A program made the translations under genes and the position numbers. DNA of 64,000 nt from Natronohydrobacter sp. (GTDB taxonomy: Bacteria; Pseudomonadota; Alphaproteobacteria; Rhodobacterales; Rhodobacteraceae). Position 1 is the stretch's first letter; every line of letters begins with the position of its first letter. The notes below the pieces were generated by a model that searched no databases, was not told where the DNA came from, and saw nothing but the letters and a program-made list of their open reading frames with translations. Where the stretch lies: positions 62,001 to 126,000 of the forward strand of contig JAUVXF010000007.1 of NCBI GenBank assembly GCA_030603695.1, given 5' to 3'. This document shows positions 1 through 64,000 of this stretch, piece by piece.

Positions 1-1624
1 GGCTTTCACACGCATTCGCGCGGCCTTTTTGCAGATAGACCGACGGCGCAAGCTGGGGCACGTGACCGGGTGCAAGAAACGCCCACACCTCGCCCGATGG
101 CAGCGTGACACGAACCCCAGTCCCGCCCTCATCCAGCACGGCCCGCGCATCCGGGTGCAGGTGAAAGCGCAGCGCAAAGGCCACACCTGCGCCGCCGCTA
201 CGCGCCAAGGCATCCTCGAATCGCCGCCGTTCGGCTTTGGTGGTGGCGATCAACATGTCCTCGCCACTCAGCGCGCGCCCGTCACCGGACAAATCCAGAT
301 GGCGCAGATGCTCCAACCCGTGACTGGGCACATAGCCATCATGGCTAAGGCTTGCAGTGCGCGCATGGGCAAAATGCCGCAGTTGCACCCCAACTTTGCG
401 CGGCCCGTCCAGCAGTTCCAACCGCGACTTGCGCCCACTGGCAAAGCGGGCCGAAGAATACCCCTCCAGCGCCAGCGTGGAATGCGAGGCGCTGGCACGG
501 CTGGCGCGGTGCCAATCCGGCCCGAAATCGCACCCATCGCCGCAAGATACGATCAGCGGGCGGCGGTTAGAGGTCATCTCGAAGGCGAGGGTAGAGGCAT
601 GGGCGCGCGCCGCCGCCTGCCCCTGCGGCGGGGCGGCGGCATCTATCAGCACAGTGCTGCGCCCGGCCGCAAGCCGGGCATATCCCATTGCCATGGTTTC
701 GGCAGGCTGAAGCGTTCCACCCCCAAGCTGCGCAAAGCCCGCCAAGGCTGTGCCAAGTGCACCCTCGCGCCCGCGCCCACCCCCGTGAAAACGCGCAAGG
801 CCACCATCGGCATGGCGCAACACCCGCAAGGCACGCGCCATCTTGTCCAGAAGGCCCAGAAACTCTGGCTCTGGCACATGGCCCTGATCGGCAAGCGCTT
901 GGGCTGCCAGCACAAGCTGCGCGAATATCTCCAACAGCTCTTCGGGGTTGCGCGACGCAAGCGTGCCATCTTCGCCAAGCAGCGTTTGCGCCGCGTGCAA
1001 CAGCGCCACATGCATATCGGGCAACCGGGCGGCCATACCTTCCAGCGACAGGGCGGCATACAGGCGGCCCAATTGCGCCTCTATGCGGGCCAGGCCCAAT
1101 TCCGCATGCGCGGCGATATGTTCCAGATAGGCCACGTGCAGCGCCAGAGATTGCAAAAACCGCGCCTGTGCTGCGGGTTCCATGCCTTGCAGCAGAAAGC
1201 GGGAATGCCCGATCCAGCGCACCACACGCCGCCCAACCAAGTGGGGCAGCCAGCCCGGCCCAACCCCCAGCCCCTGCCCCTGCCCAAACCGGGTGATCCA
1301 ATCTTGCAGCGCATTTTGCGCCAGTTTGCGCGCCGCACTATCGCCCAAGGCGGCCAGATCATCCAGCCAGCCAAAGCCGTGCAAACCGCCCTGCACAGGG
1401 CCAGCCTGATCGGAAAAAGGCAGGGTTCCGGGCGCATGCACAAGGCTGCCCGCCAGCAGGAATTCACCCGCCACCATGTCTGCGCCGCGCGCAGGTAGCC
1501 CGTGCAGTCTGGGTTCGGGTAGCGTGGCCAGCACGGCTGGGCGCAAATTGCGCGCCAACCAGCGCAAGCGCAGACGCTCTGCCAACCCCAAACGCATTGG
1601 CCCTGTTGGGCTTGCCTCACTCAC
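1..1624 (-). CDS. Heparinase II/III family protein, partial (C-terminus beyond window start)
   Basis: This gene is missing from the ORF track because it runs off the left edge. Reading the minus strand gives an open frame from about 1654 to base 1, starting around MRLGLAERLRLRWLARN. Mid-protein segments such as HSTLALEGYSSARFASG and FEMTSNRRPLIVSCG match the heparinase II/III-like proteins found next to rsmB in Rhodobacterales. The family contains polysaccharide lyases, but the substrate of this subgroup is not known to me. In-frame starts are ATG 1654, GTG 1624 and ATG 1597. I used GTG 1624 because AAAAGG lies about 10 nt upstream, but the choice is weak. It lies 115 bp downstream of rsmB on the same strand, so co-transcription is likely. 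The long plus-strand ORFs over it are shadows. Confidence 0.75.
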   Translation of the reverse strand, partial: MSEASPTGPMRLGLAERLRLRWLARNLRPAVLATLPEPRLHGLPARGADMVAGEFLLAGSLVHAPGTLPFSDQAGPVQGGLHGFGWLDDLAALGDSAARKLAQNALQDWITRFGQGQGLGVGPGWLPHLVGRRVVRWIGHSRFLLQGMEPAAQARFLQSLALHVAYLEHIAAHAELGLARIEAQLGRLYAALSLEGMAARLPDMHVALLHAAQTLLGEDGTLASRNPEELLEIFAQLVLAAQALADQGHVPEPEFLGLLDKMARALRVLRHADGGLARFHGGGRGREGALGTALAGFAQLGGGTLQPAETMAMGYARLAAGRSTVLIDAAAPPQGQAAARAHASTLAFEMTSNRRPLIVSCGDGCDFGPDWHRASRASASHSTLALEGYSSARFASGRKSRLELLDGPRKVGVQLRHFAHARTASLSHDGYVPSHGLEHLRHLDLSGDGRALSGEDMLIATTKAERRRFEDALARSGGAGVAFALRFHLHPDARAVLDEGGTGVRVTLPSGEVWAFLAPGHVPQLAPSVYLQKGRANACES

Positions 1625-1739
1625 ACGCGCCACGCCTTTTCGTTTCCGCCACATTGCCAATATCGGGGTGCGCCCCCCGCGCCCAGCTTATCTGATACGC
1701 CCTGCACTGCGCAAAGGCTACAGGGACAAGCAGCGCAGA

Positions 1740-3014
1740 TCAGTGGCCCTGTTGCAGATGGGCAATATAAAACCCGTCCAGCCCCCCGCTTTCTGGCCAG
1801 TAATCCGGGCGGGTGCGCAAGGTGCCATCGGGCAACAGCCATTCGGGCGGCAGGCCGGGAATATCGGCGGGCAGAATGCTGGCGCTGTGGCGCGCAAGGG
1901 CCGCGGCGATCTGCGCCTCACCCTCGGATGGCAAAAGCGAACAGGTGCAATACACAACCCGCCCCCCCGCGCGCAACAGCCCCTGCGCGGGATCAAGCAC
2001 GCGATCCAGCAGCGCCGCTTGCAGGGCTTGCAGGGCTTTCACATCTTCTTTGCCCCGAACAAGCGGCAATTCGGGGTGGCGGCGCAATGTGCCGGTGGCC
2101 GAACAGGGGGCATCCAGCAGAATGGCGTCAAAGGGCTGGTCTGGCCGCCAGTCCAGCGCATCGGCAACCACCGATTGCGCCCCAAGCCCGGTGCGCGCCA
2201 GATTATCGGCCAGCCGCACCATGCGTGCAGCAGAAATATCCAGCGCCGTGACACGCGCGCCATATGCAGCCAGTTGCATCGTCTTGCCGCCGGGGGCGGC
2301 GCAGATATCCAGCACCCGCGCGCCTGCCATATCGCGCAACAGTTGCGCAGGCAGGGCGGCGGCGGCATCTTGCACCCACCAAGCACCATCGCTGTAGCCG
2401 GGCAGCGCGGTAATCTGGCCGGGGGTGCGCAGCCGCAGACTGCCAGTTGGCAGCGCCAGCCCCTCCAGCCCGTCCGGGCGCGCGCCCTTCAGGGTTATAT
2501 CCAAAGGCGGCGCGCTTTGATGGGCCGCTTCAATCGCCGCCGTAACTTTTGCGCCATAGGCATTTTGCAGCGCCCCGCGCAGCCAGCCCGGCAAGCGCGG
2601 CACAGGCGCAGAGGCCCAATCCACCCCCTCGCCCAACTGGCGCAAGACGGCATTTGCCAGCCCTGCAAGCCCCGGCGCGCCCACATGGCGCACCAATTCC
2701 ACCGCATCATGGATCACCCCATGCGCAGGCGCGCCCAGAACATGCATTTCCACCAGCGCCAGCCGCAACACCCACATCACCGCATCGGGCGGGGCTTTGC
2801 GCAGGGCGCGGCGCAAATGGATATCTGCACGGCCAAAGGCGCGAAAACACTCTACCGCAAGGCGCTGTGCGCGTGCGCGCCCTTCGGGCGGCAGGGCGCG
2901 AAAGCTGTCGGGCGGGCGCATCAACACCTCTGCCATGCCGCGCTGCTGTTCCAGACAGGCAAGGATCAGATCAAGGGCGGCCGCGCGCGGCGCAAGGGAT
3001 GTCATCTCGGCCAT
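1740..3014 (-). CDS. rsmB: RsmB-like rRNA cytosine-C5 methyltransferase
   Basis: A SAM-dependent RNA m5C methyltransferase of the NOL1/NOP2/Sun family, expected to modify 16S rRNA. An N-terminal NusB-like RNA-binding domain spans about residues 5-135. The Rossmann methyltransferase domain follows, with SAM motif CAAPGGKT at 238-245, motif IV DAPCSATGTL at 301-310 and motif VI YCTCSL at 355-360, whose Cys358 would be the nucleophile. The ORF track extends to 3245, but I set the start at ATG 3014 (MAEMTSLAPR). The extra N-terminus has no domain character and would overlap the divergent gene at 3085. Length (424 aa) fits the family. The start point leaves a 70 bp divergent promoter region. Confidence 0.9.
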   Translation of the reverse strand: MAEMTSLAPRAAALDLILACLEQQRGMAEVLMRPPDSFRALPPEGRARAQRLAVECFRAFGRADIHLRRALRKAPPDAVMWVLRLALVEMHVLGAPAHGVIHDAVELVRHVGAPGLAGLANAVLRQLGEGVDWASAPVPRLPGWLRGALQNAYGAKVTAAIEAAHQSAPPLDITLKGARPDGLEGLALPTGSLRLRTPGQITALPGYSDGAWWVQDAAAALPAQLLRDMAGARVLDICAAPGGKTMQLAAYGARVTALDISAARMVRLADNLARTGLGAQSVVADALDWRPDQPFDAILLDAPCSATGTLRRHPELPLVRGKEDVKALQALQAALLDRVLDPAQGLLRAGGRVVYCTCSLLPSEGEAQIAAALARHSASILPADIPGLPPEWLLPDGTLRTRPDYWPESGGLDGFYIAHLQQGH

Positions 3015-3084
3015 AAGCGGGTTTCTTGTCCTTTGGTGCTGGTGCGGTATATCAGGGAACAAGGCCAAGGCAAGGACAAGACCC

Positions 3085-3306
3085 ATGACAGACACGCCAG
3101 AACCCCCCGATGTGACGCCCGAAATCAGCGAGGCAGACCGCCGCGCCGCCCTGCCTGCCGCCGCACGCCGCGCGCTGGAAGAGGCCGATGCCCGCCGCGC
3201 CGCAAACGCCACCCCCGACATGCCGCCCGAATTGGGCGGGCGCAAAGGGCCAGAACCTGTGCGCTATGGTGATTGGGAAAAGAAGGGCATTGCCATAGAT
3301 TTCTAG
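3085..3306 (+). CDS. DUF1674 / SDHAF4-like succinate dehydrogenase assembly factor
   Basis: A 73-residue protein. Its C-terminus carries the family signature GRKGPEPVRYGDWEKKG followed by the terminal IAIDF. The family includes mitochondrial SDHAF4, which binds the flavinylated SdhA subunit during complex II assembly. Bacterial members are small soluble proteins whose only conserved part is this C-terminal block, and the N-terminus here is a low-complexity Ala/Arg/Glu stretch as expected. Start ATG 3085 was chosen over the longer ORF because it removes an unrelated N-terminal extension and clears the divergent rsmB start. It stands alone between rsmB and rpoH. Confidence 0.85.
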   Translation: MTDTPEPPDVTPEISEADRRAALPAAARRALEEADARRAANATPDMPPELGGRKGPEPVRYGDWEKKGIAIDF

Positions 3307-3375
3307 GCGCGCGCCCAAGCGTTTGGCGCAGGCAAACCGCTGCAACCGGCCTGCCCGCGCAGTGGCATCACGCGC

Positions 3376-4272
3376 TTAGCTGACGGGAACAACCATGCCC
3401 TTTTCGCGCGCCAAGGTGCGCATGCGGCCTTGCAGCTTTTCAAACGCGCGCACCTCGATCTGGCGAATACGCTCGCGGCTGACATCATAGCGCTGTGACA
3501 GGTCTTCCAGCGTCACGGGTTCATCGCTCAGGCGGCGCTGTGTCAGAACATCGCGCTCGCGCTCGTTGAGTGCGTCAAGCGCCTCCATCAGCAATTCGCG
3601 GCGCTGCTCGAATTCATCACGCTCGGCGTAATCATTGGCCTGATCGGCGTCTTCATCCTCCAGCCAGTCTTGCCAGCTAGAGGCCCCCTCCTCGCTGCCA
3701 ATCGTGGCATTCAGCGACGAATCCCCCGATGACAGGCGGCGATTCATCGAAATCACCTCATCCTCGGTCACATTCAGATCCCGCGCGATCTGGGCCACGT
3801 TTTCAGGGCGCAAATCGCCCTCTTCCAGCGCGCCAATCTTGGTTTTTGCCTTGCGCAGGTTGAAAAACAGCTTTTTCTGGGCGCTGGTCGTGCCCAGTTT
3901 CACCAGCGACCAAGACCGCAGGATGTATTCCTGAATGCTGGCCCTGATCCACCACATCGCATAGGTGGCAAGGCGAAAGCCCTTATCCGGGTCAAAGCGC
4001 TTGACCGCCTGCATCAGCCCCACATTGGCCTCGGAAATCACCTCTGCCTGTGGCAGGCCGTAACCGCGATAGCCCATCGCGATCTTTGCGGCCAGACGCA
4101 GATGGCTTGTCACCAGCTTATGCGCGGCCTCCCTGTCCTGATGATCCACCCAGCGCTTGGCCAGCATGAATTCCTCTTCCGGCTCCAACATCGGAAAGCG
4201 GCGGATTTCCTGCATATAGCGGTTCAGCCCCTGTTCCGGGCTGGGCGCGGGAAGATTGGCGTAGCTGCTCAT
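3376..4272 (-). CDS. rpoH: RNA polymerase heat-shock sigma factor RpoH (sigma-32)
   Basis: A 298-residue sigma-70 family factor for heat-shock and oxidative-stress promoters. Visible regions are the core-binding/-10 block GLMQAVKRFDPDKGFRLATY (85-104), the RpoH box QKKLFFNLR (132-140) that identifies sigma-32 proteins, and a region 4.2 helix-turn-helix near the C-terminus (DVSRERIRQIEVRAFEKLQ). Start ATG 4272 (MSSYANLPAPS) removes 20 non-conserved residues from the track ORF. Rhodobacter species carry two RpoH paralogues. The length and RpoH box fit the RpoHI type, but I cannot assign it firmly. The 138 bp upstream, before rluD, should hold the promoter. Confidence 0.95.
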   Translation of the reverse strand: MSSYANLPAPSPEQGLNRYMQEIRRFPMLEPEEEFMLAKRWVDHQDREAAHKLVTSHLRLAAKIAMGYRGYGLPQAEVISEANVGLMQAVKRFDPDKGFRLATYAMWWIRASIQEYILRSWSLVKLGTTSAQKKLFFNLRKAKTKIGALEEGDLRPENVAQIARDLNVTEDEVISMNRRLSSGDSSLNATIGSEEGASSWQDWLEDEDADQANDYAERDEFEQRRELLMEALDALNERERDVLTQRRLSDEPVTLEDLSQRYDVSRERIRQIEVRAFEKLQGRMRTLAREKGMVVPVS

Positions 4273-4410
4273 CACATATATCCTGTATTGCGGGCCAAGC
4301 TTAGCAGATAAGAACACTTTGTGCATCTGCAAGCGAAACTGTCATGAATTCCGTTATGTCAGATATACGCAGCGCGCGGCGGTTTCCGTCAGGGGCCTCA
4401 CGCGGTTGTG

Positions 4411-5457
4411 TCAGATCGGGACAGAATGGCGCAGCACCTCCAGCAGTTCGGCCATATCCGGGGGCAAGGGGGCCTCGAAATCCAGCTCCTCGCCTGTCAC
4501 AGGATGGACAAAGCCCAAAGTTGCCGCATGCAGTGCCTGACGCGGGAATGCGGCGCAGGCGGCCAGCGCAGGCGCGCCAAGCGCGCGCTCTGACAGTTTG
4601 CGCCGCCCGCCATAGACAGGATCCCCCACCAGCCCATGCCCCGCATGAGCCAGATGCACCCGTATCTGATGGGTGCGCCCGGTTTCCAGCCAGCATTCCA
4701 GCAGCGCCAGCGCAGGCGGCTGGCCAAACCCTTCCAGCACCCGCGCGCGAGTAATGGCATGGCGGCCATTGGCCCAGACGACGGCCTGTTTCTGGCGGTC
4801 GTTCTTGCTGCGCGCAAGCTGGCTTGTGATTTTCAGGATATTCCCGGCCTCGAAACTCGCACCGCGAACACCATGCAAACGGGGGTCGGCGGCATCGGGC
4901 ATGCCGTAAACCACCGCCAGATACCGCCGCGTTACGGTGTGGCGTTCAAATTGCGCGGCCAGCCCCTGATGCGCGCGGTCGGATTTCGCCACCACCAACA
5001 GGCCCGATGTTTCCTTGTCTATGCGGTGCACGATGCCGGGCCGCTTTTCGCCGCCAATGCCTGACAGGCTATCGCCGCAATGGTGTAACAGGGCGTTTAC
5101 AAGCGTGCTGTCAGGGCTGCCGGGGGCGGGATGCACCACCATTCCGGCGGGTTTGTTGATGACGATCACCTCGTCATCTTCCCAAACCACAGTCAGGGCG
5201 ATATCTTGGGCGCGGGTTTCCACCTCTTGCGCATCTTCCAGACGCAGGGTGATGATATCCCCCTCAGCCACTTTCACGCGCGGGTTGTCCAGCACGCGGC
5301 CTGCGCACAAAACCTGCCCCTCTTCGATCATCTTCACCAGCCGCGAGCGTGACAGCCCCGCGCCCTCTGGCGCATCGCGCGCCAAAGCCTTATCTAGCCG
5401 GGGGGGCGGTTCGGCCCCGATCGTGACAAGAATTTCCCGCAAAGGCGCGTCCGCCAT
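4411..5457 (-). CDS. rluD: RluD-like 23S rRNA pseudouridine synthase
   Basis: A 348-residue RsuA/RluA-family pseudouridine synthase, expected to modify 23S rRNA helix 69. An S4 RNA-binding domain lies at about 18-80, followed by the catalytic domain with NKPAGMVVHP (101-110) and the signature HRIDKETSGLLVV, whose Asp147 is the catalytic aspartate. The C-terminal GRTHQIRVHLAHAGH block is also typical. Start ATG 5457 (MADAPLREIL) was chosen. It shares the sequence CCATGG with the start of the divergent gene at 5456, so the two genes overlap by 2 nt head to head. GGAG lies about 8 nt upstream. Longer starts would run through the neighbour's coding sequence. Confidence 0.93.
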   Translation of the reverse strand: MADAPLREILVTIGAEPPPRLDKALARDAPEGAGLSRSRLVKMIEEGQVLCAGRVLDNPRVKVAEGDIITLRLEDAQEVETRAQDIALTVVWEDDEVIVINKPAGMVVHPAPGSPDSTLVNALLHHCGDSLSGIGGEKRPGIVHRIDKETSGLLVVAKSDRAHQGLAAQFERHTVTRRYLAVVYGMPDAADPRLHGVRGASFEAGNILKITSQLARSKNDRQKQAVVWANGRHAITRARVLEGFGQPPALALLECWLETGRTHQIRVHLAHAGHGLVGDPVYGGRRKLSERALGAPALAACAAFPRQALHAATLGFVHPVTGEELDFEAPLPPDMAELLEVLRHSVPI

Positions 5458-5773
5458 GGCCAATACTCCAGTTTCGCCGCCTGACGGCCCGCCCCCGCCA
5501 GAGCTGCGTTTTATCAAGCGTCTGGTGGTGGTGCTGACAAGCGTTATGATCCTTGGCCTCTTAGTCATCATCGGGCTGCTTGTCACCCGGATTGGCATGG
5601 CCCCGGCCCCGGTGGCCTTGCCAGAGGGAATTGCCTTGCCGCAAGGCGCGCGGGCCGAAGCAATTACACTGTCACAAGAATGGGTGATCGTGCTGACCCG
5701 CGAGGGGGAAGCGCTGTTCTACAGCCGCCGCACCGGGGCTTTGCGCCACAGCCTTGCCCTGCCGGCACAATAA
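5456..5773 (+). CDS. Small single-pass membrane protein, DUF6476-like
   Basis: A 105-residue protein starting MANTPVSPPDG. A Pro-rich N-terminus of about 20 residues precedes one transmembrane helix (about 26-48, LVVVLTSVMILGLLVIIGLL). A short periplasmic domain follows with a beta-rich end (WVIVLTREGEALFYSRRTG). I recognise this as the kind of protein found opposite rluD in Rhodobacterales, probably DUF6476. No function is known to me. Its ATG (5456-5458) overlaps the rluD ATG on the other strand. Its promoter must therefore lie inside rluD, and the rluD promoter inside this gene. Confidence 0.75.
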   Translation: MANTPVSPPDGPPPPELRFIKRLVVVLTSVMILGLLVIIGLLVTRIGMAPAPVALPEGIALPQGARAEAITLSQEWVIVLTREGEALFYSRRTGALRHSLALPAQ

Positions 5774-5862
5774 CCCCGCACCAGCGCCTTGGCCCAGACA
5801 GGATTTGCCAGCATGACCCCTGCGCGCTAGGCTATACCCTTGGCAGCATAGGAGAACCGCGC

Positions 5863-6699
5863 ATGGCCCGCACCGTCACCACCCAGATCGGGGATGCAAG
5901 TGTCAGCATCATCACCGATGGCGCAACAGAATTTGGCCCCGATTTATTCCCCGGCACCGCGCCTGAACATATTTCCGCCCTGCTGCAACAGGCAGGCGAA
6001 ACCGCGATTGCCACCAATTTCAATGCTGTCCTTATCCGGCAAGGGGGCCGCGTGATTCTGGCGGATGCTGGGCCGCGTAATCTGTTCGGGCCAAGCTGCG
6101 GCCATCTGGGCGAAGGGCTGGCCGAACTGGGCGTTGGCCCCGATCAGGTGGATACGCTGCTGGCCACCCATCTGCACCCCGACCATGTGGCGGGCATGAT
6201 CACGCCAGAGGGCGCGGCAGTGTTTCCCAATGCCACCCTTTATGTGACAGAGGCAGAGCGCGCCTTCTGGTCAGAGGATGCCAATTTTCAGGGCGCGCTG
6301 TCAGGCGTGGCCGATTGGGCAAAACTGGCGCAAGCCGTGCTGGCCGCCTATGCTGACAGGCTGGAGATTTTGGCGGATGGGGGAGAGGCCGCGCCCGGCC
6401 TGTCGGGCTTTGCCCTGCCCGGCCACACGCCGGGGCATTTTGGCTGGCGGCTGGACAGTGGCGGCGCAAGCCTAGTGCATGTGGGCGATATTGTGCATGC
6501 CCCTGCGCTGCAAGTGCCCGATCCAGAAATCGCCATCAGCTTTGATCTGGACAGCGCCACCGCGCGCGACACCCGCAAACGGCTGCTGGATATGCTGGCC
6601 AGCGATGGCACTTTGTTCACGGGCGGGCATTTTTTGCACCCCGCCTTCAACCGGGTTGCGCGCAAAGGGCAGGGCTATGAACTGGTTGGCGCAGGGTAA
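5863..6699 (+). CDS. MBL-fold metallo-hydrolase
   Basis: A 278-residue metallo-beta-lactamase-fold hydrolase. The zinc motif THLHPDHVAG (HxHxDH at 103-108) is followed by the third and later metal-ligand regions LPGHTPGHFGW and HVGDIVH. The N-terminus has no signal peptide, so it should be cytoplasmic. The domain layout resembles lactonase or quinolone-degradation-type MBL proteins, but the substrate cannot be read from sequence. Start ATG 5863 has a good Shine-Dalgarno (GGAGAA) 8 nt upstream. The track ORF from 5680 overlaps the preceding gene and is not credible. It is convergent with selO, only 12 bp away. Confidence 0.88.
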   Translation: MARTVTTQIGDASVSIITDGATEFGPDLFPGTAPEHISALLQQAGETAIATNFNAVLIRQGGRVILADAGPRNLFGPSCGHLGEGLAELGVGPDQVDTLLATHLHPDHVAGMITPEGAAVFPNATLYVTEAERAFWSEDANFQGALSGVADWAKLAQAVLAAYADRLEILADGGEAAPGLSGFALPGHTPGHFGWRLDSGGASLVHVGDIVHAPALQVPDPEIAISFDLDSATARDTRKRLLDMLASDGTLFTGGHFLHPAFNRVARKGQGYELVGAG

Positions 6700-6711
6700 C
6701 GCCCACGGCAA

Positions 6712-8166
6712 TCAGGTTCCGCAATAGGTGACAATCGCGGGCACATCGGCGGGGGCGGGGCTGGCATAGCGCTCCATCCCCGCGATGGGCGTAAACGGGG
6801 CCTGCACCCGCGCCAAAAGCGCTTGGAACGGCCCCATATCCCCCTGAAAGCTGGCCGCGTGCAGCGCCTCTTCCACCAGATGATTGCGCGGAATATAAAC
6901 CGGATTGACCGCGCGCATGCGCGCGGCGGCGGCCTCTGGATCAGGCAGCGCGGCGCAGTAGCGTTCCAACCATGTTTCAACGCCATCCGGGCTATGAAAC
7001 AGCGACAGAAGTGGCGCGCTCTCGCCCAGCGCGGCAGCAGGCAGCGCCTGAAAGAAACTGGTGAAATCCACGTTTTGCCCCTGCCACAGTTTGTGCATAT
7101 CCTCGATCAAAGCGGGATCGGGGGTATCCAACCCCAGCTTGCGGGCAAAGACCTCGGCCCATTCGGCCTGATAGGCGGCCTGAATGCGCCCGATCACCTC
7201 GGTTGCGCGGGTGATGGCGCGGTCTTCTTGTGTATCGATCAGGGGCAAAAGCGCCTCTGCCAGCCGCGCGAGGTTCCAAAACAGGATTGCGGGCTGGTTG
7301 CCATACGCATAGCGCCCCATCCTGTCGATAGAGCTGAAAACCGTTGCGGGATCATAGGCTTCCATAAAGGCGCAGGGGCCATAATCTATGGTTTCGCCGG
7401 AAATGGTGGTGTTATCGGTATTCATCACCCCGTGGATAAAGCCCAAGCCCATCCATTGCGCCACAAGCCGCGCCTGCCGTTGGCCCACACGTTCCAGAAA
7501 CTGCAATGCCGCATCTTCTGCCCCTGTCACATCGGGGTCATGCCGGGCGATGGCGTAATCCAGAAGCAGGCGCAGTTTGTCCCGCTCGCCCCGCGCGGCG
7601 AAAAACTGGAATGTGCCCACGCGCAGATGGCTGGCACCGATCCGCGCCAGCACCGCGCCCGGCTCTGGCCCGAATTGGCGCAACACCTTGTCGCCCGTGG
7701 TGCAGGCGGCAAGGGCGCGGGTGGTGGGCACACCAAGCGCGGCCATGGCTTCGGATATCAGGTATTCGCGCAGCACTGGCCCCAAGACTGCACGCCCATC
7801 CCCGCCGCGTGCAAAAGGTGTGCGGCCAGAGCCTTTGAGGTGGATGTCCCAGCGCGCGCCCTGCGGATCAAGCACTTCCCCCACCAATAGCGCGCGCCCA
7901 TCCCCAAGCTGGGGCGAAAAGCCACCGAATTGATGGCCCGCATAGGCTTGGGCCAAAGGCTGCGCCCCCTCTGGCAGGGCATGGCCAGCCAGCAAGCCAA
8001 GCCCTTCGGCGCTGCGCAGCGCCCCGGCATCCAGCCCCAAGGCCAGAGCCAGCGGAGCATTCAAAAGCACAAGCTGCGGGTCAGGCCAATCCTGTCCCTG
8101 CCATGGCGTGTAAAGGCCAACAAGTTCTTGTGCATAACTGTTATCGAAAGGCAGTGAGAGGGACAT
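6712..8166 (-). CDS. selO: SelO/YdiU-family protein adenylyltransferase
   Basis: A 484-residue pseudokinase-fold enzyme. Characterised SelO proteins transfer AMP from ATP to Ser/Thr/Tyr residues and act in oxidative-stress responses. Conserved blocks are KGSGRTPFARGGDGRA (111-126), the tract around IHGVMNTDNTTISGETIDYG (244-263) containing the metal-binding residues, and CAFMEAYDP. The C-terminus ends TYCGT, so the usual C-terminal redox residue is a cysteine near the end rather than selenocysteine. It is transcribed on the same strand as msrB upstream (59 bp gap), so the two redox-stress genes may be co-expressed. Confidence 0.93.
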   Translation of the reverse strand: MSLSLPFDNSYAQELVGLYTPWQGQDWPDPQLVLLNAPLALALGLDAGALRSAEGLGLLAGHALPEGAQPLAQAYAGHQFGGFSPQLGDGRALLVGEVLDPQGARWDIHLKGSGRTPFARGGDGRAVLGPVLREYLISEAMAALGVPTTRALAACTTGDKVLRQFGPEPGAVLARIGASHLRVGTFQFFAARGERDKLRLLLDYAIARHDPDVTGAEDAALQFLERVGQRQARLVAQWMGLGFIHGVMNTDNTTISGETIDYGPCAFMEAYDPATVFSSIDRMGRYAYGNQPAILFWNLARLAEALLPLIDTQEDRAITRATEVIGRIQAAYQAEWAEVFARKLGLDTPDPALIEDMHKLWQGQNVDFTSFFQALPAAALGESAPLLSLFHSPDGVETWLERYCAALPDPEAAAARMRAVNPVYIPRNHLVEEALHAASFQGDMGPFQALLARVQAPFTPIAGMERYASPAPADVPAIVTYCGT

Positions 8167-8225
8167 TTGGACACCCGGCTGTCAACTAAGGCTTACAGGT
8201 AGGCCGAAATATCAAACCGGCCAGT

Positions 8226-8669
8226 CTAGATATCAACTTGATCCAAAAATTCGCCATACCCCTCGGCCTCCATCTCTTCCAGCGGGATAAAGCGCAGCGC
8301 GGCAGAATTGATGCAATAGCGTAATCCCCCACGATCCCGCGGGCCATCGGGAAAGACATGGCCCAAATGGCTATCCCCATGCCGGGAACGCACCTCCACC
8401 CGGATCATCCCGTGGCTGGTATCGCGATTCTCTATCACATGATCGGCAATCAGGGGTTTGGTGAAGCTTGGCCAGCCACATCCCGATTCGAACTTGTCGG
8501 AGGAGGCGAAAAGCGGCTCTCCAGAGACGATATCAACGTAAATCCCCGGCTGCTTGGTGCTGTTATAGGCGCCGCTCCATGGGCGCTCTGTGCCGTTTTC
8601 CTGTGTGATATAGTATTGTTCGGGGGTGAGGGCCGCAATGATTTCCGGGCGGCGTTCATAGCGGGGCAT
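8226..8669 (-). CDS. msrB: Peptide-methionine (R)-S-oxide reductase MsrB
   Basis: A 147-residue reductase that repairs methionine-R-sulfoxide in proteins. Motifs are SGCGWPSF (Cys64, candidate resolving Cys), [13 protein letters not shown] and [11 protein letters not shown] with catalytic Cys119. It lacks the paired CxxC zinc motifs found in many MsrB proteins, so it is of the zinc-free type. The track ORF is far longer (to 9419), but it would cover the complex I gene on the other strand. ATG 8669 is preceded by AAGGAGAG at ideal spacing, and the protein begins MPRYERRPE. Confidence 0.93.
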
Positions 8670-8813
8670 GGCATCTCTCCTTGGTGGTAGCTGCGGCACA
8701 ACGTAACCAGCCTGTGCATGAAGGCAAGCGGGGCGCGCTTGGCTCTGGATTTCCCGGCAGGGCTGGTGCATAAGGGCGCAACTTCCACTGCGCCCTGACA
8801 TCCGAGGTGGCCT

Positions 8814-9188
8814 ATGAAATTCTTGCTGCGCCTGCTGACCTGGTGGAACACCTCCACCCTGAATACCGCGTTTTTCACATGGCGCCACGGCGTGAAAGTG
8901 GGCGAGGATGTGCAGGGCAATATTTACTACCGCTCGCGCGATGGCAAGAAACGCTGGGTTATTTATAACGGCGAATCCGAGGCAAGCCGCGTGGCCCCCG
9001 ATTGGCATGGCTGGCTGCACCACACCTGGGATGAGACACCCACGGAGAAACCGCTTGTGCACAAGCCATGGGAAAAGCCACATCAGGAAAACCTGACAGG
9101 CACGCAACTTGCCTATGCGCCGCAAGGATCGATCCGCCGCAAAAGCCCGGATCAGCGCAAGGATTACGAAGCATGGACACCGGAATGA
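8814..9188 (+). CDS. NDUFA12-family NADH:ubiquinone oxidoreductase subunit
   Basis: A 124-residue homologue of the accessory complex I subunit NDUFA12 (B17.2), found in alphaproteobacteria and mitochondria. The signature is the aromatic-rich centre [20 protein letters not shown] followed by [13 protein letters not shown], then a basic C-terminal tail with [10 protein letters not shown]. It should sit on the peripheral arm of complex I. The start ATG 8814 has GAGGTGG upstream. The next gene, on the same strand, begins 19 bp downstream. The two are commonly paired in Rhodobacterales. Confidence 0.92.
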
Positions 9189-9207
9189 AGCGGCCCCCAG
9201 CCTGACC

Positions 9208-9603
9208 ATGCGCCGATTTAGCTTTCTCTCCGCGTCAGCTTTTGGCCTGGTGCTTGCCCTGTCGGCGGCGGCACAGGATATAGAGGTGCCTACAGCGTCT
9301 GACCGGATTGCAACTGGCGTTGGCGCGGTATTGCGCGGGCTGGACAGAGTGGCGGGCACAAGCGAGGATATTGTCTTGCCCTTGGGTGGCAGTGCCGATG
9401 TGGGGCATTTGCGTGTCATGGTGCAGGATTGCCGCTACCCGGAAGAAAACCCCGCAGCCGAAGCCTATGCTTGGATAGAAATTTTTGACATCCGCGCCGA
9501 TGAGATGATCTTTGAAGGCTGGATGATCGCCTCCAGCCCCGCGCTGAATGCGCTGGATCATCGGCGCTATGATCTTTGGCTGTTGCGCTGCACAACGTCC
9601 TGA
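9208..9603 (+). CDS. DUF2155 domain-containing exported protein
   Basis: A 131-residue protein with a signal peptide ([23 protein letters not shown], cleavage after AAA/AQ). The conserved DUF2155 domain contains [18 protein letters not shown], then [20 protein letters not shown] and the C-terminal YDLWLLRC. Two cysteines (in QDCRYP and LLRC) could form a disulfide in the periplasm. No function is established to my knowledge. Genomic pairing with the NDUFA12-like gene is common. Its 3' end overlaps the convergent aat gene by 37 bp. GGCCCCCAG before ATG 9208 is not a strong ribosome site, so translation may be coupled to the gene upstream. Confidence 0.82.
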
Positions 9604-10205
9604 GGGCTTGGCAAGGGAAGGCGGTGAAAATCCGCATCTGCCTGTAGCGCCTGGGCCAGCCGCGCCCGATAGGCGGCGCGCGGAATTTCCACCCCCCCCA
9701 AACTGGCCAAATGATCTGTCAGATATTGGGTATCAAACAGAATAAAGCCACAGGCGCGCAGATGTGTGACCAAAGTGGCCAGCGCAATTTTAGAGGCATC
9801 TGTTCGGCGCGAAAACATGCTTTCACCGCAAAACACACCGCCCAGGGCCACACCATATAGCCCGCCCACCAGCGCCTCACCGTCCCAGACCTCTATGGAA
9901 TGGGCATGGCCCATTGCGTGCAGCGCGATGAAGATTTCTGTGATCTGCGCGTTTATCCATGTGCTGTCGCGCGCGGCGCAGCCCGCGATCACCTCGGCGA
10001 ATGCGCGATCCAGTGTCAGCCGGAACGGGGCCGCCCGAATGCGGCGGCGCAGCGACCGCGACAGGTGCAAGCCCTCCAGCGGCAATACCCCGCGCTGAAC
10101 GGGATCGAACCAATAAAGCTGCTGGTCGTCGCGGCTTTCGGCCATGGGAAACACGCCCATGCGATAGGCCTGCAACACCATATCCGGGGTCAGATCCAGC
10201 CGCAT
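9567..10205 (-). CDS. aat: Leucyl/phenylalanyl-tRNA--protein transferase
   Basis: A 212-residue aminoacyl-transferase that adds Leu or Phe from charged tRNA to N-terminal Lys/Arg of proteins, making N-degrons for ClpS/ClpAP. Family motifs are AYRMGVFPMAESRDD, the segment around YWFDPVQRGVLPL, HSIEVWDGEALVGGLYG and GESMFSRRTDASKIAL. It is the last gene of the ribB-ribH-nusB-aat run, 9 bp after nusB. Its last 37 bases overlap the end of the convergent DUF2155 gene. Confidence 0.94.
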   Translation of the reverse strand: MRLDLTPDMVLQAYRMGVFPMAESRDDQQLYWFDPVQRGVLPLEGLHLSRSLRRRIRAAPFRLTLDRAFAEVIAGCAARDSTWINAQITEIFIALHAMGHAHSIEVWDGEALVGGLYGVALGGVFCGESMFSRRTDASKIALATLVTHLRACGFILFDTQYLTDHLASLGGVEIPRAAYRARLAQALQADADFHRLPLPSPQDVVQRNSQRS

Positions 10206-10214
10206 GGCCGCGGC

Positions 10215-10697
10215 TCAGAACTCTTCTGCGCGGGCCTCGCGCGCCATGTGATCCAGCACGGCATTGACGAAATTCGTCTCGCGCCCTTCGGGAAAAAACG
10301 CCTGCACGATATCCACGAATTCTGAAATCACCACCCGCGCCGGGGTTTCTGCGCCCAGCATTTCAGCCCCTGCCGCACGGAACACGGCGCGCAAGGTGGG
10401 ATCAATCCGGTCAATCCGCCATTTCGCCACAAGCGCGCGGTCTGTCATCTGGTCAATCGCGGCCTGCCGTTCCACCACTGTTTCAATCAGGCGGCGGAAA
10501 TGGGGGATATCGGCCTCTGCCCATGTTTCGGTTTCGGTTTCGGCACCAATGCGATGGGCCTCGAACTGGCGGGTAATTTCGCCAATCGGCACATCAGAGG
10601 CTTCCATCTGAAACAATGCCTGCACCGCATAAAAACGCGCCGCGCCCTTGCGCGCGCGGCGTTCCGGCAGCGACGGGCGGCCCTTTTGCGCGCTCAT
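10215..10697 (-). CDS. nusB: Transcription antitermination factor NusB
   Basis: A 160-residue all-helical RNA-binding protein that joins NusE (S10) on boxA RNA for antitermination of rRNA operons. Motifs are ARFYAVQALFQME at the N-terminus, then IDRIDPTLRAVFRAAGAEM and the C-terminal PARVVISEFVDIVQAFFPEG followed by TNFVNAVLDHMAR. The start overlaps the ribH stop by 4 nt (ATGA), indicating translational coupling. The ribH-nusB pairing is conserved very widely in bacteria. Confidence 0.95.
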   Translation of the reverse strand: MSAQKGRPSLPERRARKGAARFYAVQALFQMEASDVPIGEITRQFEAHRIGAETETETWAEADIPHFRRLIETVVERQAAIDQMTDRALVAKWRIDRIDPTLRAVFRAAGAEMLGAETPARVVISEFVDIVQAFFPEGRETNFVNAVLDHMAREARAEEF

Positions 10698-11257
10698 ATC
10701 TGCGCCCCCCGGCCCAGTTGGGCCTTGTCCTGTAGTGCGATCTGAATCTCATCCTGACCGGGCAAAAACCCGACAGCGCGTTTTGCTCCGCCCCAGCGCC
10801 GCGACAGCGCAATCAGATGCAAGGCCGCCGCAGCCGCCCCGCCGCCCTTGTTCTGCCCATCTGCCGCCGCCCGCACTTCGGCCTGAAGGCGGTTTTCCAC
10901 TGTCAGAATACCATTGCCAATGCAGGCCCCTTGCAACCCCAATAGCTGAATGGCGCGCGAACTGTCATTGCACACAGTGTCATAATGCGTGGTCTCGCCC
11001 CGGATGACACAGCCCAGCGCTACGAAACCATCAAAATTGGCCATGCGAAATGCCTGCCCAATTGCGGTGGGCACTTCCAGCGCGCCGGGCACTTCTACTG
11101 TGTCATGGCTGCCGCCTGCGGCCTCTATCTCTGCGCGCGCACCTGCCAGCAGTTGATCTGCGATATCCTTGTAATAGGGGGCCACCACGATCAAGAGCTT
11201 CGGGGCCTTCTCAAATACCGGGCGCGGCAAAGTGTAATGCGTTTCATGTCCGGCCAT
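10694..11257 (-). CDS. ribH: 6,7-dimethyl-8-ribityllumazine synthase
   Basis: A 187-residue enzyme that condenses 5-amino-6-ribitylamino-uracil with dihydroxybutanone phosphate in riboflavin synthesis. Visible motifs are VEVPGALEVPTAIGQAF (substrate-binding loop), GFVALGCVIRGETTHYD with the phosphate-binding GET, and GNGILTVE. There is a C-terminal tail of about 35 residues beyond the usual end (GGAKRAVGFLPGQDE...). Start ATG 11257 (MAGHETHYTLP) lies 1 bp after the ribB stop, so the two riboflavin genes are tightly coupled. ATGA overlap leads into nusB. Confidence 0.94.
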   Translation of the reverse strand: MAGHETHYTLPRPVFEKAPKLLIVVAPYYKDIADQLLAGARAEIEAAGGSHDTVEVPGALEVPTAIGQAFRMANFDGFVALGCVIRGETTHYDTVCNDSSRAIQLLGLQGACIGNGILTVENRLQAEVRAAADGQNKGGGAAAAALHLIALSRRWGGAKRAVGFLPGQDEIQIALQDKAQLGRGAQI

Positions 11258-11258
11258 G

Positions 11259-12386
11259 TCAGACCCCTTTTGATGCGGGAATTTTACGGGTTCCGGTAAT
11301 GGACAGCCCGTAGCCCTCCAGCCCGACAACCTTGGGCGTGGCGGAATTTGTCAGCAAGATTAGCTCTTGCAGGCCCAGAGATGACAATATCTGCGCCCCA
11401 AGGCCATATTGGCGCAGTGTCTGGGGCGATGTTTCAGAGGCCGCAAGTTTCATATGCGTGTCGCGCAACAGCACCACAACCCCGCGCCCTTCGGCCCCGA
11501 TAAGGCGCATGGCATCGCCAAATTCACCCGCGCGCACCGCGCCAGATGTGCCCACCATATCCAGCAGCGGATCAAAGGCGTGCATCCGCACCATCACCGG
11601 GCCGGGTGTGCTGATATCCCCCTTGATAAGCACCACATGTTCGGCCCCTTGGGTGGTGTCGGAATAAATGCGCATCACCCAATCGCCGCCAAATTCTGAG
11701 GAAATCTGGCGCTCGCTCATCACCCGCACCAGATTGTCATGGCGCCGCCGATAGGCGATCAGGTCTGAAATCGTGCCAATTTTCAGCCCGTGTTTTTGTG
11801 CGAAAGCCACCAGATCGGGCAGCCGCGCCATGGAACCATCTTCTTTCATGATCTCGCAAATCACGCCCGAAGGGTTCAGGCCCGCAAGGCGCGAGATATC
11901 CACCGCCGCTTCGGTATGGCCCGCACGCACCAGCACGCCGCCATCACGCGCGCGCAGCGGAAAGACATGGCCCGGCGTGGCAATATCGGCCGCACCCTTG
12001 GCGGGATCAATTGCCACAGCAACCGTGCGCGCGCGGTCATAGGCGGAAATCCCGGTGGAAACACCTTCGCGCGCCTCGATAGACACAGTGAAGGCAGTTT
12101 CATGGCGCGACGAATTGCTGGACGCCATCAAAGGCAAGCCAAGCTGGTCAATCCGCTCTCCCGGCAGTGTCAGGCAGATCAGGCCCTTGCAATGGGTGGC
12201 CATGAAATTGATCACCTCTGGCGTGGCCATCTGCGCGGGGATCACAAGATCACCCTCATTCTCGCGGTCTTCGTGATCCACCAGAATGAACATGCGGCCA
12301 TTGCGCGCCTCTGCAATGATCTCTTCGGTGGAAGAGATGGCATCTCTCCAATTCTGCTCAACGTCTCCGGGGGTCTCGTATGTCAT
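11259..12386 (-). CDS. ribB: 3,4-dihydroxy-2-butanone-4-phosphate synthase with degenerate GTP cyclohydrolase II domain
   Basis: A 375-residue RibBA-layout protein. The N-terminal DHBP synthase domain (1-205) is intact: metal/substrate motif DHEDRENEGDLVIPA (37-51), GISAYDRART, and TPGHVFPLRARDGGVLVRAGHTE (138-160). The C-terminal GCHII-like domain (215-375) keeps the scaffold (RQYGLGAQIL, GLEGYGL). However, the three zinc cysteines are absent. The stretch MVRMHAFDPLLDMVGTSG replaces the usual zinc loop, and no cysteine occurs anywhere in this half. It should therefore make dihydroxybutanone phosphate only, with GCHII activity supplied by another gene. Such RibB proteins with an inactive second half are known in alphaproteobacteria. 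Start ATG 12386 (MTYETPGDVEQ). I saw no FMN riboswitch upstream. Confidence 0.92.
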   Translation of the reverse strand: MTYETPGDVEQNWRDAISSTEEIIAEARNGRMFILVDHEDRENEGDLVIPAQMATPEVINFMATHCKGLICLTLPGERIDQLGLPLMASSNSSRHETAFTVSIEAREGVSTGISAYDRARTVAVAIDPAKGAADIATPGHVFPLRARDGGVLVRAGHTEAAVDISRLAGLNPSGVICEIMKEDGSMARLPDLVAFAQKHGLKIGTISDLIAYRRRHDNLVRVMSERQISSEFGGDWVMRIYSDTTQGAEHVVLIKGDISTPGPVMVRMHAFDPLLDMVGTSGAVRAGEFGDAMRLIGAEGRGVVVLLRDTHMKLAASETSPQTLRQYGLGAQILSSLGLQELILLTNSATPKVVGLEGYGLSITGTRKIPASKGV

Positions 12387-12578
12387 AGGGCGATCCTTTG
12401 TCTCTTGCCTTGGCAAATAGCTTAAAGGGGCAGGCGGGAAAAGGGGGGTTGCACCGGCGCAATGCCGCCCGCATGCACAAGGGCTGTGCAACGCCCCCCA
12501 GCGCACGCCCCGGATACCCGATATTTGCCCAAGCCTGCCATTCTGGCGCGCAGCACAGCTACATAACGGGAGAATGGC

Positions 12579-13193
12579 ATGGACAGCACCCAAGACCAGT
12601 TCATAACGGCATTGGCCAAAGACATTCTCACCCGCGAGGGGGGCTTCGTGAAAGACCCAGATGATCCCGGCGGGGCCACAAATTTTGGCATATCCATTCA
12701 CACCCTGCGCCGCTTGCGCCCCGGCCAGCAGACTGGCCCAGAGGATGTGGCCGCGCTGACACAGGAAAAGGCGCTGGAGATTTATGTGACAGAGCATTTC
12801 GACCGCCCGCGCCTTGCCTCTCTGCCGCAGCCGCTTTGGCCCAGCGTGTTTGACATGCATGTGCATTCAGGCGCCAATGCCGTGCGGATATTGCAAAGCC
12901 TGCTTGGCCAGATGGGGCTGGACGTGGCGGTGGATGGTGTGATCGGCCCGCAAACCGCTTCTGCCGCGCATGAAGGGCTGGCGCGCGCGCCTGCGCATCT
13001 GGTCGATGCCTATGGCATTGCACGGCGCGATTATTATTACCGCTTGGCAGATCAGCGCCCCGCCAGCCGCAAATTTGCCCGCAGCACGAATGGCGGCAAG
13101 GGGGGCTGGATTTTGCGCGCAGAGGCGTTTATCAGCCCGCGCTTTCACCTGAGCACGGCAGAGCACCGCAGCCGCACAGGGGCTTGGGCATGA
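12579..13193 (+). CDS. Holin-associated N-acetylmuramidase (glycoside hydrolase 108 type endolysin)
   Basis: A 204-residue murein hydrolase. The N-terminus carries the GH108 signature LTREGGFVKDPDDPGGATNF, where Glu20 in REGG is the expected catalytic acid. A helical middle follows, then a peptidoglycan-binding-type segment with VDGVIGPQTASAA. There is no signal peptide, so export would depend on the holin. The gene overlaps the next (holin) by ATGA, so the two are made together. No phage structural, terminase or integrase genes are nearby. That argues for a chromosomal lysis cassette such as the one serving gene transfer agents in Rhodobacter rather than a prophage. Confidence 0.87.
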   Translation: MDSTQDQFITALAKDILTREGGFVKDPDDPGGATNFGISIHTLRRLRPGQQTGPEDVAALTQEKALEIYVTEHFDRPRLASLPQPLWPSVFDMHVHSGANAVRILQSLLGQMGLDVAVDGVIGPQTASAAHEGLARAPAHLVDAYGIARRDYYYRLADQRPASRKFARSTNGGKGGWILRAEAFISPRFHLSTAEHRSRTGAWA

Positions 13194-13681
13194 TGCGCGC
13201 CTTGGCCAGGTTTTTGTTTGGCGGGGCGGGTGGTGCGCGCGCTTTGGGGCAAAGCGTGACCACCATGGCAGAGGTATTCCGCCCCAATGCCACCCGCGCG
13301 CTGGAATTGGGGCATGACGCCTATATCGCCGCCCATTCGAGCCATATGACAGAATTTCAGCATATCCGCGCGGGCCGGTTTGATGCGCTGGTCAATGGCC
13401 TGAACCGCCTGCCCCGCCCTTTGCTGGCGCTGGGAACATTGGCATTGTTTGGCTATGCCATGGCAGATCCCGAAGGCTTTGGCCTGCGCATGACAGCGCT
13501 TGCACTGGTGCCAGAGCCGCTATGGTGGTTACTGGGGGCTGTGGTTGCGTTTTATTTTGGCGCACGCGAGACGCATTATCTGCGGGGCCGAAACATCATC
13601 CCGCCCACAGCACCGCCGCCCGAAAACGCGGCACTGGCGCAGTGGCAGGCCAGCATGCCTGCGGCTGGTCACGATCCCTGA
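13190..13681 (+). CDS. Holin family protein
   Basis: A 163-residue membrane protein beginning MMRALARFLFGGAGG. An amphipathic region with VTTMAEVFRPNATRALELGHD is followed by two clear transmembrane helices (about 83-100, LALGTLALFGYAMA; about 112-128, WWLLGAVVAFYFGARE). A charged, Pro-rich cytoplasmic tail ends it. This is the architecture of holins encoded beside GH108 endolysins in Rhodobacterales. It would form membrane pores that release the muramidase. ATG 13190 overlaps the endolysin stop (ATGA). The 3' end overlaps the convergent DUF3775 gene by 13 bp. Confidence 0.82.
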   Translation: MMRALARFLFGGAGGARALGQSVTTMAEVFRPNATRALELGHDAYIAAHSSHMTEFQHIRAGRFDALVNGLNRLPRPLLALGTLALFGYAMADPEGFGLRMTALALVPEPLWWLLGAVVAFYFGARETHYLRGRNIIPPTAPPPENAALAQWQASMPAAGHDP

Positions 13682-13998
13682 CGCAGGAAATCTTCTTCCT
13701 CGCCGGTCACATCCAGCCCCAGCGCTTCCAGCCCGCTTTCCAGATTTTCGGCCAGATGGGGCATGCCCAGCAGGTAATCGGCGGTGGGCGTGGTGGCCTC
13801 TGTAATGGCAGTCGACACGGCCTCGGCGTAATCCTCTGGTTCAAACGCGCCCCGGCCAATCCATGCCACGGCAGTCAGACTGGCTTTCTCATCATCGTTC
13901 AGCGCATCGATAAAGGCATGCCCTTCGGCATCGCCGACAGTGCCTTCGCGGGCCAGATAGATGATATGCACGATTTTGCGCACACTGATGGCAAGCAT
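13669..13998 (-). CDS. DUF3775 domain-containing protein
   Basis: A 109-residue acidic cytoplasmic protein starting MLAISVRKIVHIIYLARE. The central AFIDALNDDEKASLTAVAWI and RGAFEPEDYAEAV segments, with the C-terminal ADYLLGMPHLAENLESGLEAL, match the DUF3775 pattern. No function is established to my knowledge. I placed the start at ATG 13998, removing 16 residues of the track ORF. AAGGAGGCTGTC precedes it, a strong ribosome site. It converges on the holin gene with a 13 bp overlap. Confidence 0.75.
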   Translation of the reverse strand: MLAISVRKIVHIIYLAREGTVGDAEGHAFIDALNDDEKASLTAVAWIGRGAFEPEDYAEAVSTAITEATTPTADYLLGMPHLAENLESGLEALGLDVTGEEEDFLRQGS

Positions 13999-14425
13999 GA
14001 CAGCCTCCTTCTGTTGCACCAAGTGTCGCGCAAAGAGGCAGAGCATGCAACGGATTTATCAGGGGCGGCACCGCGCGCCATGGCCTTGGCCTATGGACAG
14101 GCTTGGCACATGCCGCCCGCTAGTGGCCTGCACCTAACGGAGGGTTCCGGCATGACGGGCAGCTTTGGGGGGAGAGGGGCCATTCGCAAAGCCGCGCAGC
14201 GTCGGGCCGCGGTGCGGCGATCTGTCCTTGAGGCTATGTCACTTTATGGCGGCAATGTCCGAACGAAACTCAGGCTAAGCGCAGGATGCAGCCAAATCGC
14301 CGTGCCGGGGGGCGGCCCGGCGATGCGCGGCGGCCTTCGGCCTTGATTCCGCGCTTAGTGCTCATCTCGAACGTCCCCTCTCCCCTCAAACCCGCCCCTG
14401 AGCGCCCACCTTCACGCGCAAAACA
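13999..14425. other. Intergenic region, 427 bp, no firm gene
   Basis: No recognised gene on either strand. The only candidate is a 64-codon plus-strand ORF at 14152-14346 (MTGSFGGRGAIRKAAQRR...), which has GGAGG 8-10 nt upstream but a low-complexity Ala/Arg/Gly product that I do not recognise. It also contains a GC-rich dyad (GCCGGGGGGCGGCCCGGC near 14305) that may be part of a terminator or a decayed repeat. Confidence 0.4.
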
Positions 14426-15322
14426 CTAGAGCAGTGCGGGTTCAGGCACATCCATGCCCGCGGCCCGTGCTTCGCGGCGCAATTCGGTGCACAAAAGATC
14501 GCAAAACCGCCGGCGCGGCGTGTTGGGATCAAACATCAACCCCAACAGACGCAAGGGCGGCGGATCGCCCAACGGCATGACGCGCAATTGCGGGCTGTGC
14601 AATTTGGGATGGTCAGGCACAACAGACACACCCAAGCCCGCCGCAACAAGGGCAAGCACACCGTCCTGCGTATCCACCTCCATCACGGTTTGAACCTGAA
14701 TGCCGTTATGTTCCAACGCGCGTTCCACCATTTCGCCCACGCGGGCCTGACGGGAAAAGCGTACATAGGGGTTGTTTTGCAGCAAATCGCGGAAATCCGT
14801 GCCCTGCGCGCTGGCATGGGCCACAACAACCAGCCGTTGCGCGCTGATGGTGGTAAAGACAAACCCCGGCGCAAGTTCGGTTGTGCCGGTTGTCAGCGCC
14901 ACATCTATCAGCCCTGCGCGCAGCGAGGCTTCCAATTCATGCGCAAGCCCGGTTGTCAGGCGCATTTCCAGCCGTGGGTGGCTTTCGCGCAAGCGGCGCA
15001 ACGCGGCGGGCAGCAGGGTGGAAACAGCCGTATGCACTGCCCCGATCCGCAGCTTGCCGGCATTGCTGTCACGGCGCAGGCTTTCGGACAGGTCTTCCCA
15101 TATTTTTATCACTTCGCGCGCGCGGCCAATGAAATCGCGCCCTTCCTGTGTCAGCACAGGCGGACGGCGCGAGCGGTCGAACAGGCGCAAATCCACATCT
15201 GCCTCCAGCCCGCGCATTTGCACTGAAATCGCCGAGGCCGAAAGTTCCAGCGCCTCTGCCGCTTGGGCAAAGCTGCCGTGATCGACCACCGCAATAAAGG
15301 TATAAAGCGATTTTACATCCAT
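14426..15322 (-). CDS. LysR-family transcriptional regulator of the adjoining catabolic island
   Basis: A 298-residue LysR-type regulator. The N-terminal winged helix-turn-helix is MDVKSLYTFIAVVDHGSFAQ followed by AAEALELSASAISVQMRGLE. The periplasmic-binding-protein-like effector domain covers about 90-295. The gene begins 3 bp after the TSUP exporter, so it is the last gene of the TPP-tctCBA-TSUP-lysR run. The likely target is the divergent intergenic region 21015-21248, which carries a perfect TGTAAGA-TAT-TCTTACA palindrome. That assignment is an inference from position, and the effector would presumably be the imported acid. Confidence 0.9.
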   Translation of the reverse strand: MDVKSLYTFIAVVDHGSFAQAAEALELSASAISVQMRGLEADVDLRLFDRSRRPPVLTQEGRDFIGRAREVIKIWEDLSESLRRDSNAGKLRIGAVHTAVSTLLPAALRRLRESHPRLEMRLTTGLAHELEASLRAGLIDVALTTGTTELAPGFVFTTISAQRLVVVAHASAQGTDFRDLLQNNPYVRFSRQARVGEMVERALEHNGIQVQTVMEVDTQDGVLALVAAGLGVSVVPDHPKLHSPQLRVMPLGDPPPLRLLGLMFDPNTPRRRFCDLLCTELRREARAAGMDVPEPALL

Positions 15323-15325
15323 ACT

Positions 15326-16090
15326 CTAACCACCTGTCACGCCGCGCCAGATCAAGTTAAGCCCCAGACATAGCAACACTGCCAAGACCAACGCGCGGAA
15401 TTTCTGCGCAGGCACCCGGGCCACCATCAGATTGCCAAGCCACATGCCTGCTATTGCAGCAGGCAGCGCGATAGCCGAGAGAAACAGCCGCTCTGCCGTG
15501 AACACCCCCACCAGCACAAACGCGCCCGAAATCAGCACCGCAGAAAGAATGAAAAACAGGCTGAGTGCTGACAGGAATTCGCGCCGATCTGTTTGCAGGC
15601 CCAGCAGATACATCACAAATAGCGGCCCGCCCACAGTTGTCATGGCCCCCACCGCCCCGCCCAGAATACCCGCCGCCCAGCCTGCGCCACGTTCACGCGC
15701 GGGCGCGATGAACAGATTGACCTTGCCCAGCGAAAGGCCGGAAAACGCCACCACCACAGCGCCCAGTGCCAGCATCAGCAGCGAATCGGAAAAGCTGGTA
15801 ATCATCAGCGCGCCCAGCGGCACGCCAATCGCGATCCCCCACAGCACCGGGGCAAAGCGCCGGGCGGTATCGCGCATCTGCCCCATTTGCAGAAACTGCG
15901 CGATATTGGTCAGAAACAGCACCACCACATTCACCGCCAAAGCCGCATCTATGGGCACGAAGAAGGGCAACAGGGCCATTGTGGTTAGCGGCAGGCCAAA
16001 GCCCAAGGCGCCCTTCACCATGCCCCCAAGGATGAAGCTTGCAGCCACCAGCGCCATGTCCCACAGGGTGATCGTGCTGAAAATCACCAT
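15326..16090 (-). CDS. TSUP (TauE/SafE) family transporter, putative sulfite or organic-anion exporter
   Basis: A 254-residue membrane protein with about eight hydrophobic helices. The two TauE/SafE half-repeats are visible: GGMVKGALGFGLPLTTMALL at 22-41 and AAGILGGAVGAMTTVGGPLF at about 145-164. Characterised relatives export sulfite, sulfoacetate or other organosulfur anions, though some members move other carboxylates. It lies 9 bp after tctA and 3 bp before the LysR gene. The position inside a catabolic operon suggests export of a product such as sulfite. The start is ATG 16090 (MVIFSTITLWDM). Confidence 0.85.
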   Translation of the reverse strand: MVIFSTITLWDMALVAASFILGGMVKGALGFGLPLTTMALLPFFVPIDAALAVNVVVLFLTNIAQFLQMGQMRDTARRFAPVLWGIAIGVPLGALMITSFSDSLLMLALGAVVVAFSGLSLGKVNLFIAPARERGAGWAAGILGGAVGAMTTVGGPLFVMYLLGLQTDRREFLSALSLFFILSAVLISGAFVLVGVFTAERLFLSAIALPAAIAGMWLGNLMVARVPAQKFRALVLAVLLCLGLNLIWRGVTGG

Positions 16091-16099
16091 GCGCGCGGG

Positions 16100-17638
16100 T
16101 CAGTCTTGTGTGCCAGAGGCTTGGCTTGTCTTGGCGTAAGTGGCCATTTCCCGCTTCAGCCGCGCGGCGCGCATGGTGGCGCGAATGATCATCACCACCG
16201 AAAACGCGGTCAGGCACAGAAACAGGATGGTAATCGGCCCGCGTGCAAAGATGCTCAGATCCCCGCGTGACATCAGCATGGCTTGGCGGAAATTGTTTTC
16301 CAGCATCGGCCCAAGGATAAAGCCGATCAGAAACGGCGCTGCGGGCACGCGCAAAAGCAGCATGATATACCCCACAACCCCCATCACCAGCATCACCGCC
16401 ACATCAAAGATCGAATTATTGACGGCATAAACCCCGAACACACACAGCACCAGAACCCCCGGAAACAGCAGGTTGGAGGGGACATCGGCAATATAGCGGA
16501 ACAGGCGGATGGCGATAGAGCCAATTATCAGCAGCAAAAGCGAACTGGCAATAAGCCCGATGAACAGCGCATAGACGATATCGGCATTGTTCAGAAACAG
16601 CAGCGGCCCCGGTGTCAGGTTATGCACCATGAATGCGCCGATGATGATGGCGGTAATCACATCGCCCGGAATACCCAGAGACAGAAGCGGGATAAGCGTT
16701 GCGCCTGCCACGCCGTTATTGCCTGCCTCTGCGGCGGCCACGCCTTCCAATTCACCCTTGCCAAAATTCTCGCGGTTGGGGGAGGCGCGGCGCGCTTCAG
16801 AATAGGACAAAAACGCCGAAGGGGCCGCGCCAATGCCGGGGATCGCACCCAGGAATACGCCAATCGCACTGCCGCGAAAGATGGATTTCAGGCAGCGCCG
16901 GAAATCCAGCCATTTCAGCCGTGAATAGCCCATGCCGCGCACGCGGTGATCCTGCGCTTCGGATTTGCGCATGTAAGAGATGATTTCAGGCAGCGCGAAG
17001 AGGCCAATCAACACCGCGATAAAGTTCAGCCCGCCCCGCATATCGATAGAGCCGAATGTCAGCCGCTCTGTGCCAGCGATAAAATCCAGCCCGATCGTGG
17101 CCAGCATCAGCCCCAGCCCTGCCGCGACAATCCCCTTGACCAGACTATCCCCCGACACACCCGCAATGATGGTAAGGGAAAAGACGATCAGCGTGAACAT
17201 CTCTGGCGGGCCGAAATTAAGCGCGAAAGACGCAAGCCATGCGGCAAAGACAATAAGCGCAAGGTTGGAGATGAGATCGGCGATGCAAGAGGCATAAAGC
17301 GACATGCTCAGCGCCTCGCCCGCGCGGCCCTGTTCAGCCATCGGATAGCCATCCAGCGCCGTGGCGGAAGATGCAGGCGTGCCGGGTGTTTTTATCAAAA
17401 TGGCCGGGATAGAGCCGCCGAAAATGCCGCCTTTATAGACGCCCAACAGTAGCAAAATGCCGAAAATCGGTTGCAGGGCAAAGGTGAAAGGCAGAGTCAG
17501 GGCCACGGCCATGGTGGCCGACATGCCCGGAATAGCCCCGGCAATCACCCCGATTGTCACGCCAAGCCCCAGAAAGAAGATGCTTTCCCATTGCGCAACA
17601 AGCGTAAACCCTGCGCTCAGGGCTTCTAGGAATGTCAT
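16100..17638 (-). CDS. tctA: Tripartite tricarboxylate transporter, large permease TctA
   Basis: A 512-residue inner-membrane permease with about twelve hydrophobic segments. Family blocks are GAIPGMSATMAVALTLPFTF at the N-terminus, GGSIPAILIKTPGTPASSAT (about 73-92), and the internal-repeat counterpart GAIPGIGAAPSAFLSYSEAR. With TctB and the periplasmic binding protein TctC it forms a secondary, ion-coupled importer for carboxylates such as citrate, tartrate or related acids. It overlaps tctB by 4 nt (ATGA). The transported compound is presumably the substrate of the surrounding catabolic genes. Confidence 0.95.
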   Translation of the reverse strand: MTFLEALSAGFTLVAQWESIFFLGLGVTIGVIAGAIPGMSATMAVALTLPFTFALQPIFGILLLLGVYKGGIFGGSIPAILIKTPGTPASSATALDGYPMAEQGRAGEALSMSLYASCIADLISNLALIVFAAWLASFALNFGPPEMFTLIVFSLTIIAGVSGDSLVKGIVAAGLGLMLATIGLDFIAGTERLTFGSIDMRGGLNFIAVLIGLFALPEIISYMRKSEAQDHRVRGMGYSRLKWLDFRRCLKSIFRGSAIGVFLGAIPGIGAAPSAFLSYSEARRASPNRENFGKGELEGVAAAEAGNNGVAGATLIPLLSLGIPGDVITAIIIGAFMVHNLTPGPLLFLNNADIVYALFIGLIASSLLLLIIGSIAIRLFRYIADVPSNLLFPGVLVLCVFGVYAVNNSIFDVAVMLVMGVVGYIMLLLRVPAAPFLIGFILGPMLENNFRQAMLMSRGDLSIFARGPITILFLCLTAFSVVMIIRATMRAARLKREMATYAKTSQASGTQD

Positions 17639-18126
17639 GGCAACCTCACGATCTGGCCTTGGGGTATGGCAACCCCGGCAACCTTGGTGAAAAAGAAATA
17701 CAGCGCCAGTGGCAGCACAACAGCCGTCACCAGCCCCCAGCCCAGATTGCCGCCCCCGCTCAGCAGCAGCAGAAGCGCAAAGGCGATCATGCAGACCCAG
17801 ACCATGCCAAGAATGGGCAGCGCAAAATAAATCCCCACAAGGATCGCGCCCAGAGCCAGCAGCCGCAGCCCTTCGGCACGCGAAACGGAAAGATCATCCG
17901 CCACAGCATTTGGCGTTTTCGGGGCAAGGGCCGCGCGAAGTGTCAGCGCCGCGCCGCATATCAGCACCACCCAAGCGATAATTTTGGGCCAAAAGGCTGG
18001 CGAAAGGGCCTTTATCGGCACGCGCCGGGGTGTGGCGATAAAGTTGGGGATGATCCACCACAGGGTGAATGCCGCCAAAACCATAACGCCCAAACCGATC
18101 AAGATTTCATCACGACGCGAGAGCAT
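17635..18126 (-). CDS. tctB: Tripartite tricarboxylate transporter, small permease TctB
   Basis: A 163-residue protein with four predicted transmembrane helices, the usual TctB size and topology (MLSRRDEILIGLGVMVLAAF at the N-terminus; VWVCMIAFALLLLLSGG in the third helix). Sequence conservation in TctB is low, so assignment relies on topology plus position between tctC and tctA. Its stop overlaps the tctA start by 4 nt. A perfect 11-bp hairpin (18177-18200) lies in the 107 bp between tctC and this gene and could set the ratio of binding protein to permease. Confidence 0.9.
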   Translation of the reverse strand: MLSRRDEILIGLGVMVLAAFTLWWIIPNFIATPRRVPIKALSPAFWPKIIAWVVLICGAALTLRAALAPKTPNAVADDLSVSRAEGLRLLALGAILVGIYFALPILGMVWVCMIAFALLLLLSGGGNLGWGLVTAVVLPLALYFFFTKVAGVAIPQGQIVRLP

Positions 18127-18176
18127 GGCATCTCCGTTTGTGGGTTGGTTGCGCCAGATATGGCGCGGTGCGCCGG

Positions 18177-18200
18177 GTCACAGGCCCTTGGGCCTGTGAC
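18177..18200 (-). promoter_or_regulatory. Perfect hairpin between tctC and tctB
   Basis: GTCACAGGCCC and GGGCCTGTGAC form an 11-bp perfect inverted repeat separated by only TT. No U-run follows on the minus strand, so it is not a standard intrinsic terminator. In binding-protein operons such structures often stabilise the upstream message or cause partial termination, which raises the amount of periplasmic binding protein relative to the permease. It could also be an operator. Confidence 0.7.
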
Positions 18201-18233
18201 ACGTTGTTGCGACAGGGCAAGACGCCCCCGCAA

Positions 18234-19211
18234 TCACTCGATTTCAAGATCAAGCGCCACAACAAGGCGGCGGAAAATCTCGTAGGCATCATTTACAAAC
18301 TTCACCGAGTCCTCTGGCGACATGAGTTCGACAATAGAGCCGCCTGTCGTCATGAAACGGTTGAAATCTTCATCTTGCACGGCCTCTGCCAGCCATTCGC
18401 CCCATTTTTCCACCACATCATCGGGCAGATCGGCAGGGCCTGCAATGCCTGTCCAGCCCACAAGTGCCGCCAGTTCGGGTTTGCCCAATTCATGCACCGT
18501 GGGGGCATCAAACCCTTCCAGCCGCTCCGAGGATGTGACCATCAGGGGCCGCATCTGGCCACTGGCGATAAAGGGCGCAGCCGGCGAGGTGCTGCCGCAG
18601 AAGAAATCTGCCGTGCCTTGCAAAACCGCTGTCAGGCCCTGCCCGTCACCCTCGGTGGGGATATGGATGACGTTTTCATCCAGATCACCAATGCCATAAG
18701 CATCCAGCACCATCAGCGCCCCGAAATGTGGCAAAGATCCAACGCCGGAAGAGCTGTAAAGCACTGTGCCGGGGCGATCCTGCACGGCATTGATCAGATC
18801 ATCCAATGTCTGGAATTCGGATTCGTCTCTGACCACGCAGGCTACCGGGTTGATTTCATACACCCCGATAAAGCGGAATTCTTCCAGCGTATAGGGCAGG
18901 TTGGGGTTCATAGCCGGGTTGACAGTATGAGAGCCAACGCGCGCCAGAAGCAACGTATAGCCATCGCCATCCGCATCACGCACCGCGACAGAACCCGTAG
19001 CCCCGCCCGCGCCGGCGCGGTTTGTCAGCACCAAGGGTTGCGGGATGATTTGCGACAAGGGGGTGGACAAAGCGCGGGCCGAAAGATCGGTCGCGCCGCC
19101 GGGGCCGAAAGGAATGATCATCTGGATGGCGCGTGTGGGGTATTCGGCCAGGGCGGGCAAGGCGGTGGCCAGGGCTGCGCCCATGCTCAGTGCGGTTAAC
19201 GTGGTTTTCAT
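18234..19211 (-). CDS. tctC: Tripartite tricarboxylate transporter substrate-binding protein TctC
   Basis: A 325-residue periplasmic binding protein of the Bug/TctC family. The signal peptide is MKTTLTALSMGAALATALPALA. The mature part opens with the family motif YPTRAIQMIIPFGPGGATDL, followed by NRAGAGGATGSVAVRDADGD in the second block and a PGTVLYSSSGVGS ligand-loop segment. It captures the carboxylate for TctAB. It is the second gene of its operon, 123 bp after the TPP enzyme. The C-terminus is rich in Asp/Glu. Confidence 0.94.
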   Translation of the reverse strand: MKTTLTALSMGAALATALPALAEYPTRAIQMIIPFGPGGATDLSARALSTPLSQIIPQPLVLTNRAGAGGATGSVAVRDADGDGYTLLLARVGSHTVNPAMNPNLPYTLEEFRFIGVYEINPVACVVRDESEFQTLDDLINAVQDRPGTVLYSSSGVGSLPHFGALMVLDAYGIGDLDENVIHIPTEGDGQGLTAVLQGTADFFCGSTSPAAPFIASGQMRPLMVTSSERLEGFDAPTVHELGKPELAALVGWTGIAGPADLPDDVVEKWGEWLAEAVQDEDFNRFMTTGGSIVELMSPEDSVKFVNDAYEIFRRLVVALDLEIE

Positions 19212-19334
19212 GGTTTTCTCCTCCCAAGTGAAGCGTGATGACGGCCTTTGCCCCTCTCCTCCGGGCAGTCGGCTGTCGGGTCTTGCAGGTGCGATGGGGC
19301 GATGGGCCGGGCCTCCTCTCCGGCCTGTTTGGGG

Positions 19335-21014
19335 TTAATGCGTCATTGCCGGGGCCGGGCTATTACCCTGCACAACCGGCGCAGGCGCGGGGCAGATACG
19401 CAGATTTACACAGGCAGGGCGCTGCGCGGCCAGCGCATCGCGCAACGTCTTTTCCAGCGCGGCGCTGTCATTGCTGGCCAGATAGGCCCCAAAACAGCCA
19501 AGCGCTTCGGCCGCCAGATCATAGCGCGCGCCCTCCGACAGGGTGCACCCAAAGGTGCGATCTGGCCCAAATTCGCGGATCTGGATCTGATGTTCGGCAT
19601 TCCACACAGTATCATTGCCGATAATCGCCACAAAGCGCGCGCCTTCGCGGGCAGCGGTTTCATATTCGGCCAGCAAAAAACCGGCCGTGCCATCGCCCAT
19701 AGCCGCAAAAACGGGCATATCGGGGCAAGCAAGGCTGGCGGCAATGGCATAGGCAGGCCCTGCCCCAATCGCGCCAGATACACCGTTTATCACGCGCGGC
19801 CCGTCATGGGGGATGGCCTGCATCCATTGGCCAAATTCGCCACCATCACAGATAAGCACTGCGCCGGGATGGGCGGCAAGCTGCGCTTGCAGTGCCGCGC
19901 CCACTTGGGCTGCGTGAAATTCCGGCTTTTCCGGCGCGGGGGGCATGGGAGCGCGTTTGGCCAGCGCCTCTGCCGCCTCTGCCAGCCATGGGGCGCGAGC
20001 GGGGGCGGGCGCCGCATGGGCCACAAGCGCTTGCAGCGCAGGCAGCGGATCGGCACAAAGCGCAAATTCCAGCCGCGCACCAAGCCGCGCCCTTGCACGC
20101 GCCAGCGCGGTGTCTTCCGGGTCGATCACGGCAAAGCGGGCATCTGGCGCGCCCATATCCTTGCCCATGAACCCGGTGGTAAAATCCGCCTGTTTGCCCA
20201 ATAGCAAAATGCGATCGGCGCGGCGTGTCAGGTCTGTCAGCGCGCCATGGGCCGGATCACGCAGGCCGCGCGGGCTTTCCATGCAGATAACCGGGGCCGC
20301 AAGCGCCGCTTGCAACTGGGCTTGTGCAGCCCCCGTGCGGGTGCGTGCCAGACTGGGGCCAAGCAGCACTAGCGGGCGCTCTGCCCCTTGTACAAAGGCG
20401 GCCACTGCGGCGGCATCCGCATCGGCCAACGCCTGCACCTGTGGGGCGAAGGACAGGGTTTGCGTGGTGGCAGGGGCGGCATCTGTCAGCACATCGGCAG
20501 GCAAGGCAAGATGCACCGGGCCGGGACGGCCCGCACGCGCAGCCCGCACCACTTGCGCAAATTCCGAGGCCAGCGCGTCGGGCGTGCTGGCGCGCAGGGC
20601 CAGTTTGGTGACAGGCCGCGCCATGGCAACCTGATCCATTTCCTGAAACGCGCCCATGCCGTCCTGGACGCGTGGCGAATCGCCACTTAACAGCACAAGC
20701 GGCGTTTCAGACGCCTGCGCCGAAATCAGCGCGCCCAGCGCATTGCCAAACCCGGCCCCCGCCGTGACCAGCGCCACGCCAATCTGGCCTGTCAGCTGCG
20801 CCCATGCTTCGGCCATATAGACGGCTGCGGCTTCGTGCCGGACATGGACAAGGCGAATGTCGCTATCCAGCAACGCATCATAAACCGGCATGATCTGATT
20901 TCCCGACAGGGAAAAAACACAGCGCACCCCGGCATCTTGCAGGCTGCGCACAAGGGCATCTGCCCCACGAATGGTGGTATTGTCTCGCACAGGCACTCCT
21001 CCTGCCGTGATCAT
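19335..21014 (-). CDS. Thiamine-pyrophosphate-dependent enzyme, acetolactate-synthase-like
   Basis: A 559-residue protein with the full three-domain layout of the TPP family. The N-terminal pyrimidine-binding domain has catalytic Glu61 in VRHEAAAVYMAEAW. The central domain spans about 190-330. The C-terminal PP-binding domain has a GDGTAGFLLAEYE...IGND metal motif. Members include acetolactate synthase, oxalyl-CoA decarboxylase, sulfopyruvate decarboxylase and sulfoacetaldehyde acetyltransferase. The sequence looks closest to acetolactate-synthase-like catabolic enzymes. It lacks the AHEC-type signature I associate with sulfoacetaldehyde acetyltransferase. It is the first gene of the left arm of the island, so it probably acts on an oxo-acid from the imported substrate. 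The exact reaction is unknown. Confidence 0.85.
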   Translation of the reverse strand: MITAGGVPVRDNTTIRGADALVRSLQDAGVRCVFSLSGNQIMPVYDALLDSDIRLVHVRHEAAAVYMAEAWAQLTGQIGVALVTAGAGFGNALGALISAQASETPLVLLSGDSPRVQDGMGAFQEMDQVAMARPVTKLALRASTPDALASEFAQVVRAARAGRPGPVHLALPADVLTDAAPATTQTLSFAPQVQALADADAAAVAAFVQGAERPLVLLGPSLARTRTGAAQAQLQAALAAPVICMESPRGLRDPAHGALTDLTRRADRILLLGKQADFTTGFMGKDMGAPDARFAVIDPEDTALARARARLGARLEFALCADPLPALQALVAHAAPAPARAPWLAEAAEALAKRAPMPPAPEKPEFHAAQVGAALQAQLAAHPGAVLICDGGEFGQWMQAIPHDGPRVINGVSGAIGAGPAYAIAASLACPDMPVFAAMGDGTAGFLLAEYETAAREGARFVAIIGNDTVWNAEHQIQIREFGPDRTFGCTLSEGARYDLAAEALGCFGAYLASNDSAALEKTLRDALAAQRPACVNLRICPAPAPVVQGNSPAPAMTH

Positions 21015-21147
21015 TCAACTAACGTGAATAGATTTCAAGTTATTTTTTAGAGCATAATAAAAATAATCGAAAACCCTTGTCTTATAACGCTTCCTGAGAC
21101 ATCTTTGCGCAAGGATATGCGGCGGATTATCCAATGCCAGCATATTT

Positions 21148-21176
21148 TGTAAGATATTCTTACACTAAATCTTATA
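21148..21176. promoter_or_regulatory. Palindromic operator candidate in the divergent island promoter region
   Basis: TGTAAGA-TAT-TCTTACA (21148-21164) is a perfect 7-3-7 palindrome with the T-N11-A spacing favoured by LysR regulators. A further TCTTATA half-copy follows at 21170-21176, and another lies at 21080-21086. The 234 bp region 21015-21248 is strikingly AT-rich against its surroundings and must contain promoters for both the TPP/tct arm (minus) and the complex-II-like arm (plus). I infer that the LysR protein at 14426 binds here. Confidence 0.55.
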
Positions 21177-21248
21177 ATTATTCAGTTTATGTTAGTTTAT
21201 TTAAATCGTAACACAGGCAGCACTGCCCCGGAAAGATGGAAGGCCAAG

Positions 21249-21977
21249 GTGACACAACGCGAAACCATAACCGTTACAGTGCAGCGCGGCAGCGCGGCCA
21301 CGGGCCAACAGGCGCAGGAATTTCAGGTTCCCGCCTATGAAAGCCAGACCGTGCTGGATGTTGTGTCATGGATACAACAAAACACCGACCCAACGCTGAC
21401 ATATCGCTTTGCCTGCCGCGTGGGCATGTGCGGATCATGTGCCATGATGGTCAATGGCGTGCCGCGCTGGACATGCCGAACCCATGTTAAAAAAGTGCTC
21501 AAAGATCAGCGGATCGATATCGCGCCCCTGCGCAATCTGCCTGTTCTGAAAGATCTGGCTGTGGATATGGATCCGTTTTTTGACAAATGGGTTGCCGCAG
21601 AAGGGCGCCACCACCCCACAGCGGGCCGCGAAGAACCCATCCCCGCCATCAACCCCGAAGCGCAAAACCGGCAGGTGGCCAGTGCGGGGATTGAATGCAT
21701 CAACTGTTCTATCTGCTATGCCGCATGCGACACTGTGGCCAATGATCCCGATTATCTTGGCCCCGCCGCGCTGCAACGGGCGTGGACGCTGTATAATGAT
21801 GCCAAAGATGCCGATCGCAGCGCGATTCTGGATGCGGTTTCGGGCAAAGGGGGCTGTCATTCGTGCCACTCTATGGGGTCTTGCACGACCTATTGCCCCA
21901 ATGGGCTTGATCCGCTTTCGGCCATTGCCGGGCTAAAACGCGCCACAACGCGGCGCTTTTTCGGGGGGGGTGCGTGA
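21249..21977 (+). CDS. Succinate dehydrogenase/fumarate reductase-like iron-sulfur subunit
   Basis: A 242-residue SdhB/FrdB paralogue. The N-terminal ferredoxin domain binds [2Fe-2S] through CRVGMCGSCAMMVNG and a later Cys in RWTC. The C-terminal domain has CINCSICYAAC for [4Fe-4S] and CHSMGSCTTYCPNG for the remaining cluster ligands. It should carry electrons from the flavoprotein to quinone. I chose GTG 21249 (MTQRETITVTV) because GGAAGG sits 5-6 nt upstream. The track start at 21189 adds 20 AT-rich, unconserved residues. It opens a seven-gene run with 1-4 nt overlaps. Confidence 0.92.
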   Translation: MTQRETITVTVQRGSAATGQQAQEFQVPAYESQTVLDVVSWIQQNTDPTLTYRFACRVGMCGSCAMMVNGVPRWTCRTHVKKVLKDQRIDIAPLRNLPVLKDLAVDMDPFFDKWVAAEGRHHPTAGREEPIPAINPEAQNRQVASAGIECINCSICYAACDTVANDPDYLGPAALQRAWTLYNDAKDADRSAILDAVSGKGGCHSCHSMGSCTTYCPNGLDPLSAIAGLKRATTRRFFGGGA

Positions 21978-22318
21978 TGACAGCTTTTCATCTGTATATG
22001 GCACAGCGGCTAAGTGCGCTGGTGATGGCGCCCTTTGTTCTGGTGCATCTGGGGGTGATGATCTACGCCATCCAGGGCGGCCTGACAGCCGCCGAAATCT
22101 TGGGCCGCACGCAAGGATCGCTGTTCTGGTTTCTGTTTTACGGGATGTTCGTGATCGCTGTGGCGCTGCATGCCGCACTTGGGCTGCGCGTTATTCTGGC
22201 CGAATGGGCGGGCTTGCGCGGGGGCGTGCTGAACGGGGTGAGCACGGCCATTGGGCTGGGGCTGCTGGGCCTTGGCGCGCATGCCGTTTGGGCCGTAACG
22301 GCAGGGGGTGGCGCATGA
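21974..22318 (+). CDS. Complex-II-like membrane anchor subunit (SdhC-like)
   Basis: A 114-residue integral membrane protein with three hydrophobic helices (SALVMAPFVLVHLGVMIYAI; LFWFLFYGMFVIAVALHAAL; IGLGLLGLGAHAVWAV). HLGVM and ALHAALGL supply histidines of the kind that ligate heme b in complex II anchors. The start overlaps the iron-sulfur gene by 4 nt. The sequence is too divergent for a motif-only assignment, so the call relies on topology, histidine placement and gene order. Confidence 0.85.
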   Translation: MMTAFHLYMAQRLSALVMAPFVLVHLGVMIYAIQGGLTAAEILGRTQGSLFWFLFYGMFVIAVALHAALGLRVILAEWAGLRGGVLNGVSTAIGLGLLGLGAHAVWAVTAGGGA

Positions 22319-22656
22319 GCCGGGTTGCGCGCGCCCATCCCTTGTGGCTGGCCTATATCCTGCACCGCCTGTCCGGGCTGCTGCTGGCGCTGTTCCTGCC
22401 GTTTCATTTCCTTGTGCTGTCACTGGCGCTGCACAATGCGGCGCGGTTGGATTCGTTTCTGACATTGGCCGAAATCCCGGTGATCAAGCTGAGTGAAACG
22501 GCGCTGGTTTTCCTGCTGGCCGTGCATATGTTCGGCGGCTTGCGGCTGATGGCGCTGGAATGGCTGCCGTGGTCGGGGGCGCAGAAAACATGGGCCGCCA
22601 GCGCCACGGCCGGGGCTTTCTTCCTCTCTTTCCTCTTCCTGATGCGGGCAATCTGA
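22315..22656 (+). CDS. Complex-II-like membrane anchor subunit (SdhD-like)
   Basis: A 113-residue membrane protein with three predicted helices. HPLWLAYILHRLSGLLLALFL resembles the quinone-site helix of SdhC/FrdC proteins (R-x-S-G). LAVHMFGGLRLMALEW supplies a candidate heme-ligating histidine. ATG 22315 overlaps the previous gene by 4 nt, and the flavoprotein follows after 1 bp. Together with its partner it would anchor the complex in the inner membrane and reduce or oxidise quinone. Confidence 0.85.
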   Translation: MSRVARAHPLWLAYILHRLSGLLLALFLPFHFLVLSLALHNAARLDSFLTLAEIPVIKLSETALVFLLAVHMFGGLRLMALEWLPWSGAQKTWAASATAGAFFLSFLFLMRAI

Positions 22657-22657
22657 C

Positions 22658-24421
22658 ATGTTCACACTCAAAGATATCGACCGCCATGATACGGATATCC
22701 TGATCCTTGGCACAGGGGGCGCGGGGTTGTTTGCCGCCCTTCATGCGCTGCAAACCGCGCCAGAGGGCACAAAGGTTACAATCGCCGTCAAAGGGCTGAT
22801 CGGCAAATGCGGCTGCACCCGCATGGTGCAGGGCGGCTATAATGTGGCGCTTGGCAATGGCGATACCGTAGAGCGCCATTTCATGGATACCATCCAAGGC
22901 GGCAAATGGCTGCCCAATCAGGAAATGGCATGGCGGCTGTGTGAACAGGCGGTGGTGCGTATCCGCGAGTTGGAAAACGAAATCGGCTGCTTCTTTGATC
23001 GCAACCCTGACGGCACGCTACACCAGAAGGCTTTTGCGGGCCAGACGGCAGACCGCACAGTGCATAAGGGCGATCTGACAGGGATAGAAATCATCAATCG
23101 CCTGATGGAACAGGTTTTGGCCCGCCCTGTGGAAAAGCTGCAAGAGCATCGCGCCATTGGCCTGATCCCCACGCGCGACGGATCGGCCCTTGCAGGTGTG
23201 CTGATGATCGATATGCGCACAGGCCGTTTCCGCTTTGTGCGGGCCAAAACGGTGCTTATGGCCACGGGTGGCGGGCCGACAATGTATAAATATCACACCC
23301 CCAGCGGCGACAAGACAATGGACGGGCTGGCCATGGCGCTGCGTGTGGGCCTGCCCTTGCGCGATATGGAAATGGTGCAATTCCACCCCACGGGGCTGCT
23401 TGCAGGCGATCATACGCGCATGACAGGCACAGTGCTGGAAGAGGGCTTGCGCGGCGCGGGTGGGCAACTGATCAACCATGCCGGACAGCGCTTCATGTTT
23501 GATTATGATGGCAAGGGCGAGCGCGCCACGCGCGATGTTGTCAGCCGCGGCATTTATGCCGAAATGCGCAAGAACAATAACCCGGAACAAGAGGGCGTTT
23601 TCCTGTCCATGGCCCATCTTGGCCCCGAATGGGTGGCCAAAAAGTTCAAGGGCATGGTGGAACGCTGCGCCGATTGCGGCTTTGATCTGGCGGGCGGCAA
23701 AGTAGAGGTTGTGCCAACCGCGCATTACTTCATGGGCGGCGTAGTGGTGGATGTAGATACCCGCACGGCACTGGAGGGCCTGTATGTGGCCGGAGAAGAT
23801 GCGGGCGGCGCGCATGGATCAAACCGCTTGGGCGGCAATGGCGTGGCAAATTCCACGGTTTTTGGCGGCATTGCAGGCGATGTGATGGGCATGGATATTC
23901 GCACCATGGGCGCATTGCGTGACCCCGATCTGGGCGTGCTGGAAGCAGAACTTGCCCGCGCCTGCCATCCTTTGGGGGTAAAGCCGGGCCATGTCTTGCC
24001 GCTGCGCCAGCGCTTGCAAAATGTGATGTGGGATGAGGTGGGCGTCATGCGCACCGAGGCCGGGCTGAAACGGGGCTTGAGCGGGATTGCCGAAGTGTCA
24101 GAGGCGCTGATGCAAACTGGCGTATCCGCCGAAATGCTGGCCTTCAACCTGACATGGCATGACTGGCTGAACCTGCGTTCCCTGTGTGACATATCCGAGG
24201 TGATCACCCGCGCGGCGCTGGAGCGTGACAATTCGCGCGGCGCCCATTACCGAGAGGATTTCCCCGATCCCGGCGCGATGGAGGACAGCTATTTCACTGT
24301 TGCCCGCGCCAATGGCGGCCGGGTGGAAATGCACCGCGAGGCCGTGCAATTCACCCGTGTTCGCCCCGGCGAAACCGTGCTTCCCGCAGGGGAGCCAGAA
24401 ACATTGGTGGCCGCACAATGA
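22658..24421 (+). CDS. Succinate dehydrogenase/fumarate reductase-like flavoprotein with Cys in place of the FAD-linking His
   Basis: A 587-residue SdhA/FrdA paralogue. FAD-binding GTGGAGLFAALHAL lies at 18-31. The substrate and catalytic residues are kept: FHPTGLL (242-248), EGLRGAGGQL with the proton-shuttle Arg265, a His in TAHYFMGG, and HGSNRLGGNG. At the covalent-FAD site, KCGCTRMVQGG has Cys53 where SdhA/FrdA have His (as in SHTVSAQGG). FAD is thus probably non-covalent, which usually changes redox potential and direction. It should oxidise or reduce a C4-type dicarboxylate. Retained arginine and histidines suggest a succinate-like or substituted-succinate substrate. ATGA overlap joins it to the fumarase-like genes. 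Confidence 0.92.
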   Translation: MFTLKDIDRHDTDILILGTGGAGLFAALHALQTAPEGTKVTIAVKGLIGKCGCTRMVQGGYNVALGNGDTVERHFMDTIQGGKWLPNQEMAWRLCEQAVVRIRELENEIGCFFDRNPDGTLHQKAFAGQTADRTVHKGDLTGIEIINRLMEQVLARPVEKLQEHRAIGLIPTRDGSALAGVLMIDMRTGRFRFVRAKTVLMATGGGPTMYKYHTPSGDKTMDGLAMALRVGLPLRDMEMVQFHPTGLLAGDHTRMTGTVLEEGLRGAGGQLINHAGQRFMFDYDGKGERATRDVVSRGIYAEMRKNNNPEQEGVFLSMAHLGPEWVAKKFKGMVERCADCGFDLAGGKVEVVPTAHYFMGGVVVDVDTRTALEGLYVAGEDAGGAHGSNRLGGNGVANSTVFGGIAGDVMGMDIRTMGALRDPDLGVLEAELARACHPLGVKPGHVLPLRQRLQNVMWDEVGVMRTEAGLKRGLSGIAEVSEALMQTGVSAEMLAFNLTWHDWLNLRSLCDISEVITRAALERDNSRGAHYREDFPDPGAMEDSYFTVARANGGRVEMHREAVQFTRVRPGETVLPAGEPETLVAAQ

Positions 24422-25383
24422 CCCAGCATATCCCGCTTTCCCTGATCCAATCCACAGCGCAAACCCTGATGGAGAAAGCCGCAATCGAAATCCCGCAAGA
24501 TTACCTTGATGGGCTGAAACGCGCGGCAGACACCGAGGATGGGGATTTGTCGTCTTTCGTGCTGCGCGCCATGCTGGACAATTACGAGGCCGCAAAAGAA
24601 GATCGCCGCGCCATGTGCGGTGATACTGGCGTGCCGCGCTGGTTTGTGAAACTGGGCAATGATGCGCGCGTAGAGGGCGGCATGGTTGCACTGGAAGGCG
24701 CGCTGCGCCGCGCCACGGCCCATGCCACAAACTCTGTGCCTTTGCGCCCGAACCGTGTGCACCCCCTGTGGCGCACCGATCACGATAATAACGTGGGGAT
24801 TGGTGCGCCCGAAATCGAATACGGGTTTGAACCAAGCGGCGATTGGATAGATCTGATCACCGTGCATAAAGGCGGCCTTTTTGGCACGGATTACCGCATG
24901 CTCTTTCCCTCGGACGGGATACAGGGGATCAAGCGGTTTTATCTGGATAGCCTGATGGCCTTTGGCAAGCGCGGGCTGGCCTGCCAGCCTGCGATTATCG
25001 GCATCGGGCTTGGGGGGTCTAAAGATATCTGCATGACCCTTGGCAAGCGCGCCTCTGTCTTGCGCACCGTGGGCAGCCGCAATTCAGACCCGCGCATTGC
25101 CGCAATGGAGGATGAATTCAAGGAATTGGGCAATTCCATCGGCATGGGGGCAATGGGCTTTGTGGGCAAGAACATGGTGATCGATTGCAATATCGAGGTG
25201 GGCTATTGCCACACAGGCGGCATGCCCATGTCTGTGCATGCGTTTTGCCTGTCTTCCCGGCGCGCGGTGGCGCGGCTTTGGCCCGATGGGCGGGTGGAAT
25301 ACCGCACCGATCCCGATTGGTTTACCCCCTATCAGCGCCGCGAAACCGTAGATTGGGAACCTGTGCAGGAGGCCGCAGAATGA
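24418..25383 (+). CDS. Class I fumarase/tartrate-dehydratase-like hydratase, alpha subunit
   Basis: A 321-residue protein of the fumarate hydratase/L(+)-tartrate dehydratase alpha-subunit family (Fe-S hydro-lyase). Conserved blocks with candidate [4Fe-4S] cysteines are RRAMCGDTGVPRWFVKLG (about 62-79), RGLACQPAIIGIGLGGSKDI and the CHTGGMPMSV segment. It pairs with the beta subunit directly downstream (4 nt overlap). It adds or removes water across a C=C in a dicarboxylate. The same operon encodes the preceding dehydrogenation step, so it should hydrate the product of the flavoprotein. Divergence from canonical fumarase suggests a substituted fumarate as substrate. Confidence 0.88.
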   Translation: MTQHIPLSLIQSTAQTLMEKAAIEIPQDYLDGLKRAADTEDGDLSSFVLRAMLDNYEAAKEDRRAMCGDTGVPRWFVKLGNDARVEGGMVALEGALRRATAHATNSVPLRPNRVHPLWRTDHDNNVGIGAPEIEYGFEPSGDWIDLITVHKGGLFGTDYRMLFPSDGIQGIKRFYLDSLMAFGKRGLACQPAIIGIGLGGSKDICMTLGKRASVLRTVGSRNSDPRIAAMEDEFKELGNSIGMGAMGFVGKNMVIDCNIEVGYCHTGGMPMSVHAFCLSSRRAVARLWPDGRVEYRTDPDWFTPYQRRETVDWEPVQEAAE

Positions 25384-26045
25384 AACCGCGCGAAATCCGC
25401 CTGTCCACCACCCCCACACCAGAGGCCATTGCCGAATTGCGGCTGGGCGATATCGTTTATCTGGACGGGTTGATGTATACCGCGCGCGAGGGCGTGTATA
25501 TGCGCGCACTGGAAGAGAAGGCCAATATCCCCATGGAATTGCCCTCGGAAAGTGCCGCCAATTTCCATTGCTCGCCCGCCGCGCGGATCAATGCCGATGG
25601 CTCTTTCGATATGGGCGCGGTGACGGCCACGGCCTCTTTCCGCTTTGCCAAATGGTTGCCCGAATGGATGGCAAAAACCGGGGCAAAGCTGATTATCGGC
25701 AAAGGCGGCATGAGTTCGCGCGATTACAAGGAATATTTCGTGCCCAATGGCGCGGTGTACCTCTCTACCGTGGGCTATGGCACGGGCGCGCTGCTGGGGC
25801 GCGGGGTGGAAAATGTTGAAGCCGTGCATTGGAACGAGGAATTGGGCCTTGCCCAAGCCATGTGGGTTATCCGCTGCAACAAGATGGGGCCGTTTATCGT
25901 GGCCTCTGATCTGAATGGCGATTGCCTGTTTGAACGCGAGAATGCCAAGATTGCTGAAAACATTGCCCGCGTTTATGAAGGGACAAAACCCGCCGTGCTG
26001 AAACGCTATGGCGAAACCGATGACAGGTCTGACGAGGTGATCTGA
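25380..26045 (+). CDS. Class I fumarase/tartrate-dehydratase-like hydratase, beta subunit
   Basis: A 221-residue beta-subunit homologue. The family's swivelling domain is visible from LRLGDIVYLDGLMYTARE to the GKGGMSSRDYKEYFVPNGAVY block, which corresponds to the substrate-binding KGG motif, and the VHWNEELGLAQAMWVIRC segment. It completes the two-subunit hydro-lyase with the gene just upstream (ATGA overlap). The stop overlaps the start of the sulfite-oxidase-family gene by 1 nt (TGATG), so all three are translationally linked. Confidence 0.88.
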   Translation: MKPREIRLSTTPTPEAIAELRLGDIVYLDGLMYTAREGVYMRALEEKANIPMELPSESAANFHCSPAARINADGSFDMGAVTATASFRFAKWLPEWMAKTGAKLIIGKGGMSSRDYKEYFVPNGAVYLSTVGYGTGALLGRGVENVEAVHWNEELGLAQAMWVIRCNKMGPFIVASDLNGDCLFERENAKIAENIARVYEGTKPAVLKRYGETDDRSDEVI

Positions 26046-27136
26046 TGCGTGACAGCCCTTTCCAACCCGGCGCTGCGCGCGCCGCAACCCCCGAATTTAC
26101 CCGCGCCGAAGTGGCGCTGGCCAATCGCAATTCGGGTGCGCTGCTGGAATTGCTGGATTGTGACATCACCCCCACAGGCACGCATTATCTGCTTAATCAC
26201 TTCGATGTGCCGGTTTTGCGCGCGCAAGATCATGTGTTGGAATTTGACGGCGCATTTGATGCGCCCTACACCTTAAGCATGGCCGAAATCATGGCCCAGC
26301 CGCAAGTCACCCTGCCTGTGACGCTGGAATGCGCTGGCAATGGCCGCGCAGGGATGGAACCGCGCCCCCTGTCCATGCCCTGGATGTATGAGGCCGTTGG
26401 AACATCGGACTGGACAGGCACACCCCTTGCCCCCCTGCTGGAACGCGCAAAACCGCGCGGCAGCGTGCAGGATTTTGCGTTTTTCGGGGTGGATTTTGGC
26501 TATGATAAAGGCATTCCCCACCATTATGGCCGCAGCCTGACCCCGGCAGAGGTGGCGGGGCTGGATGCCCTGCTTGTCTGGGGCATGAATGGCGCCCCCC
26601 TTTTGCCGCAACATGGCGCACCTTTGCGGCTGATCGTGCCGGGCTGGTATGGCATGGCCTCTGTCAAATGGCTGGGCCGCATTACGGCGCTGGAAACACG
26701 GTTTGACGGGTTTCAGCAGGCGGAAACCTACCGCTTTCGCACCCATAAGGACGATGAGGGCCGGCCCGTGACGCAAATTCATGTCCGTTCGCTGATAAAA
26801 CCGCCCGGCGTGCCCGATTGGTTTAGCCGTATGCGCCGGGTGCAGGCAGGGCCTGTGGCGCTGTCGGGGCGGGCATGGTCTGGCGGCGGTGTGCCGATCG
26901 CCAAGGTGGAGGTGCTGTTGGACGGGGCATGGCAGCAGGCACAGCTTGCACCCCCGCAAGGGCGCTACGCCTGGACGCGCTGGCAGATTGACTGGCAGGC
27001 AACCCCCGGCCAGCATGAAATCGCCTGCCGTGCCACAGATGCCGCAGGCAACACACAGCCGCTTACCGCCCCCTATAATCTGGGCGGCTTTGCCAATAAC
27101 GCGCCGCACCGCGTGACGGTAGAGGTGGTGGATTAA
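26045..27136 (+). CDS. Sulfite-oxidase-family molybdopterin enzyme without export signal
   Basis: A 363-residue SUOX-fold protein. The molybdenum-cofactor domain contains TLECAGNGRAGMEP (95-107) with Cys96 as the expected Mo ligand, the block LLVWGMNGAPLLPQHGAPLR, and PGWYGMASVKWLGRI. A C-terminal Mo-co dimerisation domain follows (about 270-360, VQAGPVALSGRAWSGGGVPI). There is no Sec or Tat signal, unlike most periplasmic SorA/SoxC/MsrP relatives, so it should be cytoplasmic. Characterised members oxidise sulfite to sulfate or reduce methionine sulfoxide. As the last gene of the catabolic arm it may detoxify sulfite released from the substrate, which is an inference. Confidence 0.85.
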   Translation: MRDSPFQPGAARAATPEFTRAEVALANRNSGALLELLDCDITPTGTHYLLNHFDVPVLRAQDHVLEFDGAFDAPYTLSMAEIMAQPQVTLPVTLECAGNGRAGMEPRPLSMPWMYEAVGTSDWTGTPLAPLLERAKPRGSVQDFAFFGVDFGYDKGIPHHYGRSLTPAEVAGLDALLVWGMNGAPLLPQHGAPLRLIVPGWYGMASVKWLGRITALETRFDGFQQAETYRFRTHKDDEGRPVTQIHVRSLIKPPGVPDWFSRMRRVQAGPVALSGRAWSGGGVPIAKVEVLLDGAWQQAQLAPPQGRYAWTRWQIDWQATPGQHEIACRATDAAGNTQPLTAPYNLGGFANNAPHRVTVEVVD

Positions 27137-27225
27137 GCCGTACCCTATCGGGCATTGTGCCGACGACAGGCTGTTATCGCATGGGTGGGCACGATTGGCG
27201 CAGCAAGGGCCGATACAGCGCGGCG

Positions 27226-27963
27226 CTATCGCCTTGCGAATAGACGGTAATAGGCCCAATCCGGCAGAAAATTCGCACCCCGGAACAGGGAAGCAAACAG
27301 GCGCGGAAAGGCTCGCTGAAAGCGCTGCCCGCGCATGAGGATCATCATTTCTTCCGCCGCCTGCTCTGGCTCCATCAGGAACGGCATGGAAAAATTGTTC
27401 TTGTCTGTCAGGCGCGTGCGGATAAAGCCGGGATTGGCCAGCTGCACATCCACACCCGACCCCCGCAAATCGCAATACAGGCATTCTGCCAGATGCATCA
27501 GACCCGCCTTGCTGGAGCTATAGCCAATAGAGCCGGGCAAACCCCGATAGCCCGATAACGAGCCTGTAATCACGATATGCCCCGCCCCGCGCGCCACCAT
27601 GGCGGGAACAACCTGCCCCAGCACCCGCGCGGCCCCGGTCAGATTCACATCAAACATGGCCTCTGTCTGCGCGCTATCCCATGCCGTTGCCGGGAAAGGC
27701 CAATATACCCCGGCCAGATATACCAGCCCATCCACCGCGCCCACCTCTTGCGCGGCGGCGGCAACTGACCCACGGTCTGACACATCGCAGCACACCACGC
27801 GCGCAGGCCCCGGCAGGCTGGCGGCCAGATCGGCAAGCGCGCTCTCGCTGCGCGCACTCAGCACCACAGAGGCGCCCGCCGCCGACAGCTTTTGCGCCAA
27901 GGCCCGCCCCAAGCCTTCAGACGCGCCCACCAGCCAATAGCTTTTGCCTGCAAATTCCCTCAT
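27226..27963 (-). CDS. Short-chain dehydrogenase/reductase, last gene of the RpoE-linked operon
   Basis: A 245-residue classical SDR. The NAD(P)-binding motif VGASEGLGRAL (12-22), VYLAGVYWP (the NNAG-equivalent), ITGSLSGYRG with catalytic Ser, and YSSSKAGLMH with the YxxxK pair are all present. The substrate is unknown, although the operon context suggests lipid oxidation products. It is the most distal of five minus-strand genes that start at the RpoE-type promoter at 31872-31901, and it overlaps the DUF3833 gene by 4 nt. Confidence 0.9.
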   Translation of the reverse strand: MREFAGKSYWLVGASEGLGRALAQKLSAAGASVVLSARSESALADLAASLPGPARVVCCDVSDRGSVAAAAQEVGAVDGLVYLAGVYWPFPATAWDSAQTEAMFDVNLTGAARVLGQVVPAMVARGAGHIVITGSLSGYRGLPGSIGYSSSKAGLMHLAECLYCDLRGSGVDVQLANPGFIRTRLTDKNNFSMPFLMEPEQAAEEMMILMRGQRFQRAFPRLFASLFRGANFLPDWAYYRLFARR

Positions 27964-28526
27964 ATCTCTGCCTTGCGCATCACGGCCACCAATTCGGCCA
28001 CCTTTATCCCGAATTTGCGAAACTGGCTGCGGTTGATGATGGTCTTGTCATCGATCAGATACATCCAGTCTGTCACTTGCAGCGCATGGCCCCCCGCGCT
28101 TTCCGGCAGGCGGATGGTATAGCTCAGATGCAGTGCAGCGCCCTCTTGCTTGCCTGTGCCCTTGCCCACCAGATCATCAGCCTCTGCGGTAACGCGGCCA
28201 TCATTGCCCAGCGTCAAACGCCATTCGCGATCTTGCTGTGTGCCGCTGTCATAGGTGAAATGTTCTGCCAGCGTGCCGCGATTGCCATCCCAGCGCCCCT
28301 CCATATCCGCCACAAAGCGCGAGGAAACGCGGCCCAAAGGCCCGTAGATCACCCCTTCACAGCGGATCGGGCCAGACAGGTGCTGGCGGATATCTATAGC
28401 GGGCGTAGTCTTCGCGTAATCGGCGGGCTTTTGGGCAATGAAGCCCGCAAATCTTTGCCCAAGCGCCAAAAGCGCAAGCATAAGCACCATGCCTATCAGA
28501 AGCGCAAATACTGTGCTCATGCTCAA
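27960..28526 (-). CDS. DUF3833 family protein
   Basis: A 188-residue protein with one N-terminal membrane anchor (MSMSTVFALLIGMVLMLALL) and a beta-rich extracytoplasmic domain. Characteristic segments are IRCEGVIYGPLGRVSSRFVA and VTDWMYLIDDKTIINRSQFR with the following KFG. DUF3833 genes are repeatedly found in clusters with an ECF sigma factor/ChrR, an amine-oxidase-like gene and DUF1365. Function is unknown, though a lipid-binding role is plausible from the fold type. It overlaps both neighbours by 4 nt. Confidence 0.82.
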   Translation of the reverse strand: MSMSTVFALLIGMVLMLALLALGQRFAGFIAQKPADYAKTTPAIDIRQHLSGPIRCEGVIYGPLGRVSSRFVADMEGRWDGNRGTLAEHFTYDSGTQQDREWRLTLGNDGRVTAEADDLVGKGTGKQEGAALHLSYTIRLPESAGGHALQVTDWMYLIDDKTIINRSQFRKFGIKVAELVAVMRKAEI

Positions 28527-29776
28527 CTCTCCTTCAAAGGGGTCAGCGCCAGAAGCGCGATGGCCAAAACCTTCAATGCCGAAGGCAGGGCCGCATATAA
28601 CAGGATCAGGGTTTCAAGGGCGGCGGGGCTATTCTCGGCCCCTGCCTCAAACCCCGACCATTCCAGCGCGGGAAAGACCATCAGCGCCGCAAGCGCCAGC
28701 GTAGCCTTGGTCACAAAGGCCCAAAGGCCAAAACCCTTGGCCGCTTCGGGCGATAATTCGGCCATGCGGCGCGAGAATATGGCGGGCAACAGTGTCAGAT
28801 CCGCACCGATGCCCGCGCCAGAGATAACGCAGATCACGGCAAACAGCGCCAGATCACCGGGGCCAAGCGTGGTGACAAAGGCAAAGCTGGCCGCCGCCAG
28901 CGCCATGCCCGACAAAAGCGCGGTCTTGGCCCCCATGCGCCGCGCCAGCCGCGCCCAAAGCGGGGCAGATACGGCGGCAGACAGAAACAGAAGGATCAAA
29001 AGCGGCCCCTCCATTCCGCCCGCTTGCAAAACGGCCTCGGCATAGAACAAAAACAGCGTAGAAGTGATGGCAACCGGCGTTGCATTCACCAGCGCGACAA
29101 TCAACAAGCGGCGCGCTGTGGTATCGGCCAGCACATCGCGCAGTGACAGCCCCGCCATGTCAGAGATGACCCGCGCGCGCGGCCATTCTGCCCGCATGGC
29201 CCAGACCGCGGCCAACGTAATCACCAGAAAGCCCAGCGCAAAGCCCGTGAAGGGCCGCGCCATGATCCCCCCCAGCGCCACAGGGGCCGCCGCCGCAAGG
29301 CAGACGCCCAAAAGCGCGCCTGTCTCGCGCCAGCCAGCAAGAAAGACATGCCCGCCCGCCCCCAGCGCATCGCCCCGCGCCACACCCGTGGCGTAAAAGC
29401 AGATTGTCAGGAAGGAATAGCACGAAAACAACACAACCAGCGCAATCGCAAACCAGATCAGCGGCGCAAAAAGCGGCGGGATGGCAAACAGCATCAGCAT
29501 CGCGGCCGCCATAAGCGCGGCTGTCAGCGCCACGGCAAGCCCGCGCTGTGCCGCAAGCCGCGCGGCAAGCCAGCCCAAAGCCGGGTCTTGCAGGAAATCA
29601 AGGCCGCGCAACACAAACAGCACTGTCCCCAGCGCCGCCAGCGACACGCCATATTCATTCACATAGAAAAACGGCGCGTGAATATAGATCGGCAATCCGG
29701 CCATGGCCAATAGCCCGCCAAACAGCGCATAACCCCATAGCGCGGGGCGGCGATATGTGGCGGCGGCGGTGGTCAC
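28523..29776 (-). CDS. MFS transporter (GPH/sugar-cation symporter-like)
   Basis: A 417-residue membrane protein with about twelve hydrophobic helices. LRGLDFLQDPALGWLAARLA resembles the loop 2-3 region of glycoside-pentoside-hexuronide cation symporters. In Rhodobacter the RpoE-controlled operon also holds an MFS gene at this relative position. The cargo is unknown. A lipid or lipid-derived signal is possible from context, but nothing in the sequence shows it. It overlaps the DUF1365 and DUF3833 genes by 4 nt each. Confidence 0.87.
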   Translation of the reverse strand: MTTAAATYRRPALWGYALFGGLLAMAGLPIYIHAPFFYVNEYGVSLAALGTVLFVLRGLDFLQDPALGWLAARLAAQRGLAVALTAALMAAAMLMLFAIPPLFAPLIWFAIALVVLFSCYSFLTICFYATGVARGDALGAGGHVFLAGWRETGALLGVCLAAAAPVALGGIMARPFTGFALGFLVITLAAVWAMRAEWPRARVISDMAGLSLRDVLADTTARRLLIVALVNATPVAITSTLFLFYAEAVLQAGGMEGPLLILLFLSAAVSAPLWARLARRMGAKTALLSGMALAAASFAFVTTLGPGDLALFAVICVISGAGIGADLTLLPAIFSRRMAELSPEAAKGFGLWAFVTKATLALAALMVFPALEWSGFEAGAENSPAALETLILLYAALPSALKVLAIALLALTPLKES

Positions 29777-30543
29777 TGGCTAACCTCTTGTGCGGGGGGC
29801 GTTGGGCGGTTGTGAAACTTTGCACCCCGCCACCACAGTTTCAGCGCTTGCCAATGGATCAGCGCCAGCACGCGGCGCGACCCAAGCCGCGCCACCATTG
29901 CGCTCAGAATGGCGCGCGTGCGCAGGGGTTTGCGCGGGCCTGTCAGGGTTGCCACCAGCCCCGCGCCGGGGGCTTCTGTGTCTTGGCTATAGCCAATGCG
30001 GATGGCGATTTTCTCGGCCGTGATATCCACATGAAAGGAATATTCCCCCTCTGCCGGCTGGAAGGGCGACACATGAAAAATTTTCTGCGCGCGCAATTCA
30101 TCTTGCGGCCCGATGACCGTATGATCGGGTTTGACGCAAAGATAGGAATGCCTGTCGCCGTAGGTATTGTTCACCTCGGCAATCATGGCACGCAAACCGC
30201 CCTCGGGATCATGGCACAGCCAGAAACTGACAGGGTTGAACAGATGGCCCAGAATGCGCGGCTGCGTCAGCAACAGCACGCGCCCTGCGGCCAGATCTGC
30301 CAGCCCATGCGCGGCCAGCACCTCGCGCACCCACAGAGCACCGCGCCCCTGCCCCGGTGCGCCGCCATGATCGCGGTCATGCAGCGCCGCAATATTGCGG
30401 CGGTTGCGCGACAGAAACCGCGGCAAGCGCAACTCTGCCTCGGCATCAAACAGCACATAATCCACGCCATAGGTAAAGCGGTTGCGCACTGGCCCGCGCC
30501 TGCCGTGATAGGTTTGGCCTGCGATATGTTCCACAATGCTCAT
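29773..30543 (-). CDS. DUF1365 family protein
   Basis: A 256-residue protein with the DUF1365 pattern: HRRGPVRNRFTYGVDYVLFD near the N-terminus, LLTQPRILGHLFNPVSFWLC in the centre, VNNTYGDRHSYL, and FHVSPFQPAEGEYSF. The family is almost always next to an amine-oxidase-like flavoprotein and often next to a cyclopropane-fatty-acid-synthase-like methylase. Homologous genes of the RpoE regulon in Rhodobacter have been linked to furan fatty acid formation. I recall the pathway but not which locus tag matches this gene. Here the methylase is missing. Confidence 0.85.
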   Translation of the reverse strand: MSIVEHIAGQTYHGRRGPVRNRFTYGVDYVLFDAEAELRLPRFLSRNRRNIAALHDRDHGGAPGQGRGALWVREVLAAHGLADLAAGRVLLLTQPRILGHLFNPVSFWLCHDPEGGLRAMIAEVNNTYGDRHSYLCVKPDHTVIGPQDELRAQKIFHVSPFQPAEGEYSFHVDITAEKIAIRIGYSQDTEAPGAGLVATLTGPRKPLRTRAILSAMVARLGSRRVLALIHWQALKLWWRGAKFHNRPTPPAQEVSQ

Positions 30544-31841
30544 GCGACAGAGGCCAATTTGCGCGCACGCGCCTCCATGGCCTGCGCCACATCGACAGCA
30601 CTGGCAAAGCCGTCTTCATGGAACCCGCTGCGCATCCAAGCCCCGCAAAACCAAGTCCGGTTTGTGCCGTTGAAAGCGCGGATATCGGCCTGCGCCTGCA
30701 AAGCGGCCATGTCATAAACCGGGTGATCAAAGCTGTATGTATCATAAATACACTCTTCGCGCACCGGGTGATTGGCGTTGAGTGTGACAAACATCAGATC
30801 ATCTTGCGGGATGGGCTGAAGCGAATTCATCCAGTAACTTAGCGAAATGCGCGCGCGGTCTTGTGGCCCGCGTTCGGTATAAACCCAGCTTGACCAGCAT
30901 TTGCGCCGCTTGGGCATGAAATCCGTATCGCAATGCAAGATGGCATCATTGGCCTGATACTTCACCGCGCCCAAGGATTTCGCTTCGGCCCCGGTGGGAT
31001 CGGCCAACAGGCGCAGGGTTACATCGGAATGTGTGGCGAAGATCACCTCGTCAAACTGCTCTTCCTCCATGCCCTCGGCCTTCACAAACACCCCCATCGG
31101 CCCGCGCCGCACCGATTGCACGGGGCAGGCCGCGCGCAAATTCACGCCCGCACGCGACAGATACGCTTCCAGCCTGCGCACATATTCGATGGAACCGCCC
31201 TGCACCGTGTACCACTGGTGCTGCCCCTCATAGCCCAAAAGCGCGTGATTGCGGAAAAACTCCATCATCGCATGGGCCGGGAAATCCAGAATTTTCTGTG
31301 TGGGGGTAGACCAGATCGCGCCCGAAAAGGGCAAAAGATACCGCTCGCGGAACCAATCGCCCGTGCCAAGCCGTTCCAACAGCCCGCCAATGCTCAGGCT
31401 TGGATCGGCCTGCGCCACGGCCAGACCGTTCTTGTTGAAATGCAAAATATCTCGCACCATCCGCCAATAGCGCGGATTGACCAGATTGGCGCGCGTGGCA
31501 AACACCTCGTCAATGCCGGAGAGCGAATATTCAAACGCCCCCTGCTGGAACGATGCCCCGAAAGACATGTTGGATTTTGCCACCGGCACCTCCAGCTTTT
31601 CAAACAGGGCCGTCAGATGCGGGTAATTGGTATAATTGAACACGATAAAACCGGTATCGACCGGCTGATCACCGCGCTTGCCCGCCATAACGGTGCGCGC
31701 ATGGCCGCCAAGGCGCGGCGCGGCTTCGAACAAAGTGACACGGTGCTGCTGAGACATGAGATAGGCACTGGCAAGCCCGGAGATGCCCCCGCCGATAACT
31801 GCAATCCTGCGGGTGGGGGTATCAAGTTTTTCAAATGGCAT
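30540..31841 (-). CDS. FAD-dependent amine-oxidase/desaturase-like protein, first gene of the RpoE-linked operon
   Basis: A 433-residue flavoprotein. The N-terminal dinucleotide-binding motif IAVIGGGISGLASAYLMSQQ (13-32) is followed by LFEAAPRLGGHARTV. The C-terminal FAD contact is NRTWFCGAWMRSGFHEDGFASAV. No signal peptide is seen. Proteins of this group with DUF1365 act on unsaturated or methylated phospholipid acyl chains in the furan-fatty-acid pathway of Rhodobacter, where a desaturase of this general type is known. The exact reaction here is inferred. ATG 31841 has AAGGAG upstream and sits 24-30 nt from the predicted RpoE transcription start. Confidence 0.87.
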   Translation of the reverse strand: MPFEKLDTPTRRIAVIGGGISGLASAYLMSQQHRVTLFEAAPRLGGHARTVMAGKRGDQPVDTGFIVFNYTNYPHLTALFEKLEVPVAKSNMSFGASFQQGAFEYSLSGIDEVFATRANLVNPRYWRMVRDILHFNKNGLAVAQADPSLSIGGLLERLGTGDWFRERYLLPFSGAIWSTPTQKILDFPAHAMMEFFRNHALLGYEGQHQWYTVQGGSIEYVRRLEAYLSRAGVNLRAACPVQSVRRGPMGVFVKAEGMEEEQFDEVIFATHSDVTLRLLADPTGAEAKSLGAVKYQANDAILHCDTDFMPKRRKCWSSWVYTERGPQDRARISLSYWMNSLQPIPQDDLMFVTLNANHPVREECIYDTYSFDHPVYDMAALQAQADIRAFNGTNRTWFCGAWMRSGFHEDGFASAVDVAQAMEARARKLASVA

Positions 31842-31871
31842 GCAGCCACTCCTTCATCGTCATTCTGGATA

Positions 31872-31901
31872 GGGTTACGCGCCGCGCAATCAGGCGGATC
31901 A
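31872..31901 (-). promoter_or_regulatory. RpoE-type promoter for the amine-oxidase operon
   Basis: On the minus strand TGATCC (31896-31901) is followed by exactly 18 nt and TAACCC (31872-31877). The Rhodobacter RpoE consensus as I know it is TGATCC-N18-TAAGA, so the -35 is perfect and the -10 keeps the TAA. Transcription would start near 31865, with a leader of about 24 nt containing AAGGAG. Confidence 0.75.
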
Positions 31902-31948
31902 ATCGGGAATAGATGTGATTTGCATATCTGTTTTTTTCTGGCCACAGG

Positions 31949-31978
31949 TGATCTGGCCGCGCAGTTGCTGCGTAATGG
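31949..31978 (+). promoter_or_regulatory. RpoE-type autoregulatory promoter for rpoE-chrR
   Basis: TGATCT (31949-31954), an 18-nt spacer and TAATGG (31973-31978) match the RpoE consensus with one -35 mismatch. It points toward rpoE and would start transcription about 105 nt before the rpoE start. Together with the divergent promoter 48 nt away it forms a two-way RpoE control region. Confidence 0.65.
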
Positions 31979-32090
31979 GAATATGTTTGATGTCGCACGC
32001 CCTCACCCTGCTTCTCGACAAGCCGCTTTGGCTGCGGATAAGATATTGGCACAAGGTGGGGAAACTTGCCGTGACAAAAGGCAATCGGCG

Positions 32091-32633
32091 GTGAATTCAG
32101 GGCAGGGAACAGAGTGGGTGATCCTTCTTAGGAAGGTTGCCGATGATCAGGACACAGACGCCTTTACCGCTTTGTTCGAGCATTTTGGCCCAAGGGTCAA
32201 AGCCTTTCTGATGAAATCAGGCGCAGATCACGCAATGGCGGAGGAATGCGCGCAAGATGTCATGGTCACTGTCTGGAAAAAGGCGGCACAGTTTGACCCC
32301 TCGCGCGCTTCGGTTGCGACATGGATATACACGATCGCCCGGAACCGCCGGATCGACATGCTGCGCCGTGACCGCAGGCCAGAGCCGGAAGATCTGAATT
32401 GGGGGCCGGAAGAGGAACCCGACCAGTTTGATGTGCTGGGCCTGCAACAAGAAAGCGATCAACTGGCCGCCGCCATTGCCAGCCTGCCCGAAAAACAGCG
32501 CGTCATGATAGAACGCGCCTATTTCGGCGATCTGAGCCATAGCGAAATTGCTGAAGAAACCGGTTTGCCCCTTGGCACGATCAAATCCCGCATCAGATTG
32601 GCACTGGAGCGCTTGCGCCATTCCCTGAGTTAA
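32091..32633 (+). CDS. rpoE: ECF sigma factor RpoE (group ECF11, singlet-oxygen response)
   Basis: A 180-residue ECF sigma factor. Region 2 is visible as AEECAQDVMVTVWKKAAQFD and FDPSRASVATWIYTIARNRR. Region 4 contains IERAYFGDLSHSEIAEETGL and PLGTIKSRIRLALERLR. The overall sequence closely resembles Rhodobacter sphaeroides RpoE, including PEPEDLNWGPEEEPDQ. It is held inactive by ChrR and released by singlet oxygen. The track ORF begins at 30933 on the wrong side of the divergent gene. I chose GTG 32091 (MNSGQGTEWVILLRKV), which has AAAGG 9 nt upstream. ChrR follows after 14 bp. Confidence 0.93.
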   Translation: MNSGQGTEWVILLRKVADDQDTDAFTALFEHFGPRVKAFLMKSGADHAMAEECAQDVMVTVWKKAAQFDPSRASVATWIYTIARNRRIDMLRRDRRPEPEDLNWGPEEEPDQFDVLGLQQESDQLAAAIASLPEKQRVMIERAYFGDLSHSEIAEETGLPLGTIKSRIRLALERLRHSLS

Positions 32634-32647
32634 GAAAGACGACGACC

Positions 32648-33310
32648 ATGATTACCCACCATCTGAGCGACAATCTGTTGATGGCCTATTCGGCAGGAAC
32701 CCTGCCAGAGGCGTTCAACCTGGCTGTCGCCACGCATATCGCGCTTTGTGATGACTGCCGCGCGCGGCTGGCAAGCTTTGATGCTGTGGGCGGGGCCGTT
32801 CTGGACGGGGTGCTGGAGGATGAAACGGCCAGCACGACACGCATGGAATCGGGCGCCCTGGCGGCAACATTGGCGCGGATCAAGACGGCAGCACCCGTGG
32901 CGCGCAGCCCCCAACGCGCCCCCCAAAACGCGCTTTTGCCAGAACCTCTGGCCAGCTATGTGGGCGGCGATGTCTCGCAAATCCGCTGGCGCAATCTGGG
33001 CGGCGGCGTGCGGCAAATGCTGATCCCAACATCGGAACACGCAACAGCGCGCTTGCTCTATATCCCTGCGGGCGCGGCTGTGCCCGATCACGGCCATCGC
33101 GGCTTGGAACTGACGCTTGTCTTGCAAGGGGCATTCGCAGATGAAGACGCCCGTTTCGGGCGCGGCGATATCGAGATTGCGGATGAAGGGACAGAGCATC
33201 AGCCTGTGGCCGAACCGGGCGAGGATTGCATCTGTCTGGCCGTGACGGATGCACCGCTGAAATTCCGCGCGCTTCTGCCACGACTGGCGCAACCGTTTTT
33301 CCGTATTTGA
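32648..33310 (+). CDS. chrR: Zinc-dependent anti-sigma factor ChrR
   Basis: A 220-residue two-domain anti-sigma factor. The N-terminal ZAS domain binds zinc via His5/6 region and H30-x3-C34-x2-C37 (THIALCDDC) and clamps RpoE. The C-terminal cupin domain has the metal ligands H148, H150, E154 (HGHRGLELTLVLQGAF) and H184, plus C194-I-C196, exactly matching the layout of R. sphaeroides ChrR shifted by 7 residues. The cupin is needed to sense singlet oxygen and organic peroxides, after which ChrR is degraded. ATG 32648 lies 14 bp after rpoE. Confidence 0.95.
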   Translation: MITHHLSDNLLMAYSAGTLPEAFNLAVATHIALCDDCRARLASFDAVGGAVLDGVLEDETASTTRMESGALAATLARIKTAAPVARSPQRAPQNALLPEPLASYVGGDVSQIRWRNLGGGVRQMLIPTSEHATARLLYIPAGAAVPDHGHRGLELTLVLQGAFADEDARFGRGDIEIADEGTEHQPVAEPGEDCICLAVTDAPLKFRALLPRLAQPFFRI

Positions 33311-33379
33311 CACAGATCATCGCGGCCCCGCCGCAGCCATGGCACATCACATTCGTCATTTGAAATGTGAGGAAATGCC

Positions 33380-33718
33380 ATGGATTACCCCGCCTTCATC
33401 GCCCAGACGCGCGATAACAGCCGCGCGCTGGCCAAAACCATACCCGACACCATGAAAGGCTTTGGCACGCTGTCCATGGCCGTCAAGCAAGGCGGGGTGC
33501 TGGGCGTGAAGGAAAAGGAATTCGTGGCGCTTGGCATTGCCATCGGCGTGCGCTGCGAACCCTGCATTGCCTTTCATGTGGAAGCGCTGATGAAAACCGG
33601 GGCCACACGCGAAGAATTGGGCGATGTGCTGGCCATGGCGATCCAGATGGGCGGCGGGCCTGCGGTGATGTATGCCGGCAAGGCGCTGGAATGCTGGGAT
33701 CAACTCTCGGCGGGGTGA
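33380..33718 (+). CDS. Carboxymuconolactone decarboxylase (AhpD-like) family protein
   Basis: A 112-residue all-helical protein of the AhpD/CMD family. The redox motif CEPCIAFHVEA (about 59-69) has the CxxC plus downstream His arrangement of AhpD-type alkylhydroperoxidases. MDYPAFIAQTRDNSRALAKT is typical of the short AhpD-like subfamily. It lies 69 bp after chrR on the same strand with AGGAAA before its ATG, so it may be co-expressed with the stress genes and remove organic peroxides. Its electron donor is not evident here. Confidence 0.88.
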   Translation: MDYPAFIAQTRDNSRALAKTIPDTMKGFGTLSMAVKQGGVLGVKEKEFVALGIAIGVRCEPCIAFHVEALMKTGATREELGDVLAMAIQMGGGPAVMYAGKALECWDQLSAG

Positions 33719-33805
33719 TCCAATAGCGCGGCTACGCCGCAAGCCTATAGATCGCGGCCCCCGCCCGTTCCGGGCCGGGGGCTTTGGCAGGTGGTGGCGG
33801 CAGGC

Positions 33806-35380
33806 TCAATACCCCAGCGCGCAGCCATCCTTGCGCGGGTCTGAGGCCCCCTCCAGCAGCCCATCAGCATGGATGCGGATCGCCTGCGCGCCGCCGATGG
33901 GTGTTTCCGCGCGGGCAACCACATGCCCCAGATCGGCCAGCGCCTGAAAGGTTGCCTCTGGATAGGGGCGTTCCATCATCAGCTTGCCGTCTTCGGGGAA
34001 GGCGCGCGGGCAATCAATCGCGCTTTGCAAATCCATCCCGTAATCCAGCAGATTGCTGACAAACCGCGCATGCCCCGTGGCCTGATAGGCCCCACCCATC
34101 ACGCCAAAGGGCAGGATCACCCGCCCCTCATGGCGCAGCATGGCGGGAATGATCGTGTGCAGGGGGCGCTTGCCGCCTGCCAATTCATTCGGATGCCCTT
34201 CGGCCAGCGTGAACCCCGCGCCACGGTTCTGGAACATCAGCCCGAATTTCTCGGAGGCCATGCCAGAGCCGAAGGGGTGGAAGATGGAATAGATCAGCGA
34301 TACGGCCATCCCGCCGCCATCGACAACTGTCAGATATACAGTATCGCGGTGGATTTCCTCTGTCAGGGGGGCGGGGTCTGGCAGCACGCGGGCCGGATCT
34401 ATCAGCGCGGCCAGCCGTGCGGCGGTCTCCATGCTCAGCATATGCGCCAGCCGCGTGGTATGGGCCGGATCGCCCAACAGGCGGTTGCGGGCCTCATAGG
34501 CCAGTTTTGTGGCCTCTGCTTCCAAATGCGCGCGCTGGTGCCCCAAGGGATCAAGGCGCGCCAGATCGAAATGCGACAGGATATTGAGGATCAGATTGGC
34601 CGTGGCACCCTGCCCGTTGGGTGCGTGTTCCACCAGCTCATGCCCTTGATAGCTGCTGGAAATGGGGGCATTGTAATCGCACAGGCTGGCGGCCAGATCA
34701 TCATGGGTATGACACCCCCCAAGGGCGCGCAGGCTGTTGATGATATCCTCGGCCACCTCGCCCTCGTAAAAGCCCGCACGGCCATGGGTGGCAATACGGC
34801 GCAGCACCTGCGCCTGACCGGGGGCGCGGAAAATCTGGCCCGCGCGCAGGGGCTGGCCACCCAGCAAAAAGAATTCCCGCGCCGCCCCTTGCAGATGGGT
34901 AGAGCGCGGCCAGTCAAAGGCCGTGCGCGGGCCGACGGGAACACCCGTTTCGGCGTAATGGATGGCGGGGGCCAGAATTTCGGCCAAGGGCATCCGGCCA
35001 TGATCGGCATTCAGGCGGCAAAAGGCATCTACCGCGCCGGGCAGAGTGACGGCCTCTACCCCGTAAACCGGAACAGCGCTATGCCCCTGTGCGCGCAGCT
35101 GCGCGGCATCAAGTGCCGCAGGCGCGCGGCCAGAGCCATTGAGCGCGATAATCTCCTGAGTGCCTGCGGGTTTGAGCAGCACAAAGCAATCCCCGCCAAG
35201 GCCGGTCATATGCGGCTCGCAGATGTTAAGCACCATGGCCGCAGCAATCGCGGCATCTGCGGCATTGCCGCCACGCTGCAAGATATCCAGCGCGGTTTGG
35301 GCAGCCAGCGGGTGCGATGTGGCGCACATCCCCCCTGTTGCAAACACGGCAGAGCGGCCGGGGGATTGAAAATCGCGCAT
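33806..35380 (-). CDS. Gamma-glutamyltransferase family protein
   Basis: A 524-residue Ntn-hydrolase of the gamma-glutamyltransferase family, which cleaves and transfers gamma-glutamyl groups, for example from glutathione. It is made as one chain and self-cleaves. The nucleophile region is IHRDTVYLTVVDGGGMAVSL. The Thr after Asp corresponds to the catalytic N-terminal Thr of the small subunit, but the second Thr of the usual TT pair is Val. The oxyanion region is FGSGMASEKFGLMFQNRGAG. It lacks a clear signal peptide (MRDFQSPGRSAVFATGG), so it is probably the cytoplasmic GGT-like subclass. It is transcribed after the ccrM terminator. Confidence 0.9.
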   Translation of the reverse strand: MRDFQSPGRSAVFATGGMCATSHPLAAQTALDILQRGGNAADAAIAAAMVLNICEPHMTGLGGDCFVLLKPAGTQEIIALNGSGRAPAALDAAQLRAQGHSAVPVYGVEAVTLPGAVDAFCRLNADHGRMPLAEILAPAIHYAETGVPVGPRTAFDWPRSTHLQGAAREFFLLGGQPLRAGQIFRAPGQAQVLRRIATHGRAGFYEGEVAEDIINSLRALGGCHTHDDLAASLCDYNAPISSSYQGHELVEHAPNGQGATANLILNILSHFDLARLDPLGHQRAHLEAEATKLAYEARNRLLGDPAHTTRLAHMLSMETAARLAALIDPARVLPDPAPLTEEIHRDTVYLTVVDGGGMAVSLIYSIFHPFGSGMASEKFGLMFQNRGAGFTLAEGHPNELAGGKRPLHTIIPAMLRHEGRVILPFGVMGGAYQATGHARFVSNLLDYGMDLQSAIDCPRAFPEDGKLMMERPYPEATFQALADLGHVVARAETPIGGAQAIRIHADGLLEGASDPRKDGCALGY

Positions 35381-35439
35381 AGTGTCCCTCGCTTGTGATT
35401 AGACGGGACTATAAAGGGCGTGCCCCCCCCGTCCAGCCA

Positions 35440-35466
35440 TAAAAAAACCCCGCCAAAAGGCGGGGT
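35440..35466 (-). terminator. Intrinsic terminator after ccrM
   Basis: ACCCCGCC-AAAA-GGCGGGGT (35447-35466) forms a perfect 8-bp GC-rich stem. On the minus strand it is followed by a run of seven T (35440-35446 as A on plus). This is a textbook Rho-independent terminator placed 51 bp after the ccrM stop, ahead of the gamma-glutamyltransferase gene. Confidence 0.9.
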
Positions 35467-35517
35467 CAGTGGGCGTCCCGGCGGGTAAGTCGGGACACCG
35501 GCGGTAAACTGTAAAAA

Positions 35518-36726
<1,209 letters not shown>

Positions 36727-37353
36727 TCATCTAACGTCTGGACACAAGATTTTGCGTATGGGGGCGAAAGAGCGTCTATGCTCTGGGGTTGGCCCCAAAT
36801 CTGCTATGGCATTTTTGTGACGCTTTGTCGGATATCCGGCATTCTCGGCCCAGCCATAGCCGGGATAGCGGCTATCCAGTTCGGCCATGATCCGGTCGCG
36901 CGTAACTTTGGCGACGATACTGGCGGCGGCAATGGACAGCACCTTGCCATCCCCTTTTACAATCGCCTGTGCGGGGCAAGGCAGATCGGGCGGAAGGCGA
37001 TTGCCATCTATCAGCAAATAGTCAGGCGGCAGGGGCAGTGCAGCAATGGCGCGGCGCATGGCCAGATAAGTGGCTTGCAAAATGTTCAGCGCGTCAATCT
37101 CTGCGGGGCTGGCAGCACCTATCCCGATCTGGGCGCAGGCAAAAAGCTGGTCATTCAGCGCCGCGCGGGCATGGGCGCTCAGGCGTTTGGAATCGCGCAG
37201 GCCATCGGGGATGGCGGCGGGATCCAGCCACACGGCCCCTGCCAGCACAGGGCCAGCCAAAGGCCCGCGCCCCACTTCATCCACGCCCACAATGCGCCGC
37301 GCCCCCGTCAGGGCGGCGGCTTGCTCATAGTGGTAATCGGGGCGCTGCGACAT
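36727..37353 (-). CDS. rnhB: Ribonuclease HII
   Basis: A 208-residue endonuclease that cleaves RNA in RNA-DNA hybrids, including single ribonucleotides in DNA. The active-site signature GVDEVGRGPLAGPVLAGAV (23-41) holds the first Asp-Glu pair. YLLIDGNRLP supplies the third acidic residue, and later VKGDGKVLSIAAASIVAKVT carries the GxGxxx...AAASI block with another acidic ligand near ELDSRYPGYG. It lies directly upstream of ccrM on the same strand, an arrangement conserved in Rhodobacterales, with the GANTC-bearing promoter between them. Confidence 0.94.
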   Translation of the reverse strand: MSQRPDYHYEQAAALTGARRIVGVDEVGRGPLAGPVLAGAVWLDPAAIPDGLRDSKRLSAHARAALNDQLFACAQIGIGAASPAEIDALNILQATYLAMRRAIAALPLPPDYLLIDGNRLPPDLPCPAQAIVKGDGKVLSIAAASIVAKVTRDRIMAELDSRYPGYGWAENAGYPTKRHKNAIADLGPTPEHRRSFAPIRKILCPDVR

Positions 37354-37393
37354 GGCTCTTTATCGCCGCAGCCCCACACCCTCGCAAGGGGGA

Positions 37394-37735
37394 TTAATTA
37401 TGCTGCCTCAGGCACGCCACATCAAAGGCATTGCCCGCCACTCTGCACGCGGCCGGGCGCACAGGGTAAGGCTCGTGATACATATGAAAAGGGGCGCGCG
37501 TGGTTTGAATAACACCTACGGAACGATATCCGCAGGTTTCCGGACAAGTGCATTTCGTGCTGGTCTGGCGGATATTTTGCTTATGCTCAAAATGGGCCGC
37601 GCCAATCACCCCGGCAACGGCCAGGGCCGCGATTGTTCCGGGTTCGGCTTTGGCAGAGGGGGCAGAAATCGTGGCAAGGCCAAGGGCCAGACCAAGAACC
37701 GCCAGCATTCGCAGTGAGCGAAAAAAACGTGACAT
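37394..37735 (-). CDS. Small exported Cys-containing protein of unknown function
   Basis: A 113-residue protein beginning MSRFFRSLRMLAVLGLALGL, with a clear signal peptide ending APSAKA. The mature part has a short hydrophobic helix (TIAALAVAGVIGAAHFEHKQ) and a cysteine cluster (KCTCPETCGY and later AACRVAGNAFDVACL), five or six Cys that suggest disulfides or metal binding. I do not recognise the family. Start ATG 37735 has GGAG 10 nt upstream. The 19 extra residues in the track ORF are rejected because the signal peptide begins here. Confidence 0.6.
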   Translation of the reverse strand: MSRFFRSLRMLAVLGLALGLATISAPSAKAEPGTIAALAVAGVIGAAHFEHKQNIRQTSTKCTCPETCGYRSVGVIQTTRAPFHMYHEPYPVRPAACRVAGNAFDVACLRQHN

Positions 37736-37880
37736 TGCAAAATCTCCATACTCAAAAATTGATGAAAACATGGTTGCGTCTTGAGGGCGCATTTGTCAAC
37801 CAAGGGCGTGTTATCAGATATCATCACACCACTGGCGGCCTGCTATTGCATATCACCGCAAGCCGCGCATAGCTGAGGGC

Positions 37881-38177
37881 ATGAAACGCTTTTACACCCT
37901 CCTTTGCGCCTCTGTCATGGCGCTGACGCTTGCGGGGCAAGCCTCGGCGCAATGTTACGCGGATTACAAGGCCAAGCAGGACAACCCCCTGCGCCTGCAA
38001 TATGGCCTGATCGAATTGCCCGAAGCGGCCTGTAGCTCTGTCCAAGCCGCTTCGGACTATGCGCGCGCGGTTATCGCGCGTTCCGGCTGGACGCTGCTGC
38101 AAATAGAGTCCATCCTTGATGAAACCGAATTCCAGCGCAGGAGAGCCAATGCCGGGGCCATCCATCTCCGCCAGTGA
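37881..38177 (+). CDS. Small secreted protein of unknown function
   Basis: A 98-residue protein with a signal peptide (MKRFYTLLCASVMALTLAGQ ending ASA). The mature protein contains CYADYKAKQDNPLRLQYGLI and EAACSSVQAA, two cysteines that could form a disulfide. It resembles small exported proteins seen before a membrane-anchored winged-helix gene in Rhodobacterales, but I have no function for it. Its 3' end overlaps the next gene by 29 bp in a different frame, so the two are probably translated together. Confidence 0.72.
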   Translation: MKRFYTLLCASVMALTLAGQASAQCYADYKAKQDNPLRLQYGLIELPEAACSSVQAASDYARAVIARSGWTLLQIESILDETEFQRRRANAGAIHLRQ

Positions 38178-38853
38178 CCTGTCGCGCCTTGGCAGCCGCG
38201 CGGTGCTTTGGGGCTTGGGCGCGATTGTGGGCATTCTGGCGCTGACAGCGGTGTTACTGTTCCTGAACCTGCCCGATGCTGGCGCCTTCAATGCGCGGGT
38301 GGAACGCGTGTTTGTGGAAAACGCCGATCTGACCACCCAGTCAGATATCAAACTGCTGGAAATCCTTGCGCAATCGGGCACGGCCTTTTCCGAAACGCTG
38401 GTATCCTACCGGATTGTAATCTTCGTGCTGCTGGTCTTTGCAACAGGGCTGCTGGTGACATCGCTGGCCGTGATTGTCATGCTTGTGACACTGACAAAAC
38501 GCTTGGCGCTGGTGGAAAAGCAGGGTTTGCAAGTCTCGCAGCTGGTAATTGACCGGGCCACGAATTCGGTTGCGATTAATGACATGGAATTCAAACTCAC
38601 CCCCGCCGCGGTGGAAACGCTCGCCGTGCTGGCCGAAGCGCGGATTGACGATGATGTGCTGACAGGCGCGGCAATAGAGGCAATGATCTCTGGCAGGCAA
38701 GAGGCCGATTGCGACGAGGCCGCAGGCGCGACCCGCATCAAACGGCTGCGCGACAGTCTGGGCAATCAGCTGGTTTCGGAAGTGCTGATCAAGAATATCG
38801 CGCGCCAAGGCTATATGCTGGCCATAGATCGCAAGGTGATCTTGCTGCGATAG
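38149..38853 (+). CDS. Membrane protein with C-terminal winged-helix (OmpR/PhoB-like) domain
   Basis: A 234-residue protein with two transmembrane helices (about 16-38, AVLWGLGAIVGILALTAVLL; about 85-112, RIVIFVLLVFATGLLVTSLA). Between them lies a short periplasmic loop. The C-terminal 100 residues have the layout of a Trans_reg_C winged helix: FKLTPAAVETLAVLAEA, then ATRIKRLRDSLGNQLVSEVL and IKNIARQGYMLAIDRK, ending in the typical wing strand. No receiver domain is seen. It could be a one-component membrane regulator with the DNA-binding domain at the C-terminus. ATG 38149 has GGAGAG upstream and overlaps the small secreted protein gene, a possible partner. Confidence 0.7.
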   Translation: MPGPSISASDLSRLGSRAVLWGLGAIVGILALTAVLLFLNLPDAGAFNARVERVFVENADLTTQSDIKLLEILAQSGTAFSETLVSYRIVIFVLLVFATGLLVTSLAVIVMLVTLTKRLALVEKQGLQVSQLVIDRATNSVAINDMEFKLTPAAVETLAVLAEARIDDDVLTGAAIEAMISGRQEADCDEAAGATRIKRLRDSLGNQLVSEVLIKNIARQGYMLAIDRKVILLR

Positions 38854-38951
38854 CATCTGCGACGGGGGCATAGCGCGCAGTTTTGCCCCTGCCCCTTGCA
38901 AGCCCCGCCCTGCAATGCCAGTTATTCCCTATTGGCAAAGGGAGAGACGAT

Positions 38952-40397
38952 ATGCGCATGCATCGGCAATTCTATATCAATGGCACATGGTGCGACCCGA
39001 TTGCAGGGCAGGATTTGCCTGTGATCAACCCCTCCACCGAAGAGCCTTGCGCCATCATATCCTTGGGCGGTGTCGCCGATACCGATCTGGCCGTGGCCAG
39101 CGCCAAAGCCGCCCTGCCCGGCTGGATGCACACCCCACCCGCCGAACGGCTGGAACTGGTGAAACGCATCTTGCACGAATACAAGGCCCGCGCCGAAGAT
39201 ATGGCCCAGGCCATGAGCATGGAGATGGGCGCGCCCATTGATCTGGCGCGCGCCAGCCAATACGGGGCAGGCACATGGCATATCAGCAATTTCATCACGG
39301 CATTCGAGCAGATCGAATTTGACGCGCCGCTGAACGCGCATAGCCCGGAGGATCGCATCATCCGCGAAGCCGTGGGCGTCTGCGCGCTGATCACGCCATG
39401 GAACTGGCCGATGAACCAAGTCACGCTGAAGGTTATCCCTGCCCTTCTGGCAGGCTGCACGATGGTGCTTAAACCCTCTGAAATCGCGCCCCTCTCCTCT
39501 ATCGTCTGGTCAGAGATCATGGATGCCGCAGGCACGCCAAAGGGCGTTTACAACATGGTCAATGGCGATGGGCCGGGGGTTGGCACGCAGCTATCGGGCC
39601 ACCCGGATGTGGATATGGTCAGTTTCACAGGCTCTACCCGCGCAGGCATTGCGATTTCCAAAAACGCGGCAGAAACGCTGAAACGCGTGCATCTGGAATT
39701 GGGCGGCAAAGGTGCCAATCTTGTCTTTGCCGATGCTGATGCAGGTGCCGTGAAACGCGGCGTCCAACATTGCTTCCAGAATTCCGGCCAATCCTGCAAC
39801 GCCCCCACCCGCATGCTGGTGCAGCGCGAGATTTATGATGCAGCCGTAGAAACCGCGCGCGAAGTGGCCGAAGCCACCACCGTTGGCCCCGCCAATGCCT
39901 CTGGCCGCCATATCGGGCCGGTGGTCTCTCAGGCGCAATATGACAAGATTCAGGGGCTGATAGAGACAGGCATCGCCGAAGGCGCGCGTCTGGTTGCCGG
40001 GGGGCTTGGGCGCCCCGATGGGCTGAACCGCGGTTATTTCGTGCGCCCCACTGTCTTTGCAGATGTGACAAATGACATGACCATCGCCCGCGAAGAGATA
40101 TTCGGGCCAGTGCTGTCCATCATCCCCTTCCAGACAGAAGCAGAGGCGGTGCGCATTGCCAATGATACTGTCTATGGGCTGACAAATTATGTGCAATCCC
40201 AGGACGGCACGCGCCGCAACCGCCTTGCGCGGCAATTGCGCGCCGGCATGATCGAGATGAATGGCCGCTCACGCAGCGCCGGTTCCCCCTTTGGGGGCAT
40301 GAAGCATTCCGGCAATGGCCGCGAAGGCGGGGTCTGGGGCATAGAGGATTTTCTGGAAGTCAAAGCTGTTTCGGGATGGGACAGCGCAGCAGGATGA
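38952..40397 (+). CDS. NAD(P)-dependent aldehyde dehydrogenase
   Basis: A 481-residue ALDH-superfamily enzyme that oxidises aldehydes to acids. Motifs are LITPWNWPMNQVTLKVIPAL (cofactor-binding), VSFTGSTRAGIAIS, the general base in LELGGKGANLVF, the nucleophile in FQNSGQSCNAPTRML (Cys in SGQSC), and EEIFGPVLSIIPF. The C-terminus carries PFGGMKHSGNGREGG. Substrate cannot be assigned. The ATG 38952 is preceded by GGGAGAG. A HIT-family gene follows 7 bp later on the same strand. Confidence 0.93.
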   Translation: MRMHRQFYINGTWCDPIAGQDLPVINPSTEEPCAIISLGGVADTDLAVASAKAALPGWMHTPPAERLELVKRILHEYKARAEDMAQAMSMEMGAPIDLARASQYGAGTWHISNFITAFEQIEFDAPLNAHSPEDRIIREAVGVCALITPWNWPMNQVTLKVIPALLAGCTMVLKPSEIAPLSSIVWSEIMDAAGTPKGVYNMVNGDGPGVGTQLSGHPDVDMVSFTGSTRAGIAISKNAAETLKRVHLELGGKGANLVFADADAGAVKRGVQHCFQNSGQSCNAPTRMLVQREIYDAAVETAREVAEATTVGPANASGRHIGPVVSQAQYDKIQGLIETGIAEGARLVAGGLGRPDGLNRGYFVRPTVFADVTNDMTIAREEIFGPVLSIIPFQTEAEAVRIANDTVYGLTNYVQSQDGTRRNRLARQLRAGMIEMNGRSRSAGSPFGGMKHSGNGREGGVWGIEDFLEVKAVSGWDSAAG

Positions 40398-40404
40398 ACG
40401 CTAA

Positions 40405-40788
40405 ATGAAGTATCAATACGACCCCGAGAATATCTTTGCCAAAATCCTGCGCGGGGAAATCCCGTGCAACAAGGTCTATGAAAGCACTCATGCGCTGGCC
40501 TTCACGGATATCGCGCCCAAAGCGCCGCATCATGTGCTGGTCATCCCCAAGGGCGCCTATGTGTGCTACGACCATTTCGCGCGCGCGGCTTCCGAGGCCG
40601 AAATCGTGGACTATACCCGCGCCATCGGAACTGTATGCGACCAGTTGGGAATCGCGCCCGGCGATGGCGGGGCCGGCTACCGCATGATCTCCAACGCTGG
40701 CCAAGACGGGGTGCAGGAAGTGCCGCACCTGCATGTGCATATTCTTGCAGGGCGCAATATCGGGCCAATGGTGATGATGCGCCCTTGA
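40405..40788 (+). CDS. HIT family (HINT-like) nucleotide hydrolase
   Basis: A 127-residue histidine-triad protein of the HINT branch, which cleaves nucleoside phosphoramidates or adenylates. The triad is in VPHLHVHILAG (HxHxH), preceded by the conserved N-terminal ENIFAKILRGEIPCNKVYE and HHVLVIPKG. It is intact and of normal length. It lies 7 bp after the aldehyde dehydrogenase, so the two may form an operon. A hairpin follows before the tRNA gene. Confidence 0.93.
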   Translation: MKYQYDPENIFAKILRGEIPCNKVYESTHALAFTDIAPKAPHHVLVIPKGAYVCYDHFARAASEAEIVDYTRAIGTVCDQLGIAPGDGGAGYRMISNAGQDGVQEVPHLHVHILAGRNIGPMVMMRP

Positions 40789-40797
40789 CGGAACCTT

Positions 40798-40819
40798 CGC
40801 GCCTGTCTAATCAGGCGCG
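40798..40819 (+). terminator. Hairpin after the HIT gene
   Basis: CGCGCCTG-TCTAAT-CAGGCGCG is a perfect 8-bp stem just 9 bp after the HIT stop and 6 bp before tRNA-Cys. There is no U-run, so termination efficiency is uncertain. Confidence 0.55.
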
Positions 40820-40825
40820 CAGAGC

Positions 40826-40899
40826 GGCGAGTTGGCGGAGTGGTTACGCAGCGGATTGCAAATCCGTGTACAGGAGTTCGATTCTCCTACTCGCCTCCA
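40826..40899 (+). tRNA. tRNA-Cys (anticodon GCA)
   Basis: GGCGAGT at the 5' end pairs with ACTCGCC at the 3' end, followed by discriminator U and an encoded CCA. The anticodon arm reads GGATTGCAAATCC, giving anticodon GCA in a 7-nt loop (TTGCAAA). The T-arm contains GGAGTTCGATTCTCC. A complete tRNA of 74 nt including CCA. No integrase or att repeat is visible next to it. Confidence 0.97.
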
Positions 40900-40929
40900 T
40901 AAAATCAATCACGTCCAAGCACTAACTGA

Positions 40930-40948
40930 AAACGCGAAGCGCGCGTTT
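40930..40948 (+). terminator. Possible terminator after tRNA-Cys
   Basis: AAACGCG-AAGCG-CGCGTTT is a 7-bp stem 31 bp after the tRNA, followed by a short CATAGAACGTTTC stretch rather than a true U-run. A weak candidate. The rest of 40949-41190 contains nothing I recognise. Confidence 0.4.
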
Positions 40949-41190
40949 CATAGAACGTTTCAAAGTTCCTGTTCTGGCGCCGTTTTGCGCTGCCGGGCCT
41001 GCGCGTTGATCGCGCGGATATTCCGGCCGCCGCCCCGGCCTGTTTGTGGATCACCGCTTTTGTTGCGTGGCCGTTATCGCTGGCTATTTGTTCATCATCG
41101 CAGCCCGCCCAAGCTGATAATCTGATGAAACCCCGCTAACGGCAGCAATTCCATTGGCCCGAATTTGTGCTGCTCTTGCGCGTCACCTGA

Positions 41191-42156
41191 TCAATACTCG
41201 ACAGTTATCACCACGATATCGGAATATTCGCCAGGCAATGGGGACTGCCCTTGCAAAATTCGGCCATAAACCGGAATCACTTGCTGGCTGCCCGTGGCTA
41301 CCAGCCCGCTGCGTTTATTTGTGGGCTGATCGCCCCAAACCAAGCTGCGCCCGCTATCTTGATAAAGCCCATAGGCGAGCATGCTTGCGCCGCTTGTCAT
41401 CAATCTGTTTGCGGGATTTGTTGCTCCAGGCCCGTTTCCAAGGCTGATACCGACTGAATAGTTTGTCCCGGCAGAGCATGTCACATTGATGGCCGATGAG
41501 GCATCTATAGGGGCCGATATTGATGGCGGCACAAGGCCAAAGGCCAGATCGCTGGTAGAGACAGTGCAGCTTGGCGTCAGGTTTGCGCTTACTGTAAATG
41601 GCGCTATGGCTTGGGCAGTGCCAGAGCAACTGTCATTCCCCGCCACGATCGAAGCATTTACCAAACCGCTAAAGACCGAAGAATAATTGCCTGCCGCAGT
41701 TGTTGAGATCGGCAACACGATTGATGCGTGAATTGCAGTCTCGAGCCGGAATGTCGAAGTTCCAGATGCAAAGCTGTTCTGCAAAATAGTGAATTGCTCA
41801 CGGTTCCATTCCACCCCGCCGCCTGACACCCGGCGCAGGCGATAAGGCAGTTGCGCCGATGGTGTCGCAGGGTTTGTCATGAGGCGGGTTGATATATTGG
41901 GATAAGCGCCGGTTGCACCGCCGCTGCCTGGGCCTAAATCTACACAGGCCTGAACCGACGCCCTATTGCCATTGCCTATGCAGTTTATTGTAAGCGTTCC
42001 AGTTGTCGCGAGCGTAGCCATCGCGCCGGGCGTGACATTTCCAAAATTCAGGTTGGTTATCGCTGCACTACATGTTTGCGCATGGACTGCCGAAATACTG
42101 GCAACCAGGCCAAGGGATAGAACCGTGATTTCAATTAGCTTCCGAACACTTATCAT
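41191..42156 (-). CDS. SCPU-domain pilin/tip protein with two SCPU domains
   Basis: A 321-residue exported protein with a signal peptide ending AVHAQ. It contains two spore-coat-U (SCPU) domains. The first opens CSAAITNLNFGNVTPGA (about 28-44) and the second TPSCTVSTSDLAFGLVPPSI (about 205-225). Each is an Ig-like fold of chaperone-usher pilins. A double-domain protein at the end of the operon is usually the tip adhesin or terminal subunit. ATG 42156 overlaps the usher stop (ATGA). ATG 42165 is an alternative. Frequent SCPU features such as a C-terminal beta strand GEYSDIVVITVEY are present. Confidence 0.87.
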   Translation of the reverse strand: MISVRKLIEITVLSLGLVASISAVHAQTCSAAITNLNFGNVTPGAMATLATTGTLTINCIGNGNRASVQACVDLGPGSGGATGAYPNISTRLMTNPATPSAQLPYRLRRVSGGGVEWNREQFTILQNSFASGTSTFRLETAIHASIVLPISTTAAGNYSSVFSGLVNASIVAGNDSCSGTAQAIAPFTVSANLTPSCTVSTSDLAFGLVPPSISAPIDASSAINVTCSAGTNYSVGISLGNGPGATNPANRLMTSGASMLAYGLYQDSGRSLVWGDQPTNKRSGLVATGSQQVIPVYGRILQGQSPLPGEYSDIVVITVEY

Positions 42157-44675
42157 GGCAGACATTCCACGGTTTCTATACTGCGCTGTTGATCACTGCT
42201 TGGCGTGAAAGTAAATCGGGATGTGCAACTCTCATTTCCCATGCGCACCAAAACGGTATTTGTTGCAGTTAATCGGGTAAACCATACAAGCCCATCATAC
42301 CCAATAATCGCCTCCTCTGCGCCCCCGTTCAAAATGGCCTGCGATCCCACCTCGACAAAGCTGCCATCAGCGTGGCGTAGTTCCAACAACGCAGCGCGCC
42401 CGGTTTCTATGCCGAAATTGACGGTTACACCCGAATTCAGCGCCGGAACGACATCGCGCGAACTGGCGGCGATCCCCGCATCCAGCGGCAGATCATCAGG
42501 GATAACGATCGAAATACGATTGCGCTGATAGGACTGAAGCCCAGATACCAGCGCGCGGCCCGATCCACCTGTCTTTGTCACTGGGCGGTTCTGAAGGTTT
42601 ATAAGCACGCCTGGCATTCCAACATTAACCACGGCGAACGCGTCCGCGATCTCTGGTGCTGCAAAAACGCCACCACCTGCGGCGACAAATGCCCCGCTGA
42701 AGCTGGCTTGCGCCCCCAGTTTGCCCCTGTTTTCACGGGCAATCAGCTCTGCCCGGCCAAAAGCCATATTCTTTGTCAGCCGCAGATCAGCAACCCGATC
42801 CGCGCCTGTTCCCTCCATCCTCAGAGCGTAGCCAACAGCCCCGATCTGGCTGCCCATCGGGCGAGACAGGCCTATTGACGGATTCGGTTTACCTCTCTGG
42901 CTGCGCGCGGCATTGGCAGAGGCGATATGACCACCGCCAAGCGGCATTGAGAACGAGGCCGAGACACCAAAACCTTCGGCCAGCCCGAAAGCACGGAAAC
43001 CATTTACCTGAAGGTGGGCGCCACGCTTGCCCAGCCGGTGAGAATAAGAGGCCGATAGGATTCTGTCGCGTGTCTCGCCGCGCAAACTGTTGATATAGCT
43101 TAAACCCAAGCTGCCTTCGGTTCCACCAATGCGGGGAAGCCCGATGCTGATAACATCCAGCGCATCACTTGGACGCAGCGCGGCAAATTGATCTTCAGTT
43201 GCACCTTCGCCCAAGGCCGCGACCCCGCCGATATAGGCCAGATCACGGAAATCCCCAAATGTTCTGCGGCTCGACATGTTCAGGTTAACCATGCCTACGG
43301 TGGTGCGCAAACCGGCCTGAACGAATGCCCCTTTTACCCCCGCATTCGTGCTGCCACCAGCCGCAAGACTTACTTCCGCGCGATCAAACAAGATAGCGCT
43401 CAGCCCATGCCCAAAGGCCAACAACTCCCTGTTGCCTTCAATATGTCCCTCCAGTGTCAGCGCATCGGTTACTCCGTAGCGCAGGCTCAAAGCGCCGGAA
43501 GTTGTCGTGTCATAGCTAAAGTTCTCGACACCGAACGCCCGTCGCGAACGGCCAATCTGAAGCGCGAAATCAAGCGTCCCGGCGCGGATGAGATTTTGCG
43601 AGGCGAAGAACGGCAGTTGCACAACACGTTCGATTCCGGCCTCATCGCGGATTACAATTTCAGCCTCGCCGCTGGATGTGACAAAAGGCAAATCTGTCAG
43701 CACAAAGGGGCCGGGTTCCACCTGCCCGGAGAATGCGCGTATCCCGCCAACAAATACATCGACACTGGATGGAACTGCCGCTGTCCCGGAAAAAGATAGC
43801 GGCGGAGATGTCACAATATTCTCGCCCAGCGAAAAATCCCGACGAAGCTGAATCCCCCCCATCCGCACAGGCCGTGCCCAAGGCAAACTGCTGGAAACAA
43901 AATCTCCCACCGTCACGGTTACCAGCCGTTCCGGCATCGCCACCGTGAAAGATGTCTCGAACCGGCGAAACTGTTTGCGGTTTTCACCCGCTTTCGCAAA
44001 GCTCAGCCCCACATTGTTTTTTAGCACGCCCATCGGTGTAAATATGCGCCCGTCCAGCGCCAGATAGCCATTTCCCAAATCGGGGCCAGCGCCGAATAGA
44101 TCGTCACCCAAATCGGCGGTCAGACGATAATTCAGCACAAGGCCAAATCCCGTTTGCACCTCTGGCAAGTCCCTGCGTGGACGTGCCCCGATTATTCTGG
44201 GCATCATTGCTTCAGGTATGGCCGCAACCACCAACGCCTGACGCAAGACATCATAGCGCGCGGAAATACCCGGTATCTGGTCAAGTCGTGTTCGTCCGCG
44301 AAAGCCAGCAGGGGGCCGGATACCTGCTTCGCGCAGATCGTTTGAATCCATCCAGAGATGCCCGGTATCAAAATCAAACTCGACATCGAAGGACTTGCCA
44401 TTAGAACGCCCGTTGATCTCGACAATCAGAAACAGCAGATTGCGCATGTCCTGATCGGAAACAAAGCCGGGCCTGGCAAGGGCTGGTCGTGCCGTGGCAA
44501 ATTCAGTTGCCGGGCCAAGGATGGCACCAAGATCATTGGAAAAGCCGTTGCTTGTCTGTGCAAAACTGCCGCTTGGGGCGCACAGGCAAACCCAAATTAC
44601 CGCGCCCTTGATCGCGGCGCCTAGCCGAGTGTGTCGGTAGGCTCGATCGTTGGGGCTAGAAAGCGTGCGCTTCAT
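42153..44675 (-). CDS. Outer-membrane usher of an SCPU-type chaperone-usher pilus
   Basis: An 840-residue usher with signal peptide, N-terminal periplasmic domain (EINGRSNGKSFDVEFDFDTG), a beta-barrel with plug (GSTNAGVKGAFVQAGLRTTVG and FSMPLGGGHIASANAARSQ), and C-terminal domains ending FTPSSDQQRSIETVECLP. Length is normal for FimD/PapC ushers and the frame has no interruption. Its role is to accept chaperone-subunit complexes and pass the subunits across the outer membrane. It starts 10 bp after the truncated chaperone stop, so translation is closely coupled. Confidence 0.92.
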   Translation of the reverse strand: MKRTLSSPNDRAYRHTRLGAAIKGAVIWVCLCAPSGSFAQTSNGFSNDLGAILGPATEFATARPALARPGFVSDQDMRNLLFLIVEINGRSNGKSFDVEFDFDTGHLWMDSNDLREAGIRPPAGFRGRTRLDQIPGISARYDVLRQALVVAAIPEAMMPRIIGARPRRDLPEVQTGFGLVLNYRLTADLGDDLFGAGPDLGNGYLALDGRIFTPMGVLKNNVGLSFAKAGENRKQFRRFETSFTVAMPERLVTVTVGDFVSSSLPWARPVRMGGIQLRRDFSLGENIVTSPPLSFSGTAAVPSSVDVFVGGIRAFSGQVEPGPFVLTDLPFVTSSGEAEIVIRDEAGIERVVQLPFFASQNLIRAGTLDFALQIGRSRRAFGVENFSYDTTTSGALSLRYGVTDALTLEGHIEGNRELLAFGHGLSAILFDRAEVSLAAGGSTNAGVKGAFVQAGLRTTVGMVNLNMSSRRTFGDFRDLAYIGGVAALGEGATEDQFAALRPSDALDVISIGLPRIGGTEGSLGLSYINSLRGETRDRILSASYSHRLGKRGAHLQVNGFRAFGLAEGFGVSASFSMPLGGGHIASANAARSQRGKPNPSIGLSRPMGSQIGAVGYALRMEGTGADRVADLRLTKNMAFGRAELIARENRGKLGAQASFSGAFVAAGGGVFAAPEIADAFAVVNVGMPGVLINLQNRPVTKTGGSGRALVSGLQSYQRNRISIVIPDDLPLDAGIAASSRDVVPALNSGVTVNFGIETGRAALLELRHADGSFVEVGSQAILNGGAEEAIIGYDGLVWFTRLTATNTVLVRMGNESCTSRFTFTPSSDQQRSIETVECLP

Positions 44676-44685
44676 TCAGGTGCTC

Positions 44686-45135
44686 TCAGCCGCCACTTTG
44701 CCCAACAAAGCACAGAGGCAAAGAGTGTCGCAGCGCAAGGCCGACACTGTTTCGCTGCGCGCCAAGTTTGGGCAATTGATCGATGACGATTCTGTAACAC
44801 TCGCGCCCCCGCACCGGCGTTGTCGCCGTGCGCACGATCCGAAGGGTTATTTCTTCGCCTCCTTGCAAGGTCGCGGCTGGCGGGCTGATGACAACATCAC
44901 GCGTAAGCGAATATTGATCGCTGCCACCGTTACGAACCCAGCGCACAATTCTAAATTGTAGTGGTAAACTGCCCCGGCCATCTGCACGCACTGTCATTGT
45001 TGTGCTGTTGGCAGGGGCAGCTATGTTCTGTCCGATTGGCGAAAATGTCAGTCCATCCGCCTGCGCTGTTGGTGATGAAAGCGAAACAACAAAAACCAAC
45101 CCCATCGCATGGATGAGATACCAAACACATCGCAT
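44686..45135 (-). CDS. Pilus chaperone, truncated to its N-terminal domain
   Basis: A 149-residue protein with signal peptide ending AQADG. The N-terminal PapD-like Ig domain is recognisable: LTFSPIGQNIAAPANSTTMT, LPLQFRIVRWVRNGG and the linker-region YRIVIDQLPKL. The usual G1 strand is then approximated by LALRHSLPLCFVGQSGG and the frame stops. Complete chaperones are about 230-250 residues with a second Ig domain. Here only 10 bp separate the stop from the usher ATG, so about 90 residues were deleted rather than shifted out of frame. The missing C-terminal domain and disrupted G1 strand should abolish donor-strand complementation. The operon may be non-functional, or use a chaperone encoded elsewhere. 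Confidence 0.8.
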   Translation of the reverse strand: MRCVWYLIHAMGLVFVVSLSSPTAQADGLTFSPIGQNIAAPANSTTMTVRADGRGSLPLQFRIVRWVRNGGSDQYSLTRDVVISPPAATLQGGEEITLRIVRTATTPVRGRECYRIVIDQLPKLGAQRNSVGLALRHSLPLCFVGQSGG

Positions 45136-45170
45136 TTTGTCTGGCCTTTTCTCTAGAGATGGCCTGATGT

Positions 45171-45707
45171 TCAGGGCGCTACGAAGATTGTATTATATGC
45201 CAGCGTTACCGTGACAGTATCGTCATAGGCGCCCACCTCATAAGCAGTGCTGTTTACAACTGCGCCCGAGATGTTCACGTTGTAGGTCTGGCCATTGTTC
45301 AATGATGCTGCATTGGTTGCCGCGCCAATGCCAATCAGGCTTCCGCTGGCCGAAATCGTGTAAGGCACGAAGGCGTTGCTGCCAGCTTCGAGGTTTTTCA
45401 TGCGCCGGACACCACTATCCGGGTTCAATCCGCCATCGAACTGGAGGGCTACAGAAACTTCGCCAGGATTGGCTGATGTGCAGGTGACATCGATTTCTGT
45501 CGAGGCGGTTGTTGTCGCAGTGGAAGACAGGGTTCCGAAAGCGAGATCACTGATCGCATCGATGGAGCAACTGCGTGCAACAGTGGCTGTGACCCGCATA
45601 TCCGCTGTTGCTGTTGCAGTTTGGCCGAAAGCGCCGTTTGCAGCAAGAATTGTAGCAACAATGGCGGTGAACCGGAAGGTAGCAGAGGTGGTAGAGATGG
45701 TAGGCAT
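45171..45707 (-). CDS. SCPU-domain pilin subunit
   Basis: A 178-residue exported protein with signal peptide MPTISTTSATFRFTAIVATI ending AAFGQ. One SCPU domain follows: VARSCSIDAISDLAFGTLSS, then the paired Cys in DVTCTSANPG. The C-terminal strand reads YDDTVTVTLAYNTIF. As the single-domain protein at the operon start it is most likely the major pilin. The truncated chaperone begins 35 bp downstream. A strongly AT-rich stretch precedes the gene and would contain the operon promoter. Confidence 0.88.
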   Translation of the reverse strand: MPTISTTSATFRFTAIVATILAANGAFGQTATATADMRVTATVARSCSIDAISDLAFGTLSSTATTTASTEIDVTCTSANPGEVSVALQFDGGLNPDSGVRRMKNLEAGSNAFVPYTISASGSLIGIGAATNAASLNNGQTYNVNISGAVVNSTAYEVGAYDDTVTVTLAYNTIFVAP

Positions 45708-45962
45708 GATGGAGAAACCCTAGGAAGTTAAGCCCAAGCCGGGCTTGCAGGCAACATCCGAACATACGATGTTGAGTAAGAAATCCTTCAGATTAAATAT
45801 ATATTCAATTTATATTAATTGCATGCAAATCTAACTTTGTTTCATTTTTCCTCATAAGGCTTTCAACTTTCTTGATCGCCTTTTTGATGTCAAAAAACAC
45901 AGTGAAACCCGCGCAATCCAACATAATCGACTGTCCGATAAGCTAGGGTGGCGGCCTTGCAT
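45708..45962. other. AT-rich leader region of the pilus operon, no gene
   Basis: About 255 bp with no ORF of substance. The stretch 45780-45900 is unusually AT-rich for this genome (long runs such as TTAAATATATATTCAATTTA). On the minus strand TTGCAT-N17-AATATA near 45825-45800 is a possible housekeeping-type promoter for the pilus operon, and TTGACA-like sequence occurs near 45895. These promoter guesses are weak. Confidence 0.4.
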
Positions 45963-46319
45963 TTAGGCGCTAAGCCAATGAAAATATTGCACCATAGCCA
46001 GAGCCAACGTGCCCCGCGTCTGGTAGGGCCTGTGCTGCAAGCCACGCATGATCTGATCTGTGCCGCCCATCACATCAGCGCCAAAGCGTATTTCTGACAT
46101 ATTGCTGAATGCAACACGCGCGCAGGCAAGCTGTGCTCTGCTTCATGCAAGCAGTTCGTCGCGTTGCGCCCGTGCCCCCTCAGCATTGAATGATGGGTCA
46201 TCTTCCATGTCATATAGCCGCTTGTCCCAAGCGCGTGTGATTCGCTTCGTGCTGACATCTGCGCCGTGACGTTTTGACAATGCAGGGTGATTTCTGCGCG
46301 GCATTTGAACCATTATCAT
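45963..46319 (-). pseudogene. Possible decayed gene with in-frame stop
   Basis: On the minus strand one frame reads MIMVQMPRRNHPALSKRHGA and on through ITRAWDKRLYDMEDDPSFNA to DELLA, then TGA. It continues in the same frame through ARVAFSNMSEIRFGADVMGG and LALAMVQYFHWLSA to the final stop. The RLYDMEDDP segment resembles the C-terminal part of sulfatase-type enzymes, but this is a weak likeness and I am not certain. The two halves sharing a frame across one stop suggest decay. Alternatively the first 56-58 codons are a small intact gene. Confidence 0.35.
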
Positions 46320-46463
46320 TCACAATCTGTCAGGTGAGGCAGGCTTCAAATTCGTGCACAGCAGCTAGTTCCCCCCTAGCCCCCACCCAATCCGCAAAGG
46401 CTGAAACGCTTTCAAGATTGGCCATCCGCCATTTACATCATCACTGCACATGGTGTTAACGCC

Positions 46464-46874
46464 ATGCGCGGCAGAGCAAGGCCCGAATTTCCGCCGATCT
46501 GTCGCTCTTGTGCTGCATGGCGGCGTAAGGATGACGGCAGGCTGGGCTGCCTTATGGGAGGGCTGCGCGGGGGGATTGAGGGGTTTTCGGCGGCGGAACT
46601 GGCCTTTGTCACATCGGCATATTTTCTTGGCTTGCTGTCGGGCGCGCGGATTACGCCCGCCATGATCCGCAGTATGGCCCATCTGCGGATCTTTGCCGCA
46701 ACCGCAGTTTTTGCCGCCTATCGCATGACCCGGCGCGCGGGTATTCCGGCTTCGGAAACCGAAAGCTATCTGGGCATTCTGCCCACCACATCGCCTGTGG
46801 CCGCAGAAGCCGCGACCGCATGGTCTGCCGAACAGGCAGAGGCAGAGCGCGACACAAATGACGCGCCGCATTGA
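46464..46874 (+). pseudogene. MFS transporter remnant, N- and C-terminal ends fused by internal deletion
   Basis: The translated product contains the first two-helix region of an MFS transporter of the kind common in Rhodobacterales (GLRGGIEGFSAAELAFVTSA, then SGARITPAMIRSMAHLRIF). It jumps directly to a typical C-terminal tail (YRMTRRAGIPASETESYLG and TTSPVAAEAA). A whole protein would be around 400 residues, so some 270 residues are missing between LRIFAATA and VFAAYRM. The first helix also looks frameshifted: the expected hydrophobic start is scrambled across frames near 46450-46560. The gene is dead as a transporter. It is close to the decayed ORF, marking a degenerate stretch beside the pilus operon. 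Confidence 0.75.
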
Positions 46875-46928
46875 CACTGCGCCGCGCCGCCTCAGATCAC
46901 GCGGGAACAAAACACAAAAAGGCAGGCC

Positions 46929-47141
46929 ATGCCCATTCCCGATTTTGACCGCGCAACACTTAGCGAAATCATAGAACTGGCGCTTAGCGATCATGCCAGT
47001 TTTGAAACCATCCGCGCCCAGCATGGGCTTGGGGCAGATGATGTGCGCGCCCTGATGCGGGCAGAGTTGAAACCGGGCAGCTACCGCGCATGGCGCAAAC
47101 GCGTGCGCCAGTTTTCAGCCCGGCGCGCGGTTTACAAATGA
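46929..47141 (+). CDS. TIGR03643/DUF2805 family small protein
   Basis: A 70-residue basic protein. The helix-turn-helix-like pattern LSEIIELALSDHASFETIRA, then LGADDVRALMRAELKPGSYR and AWRKRVRQFSARRAVYK match the TIGR03643 family. Function is unknown. A nucleic-acid contact is plausible from the basic tail. The stop overlaps the next start by ATGA, so it is translated with the flavin-binding protein that follows. Confidence 0.82.
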   Translation: MPIPDFDRATLSEIIELALSDHASFETIRAQHGLGADDVRALMRAELKPGSYRAWRKRVRQFSARRAVYK

Positions 47142-47707
47142 ACGCGCCCGCCCTGCCCTGGGCCTTGCACCTTCACAGCCTGCATGCGGCGGCATGGCAG
47201 CACTTGGCGCGCGGCGTGCATGATCGCCACGCCCCGGCCCGGCACCCGACATTGGCAACCGTCACGCCAGATGGCCGCCCAGCGCTGCGCACAGTCGTTT
47301 TGCGCAGCGCAGACAAGGCAAGCGGGATGCTGGAAATCCATACTGATCTGAATTCCGCCAAAGTAGCGCAATTGCGCGCAAACCCGGCCGCCGCGCTGCA
47401 TATCTGGGATGCGCGCACGCATCTGCAAATGCGCCTGCGGGCCAGCGCCACGCTGCATCACGGGCCAGAGGTCGCGCAGACATGGGCGCGCGTGCCAGAG
47501 GCCGCGCGCCAAAGCTATGGCATCCAGCCAGCCCCCGGCCAGCCAATCCCAGAGGGGCTGGCCTATCACAAGCACCCCGATCCGGCGGCCTTTGCCGTAC
47601 TGCGCCTTTGGCTGACAGAGATGGATATCCTGCATCTTGGCCCGGAACATCGGCGCGCGCGGTTTACACAGGCAACAAATTGGGCAGGCGAATGGCTTGC
47701 ACCCTGA
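47138..47707 (+). CDS. Pyridoxamine-5'-phosphate-oxidase-like FMN-binding protein
   Basis: A 189-residue split-barrel flavoprotein of the PNPOx-like family. TLATVTPDGRPALRTVVLRS (about 37-56) is the FMN-phosphate-binding strand. KVAQLRANPAAALHIWDART and MRLRASATLHHGPE correspond to the second FMN-binding block. TQATNWAGEWLAP is the C-terminal PNPOx-like end. It is shorter than true PdxH and its C-terminus differs, so a role in pyridoxal phosphate synthesis is not certain. ATG 47138 overlaps the TIGR03643 gene by 4 nt. Confidence 0.82.
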   Translation: MNAPALPWALHLHSLHAAAWQHLARGVHDRHAPARHPTLATVTPDGRPALRTVVLRSADKASGMLEIHTDLNSAKVAQLRANPAAALHIWDARTHLQMRLRASATLHHGPEVAQTWARVPEAARQSYGIQPAPGQPIPEGLAYHKHPDPAAFAVLRLWLTEMDILHLGPEHRRARFTQATNWAGEWLAP

Positions 47708-47926
47708 TTTGCGCGGAATTCCGGCAACTGCCTGCCCATAGAACAGGGCTTTTGCAGCGATTTGCACAGTAATCACGCAAAACGCGCGCAGCGGCGGCCA
47801 TTCCGCGCCATGGGCGATTCACATTCGTTTCAAAATATGTTTTAAAGCACGCATACCCGATTTCACGCGTCACAGATTTCCCCAAAAAGCGCTGACAACC
47901 GCGCACCAACACAGGCAGGCACCACC

Positions 47927-48397
47927 ATGAGCAATATTCGCGCCGCAGTTCTCGCACTGCTTTGTTTCTCATTTCCTGCTGCGGCAGAATCGCCCCGCGT
48001 GATCGGCAGCTTGGGCCAGCAGATTGACCTCAGCAGCACCGAAGCATATTTGCGCTACCTCGGCAGCCCGGTTTTCTGGAAATTCCAGCCGGTGCTTGGG
48101 GTATCGGGCACGGCAAACGGCTCTGGCTGGGCAGGTGTCGGGGCGGCAACCACATGGCGGCTGCACGATGCCGGGGTGTTCTTGCGCACCAGCACAATGG
48201 TAGGGGTGCAGCGGCGCGGCTCTGGCCCCAATCTGGGCGGGCCAATCCAGTTCCGCTCGGCACTTGATCTGGGTGTGCAGCGCCCAAGCGGCGTAGAGTA
48301 TGGGGTTGGGGCGGATCACCGCTCCAATGCTGGGCTGTATAAGCCCAACCCCGGCCTGAACAGTGTGTATCTGTTTGCCTCTATACCGTTGGAATAG
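47927..48397 (+). CDS. PagL-like acyloxyacyl hydrolase (lipid A deacylase)
   Basis: A 156-residue outer-membrane protein with signal peptide MSNIRAAVLALLCFSFPAAA. The C-terminal active-site signature YGVGADHRSNAGLYKPNPGL matches the PagL HxSNA motif (His-x-Ser of the catalytic triad), and the protein ends in an aromatic beta-barrel-type strand (YLFASIPLE). PagL removes the 3-O acyl chain of lipid A at the cell surface. Length is near that of PagL (about 150 mature residues). No neighbours relate to lipid A. Confidence 0.78.
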   Translation: MSNIRAAVLALLCFSFPAAAESPRVIGSLGQQIDLSSTEAYLRYLGSPVFWKFQPVLGVSGTANGSGWAGVGAATTWRLHDAGVFLRTSTMVGVQRRGSGPNLGGPIQFRSALDLGVQRPSGVEYGVGADHRSNAGLYKPNPGLNSVYLFASIPLE

Positions 48398-48404
48398 CGC
48401 GGCC

Positions 48405-49337
48405 TTACGCCCCCGCCAGTTCCAGCAAGAGCGCGGCGTGATCACTGGCATGGGGGCGATGTGCCCCCACATCGGCCAGACGCTGCACCCCGGCGCGCGT
48501 GGCCGCCCTGTCCAACCCTGCGCGCAAGGCTTGCGGCACAGTCTCTGGCCAGCGCTGCGCCAGCGCAGGCGCCGCCAGCAGCGCATCGGGGCAGGCATAG
48601 TGCCCGCTTTCGGCATCATAAAATGTCCAGCGCTCGGCTTGCGGCATACGCGCAATCAGATCAACCGAAAAGGGCGGCATAAGTGGGGCAATCGCGGCGC
48701 TCTCGCCCGTGGCGCCAACTGGCTCGTTGAGATCGCCCAAGACCAGCCATAGCGCGGCCCGATCACGCTGCACCAGCCCCTCTACCAGCTTGCGCACGGC
48801 CAAAGCCTCTGCCCGGCGTATGGGCCAGGCCCGCGCGGCATCGGGCGAGGGTGCCTTGAAATGGCACAAAAACAGATGCAGCCCACCCACGCGGAATGCC
48901 AGACAATCCCGCCGGAAAAGCGGCCTGCCCCGCTGCAAACCCGGCAGCGCAGGCAAGCCCAGATCATCCGGCGTCAGCCGCGCATGGCTTTGAACTTCTT
49001 GCAACGGGCGGCGGCTCAGCACCGCCAGATCGCGCCCTCCGCCATCATTTCCCGGCAAACATATCCTGTGCGGATACCCCCCCGCCCCGGCATGGCGCAT
49101 CAGATGATCATGGAAGAAATCCAGTGTTTCCAGATCAAACACTTCCTGCAGGCAGATCACATCCGCATCGGCCTGCGCCAGAATGGCACTGGTCAAGCGC
49201 CGATCCGCCAAATCCAGCGCCGTAGCCGCGCGCTCTGTATCTTGCGCCATATCCCCATCGCGCGCCCCATCCAGCCGCACCCGCCCGGCCACGCGGCGCA
49301 GGCGCAGGTTCTGGACATTGAAGGTGACAATCCGCAT
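48405..49337 (-). CDS. Endonuclease/exonuclease/phosphatase family protein
   Basis: A 310-residue EEP-fold hydrolase. The N-terminal metal and catalytic residues are in MRIVTFNVQNLRLRR and DADVICLQEVFDLETLDF (Glu in QEV). LWLVLGDLNEPVG holds the central GDxN motif, and the C-terminal SDHAALLLEL carries the SDH motif with the general base. No signal peptide. Substrate could be nucleic acid, phospholipid or another phosphodiester. Start ATG 49337 rather than 49367 because the family begins at the MRIVTFNVQ strand. It is followed in the opposite direction by the PagL-like gene (convergent, 7 bp). Confidence 0.87.
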   Translation of the reverse strand: MRIVTFNVQNLRLRRVAGRVRLDGARDGDMAQDTERAATALDLADRRLTSAILAQADADVICLQEVFDLETLDFFHDHLMRHAGAGGYPHRICLPGNDGGGRDLAVLSRRPLQEVQSHARLTPDDLGLPALPGLQRGRPLFRRDCLAFRVGGLHLFLCHFKAPSPDAARAWPIRRAEALAVRKLVEGLVQRDRAALWLVLGDLNEPVGATGESAAIAPLMPPFSVDLIARMPQAERWTFYDAESGHYACPDALLAAPALAQRWPETVPQALRAGLDRAATRAGVQRLADVGAHRPHASDHAALLLELAGA

Positions 49338-49393
49338 GCCGCCAAGGATGGGCGCGCCCCTGCCCACCCGTCAAGGAAAATGCGCCGAGCCCG

Positions 49394-49924
49394 CTAGGCG
49401 CGGCCTTGCAGATACTCCAGCATCACCTCGGCGCTCGATCGTTGCAAGGGCACGCCCGGCGGATTATCCCGCAAGCCCGGTTCGGCAAAAAGCTGCATGA
49501 TTTCGCCATCTTCAACCAGCATGGAATAGCGCCAACTGCGCAACCCCATCCCCTGGGATTGGCGCTGCACCAGCATCCCCATCTGGCGCGTGAAATCGCC
49601 ATTGCCATCAGGCAACATCTGCACTTTCACAATACCCAGCGCCTTGGCCCATTGAAACATGACAAAGGCATCATTCACTGCCAGACAGATCACCGCATCC
49701 ACCCCTTGGGCGATGATCTGGTCATGCAGGCGCTCATATCCCGGCACATGGCTTTCCGAACAGGCGGGCGTAAACGCACCGGGCAGCGCAAACAGCACCA
49801 CCCGCTTGCCCCCGAAAATATCACGCGTGTGCAGGTCTTTCCATTCATAGGGGTTCTCGCCGGCCAAAGCCTCATTGCGCTGGCGGGTGTGAAAGATGCA
49901 CTCTGGCACATGGCTAGGGGTCAT
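49394..49924 (-). CDS. Peroxiredoxin (Prx5 type)
   Basis: A 176-residue thiol peroxidase of the Prx5/AhpC-TSA group. PGAFTPACSESHVPGYERLH contains the peroxidatic Cys55 in the PxxxTxxC pattern (TPAC). The C-terminal SLxR-equivalent MGLRSWRYSMLVEDG is present. No glutaredoxin domain is fused and only one other Cys is seen (AVICLAVND), so reduction may need glutathione/glutaredoxin. It lies 56 bp upstream of the EEP gene on the same strand. Confidence 0.92.
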   Translation of the reverse strand: MTPSHVPECIFHTRQRNEALAGENPYEWKDLHTRDIFGGKRVVLFALPGAFTPACSESHVPGYERLHDQIIAQGVDAVICLAVNDAFVMFQWAKALGIVKVQMLPDGNGDFTRQMGMLVQRQSQGMGLRSWRYSMLVEDGEIMQLFAEPGLRDNPPGVPLQRSSAEVMLEYLQGRA

Positions 49925-50057
49925 GTCGGGGGCCTTTCTGGCAGGGGCTGGGCAAAATCATCAAACCGACCAAACCCCAGAGCGTGCCAAAGTTCAAGCC
50001 AATGCGGCGGGGTCACATCTTTACCGTTTATTTACCAATCCCGCGCATCCTCGCGCC

Positions 50058-50351
50058 ATGCGCCTCTTTCCCATCCTCCTGCCCGCCCTCCTTTGCGCCT
50101 GCGATATGCCCTCGCCCCATCTGCGCGGCGGCGAACGGCTGGAAACCCAGATCGGCGGGCACCGCCTGACCATCTGGCGCAAGGGCAATGATGTGGAAAT
50201 CATCCGCCACGGCTATGCCCCGCGCGCAACCCAGACAGGGCTGCAAGCCCGAATGGTGGCCGCCACACAGGCCGCCACAGGGTGCAGCCTGCGCCCTGCC
50301 AGCATTGACGGCGATACAGGCGTTCTGCGCGCCCGCCTTGCCTGCGACTGA
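50058..50351 (+). CDS. Small lipoprotein of unknown function
   Basis: A 97-residue protein with a lipoprotein signal (MRLFPILLPALLCACDMPSP, lipobox LCAC). The mature domain is beta-rich (LTIWRKGNDVEIIRHG) and has two cysteines (TGCSLRPAS and the terminal LACD) likely forming a disulfide. I do not recognise the family. The 134 bp between this gene and the divergent peroxiredoxin would hold both promoters. Confidence 0.68.
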   Translation: MRLFPILLPALLCACDMPSPHLRGGERLETQIGGHRLTIWRKGNDVEIIRHGYAPRATQTGLQARMVAATQAATGCSLRPASIDGDTGVLRARLACD

Positions 50352-50439
50352 ATGCCCCGCACCACCTTGCGCCAGATCAAGGCGCAAGGTCCAATTGGCC
50401 TGTTACCTGCCCCCATTTCCACATCAAAGGGGGCAGCCC

Positions 50440-50622
50440 ATGACACGTTTGTTTTTGCTCATCTACTCTATCGCCGGCGTTACCTTCGCAGGGATCGGCG
50501 TTGTCGCCGCCCTCAGCATCGGCCAAGATACCCTGCACCCCATCCTGATATCGGCAGCGATTGGGGCATTGGTCGGTGTTGGCGCAAGCTGGATCATCGC
50601 GCGCAAACTGATAGCGGCCTAA
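50440..50622 (+). CDS. Small two-helix membrane protein (often mislabelled CTP synthetase)
   Basis: A 60-residue protein, nearly all hydrophobic: helix 1 FLLIYSIAGVTFAGIGVVAA and helix 2 LISAAIGALVGVGASWIIAR, ending in a basic KLIAA. Short proteins of this pattern in Rhodobacterales carry the database name CTP synthetase, but they have none of the catalytic motifs of PyrG, so the name should not be used. Start ATG 50440 follows a GGGGGC stretch. Function unknown. Confidence 0.72.
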   Translation: MTRLFLLIYSIAGVTFAGIGVVAALSIGQDTLHPILISAAIGALVGVGASWIIARKLIAA

Positions 50623-50631
50623 GGGCGGCGC

Positions 50632-51393
50632 TCAGTCAAACCACATCCGCGCTGTCGCCTCAAAGGGGCGCGGCGCTTCGGCATGCAACCAATGCCCCGC
50701 ACCGGGCAGCTTGGCAAATTTCGCCGCCGGAAACAGCGCCTTTATCGCGGGCCTGTGCTCCGGGCGCACATAATCCGACAGCGCCCCACTCAGAAACAGC
50801 GCGGGGCCATCAAACTGGCCCGCCACCTCTGGCCATCCGGTAATCTGTGCCATCTCACGCTCCAGCACATCCAGATTCAACCGCCAACGTGGTGGCTTGG
50901 CCTTCAGATCCAGCGATTGCAGCAAAAACGCGCGCACACCGGCATCCTCAATCTGCGCGGCCAGCGCGGCATCGGCTGCCGCGCGGCTTTCAAGCCCCGC
51001 CAAAGGCAGCGCGCGCATGGCCGCAATCAAATGCGACTGGCTATGGCCATAGGCGACAGGCGCAATATCAGCCACCAGCAGGCGTGCCACCAGATCGGGC
51101 CAACGCAAGGCCAAAACCATCGCGGCCTTCCCCCCCATGGAATGGCCCAGCACATCCACAGGGCCACCCTCGGCCCCGATCACCTCTGCCAGATCCTGCG
51201 CCAGATCGGCATAGCCATGGCGCTCCGCCCAAAAACTCTCACCATGATTGCGCATATCCACACAGATCACCGCGCGGCTGTCGGACAGGCGCTTGGCAAT
51301 CGCCCCCCAATTGCGCGCCGATCCAAACAGACCATGCACAATCACCAACCTGGGCAGATCGGTTTTCACACCATGGCGCAGAATATTCAGCAT
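50632..51393 (-). CDS. Alpha/beta-fold hydrolase
   Basis: A 253-residue serine hydrolase. LVIVHGLFGSARNWGAIAKR provides the HG oxyanion region. The nucleophile elbow is LGHSMGGKAAMVLAL (GxSxG). ALFLSGALSDYVRPEH carries the acid residue and LPGAGHWLHAEAPRPF the catalytic His. It resembles YbfF/esterase-type enzymes. The true substrate is unknown. Start ATG 51393 (MLNILRHGV). It lies just after the REP-like element downstream of glyA on the same strand. Confidence 0.88.
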   Translation of the reverse strand: MLNILRHGVKTDLPRLVIVHGLFGSARNWGAIAKRLSDSRAVICVDMRNHGESFWAERHGYADLAQDLAEVIGAEGGPVDVLGHSMGGKAAMVLALRWPDLVARLLVADIAPVAYGHSQSHLIAAMRALPLAGLESRAAADAALAAQIEDAGVRAFLLQSLDLKAKPPRWRLNLDVLEREMAQITGWPEVAGQFDGPALFLSGALSDYVRPEHRPAIKALFPAAKFAKLPGAGHWLHAEAPRPFEATARMWFD

Positions 51394-51408
51394 GCCCCTG
51401 CCCCATTC

Positions 51409-51475
51409 ATCTTGGCTCAAATATCCTCAGGGGGTGAATTGGGCCAAAGGCCCAAGAGGGGGCGCGAGCGCCCCC
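51409..51475. repeat. REP-like intergenic element, copy 1 (downstream of glyA)
   Basis: Element TTGGCTCAAATATCCTCAGG..., then hairpin TTGGGCC-AAA-GGCCCAA (51439-51455) and hairpin GGGGGCGC-GA-GCGCCCCC (51458-51475). A second copy with the same order is at 53771-53836 on the opposite strand. It lies directly after the glyA stop on the minus strand and so may act as terminator or message stabiliser. Confidence 0.7.
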
Positions 51476-51490
51476 TAACCCCGCTTCCGC

Positions 51491-52786
51491 TCACAAACCC
51501 GGATAAATGGGGAAGCGCGCGCACAGTTCGGCCACTTCGGCTTTCACCCGTGCCTCCACCGCGCCATTGCCCTCTTCGCCATGCGCGGCCAGACCATCCA
51601 CCACGGCCACAATCCAATCGGCAATCTGGCGGAACTCGGCCTCACCAAAGCCACGGGTCGTGCCTGCGGGCGTGCCAAGGCGGATGCCACTTGTCACCAT
51701 CGGGCTTTCGGTATCAAAGGGAATGCCGTTTTTGTTGCAGGTGATATGGGCGCGGCCCAGTGCCTTTTCCGTGGCATTGCCCTTCACCCCTTTGGGGCGC
51801 AGATCGACCAGCAGCAAATGCGTATCCGTGCCGCCTGTCACTGTAGCAAGCCCACCCTTTTCCAACTGATCACCCAACGCCTTGGCATTGGCGATCACCT
51901 GCTTTTGGTAATCACGGAAACCGGGGCGCAGCGCCTCGCCAAAGGCCACGGCTTTGGCGGCGATCACATGCATCAAGGGGCCACCCTGAATGCCGGGGAA
52001 GATGGCAGAGTTGAATTTCTTGGCCAGCGCCGCATCATCAGTCAGGATCATGCCACCGCGCGGGCCGCGCAGGGTTTTATGCGTGGTGGTGGTAGCCACA
52101 TGGGCATGCGGGAAGGGCGAGGGGTAAAGGCCCGCCGCCACCAGCCCGGCAAAATGCGCCATATCGACCAACAGATAGGCCCCAACAGAATCCGCAATCT
52201 CGCGCATGCGGGCGAAATCGATAATGCGTGGAATGGCCGATCCGCCTGCAATCACCATCTTGGGCTTGTGTTCGGCCGCCAAGGCCGCGATCTGGTCGTA
52301 ATCTACTTCCAGATCATCGCGGCGCACCCCGTATTGCACCGCGTTAAACCATTTGCCCGATTGGTTGGGCTTTGCGCCATGGGTCAGGTGGCCGCCTGCA
52401 TCAAGGCTCATGCCCAGAATCGTATCGCCCGGCTGCAACAGCGCCGTAAACACACCCTGATTGGCCTGAGAGCCGGAATTGGGCTGCACATTTGCAAAAC
52501 CGCATTTGAACAATTCGCAAGCCCGCGCAATCGCCAGATCTTCGGCAACATCCACATATTGGCAGCCGCCATAATAGCGCCGCCCCGGATACCCTTCGGC
52601 GTATTTATTTGTCAGGACAGAGCCTTGCGCCTCCATCACTGCCTTGGAGACGATATTTTCCGAGGCAATCAGCTCGATCTCGTCGCGCTGGCGGCCAAGC
52701 TCTGCGCGGATGGCGGCAAAAAGTTCGGGGTCGCGGCTTTCCACAGTCTCGGTGAAAAAGCCAGTGTCGCGCGTGGTCTGATCCAT
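51491..52786 (-). CDS. glyA: Serine hydroxymethyltransferase
   Basis: A 431-residue PLP enzyme that converts serine and tetrahydrofolate to glycine and methylene-THF, the main source of one-carbon units. Motifs are [33 protein letters not shown], and the Schiff-base Lys in [19 protein letters not shown]. The C-terminal [16 protein letters not shown] is typical. Full length. ATG 52786 ([10 protein letters not shown]) replaces the track start, which would add 32 unconserved residues. No glycine riboswitch is visible upstream. Confidence 0.97.
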
Positions 52787-52999
52787 CAGGCAGCCTCCGG
52801 GGGGTCTGGATAAGGGGTTTGGCGTCCAATTAGCGCAATTCTGCCCGCGCGCAAAGGTTTGTTTGCGCCATTTTCGGGCCATGCGCGCCCTTGCCGCGCA
52901 CCCTTGTGGCCGATCCGCGCCAGATGGCGCCTATCGGAACGCGCTTGCCAAGCGCGCTGTGGCGCGCAAGAAAGGGCGGGTAGAGGACAGGGAACGCGC

Positions 53000-53761
53000 A
53001 TGTCGCCCAAGCTTGCATTTCTGGCCAGTTCCGCCCCCGATGCGCAAGATGCGCTGGCGGCGCTGACATGGCGCCATGAGAATGTTGCCCCCGAAGAGGC
53101 CGATGTGATCATCGCGCTTGGGGGCGATGGGTTCATGCTGCAAACCCTGCATGCCACGCAGCATCTGGATACGCCCGTCTATGGCATGAATCGCGGCACT
53201 GTCGGGTTTTTGATGAATGCCTGGCAGGTGGAGGGGCTGCTGGCGCGGTTGGATCAGGCAGAAATGGCGGTGCTGAACCCGCTGCGCATGCAGGCCACCC
53301 GGATTGATGGCACAGTGACAGAGGCGTTGGCGATCAATGAAGTCTCGCTTCTGCGCCAAGGCGCGCAAGCGGCCAAGCTGCGGATCATCGTGGATGGCAA
53401 GCAACGGCTGGATGAGTTGGTCTGCGATGGCGCGATGCTGAGCACGCCTGCGGGATCGACCGCCTATAATTATTCCGCCCATGGGCCGATCCTGCCCATT
53501 GGCGCGGATGTTCTGGCGCTGACCCCTGTTGCGGCCTTTCGCCCAAGGCGCTGGCGCGGCGCGCTTTTGCCCAAGAATTCGCATTTGCGTTTTGAGGTGA
53601 TCGACCCCGAACGCCGCCCTGTGATGGCCGATGCCGATAGCCGATCTGTGCGCAATGTGCTGCGGGTGGATATCACATCGGCGCGGGATGTGGCCCATAA
53701 GCTGTTATTTGATCCCGGTCATGGGCTGGAAGAGCGCCTGATCCGCGAACAGTTTGTCTGA
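53000..53761 (+). CDS. nadK: NAD kinase
   Basis: A 253-residue ATP-NAD kinase that makes NADP. The GGDG motif IIALGGDGFMLQTLH (about 34-48), the NE/D block ALAINEVSLLRQGAQAAK, and CDGAMLSTPAGSTAYNYSAHG (glycine-rich NAD-binding) are all present. Start ATG 53000 (MSPKLAFLA). Upstream codons in the track ORF are low-complexity. It is divergent from glyA with about 213 bp between them. A REP-like element follows the stop. Confidence 0.94.
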   Translation: MSPKLAFLASSAPDAQDALAALTWRHENVAPEEADVIIALGGDGFMLQTLHATQHLDTPVYGMNRGTVGFLMNAWQVEGLLARLDQAEMAVLNPLRMQATRIDGTVTEALAINEVSLLRQGAQAAKLRIIVDGKQRLDELVCDGAMLSTPAGSTAYNYSAHGPILPIGADVLALTPVAAFRPRRWRGALLPKNSHLRFEVIDPERRPVMADADSRSVRNVLRVDITSARDVAHKLLFDPGHGLEERLIREQFV

Positions 53762-53770
53762 TTGGCAGGC

Positions 53771-53836
53771 CGGGCAAAGGGGGCTTTGCCCCCCTTGGGC
53801 TACGCCCAATTCCCCCCAGGATATTTGGGCCAAGAT
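53771..53836. repeat. REP-like intergenic element, copy 2 (downstream of nadK)
   Basis: Hairpin GGGGGC-TTT-GCCCCC (53779-53793), hairpin TTGGGC-TAC-GCCCAA (53795-53809), then TTCCCCCCAGGATATTTGGG and CCAAG. Inverted relative to copy 1 but in the same orientation with respect to the gene it follows. It overlaps no gene: nadK ends at 53761 and the convergent gene at 53841. Confidence 0.7.
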
Positions 53837-53840
53837 GAAA

Positions 53841-54209
53841 TCAGCCGCCTTTCGCCATCCGCCGAAGGTGCAACTGGTAGAGCACAGGGGCGGCGAGGCG
53901 GTTATAGCCCAATTCCGCCAGATGCCGCAGCCCCGGCAAGGCAAGGAACCGCGCCAGCCATTTCAGGCGCGGCAGGTGTTCCCACAGGATCAGGAAGGCG
54001 GGAAAGCCGGAGATGATCTGCCCATCCGCGCGCGCGTGCAGGCGGCGTGTGGCCTGATCGGCGCTGAGGCCCCAGCTTGCAAGTTCGGCGCTGTGCAGAT
54101 CGGTGAAGCGCAGGGGCGCGCCGGCCTTCTGGGCCGCGCGGTCATATTGCGCGATTTCTGCCGAGCAGATCGGGCAGCGCCCATTATAGAGAATTTCGAT
54201 GTCATCCAT
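53841..54209 (-). CDS. DCC-family (DUF393) thiol-disulfide oxidoreductase
   Basis: A 122-residue protein. ILYNGRCPICSAEIAQYDRA contains the DxxCxxC/CxxC motif (CPIC) of the DCC family, and LRFTDLHSAELASWGLS is the second conserved segment. The family is predicted to be thioredoxin-like and to exchange disulfides, but its client is unknown. No signal peptide, so cytoplasmic. Same strand as the alkane monooxygenase-like gene (42 bp apart), so it might support that enzyme. Confidence 0.82.
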   Translation of the reverse strand: MDDIEILYNGRCPICSAEIAQYDRAAQKAGAPLRFTDLHSAELASWGLSADQATRRLHARADGQIISGFPAFLILWEHLPRLKWLARFLALPGLRHLAELGYNRLAAPVLYQLHLRRMAKGG

Positions 54210-54251
54210 ACCCGTGAGATAGCGCCGCAGCGCGCGCCCGCAAGGGCTGTC

Positions 54252-55388
54252 TCAGGGCGCGTTTTTGGGGGGTGGCGTGCGGTGATGCGTATAATCCGAC
54301 CAATCGGTGATATCGGGGTAAAACTGGCGCCGCCATGCGCGCACCTTGGGGTTCATGTAGCGCCGAAAGAGCGGCGGGAACATGGCCAGGGTTGTGAGCG
54401 CGGGATAGCCGAAGGGCAATTGGGGGGCGGCGCTTTCATCATGGTTTTGCAGCAGGGGAAAGCGGCGATCGGGTTTGAAATGGTGATCGGAATGGCGTTG
54501 CAGATTGATCATCAGCCAGTTCGAGGCCGCATGTGACGCGTTCCAGCTATGGTGCGGGCGTACCGGTTCATAGCGCCCATCACCCAGATAGCGCCGCCTC
54601 AGCCCGTAATGTTCGATGTAATTTGTCAATTCCAGATGCCAGAAGGCCACAAAGCTTTGCACCGCAAAGAGCACCACCCCCCAAGCGCCCCCCAGCGCGA
54701 AGGCCAGTGCCAGCATTCCGCCTTGCAGCGCGCCATAGCGCCAGAACGGGTTTGACGCGTGCCACCAGTCAAGCCCCTTGCGCGCCAGCATCGCAGCTTC
54801 GGCCCGAAAAGCCGAGGGCGGGCAATCGCGCAGCACGCGGCCAAAATAGGCGATAAACCCTTCATTATAGCGCGCTGTCACGGGATCGCGCGGAGTAGCG
54901 ACATAGCTGTGATGCACCAGCAGATGTTCTGAGCGGAAATGGCTGTAGAGCACCGAGGCCAGCAGAAGATCGGCCAACCAGCGTTCTATCTTGGGTTTCT
55001 GGTGCATCAGTTCATGCGCGTAAACGATGCCGATAACCCCCGTCATCACCCCCAGCCCGAACATGACGCCAATCTGTTCCCACCATGGCAAAGGGCCTTT
55101 GGCCAGATACCAGACCAGCCCGAAAATGCTGGCAAACTGGATGGGGAACCAGATGAGTGTGATCAGCCGATACCAGAACAATTCGCGCAAGGGGATTTCA
55201 GTATCGGGGTTATCCGCATCCAGCCCTGTCAGGAAATCCAGCAACGTGAAGGCCCACCAGCCATAGGCCACTGGCAGCATAAACCACCAGCCCCCCCATA
55301 AGGCCGAGAGCCACACCAGCGGCACAAAGCCCAGTGACACCCAGAATGGCAGGGCGGAACCGAGTTTGCGCAATTGCTCTGGCGTCAT
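54252..55388 (-). CDS. alkB: AlkB-type membrane di-iron monooxygenase
   Basis: A 378-residue integral membrane non-heme di-iron oxygenase. Histidine boxes are HELMHQKPKIERW (H125, H129), EHLLVHHSYVATPRDP (H155, H159, H160), NYIEHYGLRRR, and LQRHSDHHFKPDRRF. Six hydrophobic helices span about 10-300. Classical alkane hydroxylases read EHxxGHH in the second box. Here it is EHLLVHH, as in the divergent AlkB branch. It would hydroxylate alkanes or related hydrophobic molecules using rubredoxin. No rubredoxin gene is nearby. ATG 55388 (MTPEQLRKLG) with GGAG not evident. The longer track ORF adds 49 unconserved residues. Confidence 0.88.
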   Translation of the reverse strand: MTPEQLRKLGSALPFWVSLGFVPLVWLSALWGGWWFMLPVAYGWWAFTLLDFLTGLDADNPDTEIPLRELFWYRLITLIWFPIQFASIFGLVWYLAKGPLPWWEQIGVMFGLGVMTGVIGIVYAHELMHQKPKIERWLADLLLASVLYSHFRSEHLLVHHSYVATPRDPVTARYNEGFIAYFGRVLRDCPPSAFRAEAAMLARKGLDWWHASNPFWRYGALQGGMLALAFALGGAWGVVLFAVQSFVAFWHLELTNYIEHYGLRRRYLGDGRYEPVRPHHSWNASHAASNWLMINLQRHSDHHFKPDRRFPLLQNHDESAAPQLPFGYPALTTLAMFPPLFRRYMNPKVRAWRRQFYPDITDWSDYTHHRTPPPKNAP

Positions 55389-55476
55389 GCAAGGCCCCCT
55401 ATGCGCGCTGCCAACTAATGCGCAAACATACTCTCCTTTGAGGGAGATAGACAGCCCCCCTGCCTGCGACAGATTT

Positions 55477-56547
55477 TCAGGCGATCGGGGCGCGCGCGGC
55501 TTGGGCTTGGGCCAGATGGGGCGCGGCCAAGGCATGTGCCTTGCGCATCAGCGTTGGCAGGGTGCGGGGATCAAATTGCGCTTGGGGGATGAACAGGCCC
55601 GGCGCAGTTTGGGGCAGATGGGCCACATGCAGGGCAAGGCGCAAATGGAAATGGGTGAAGGTATGGCGCAGCTCTGCCGCGATGGGGCGCCAGTCTGCGG
55701 CAAGGGGCGGGCTGTCTTGCGGTGCACCTTCGGCCCAATCGGTACCGGGCCAGCCCAGCATGCCGCCCAGCAGGCCATGGGGGGGCCTGCGCTCCATCAG
55801 CCAGGCACCATCGGCGCGCAGGCCCAGATAGGCAATCCCCTGCCGAATGGGCTTTGCGCCTGCGCGGATTTTGCGCGGCAGGCTGGCGGCTGTGCCAGCG
55901 GCGCGCGCCGCACAAGGGGTGCGCAACGGGCAGATGCCACAGGCGGGGTTGCGCGGGGTGCACAATGTCGCGCCCAGATCCATCACCGCCTGGGCATAAT
56001 CGCCAGGGCGCGCGTGCGGCGTCAGGCGCGCGGCATAGGCGGTCAGGATGGGCTTTGCCACAGGCAAAGGGGTGTGTTCATCAAACAGCCGCGCCATGAC
56101 GCGTTCGACATTGCCATCCACCACCACTTCGGGCGCATCAAAGGCAATCGCGGCAATGGCGGCAGAGGTATAGGGGCCAATCCCCGGCAGCATTTGCAAC
56201 CCCTGCCGCGTGGTGGGAAAGCCCCCGGCAGCGGCCACAAGGCGCGCGCATTTCAGCAGGTTGCGGGCGCGGGCGTAATAGCCAAGCCCGGCCCAGGCCG
56301 CCATCACATCGGCATCGGGGGCGGCGGCCAGATCCTGCACGCGCGGCCAGCGGGTGGTGAAGGCATGGAAATAGGATTTCACCGCTGCAACGGTGGTTTG
56401 CTGCAACATCACTTCGGACAGCCAGATGCGGTAAGGATCGGGCTTTTGGCCTGAACCGGGGGGCACGCGCCATGGCAGGGCGCGGGCGTGGCGGTCATAC
56501 CATGCCAGCAACAGGGCGGATATCTCGCTATCTTGGGTGTCACGCAT
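55477..56547 (-). CDS. mutY: A/G-specific adenine glycosylase MutY
   Basis: A 356-residue DNA glycosylase that removes adenine mispaired with 8-oxoguanine. LSEVMLQQTTVAAVKSYFHA is the catalytic region. MLPGIGPYTSAAIAAIAFDA is the helix-hairpin-helix with VVDGNVERVMAR carrying the catalytic Asp. CTPRNPACGICPLRTPC binds a [4Fe-4S] cluster. A C-terminal NUDIX-like domain for 8-oxoG recognition follows (RRPPHGLLGGMLGWPG). Start ATG 56547. It diverges from the DciA-like gene with about 100 bp between. Confidence 0.96.
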   Translation of the reverse strand: MRDTQDSEISALLLAWYDRHARALPWRVPPGSGQKPDPYRIWLSEVMLQQTTVAAVKSYFHAFTTRWPRVQDLAAAPDADVMAAWAGLGYYARARNLLKCARLVAAAGGFPTTRQGLQMLPGIGPYTSAAIAAIAFDAPEVVVDGNVERVMARLFDEHTPLPVAKPILTAYAARLTPHARPGDYAQAVMDLGATLCTPRNPACGICPLRTPCAARAAGTAASLPRKIRAGAKPIRQGIAYLGLRADGAWLMERRPPHGLLGGMLGWPGTDWAEGAPQDSPPLAADWRPIAAELRHTFTHFHLRLALHVAHLPQTAPGLFIPQAQFDPRTLPTLMRKAHALAAPHLAQAQAARAPIA

Positions 56548-56647
56548 GTGTTACGGCATGGGGCGGAAAAACCGCCGCTCTCCTCTGGAATTGGCTGCCC
56601 TAAAGGGTAAACTGACAGCGATGTATCGCAAGGGCTGAAAAGGCGCC

Positions 56648-57196
56648 ATGGCACAGAAACCCGCCCCCAACACGCCACCCGAACGCCGCGCGCGCGGATT
56701 TGTGGCGGCAGCACAGTTGATGGCACCGCAAATCCGCACCGCCGGAGAGGCGCGCGGTTTTGCCGTGGCCCGCTTGCTGACCCATTGGGCAGAGATTGCG
56801 GGCGAAGATATCGCTGCCCTGTGCCGGCCTGTTAAAATCGGCTATGGCAAGGGTGGCTTGGGCGCGACACTGTGCGTGCTGACAACAGGCGCGGCGGCAC
56901 CATTGCTGCAAATGCAACTGCCGCAACTGCGCGAGCGTGTGAATGCCTGTTATGGCTATAATGCGATTGCGCGCATCACACTTACACAAACTGCCCCCAC
57001 GGGCTTTGCCGAAGGGCAGGCAGAGTTTGCCCACGCGCCCAAACGCAGCGCCCCCCCCGCCCCCGCACCGGATATAAGTGCAAAGGCGGCGGCGACTGCC
57101 GCGGTGGTGCAGGATGCCGAATTGAGAACAGCTCTTGAACGTCTGGCCCGCAATGTCTTATCCAAAGCGGGAAAATCTGAAGGAAAAAGCATATGA
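56648..57196 (+). CDS. DciA/DUF721-like protein
   Basis: A 182-residue protein with the DUF721 pattern: RLLTHWAEIAGEDIAALCRP, LGATLCVLTTGAAAPLLQMQ and QLRERVNACYGYNAIARITL. DciA homologues load the replicative helicase DnaB in bacteria lacking DnaC. The fold and residues fit a KH-like domain plus a variable C-terminal tail (Pro/Ala-rich then a short helix). Overlaps dsbA by 4 nt. Its usual neighbours in Rhodobacterales are dsbA and mutY, which is the arrangement here. Confidence 0.85.
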   Translation: MAQKPAPNTPPERRARGFVAAAQLMAPQIRTAGEARGFAVARLLTHWAEIAGEDIAALCRPVKIGYGKGGLGATLCVLTTGAAAPLLQMQLPQLRERVNACYGYNAIARITLTQTAPTGFAEGQAEFAHAPKRSAPPAPAPDISAKAAATAAVVQDAELRTALERLARNVLSKAGKSEGKSI

Positions 57197-57846
57197 ACAC
57201 GAAAATCATCTCTGCCATAGCACTTGTGGGCGCTTTGGGTGCGGGGGGCTGGTGGTATTCCACCCAAACCAATGGCCCCGCCCCGATGGAAGCCGCCGCG
57301 CAAGTGGGCACCACACAATTGCACCCGCTGGATATGGCGCTGGGCAATCCCGAAGCCTCTGTCGTGATGGTGGAATACTCGTCTCTCACCTGCCCGCATT
57401 GTGCGGCTTACAATGCCGGGGCGTTCCAGCAGATCAAAGAAAACTTCATTGACACCGGGAAAGTATTCTACATCAAGCGTGAGGTCTATTTTGATCGCTA
57501 CGGCCTGTGGGCGGCGATGGTGGCCCGCTGCGGCGGCGAGGCACGCTATCACGGTATGCTGGAAATGATCTATCAAACCCAAAGCACATGGGCGGCCTCT
57601 TCCGATCCGATGCAAGTGGCCAATAACCTGCGCCGCCTTGGCCGTCAGGCGGGGATGAATGACACAGAAATCAACGCCTGCCTTGAAGATAGCGAAATGG
57701 CTTTGGCGCTGACAGAGTTTTACCAGCAAAATGCTGAAACCTATGGCATTCGCTCGACCCCAAGTTTCGTGATTGATGGGCAGCTTTATTCCAACATGGC
57801 CTATGCCGAGTTTGAGCGCATCCTGAACGAAAAGCTGGGCAGCTAA
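57193..57846 (+). CDS. DsbA-family thiol-disulfide oxidoreductase
   Basis: A 217-residue periplasmic protein. An N-terminal hydrophobic signal/anchor (MNTKIISAIALVGALGAGGW) is followed by a thioredoxin-fold domain with active site LTCPHCAAYNAG (CPHC) and cis-Pro loop STPSFVIDGQLY. It introduces or exchanges disulfides in the periplasm. The absence of a neighbouring dsbB means its reoxidation partner lies elsewhere. ATG overlap with the DciA-like gene. Confidence 0.93.
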   Translation: MNTKIISAIALVGALGAGGWWYSTQTNGPAPMEAAAQVGTTQLHPLDMALGNPEASVVMVEYSSLTCPHCAAYNAGAFQQIKENFIDTGKVFYIKREVYFDRYGLWAAMVARCGGEARYHGMLEMIYQTQSTWAASSDPMQVANNLRRLGRQAGMNDTEINACLEDSEMALALTEFYQQNAETYGIRSTPSFVIDGQLYSNMAYAEFERILNEKLGS

Positions 57847-57851
57847 GCACC

Positions 57852-58964
57852 ATGGCGGGGCCGCTGGCGGGTATCCGCGTGATAGAGCTTGCGCGGATAC
57901 TGGCTGGCCCCTGGGCTGGTCAGACATTGGCCGATCTGGGCGCAGAGGTGATCAAGGTGGAAGCGCCGGAAGGCGATGACACCCGCCGCTGGGGGCCACC
58001 CTTCATAGACCGCGATGGCACGCCAGAGGCCGCTTATTTCCATTCCACCAATCGGGGCAAAGCCTCTGTCACGGCAGATTTCCGCACCGAAGAGGGGCGC
58101 GCGAAAGTGCGCGATCTGGTGGCGGGTGCCGATGTGCTGATCGAGAATTTCAAGGTGGGGGGCTTGCGCAAATACGGGCTGGATTATGACAGCCTTGCCG
58201 CGCTGAACCCTGGCCTGATCTATTGCTCTATCACCGGGTTTGGCCAGACTGGCCCTTATGCCCATCGTGCAGGCTATGATTATATCATTCAGGGCATGTC
58301 GGGGCTTATGTCTGTCACTGGCCCTGCCGATGGCATGCCGCATAAGGTGGGCGTGGCCGTTACCGATATCGTAACCGGCATCTATGCCAGCACCGCCATT
58401 CTTGCCGCCATTCATGCGCGCCATGCCACTGGGCGGGGCCAGCATATTGATATGGCACTGATGGATAGTGCGGTGGCGCTGATGGCCAATCAGGCCATGA
58501 ATTATCTGGCCACAGGCACCCCGCCCCAGCGCCTTGGCAATTTTCACCCCAATCTTGCGCCCTATCAGGTGGTTCCCTGCGCCGATGGCCATATCATCAT
58601 TGCCACGGGCAATGACGGGCAATATCAGCGCCTATGCGCCATTCTGGGGCTGGAGGGGTTGGCCCATCACCCCGATTACGCCAGCAATTCCGCGCGTGTG
58701 GCACGGCGGGCGGAATTGTCGGAACTCCTGTGCGCGCAAACCGCGACATGGGAGAAACTGGCGCTTCTGGCCGCCTGCGAAGCGGCGGGCGTGCCCGCAG
58801 GGCCGATCAATGACATGAAAGAAGTGTTTGCCGATCCCCAAGTCATCGCGCGCGGGCTGGAGTTGGATATGGGCGGGCTAAAGGGCGTGCGCGCGCCGTT
58901 TCATATGTCGGCCTATCCCGATTTGCCCCAGCGTCCCGCCCCCAGCCTTGGGCAGGATGACTGA
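57852..58964 (+). CDS. CaiB/BaiF-type CoA transferase (class III)
   Basis: A 370-residue family III CoA transferase. The N-terminal RILAGPWAGQTLADLGAEVI signature, LAALNPGLIYCSITGFGQTG (the CoA-binding segment), and KVGVAVTDIVTGIYASTAIL with the catalytic Asp are visible. Such enzymes transfer CoA between carboxylic acids. Substrate specificity cannot be assigned. It begins 5 bp after dsbA on the same strand, and a terminator serving the next (opposite) gene follows directly. Confidence 0.9.
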   Translation: MAGPLAGIRVIELARILAGPWAGQTLADLGAEVIKVEAPEGDDTRRWGPPFIDRDGTPEAAYFHSTNRGKASVTADFRTEEGRAKVRDLVAGADVLIENFKVGGLRKYGLDYDSLAALNPGLIYCSITGFGQTGPYAHRAGYDYIIQGMSGLMSVTGPADGMPHKVGVAVTDIVTGIYASTAILAAIHARHATGRGQHIDMALMDSAVALMANQAMNYLATGTPPQRLGNFHPNLAPYQVVPCADGHIIIATGNDGQYQRLCAILGLEGLAHHPDYASNSARVARRAELSELLCAQTATWEKLALLAACEAAGVPAGPINDMKEVFADPQVIARGLELDMGGLKGVRAPFHMSAYPDLPQRPAPSLGQDD

Positions 58965-58970
58965 CATGGC

Positions 58971-58995
58971 AAAACCCCCGCGCATGGCGCGGGGG
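58971..58995 (-). terminator. Intrinsic terminator after the outer-membrane protein gene
   Basis: CCCCCGCGC-ATG-GCGCGGGGG (58975-58995) is a perfect 9-bp stem. On the minus strand it is followed by TTTT (58971-58974 as A on plus). It lies 18 bp beyond the stop of the outer-membrane barrel gene and 7 bp beyond the CoA transferase stop, so it may terminate both. Confidence 0.85.
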
Positions 58996-59012
58996 CTTGC
59001 AGTGCTATCAGT

Positions 59013-59642
59013 TCAGAACCGGAAGGCCAGACCAACCCCCGCGCCCAATGTGCGCGTGTTCAGATCGGCCGCGCCAACATTGTTTACGACAGTGTAATTC
59101 ACACCACCCCGCAGCATCAGCGAATCTGTGAGCATGTGATCAAGGCCCAAAGTGGCCGTGCCACCGACAGAGGTTTCAGACCCCGAAGGCCCGCTGGAAC
59201 GCAGCAATGTGGGGCCAAGCCCGACATAGCCCAGCGTGCGCCCCTCTGGCCCAAAGGCCATGCCTGCCGTGCCCAGAACAGAGGCCCCGGCACTCAGGCT
59301 GTCGCCGCCGGGCAGATCAACCCCGCCAAAAGAGGTGGGCACGATGATCGCCTCCCCCCCCAGCACGAAACCGCCCATATCCTGCCGATAGCCCGCAAAC
59401 AGGCCCGCAGCGGCGCTGCTGGTGCTGCCCGCACCGCTAAATGACATCTCGCCATAGCCAACACCCGCACCAACATAAGCCCCTGTCCAATTCAGGCGCG
59501 GCGCGCTTGCCATGGCGGGGGGTGGGGCGGTTAGGGTTGGTTCAGACAAAGCGGGGGCAGTTTTGCTCATATCCTGCGCCGAGGCGATGGAGGCGAAACC
59601 AACCGCACATGCGGTAATGGCAAAAAAACCGGCATGTTTCAT
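59013..59642 (-). CDS. Outer-membrane beta-barrel protein (Omp25/Opa-like)
   Basis: A 209-residue protein with signal peptide MKHAGFFAITACAVGFASIA ending ASAQD. LNWTGAYVGAGVGYGEMSFS (about 48-67) is the typical first strand of 8-stranded barrel proteins of the OmpA/Opacity type, followed by GLFAGYRQDMGGFVLGGEAI and LGYVGLGPTLLRS. It ends with the aromatic strand GAGVGLAFRF, the C-terminal Phe needed for outer-membrane insertion. Function unknown, surface-exposed. Its own terminator follows. Confidence 0.85.
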   Translation of the reverse strand: MKHAGFFAITACAVGFASIASAQDMSKTAPALSEPTLTAPPPAMASAPRLNWTGAYVGAGVGYGEMSFSGAGSTSSAAAGLFAGYRQDMGGFVLGGEAIIVPTSFGGVDLPGGDSLSAGASVLGTAGMAFGPEGRTLGYVGLGPTLLRSSGPSGSETSVGGTATLGLDHMLTDSLMLRGGVNYTVVNNVGAADLNTRTLGAGVGLAFRF

Positions 59643-59800
59643 ATCAGTATCCTTTCATATCCAACACAGAGCCTGTGCACCGCAGCCCAAGCTGCGCGGC
59701 GGTGCTCTGCATGAGAGGGTACTTAATGCCCCCGTGCCGCAGACGGAACAGTGCCGCCTGTCACGATGTCTGACACTGCCGTGAGAGAGGCGTGAGCGCG

Positions 59801-60070
59801 CTACATGCCCTCGCCAAAGCGGTCTGCAACCAGATCGCTGAGCGCCTGTGCAAGCTCTGACTGCTGCGTGCCGGTGATACGCACCAGAATGGATGTCCCG
59901 CGCGAGGCCGCCAGCATCAAAAGCCCCATGATGGAATCGCCCGGAACACTCATCCCATCCTTCATGACTTCGGCGCTTGCATCATGCGCCTCGACCACCT
60001 CTACAAATTTCGCAGAGGCGCGGGCATGAAGGCCTTTTTCATTGATGATCTGAAGCTCTATTTCCGTCAT
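59801..60070 (-). CDS. ptsH: Phosphocarrier protein HPr
   Basis: An 89-residue HPr of the PTS. NEKGLHARASAKFVEVVEAH contains the phosphorylated His (GLHARA) and VPGDSIMGLLMLAASRG the regulatory serine region targeted by HprK. The protein forms the end of a chvI-chvG-hprK-rapZ-EIIA-ptsH cluster typical of alphaproteobacteria, and no sugar-specific transport components are adjacent. It is therefore probably regulatory. Start ATG 60070. Confidence 0.94.
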   Translation of the reverse strand: MTEIELQIINEKGLHARASAKFVEVVEAHDASAEVMKDGMSVPGDSIMGLLMLAASRGTSILVRITGTQQSELAQALSDLVADRFGEGM

Positions 60071-60097
60071 TCTCTGGACTTACCTTTTTCGCGTGGC

Positions 60098-60487
60098 TTA
60101 GCGCCCGATCTCTATGGAATTGATGTATTTGCGCCCCGCTTCCAACGCGGCAGATGTCGCGGCCTGCAAGCCAAGATCGCGCGATTTCGCAAGCTTGATC
60201 AGCATGGGCAGATTGGCCCCGTATAAAATCCGCCTGTCCGGCCCGGCACAGGCAGGCAGCGACAGATTGGATGGAGAACCGCCAAACATATCCGTCACCA
60301 CCACCACGCCCTGCCCTTCATCCACAGAGGTGGCGGCAGCAGCGATTTCGGCCTGCTTTGCGGCCCTGTCATGATCGTATTCTATGGAAATCGCGGCAAT
60401 CCCGGATTGTTTGCCGATGACATGCTCTATCGCGGCCAGATATTCCCGCGCAAGGCCCCCATGAGCAACGATAACGATCCCGATCAC
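60098..60487 (-). CDS. manX: PTS EIIA component, mannose/EIIA-Man family
   Basis: A 129-residue EIIA domain protein. IGIVIVAHGGLAREYLAAIE has the phospho-accepting His (HGG). GVVVVTDMFGGSPSNLSLPA is the second signature. No EIIB, EIIC or EIID partners are present, as in the incomplete PTS of alphaproteobacteria, where this protein links phosphorylation state to regulation. It lies 9 bp from rapZ and 27 bp from ptsH. Confidence 0.92.
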   Translation of the reverse strand: MIGIVIVAHGGLAREYLAAIEHVIGKQSGIAAISIEYDHDRAAKQAEIAAAATSVDEGQGVVVVTDMFGGSPSNLSLPACAGPDRRILYGANLPMLIKLAKSRDLGLQAATSAALEAGRKYINSIEIGR

Positions 60488-60496
60488 AAGCCGACC

Positions 60497-61408
60497 TTAC
60501 ACGTTTTCTGCGCCTGCGGCCTGTGCCGCAATGCGTTCCAGTTCTCTGTGCCGTTTAGACACATGCCATTGCCCCTGTACAAGCGCATTTGCCAGTTTTT
60601 CTGCCGTTGCAACCGATCTGTGTTGCCCACCGGTGCAGCCAAGCCCGATTGAAAGCTGCGATTTCCCCTCTTGCGTGCATGCAGGAAGCATATACTCAAC
60701 CAATCCAAGAATGCGCTGAAAAAACCCGTCAAATCTGGGATCGGCAGAAACAAATTCCGCAACCCGTGGATCACGGCCATCCAGTTCACGCAAATCGGGC
60801 TTCCAATGCGGATTGCCCAGAAAGCGGCAGTCAAAGACCAGATCAACCCCAACAGGTATTCCGCGCTTGTAAGAGAAGGATTCGATCTGCACCCGCATGG
60901 GCTGGGCCATGGGTTCGGCAAACAATGCCCGGATGCGGGCGCGCAATTCGTGGGGCGTCAGGGCCTCTGTATCCAGCAGAACATCGGCGCGCGCACGCAC
61001 GGCAGGCAACAGGCGTGCTTCCTGCTCGATGCCCGTGCGGGCCATGCCTTGGGGGCATAGCGGATGGCTGCGGCGCGTTTCAGAATAGCGCCGGATCAAC
61101 GTGGGCACAGAACATTCCAGATAAACCAGATCAAACGCCACCCCCGGCAGCGCTGCCAGATCCGTGGCAAGCGCCAGCAGCGCCTCAACCGAGAAATCGC
61201 GATTGCGGGGGTCAAGCACAAGGGCAAGCGGCCGCTCCAGTGGTGTGGCCAGCAAGGGGCGCACAAGCGAGATTGGCATATTGTCGATGGCCTCGAAGCC
61301 GATATCCTCCAGCGCGTTCAGCGCCGTGCTGCGCCCGGCCCCGGAAGGGCCTGTCACAAGCACCAGCCGGGGCGGCTGTGCGGGGGTCTGTTGCGGCTCT
61401 GGCATCAT
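60497..61408 (-). CDS. rapZ: RNase adapter RapZ/nucleotide-binding protein
   Basis: A 303-residue P-loop protein. Walker A VTGPSGAGRSTALNALEDIG (18-37). The central DLVYLECSVPTLIRRYSETR and the C-terminal FKYGIP-type region SYKRGIPVGVDLVFDCRFL, then LSIGLGCTGGQHRSVATAEK are family signatures. In Escherichia coli RapZ controls amino sugar metabolism by targeting a small RNA to RNase E. In alphaproteobacteria its role is less clear. It sits between hprK and EIIA. Confidence 0.94.
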   Translation of the reverse strand: MMPEPQQTPAQPPRLVLVTGPSGAGRSTALNALEDIGFEAIDNMPISLVRPLLATPLERPLALVLDPRNRDFSVEALLALATDLAALPGVAFDLVYLECSVPTLIRRYSETRRSHPLCPQGMARTGIEQEARLLPAVRARADVLLDTEALTPHELRARIRALFAEPMAQPMRVQIESFSYKRGIPVGVDLVFDCRFLGNPHWKPDLRELDGRDPRVAEFVSADPRFDGFFQRILGLVEYMLPACTQEGKSQLSIGLGCTGGQHRSVATAEKLANALVQGQWHVSKRHRELERIAAQAAGAENV

Positions 61409-61430
61409 GGCTTGGCCTGTTTGTATGGTT

Positions 61431-61880
61431 TCAGTCGGGGGCCCAACACTCCGACAAGATATACTGTTTCAGCCCAGAGGCAAAAGCCCTGCTTGCGCAA
61501 CTGCGCAGCAGGGGAATTGCCAGCCCGTGAACATCGATCATCTCGCGCTCTGGCAAGCGGCGGGTTTCCACGTCGTTCAGATCCAGCACCACCACCAATC
61601 TGGCCGCAGGCAAGAAGGGCACTTTCAGAATGCCCAGCCCCCGCAATTCAATCAGGCCGCGCGTTGTTTCAGGGGCCGACAACAGCACCGCCGCCCCTTC
61701 GCGGCGCAAACAGGTTTGGTCATCGGCAACCAGCCTTGCGCCAATGGCCATCAGTTCCAGCGCCATTTCGGATTTCCCCGCGCCCGATTTGCCAAGGATC
61801 AAAACTGCCGCCCAGCGCCCAGCGCTTTCAAAGGCCACGGCGCTTGCATGCAATTGCGCCGCAGTGATGGGATCTTTCAT
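61431..61880 (-). CDS. hprK: HPr kinase/phosphorylase, short form
   Basis: A 149-residue protein corresponding only to the C-terminal catalytic domain of HprK. The P-loop is ILGKSGAGKSEMALELMAIG (30-38 core GKSGAGKSE). DDQTCLRREGAAV and VPFLPAARLVVVLDLNDVE with EMIDVHGLAIPLL complete the kinase core. The N-terminal domain present in Firmicutes is absent, as is usual for alphaproteobacteria. It would phosphorylate the Ser of HPr. The start overlaps chvG by 4 nt. Confidence 0.93.
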   Translation of the reverse strand: MKDPITAAQLHASAVAFESAGRWAAVLILGKSGAGKSEMALELMAIGARLVADDQTCLRREGAAVLLSAPETTRGLIELRGLGILKVPFLPAARLVVVLDLNDVETRRLPEREMIDVHGLAIPLLRSCASRAFASGLKQYILSECWAPD

Positions 61881-63541
61881 AGTGGCAGGCCAACGACAAA
61901 ACGCGCGCCCAGCGGCACGCTGTCAGGCTCTGCATCCGTGACGCGTATGTTTTCGGCCCAGATCACACCTTGATGCGCCTCTATTATCTGTTTCGATATC
62001 GCCAGCCCAAGGCCAGAATGATTACCAAACTGATGGGCCGGGCGTTCAGAATAGAACCGCTTGAACACTTTTTTCAAGGCATTATCGGGAATGCCGGGGC
62101 CAGTATCTTCCACCACCACCAATACGCGGTCATGGCGTTGGCGTGCCCAGACGCGCACGGCATCCCCCTCTTCGCAAAAGGAAATGGCATTGGAAATCAG
62201 ATTGACGAAAACCTGGGCCAACCGGCCTTCCAGCCCCGTTATGCGCACAGGGTCTTCTGGCAGGATTTTGACAAACTCCACCCCCTTTTCCTGCGCCTCT
62301 TGCGACAGGTGTTCACACAGGTTGTCCAGCAATTTGACCAGATCAAATTCTTCCTGTTCTTCCTTCACCAGTTCAGAATCCAACCGCGAGGCATTGGATG
62401 TATCCGATACCAGCCGATCAAGGCGGCGCACGTCATGTTCTATCACATCCAACAGGCGCGCGATCTGATCTTCGCGCTTGGCCATGCGCAAACTTCCCAC
62501 GGCAGACCGAAGCGACGCGAGGGGATTCTTGATCTCATGCGACACATCAGCGGCAAAGCGTTCATTCGCTTCTACCCGGTCATAAAGGGCATTCACAATG
62601 CCCCGCATGGCGCGTGACAGATCGCCAATTTCATCTGGCCGCCCCGAGAGATCGGGAATGCGCACCCTTGCACCCGGCGCAGTTTTGCGCGCATCGCGGC
62701 GCTTGCCCAATTCAGCGGCCATGGCCAGATCGACCAAAGGGTTGGCAATTGTGGCCGCCAGAATCAGGCTAAGCCCTATCGAAACGATGACGGCGATCAA
62801 AAAGAACTGTAGCACCTGTTCGCGTTCTATCCGCATCAGCCGTGCGGTATCGTCGGACACACGGCGCAGAAACACAGCGCCAGTTACATCCCCGTCACGG
62901 ATAATGGGCGCGCTGGCCGCGATCCACATATCATCAAAGCTGTCGCGATAGATATGGCGCGCGCCCAACCCGTCTTGATTGCGTTCATACATCTCTTGGG
63001 CCACGGCCGGAAATGCCTGCGCGGCAGGCGTATCGGCATTCAACCGGCCCAGAAGTGACAGGCCGCGCCAGATTGCCCCCAGCATGTCACTAATCGGGGT
63101 TGCGCGTTCCAGATGCGCATCTTCTTGCGATCCCAGCATGCCCCGCAACCGCCCAAGGATCACGCCGTCCTGGCCGACAAGAATGATTTCCACACGGTGA
63201 TCAAATTGCAGCCCGTTTGCCAACAGATCGCGTGTAACCCCCAGATCCGGGGTTGCGGCAATCACATCGGCCAGAATCTGCACATTCGCGCTCAGAAATT
63301 CGGCCTGCTTGGCCAAAAGCGATTCCCGGAACGGATTGGTAAACAGAATGCTGACAATCAGCACCACCAAGGCCACAAGATTGAACAGCGCCACCTTGCG
63401 CGCCAGCGGCGAACTGGAGATGCTGAAAAACCCTCGCCGCGCGCGCGAGGCGCGCACCTCGGTTTCAACCGCATCCCCCGGCCCAACCCAATCATCCCCA
63501 AGGACAATATCCGCCCTTGCCGCCCCCCCCTTGATCTTCAC
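61877..63541 (-). CDS. chvG: Sensor histidine kinase ChvG (ExoS)
   Basis: A 554-residue membrane histidine kinase. A cytoplasmic N-terminal stretch is followed by transmembrane helix 1 (about 48-68, VALFNLVALVVLIVSILF) and a periplasmic sensor domain. Transmembrane helix 2 (about 240-262, FFLIAVIVSIGLSLILAATI) leads to a HAMP domain. The kinase has the H-box FAADVSHEIKNPLASLRSAV, N-box FVNLISNAISFCEEG, G1 VVVEDTGPGIPDNALKKVFK and G2 HSGLGLAISKQIIEAH. ChvG senses acid/envelope or host-related signals and activates ChvI. Stop overlaps hprK by 4 nt. Confidence 0.95.
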   Translation of the reverse strand: MKIKGGAARADIVLGDDWVGPGDAVETEVRASRARRGFFSISSSPLARKVALFNLVALVVLIVSILFTNPFRESLLAKQAEFLSANVQILADVIAATPDLGVTRDLLANGLQFDHRVEIILVGQDGVILGRLRGMLGSQEDAHLERATPISDMLGAIWRGLSLLGRLNADTPAAQAFPAVAQEMYERNQDGLGARHIYRDSFDDMWIAASAPIIRDGDVTGAVFLRRVSDDTARLMRIEREQVLQFFLIAVIVSIGLSLILAATIANPLVDLAMAAELGKRRDARKTAPGARVRIPDLSGRPDEIGDLSRAMRGIVNALYDRVEANERFAADVSHEIKNPLASLRSAVGSLRMAKREDQIARLLDVIEHDVRRLDRLVSDTSNASRLDSELVKEEQEEFDLVKLLDNLCEHLSQEAQEKGVEFVKILPEDPVRITGLEGRLAQVFVNLISNAISFCEEGDAVRVWARQRHDRVLVVVEDTGPGIPDNALKKVFKRFYSERPAHQFGNHSGLGLAISKQIIEAHQGVIWAENIRVTDAEPDSVPLGARFVVGLPL

Positions 63542-63586
63542 GTGCTGCCCCTGTTGTGCATTGTCCCGGTATTGCCCAATCTGCTG

Positions 63587-64000
63587 TCAGGCTTCGTTAT
63601 ATTTGTATCCAATGCCGTATAGTGTTTCGATGGACGAGAATTCTGGATCGGCCACACGCATCTTCTTGCGCAGGCGCTTGATATGGCTGTCGATCGTGCG
63701 ATCATCGACATAAACTTGGTCTTCATAGGCAACATCCATCAACTGATCGCGCGATTTCACCACGCCGGGGCGCTGTGCAAGCGCCTGAAGCAGCAGGAAT
63801 TCCGTAACAGTCAGGGTTACATCCTGCCCTTTCCATTTCACCTGATGGCGCAGCGGATCCATTTCCAGCTGGCCGCGCACCAGAACCTTGGCTTCCTCAA
63901 CCGCCTCTGGCCCGGCCTCTATCGCCTGCTTGCGCCGCAAGAGCGCGCGAATACGCTCTACCAGCAGGCGTTGCGAAAAGGGTTTGGTCACATAGTCATC
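63587..64000 (-). CDS. chvI: Response regulator ChvI, partial (N-terminus beyond window)
   Basis: The visible 138 residues begin inside the receiver domain and cover the linker and the OmpR-type winged helix: [20 protein letters not shown] (end of receiver), [20 protein letters not shown], then [20 protein letters not shown] and [20 protein letters not shown]. The end is [16 protein letters not shown]. The gene is cut at the window end, and the receiver's phospho-Asp lies outside. The stop at 63587 is 45 bp before the chvG start on the same strand, as usual for chvI-chvG. Confidence 0.95.

Follow-up and report, generated by a model that had tools for sequence, protein, structure and literature searches.

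3-Sulfopropanoate is succinate in which one carboxylate is replaced by a sulfonate. Gut bacteria make this compound from sulfoquinovose (PMC11489063), and its formation from homotaurine in Cupriavidus has been described by Mayer and Cook (2009, as cited in PMC5320631). According to a thesis cited in PMC11489063, Roseovarius nubinhibens degrades 3-sulfopropanoate via sulfoacrylate and sulfolactate; the passage of PMC11489063 relating that work names no genes or enzymes. No genes for aerobic 3-sulfopropanoate breakdown were found in the literature searched. Our analysis of a 64,000-nucleotide stretch of DNA from Natronohydrobacter sp. (the window) revealed a locus whose predicted metabolites and step order are those of the R. 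nubinhibens route, and the genes of this sulfur-recycling route appear not to have been described before. On balance, the locus probably encodes the catabolism of a C3 sulfonate. The most likely substrate is 3-sulfopropanoate, which would pass via 3-sulfoacrylate to 3-sulfolactate and then enter the sulfolactate route of the host.

Organization of the locus

Pfam and NCBIfam profile searches recovered in 21249-27136 all genes for a dehydrogenase, a hydratase and a sulfite-oxidase-family protein that a sequence-only reading of this DNA had assigned to one operon. Their junctions are overlaps of 1-4 bases or a gap of 1 base, which marks the region as an operon and confirms that assignment. The arm formed by a four-subunit complex-II-like dehydrogenase (gene order SdhB, SdhC, SdhD, SdhA), FumAB and the sulfite-oxidase-family protein is divergent from an arm carrying a TPP enzyme, a TctCBA transporter, a TSUP exporter and a LysR-type regulator:

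14426..15322, minus strand: LysR-type regulator, likely regulating the locus (LysR models; conserved beside the core)
15326..16090, minus strand: TSUP (TauE/SafE) exporter, putative sulfite or sulfonate efflux (Pfam TauE)
16100..17638, minus strand: TctA-like large transporter subunit (Pfam TctA)
17635..18126, minus strand: TctB-like small transporter subunit (Pfam TctB)
18234..19211, minus strand: TctC-like solute-binding protein (Pfam TctC)
19335..21014, minus strand: TPP-dependent enzyme, candidate sulfopyruvate decarboxylase or desulfonase (TPP_enzyme N, M and C)
21249..21977, plus strand: SdhB-like iron-sulfur subunit of a putative 3-sulfopropanoate dehydrogenase (Pfam Fer2_3 and Fer4; dhsB TIGR00384, 180 bits; orthologues L006, L008, L009)
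21974..22318, plus strand: SdhC-like membrane anchor subunit (Pfam Sdh_cyt; conserved synteny)
22315..22656, plus strand: SdhD-like membrane anchor subunit (conserved synteny)
22658..24421, plus strand: SdhA/FrdA-like flavoprotein, putative catalytic subunit of 3-sulfopropanoate dehydrogenase (Pfam FAD_binding_2; PDB profile alignments; residue census; separate clade)
24418..25383, plus strand: class I fumarase alpha-like subunit, putative 3-sulfoacrylate hydratase (Pfam Fumerase; PDB alignment to 7xky and 6mso; residue census)
25380..26045, plus strand: class I fumarase beta-like subunit (TIGR00723, 112.6 bits, below the curated cut-off of 145; conserved partner of the alpha subunit)
26045..27136, plus strand: sulfite-oxidase-family Mo protein lacking a signal peptide, putative cytoplasmic sulfite oxidation (Pfam Oxidored_molyb and Mo-co_dimer; SorA NF052245, 159 bits, cut-off 600)

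The SdhB gene starts with GTG, and an in-frame ATG lies upstream at 21189. The opposite arm, previously described as ending in the TSUP exporter, ends in the LysR gene. Genes for SSADH, alcohol dehydrogenase and sulfolactate dehydrogenase were not found within the window's own operon, which counts against the 3-sulfopropanoate reading; candidate genes for oxidation of 3-sulfopropanal or its alcohol, absent from this operon, are present in orthologous loci.

Substitutions in the dehydrogenase and hydratase pockets

Matches of SdhA, SdhB and SdhC to Pfam and NCBIfam models place the dehydrogenase in the complex II superfamily, with a flavoprotein, a 2Fe-2S/4Fe-4S subunit and membrane anchors. 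The operon SdhA shares with this family the FAD domain, the C-terminal domain, the SdhB, C and D partners, the catalytic arginine R292, the substrate histidines H243 and H356 and the arginine R390. It differs in its identity to true SDH (39% or less), in its sulfonate gene context and in two residues, since the residue census showed that Cys53 replaces the histidine of covalent FAD attachment and Glu261 the substrate threonine in 88/88 SdhA members. The operon SdhA thus lacks both the histidine and the dicarboxylate-site threonine of SDH proper, which are kept in the host's own SDH. PDB profile alignments and a comparison with homologues other than TfrA distinguished Cys53 and Glu261 from the outgroups, and the family forms one clade apart from true SDH and NadB.

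The hydratase belongs to the class I fumarase superfamily, with alpha and beta subunits, a TIGR00722 score of 211 bits (cut-off 100) and the conserved Cys67 of the Fe-S loop, and it has the two-subunit layout of fumarase and TtdAB. In contrast to these enzymes, it scored below the curated equivalog cut-offs for fumarase and tartrate dehydratase (201.5 against 276 and 143 against 365 bits). The substrate glutamine of the CQDTG loop is changed to Gly68, position 68 being Gly or Ala in 90/91 FumA members, and an extra arginine, Arg74, occurs in 90/91 members, unlike the outgroups, in a census that omitted the M. oryzae fumarase row. A second additional arginine, Arg113, is present as well; the outgroup comparison drew on a PDB alignment with 7xky and 6mso.

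An ordinary second succinate dehydrogenase and fumarase for the Krebs cycle would share the fold, operon type and main catalytic residues seen here. However, the genome has its own SDH on C16, 34% identical to the operon copy, the operon is accessory, occurring in 4/18 genomes of the genus, and the pocket substitutions are invariant, so that we regard such a role as extremely improbable.

Conservation and gene neighbourhood of the core

The SdhA/FumAB core was found in ~95 loci and in 33/299 genomes of the sampled family (~11%), and the operon is widespread in marine bacteria, soda-lake bacteria and haloarchaea. Its gene arrangement is conserved far beyond chance. A TSUP gene lies near the core in 53/69 loci, against 6-9 TSUP copies per genome, an enrichment of about twentyfold, and SuyAB, ComC, SlcC, YeiH, SorA and SoxC are core neighbours across several phyla, SuyAB and ComC being seen beside it in haloarchaea and Methylobacterium. 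On these grounds sulfonate catabolism by the core loci is well supported, in agreement with the sulfonate substrate proposed earlier. It is very improbable that the substrate is a substituted succinate free of sulfur, for example one of the methylsuccinate, itaconate or tartrate type, and that the sulfur genes lie there by chance. Complex-II-like and class I fumarase families do handle substituted succinates and fumarates elsewhere, and sulfur genes went undetected within ~10 kb in 14/69 loci, but the TSUP enrichment, the sulfite oxidase inside the operon, the SuyAB and ComC neighbours and the enrichment of Xsc in core genomes (below) speak against it. Haloarchaeal ArgH-like proteins beside the core match the coenzyme M biosynthesis model XcbC (260/575 bits) while passing the ArgH cut-off, which is a hint only.

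The neighbours also point to the identity of the sulfonate. In several loci, SSADH (TIGR01780, 628 bits) and an alcohol dehydrogenase are encoded immediately upstream of SdhB. In Pseudorhizobium NT-26, a sulfolactaldehyde-reductase-like gene is followed by SSADH; together these genes point to 3-sulfopropanoate. Among the 69 loci, TctA and alcohol dehydrogenase never occurred together (0/16 vs 27/53, p=1e-4), as expected for entry of an acid versus entry of an alcohol. An MMSDH gene (TIGR01722, 695 bits, cut-off 448) comes after FumB in Pseudomonas MPC6; in Cupriavidus P-10 one is oriented divergently to the core.

The sequence-only reading had instead proposed that sulfosuccinate is oxidized to 2-sulfofumarate, hydrated at the sulfonate-bearing carbon and split into oxaloacetate and sulfite. 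This scheme would suit a TctCBA-type carboxylate transporter and sulfite disposal genes, would require no further enzyme from the locus and has a precedent in class I fumarases, which hydrate the substituted carbon of mesaconate. However, the SSADH, alcohol dehydrogenase, sulfolactaldehyde-reductase-like and MMSDH genes linked to the core suit a C3 sulfonate rather than a sulfodicarboxylate, and the scheme gives no role to them, to SuyAB, ComC and SlcC or to the enrichment of ComE, and leaves the TPP enzyme unexplained. Sulfosuccinate is, moreover, largely man-made, in contrast to the wide distribution of the operon, and the literature search on its catabolism gave nothing at the gene level. 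We therefore consider sulfosuccinate an improbable substrate.

Co-occurrence with sulfolactate genes and the proposed pathway

Core-bearing genomes of the family (33) were compared with the 266 others (n=299; roughly one genome per genus, with kinship beyond that ignored in the statistics). SuyB or ComE was present in 27/33 core and 93/266 other genomes (p=3e-7), an enrichment that persisted among Xsc-positive genomes (p=1.4e-5). ComE was found in 19/33 vs 50/266 (p=5e-6) and Xsc in 29/33 vs 166/266 (p=0.003). SuyB alone was not enriched (8/33 vs 45/266, p=0.33); SuyAB co-occurrence by itself was consequently dropped as proof of sulfolactate, ComE and SuyB together being the informative test. 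The known sulfolactate degradation genes (SuyAB; SlcC with ComC; ComDE with Xsc) adjoin the core in some loci, whereas in the window genome they sit elsewhere, with SuyAB and ComC on C19 and Xsc on C36. The SuyAB cluster of this genome also holds a gene that, judged by eye, resembles the DHPS dehydrogenase HpsN.

The SuyB/ComE enrichment favours hydration to 3-sulfolactate. It also disfavours the earlier suggestion that an alpha-hydroxysulfonate releases sulfite spontaneously, because a host whose hydratase product collapsed by itself would have no need of sulfolactate and sulfopyruvate enzymes. Known [4Fe-4S] hydro-lyases chelate an alpha-hydroxy carboxylate, which likewise favours placement of the hydroxyl at C2. 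The alternative, in which 3-sulfopropanoate is the substrate and the hydroxyl goes onto the sulfonate-bearing carbon, would transfer the chemistry of the sequence-only reading to another substrate: the bisulfite adduct of malonate semialdehyde would lose sulfite spontaneously, and MMSDH would yield acetyl-CoA. The window genome encodes MMSDH, the position of this gene at the Pseudomonas MPC6 and Cupriavidus P-10 cores suggests malonate semialdehyde there, which counts against our preferred reading, and 6/33 core genomes carry neither SuyB nor ComE. Nevertheless, we rate this alternative as rather unlikely in view of the chelation argument, the strong co-occurrence with sulfolactate and sulfopyruvate enzymes, the TPP enzyme found in 6/6 of the exception genomes and the passage through sulfolactate in the thesis route cited in PMC11489063.

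The analysis itself shows which genes are present, how far they are conserved, the substitutions in the pockets and the statistics of co-occurrence; the substrate, the regiochemistry and the TPP reaction of the preferred 3-sulfolactate pathway are inferred. TctCBA would import 3-sulfopropanoate, SdhBCDA would oxidize it to 3-sulfoacrylate with transfer of electrons to quinone, and FumAB would hydrate the latter to 3-sulfolactate. Cleavage of the C-S bond would then fall to the host's sulfolactate route, either directly by SuyAB or through a sulfolactate dehydrogenase whose gene lies outside the locus (ComC on C19 in the window genome would serve here), followed by ComDE and Xsc, or, as proposed here, by action of the TPP enzyme on sulfopyruvate.

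The sulfite formed would be disposed of by the sulfite-oxidase-family protein and TSUP. The former has the Mo domain with its cysteine ligand, retained in the alignment to SorA, and the dimerisation domain of the SorA/SUOX family, and scores below the SorA, SorT and SoxC equivalog cut-offs. Its N-terminus, MRDSPFQPGAARAATPEF, shows no Tat signal, consistent with the intracellular sulfite predicted earlier. The sequence-only reading is accordingly supported in part: for a sulfonate, for dehydrogenation followed by hydration, and for sulfite that arises inside the cell and is disposed of there and by export. It is not upheld for sulfosuccinate, and spontaneous sulfite release is disfavoured.

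A candidate desulfonating TPP enzyme

The TPP enzyme, unexplained in the sulfosuccinate scheme as had been conceded, becomes a candidate for the desulfonation step once sulfolactate and sulfopyruvate are considered. Like Xsc and other TPP lyases it is a three-domain enzyme, but it falls far under the cut-off of the Xsc model TIGR03457 (132.6 bits, cut-off 676) and is not an Xsc; the true Xsc of the host is the one encoded on C36. Among solved structures, 2-hydroxyacyl-CoA lyase and benzaldehyde lyase come closest to it. Homologues, counted among core genomes only, occur in 16/33, including 6/6 of those without SuyB and ComE (p=0.007), and the TPP enzyme may therefore be the missing desulfonating step in these genomes. 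This complementarity was not significant when only TPP genes adjoining the core were counted (p=0.16). Within loci the TPP enzyme is linked to the sulfite oxidase (11/12, p=9e-7).

The proposed chemistry borrows the sulfite elimination of Xsc: decarboxylation of sulfopyruvate would generate the carbanion that Xsc also forms, from which sulfite would be lost by beta-elimination. Xsc-like elimination from malonate semialdehyde was rejected on chemical grounds, as a carboxylate, unlike sulfite, is unable to depart carrying the electron pair. A bolder proposal holds the operon to be a complete, undescribed desulfonation module. In it, a complex II homologue with cysteinyl-FAD would dehydrogenate a sulfonate, sulfoacrylate would be hydrated by a fumarase homologue, and a new TPP enzyme would both decarboxylate and desulfonate sulfopyruvate in a single step, combining what ComDE and Xsc do separately; we put this proposal forward tentatively, as doubtful in its entirety.

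Biological significance

If the preferred reading is true, the operon would supply the missing genes for aerobic 3-sulfopropanoate breakdown, a candidate new desulfonating TPP enzyme and an example of Krebs-cycle enzymes re-tuned from a carboxylate to a sulfonate, and would serve as a marker for sulfonate turnover in ~11% of the genomes sampled in the family. Most likely, the locus enables a bacterium of soda-lake type to feed on a small sulfonated acid by means of altered copies of two Krebs-cycle enzymes.

Gene organisation

The complex-II-like dehydrogenase and the fumarase-like hydratase of the window belong to one plus-strand operon, in which consecutive genes from SdhB to the sulfite-oxidase-family protein are joined head-to-tail by overlaps of 1-4 bases or gaps of 1 base:

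21249-21977, +, SdhB
21974-22318, +, SdhC
22315-22656, +, SdhD
22658-24421, +, SdhA-like flavoprotein
24418-25383, +, class I fumarase alpha
25380-26045, +, class I fumarase beta
26045-27136, +, sulfite-oxidase-family protein

All gene positions of the sequence-only reading were confirmed, except that the opposite, minus-strand arm, which it had ended with the TSUP exporter, runs from the TPP enzyme through TctC, TctB, TctA and the TSUP exporter to a terminal LysR regulator. The sulfite-oxidase-family protein retains the Mo-ligand Cys in alignment to SorA, and no signal peptide was seen on it by eye. Functions at this locus are throughout predicted from sequence.

Downstream (27226-33310) lie SDR, lipocalin-like, MFS, DUF1365-like, FAD amine oxidoreductase, ECF sigma and ChrR-like cupin genes, by eye resembling a singlet-oxygen RpoE-ChrR regulon. 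Also judged by eye, tRNA-Cys (40826-40899) shortly precedes spore-coat-U-like and usher-like genes (41191-44675), possibly a chaperone-usher pilus.

A distinct family with altered substrate pockets

The SdhA-like protein occurs in 4/18 genomes of the genus and is 34% identical to the true SDH of the host, encoded separately. With the hydratase as query against named genomes, the 80 top-ranking loci, out of at least 519, came from Rhodobacterales and relatives (near-copies inflate this and the other locus counts); searching plasmids extended the range to Pseudorhizobium, Methylobacterium, Cupriavidus, Pseudomonas, Rhodococcus and two haloarchaea (46-82% identity), below which a gap extends to the ~35% of ordinary SDH, FrdA and NadB. 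In the tree the family forms a single clade (support 99/99), separate from host SDH, NadB and two other outgroups. Some loci carry a homocysteine-S-methyltransferase-like gene between FumA and FumB (L023:10955-11869, L081:11638-12549). The haloarchaea lack the fumarase-like hydratase; there an ArgH-like protein (L098:8281-9783, L099:8371-9873), which may be the hydratase, adjoins FrdAB-like genes, with SuyAB.

Compared with solved FrdA and SDH, the flavoprotein retains R292 as catalytic Arg, R390 as second Arg and the two His residues H243 and H356. In 88/88 sequences, however, Cys53 replaces the covalent-FAD His and Glu261 the carboxylate-holding Thr, whereas host SDH has His and Thr at these positions and NadB has Thr at the latter; the flavin may be bound non-covalently or as cysteinyl-FAD. 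The hydratase has Gly or Ala instead of the CQDTG-loop Gln in 90/91 sequences and shows two new, almost invariant arginines, Arg74 and Arg113. Both enzymes therefore have a dicarboxylate site altered at one end, as would be required for a substrate in which one acid group is not a carboxylate, the residues themselves pointing to no particular one.

Predicted substrate

Several orthologous loci carry, immediately upstream of SdhB, a Zn alcohol dehydrogenase and an SSADH-like enzyme (TIGR01780, 628 of 646 bits); in Pseudorhizobium NT-26 a gene with sulfolactaldehyde reductase as best model (324 of 348 bits) is followed by one annotated SSADH. Such genes would have no use with sulfosuccinate, the substrate proposed earlier. 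They parallel the alcohol-aldehyde-acid-alkene-hydroxy acid order of gamma-hydroxybutyrate, succinate semialdehyde, succinate, fumarate and malate; with sulfonate for one carboxylate, the series would be 3-hydroxypropanesulfonate, 3-sulfopropanal, 3-sulfopropanoate, 3-sulfoacrylate and 3-sulfolactate. TctA is found in 0/16 alcohol-dehydrogenase loci vs 27/53 others (p=1e-4), as though the pathway were entered either from the alcohol or from the acid. The window operon lacks these upstream genes; its SdhA and FumA are ~85-91% identical to those of SSADH-bearing loci, hence the putative transfer of 3-sulfopropanoate to the window. The literature searched, which excluded subscription papers and theses, yielded no gene assignment for 3-sulfopropanoate breakdown.

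Sulfonate context and hydration product

Of the 69 loci whose core is flanked by 6 kb or more in each direction, 53 have a TSUP gene nearby; since core-bearing genomes hold 6-9 copies each (~one per 0.6 Mb), ~3-4% would be expected by chance. Also found near the core are YeiH exporters, SoxC and SorA with cytochromes, window-type sulfite oxidase, SuyAB, ComC and SlcC. Core-bearing genomes also encode Xsc more often than others (29/33 vs 166/266, p=0.003). A nitroreductase-family protein is also frequent (L091:7011-7838 and 28 other full-flank loci), but hardly ever with the TPP enzyme (1/20 vs 28/49, p=4e-5).

Water added at C2 would give sulfolactate, and the host would then need SuyAB or ComDE with Xsc. 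In 299 family genomes, sampled at about one per genus as the only phylogenetic correction, core-bearing genomes exceeded others in ComE (19/33 vs 50/266, p=5e-6) and in SuyB or ComE (27/33 vs 93/266, p=3e-7; among Xsc-positive genomes 26/29 vs 79/166, p=1.4e-5), SuyB alone showing no enrichment (p=0.33). This co-occurrence supports sulfolactate as product over water addition at C3, from which sulfite would leave spontaneously. A thesis result, as cited in PMC11489063, likewise has sulfoacrylate followed by sulfolactate in Roseovarius nubinhibens. Counting against sulfolactate, MMSDH lies inside the Pseudomonas MPC6 operon and beside the core in Cupriavidus P-10, an arrangement that would fit malonate semialdehyde.

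TPP enzyme and proposed desulfonation

The TPP enzyme scores 132 bits where the Xsc model demands 676, and so is not Xsc. Its homologues occur in 16/33 core genomes, adjoining the core in 12, and travel with in-operon sulfite oxidase (11/12 loci, p=9e-7). All 6 core genomes without SuyB and ComE, 3 of them also without Xsc, carry one (p=0.007; p=0.16 for adjacent copies only). In the window genome, a second sulfonate cluster (G000:C19:44000-62000) comprises HisD-like (resembling HpsN), DegT-like, SDR, Zn alcohol dehydrogenase and GntR-like regulator genes, then ComC, SuyA, SuyB and YeiH; Xsc lies on contig C36. Given a sulfolactate dehydrogenase encoded elsewhere, for which ComC is the window genome's candidate, we infer that the TPP enzyme would act on sulfopyruvate, whose decarboxylation on TPP would yield the carbanion that loses sulfite in the Xsc reaction.
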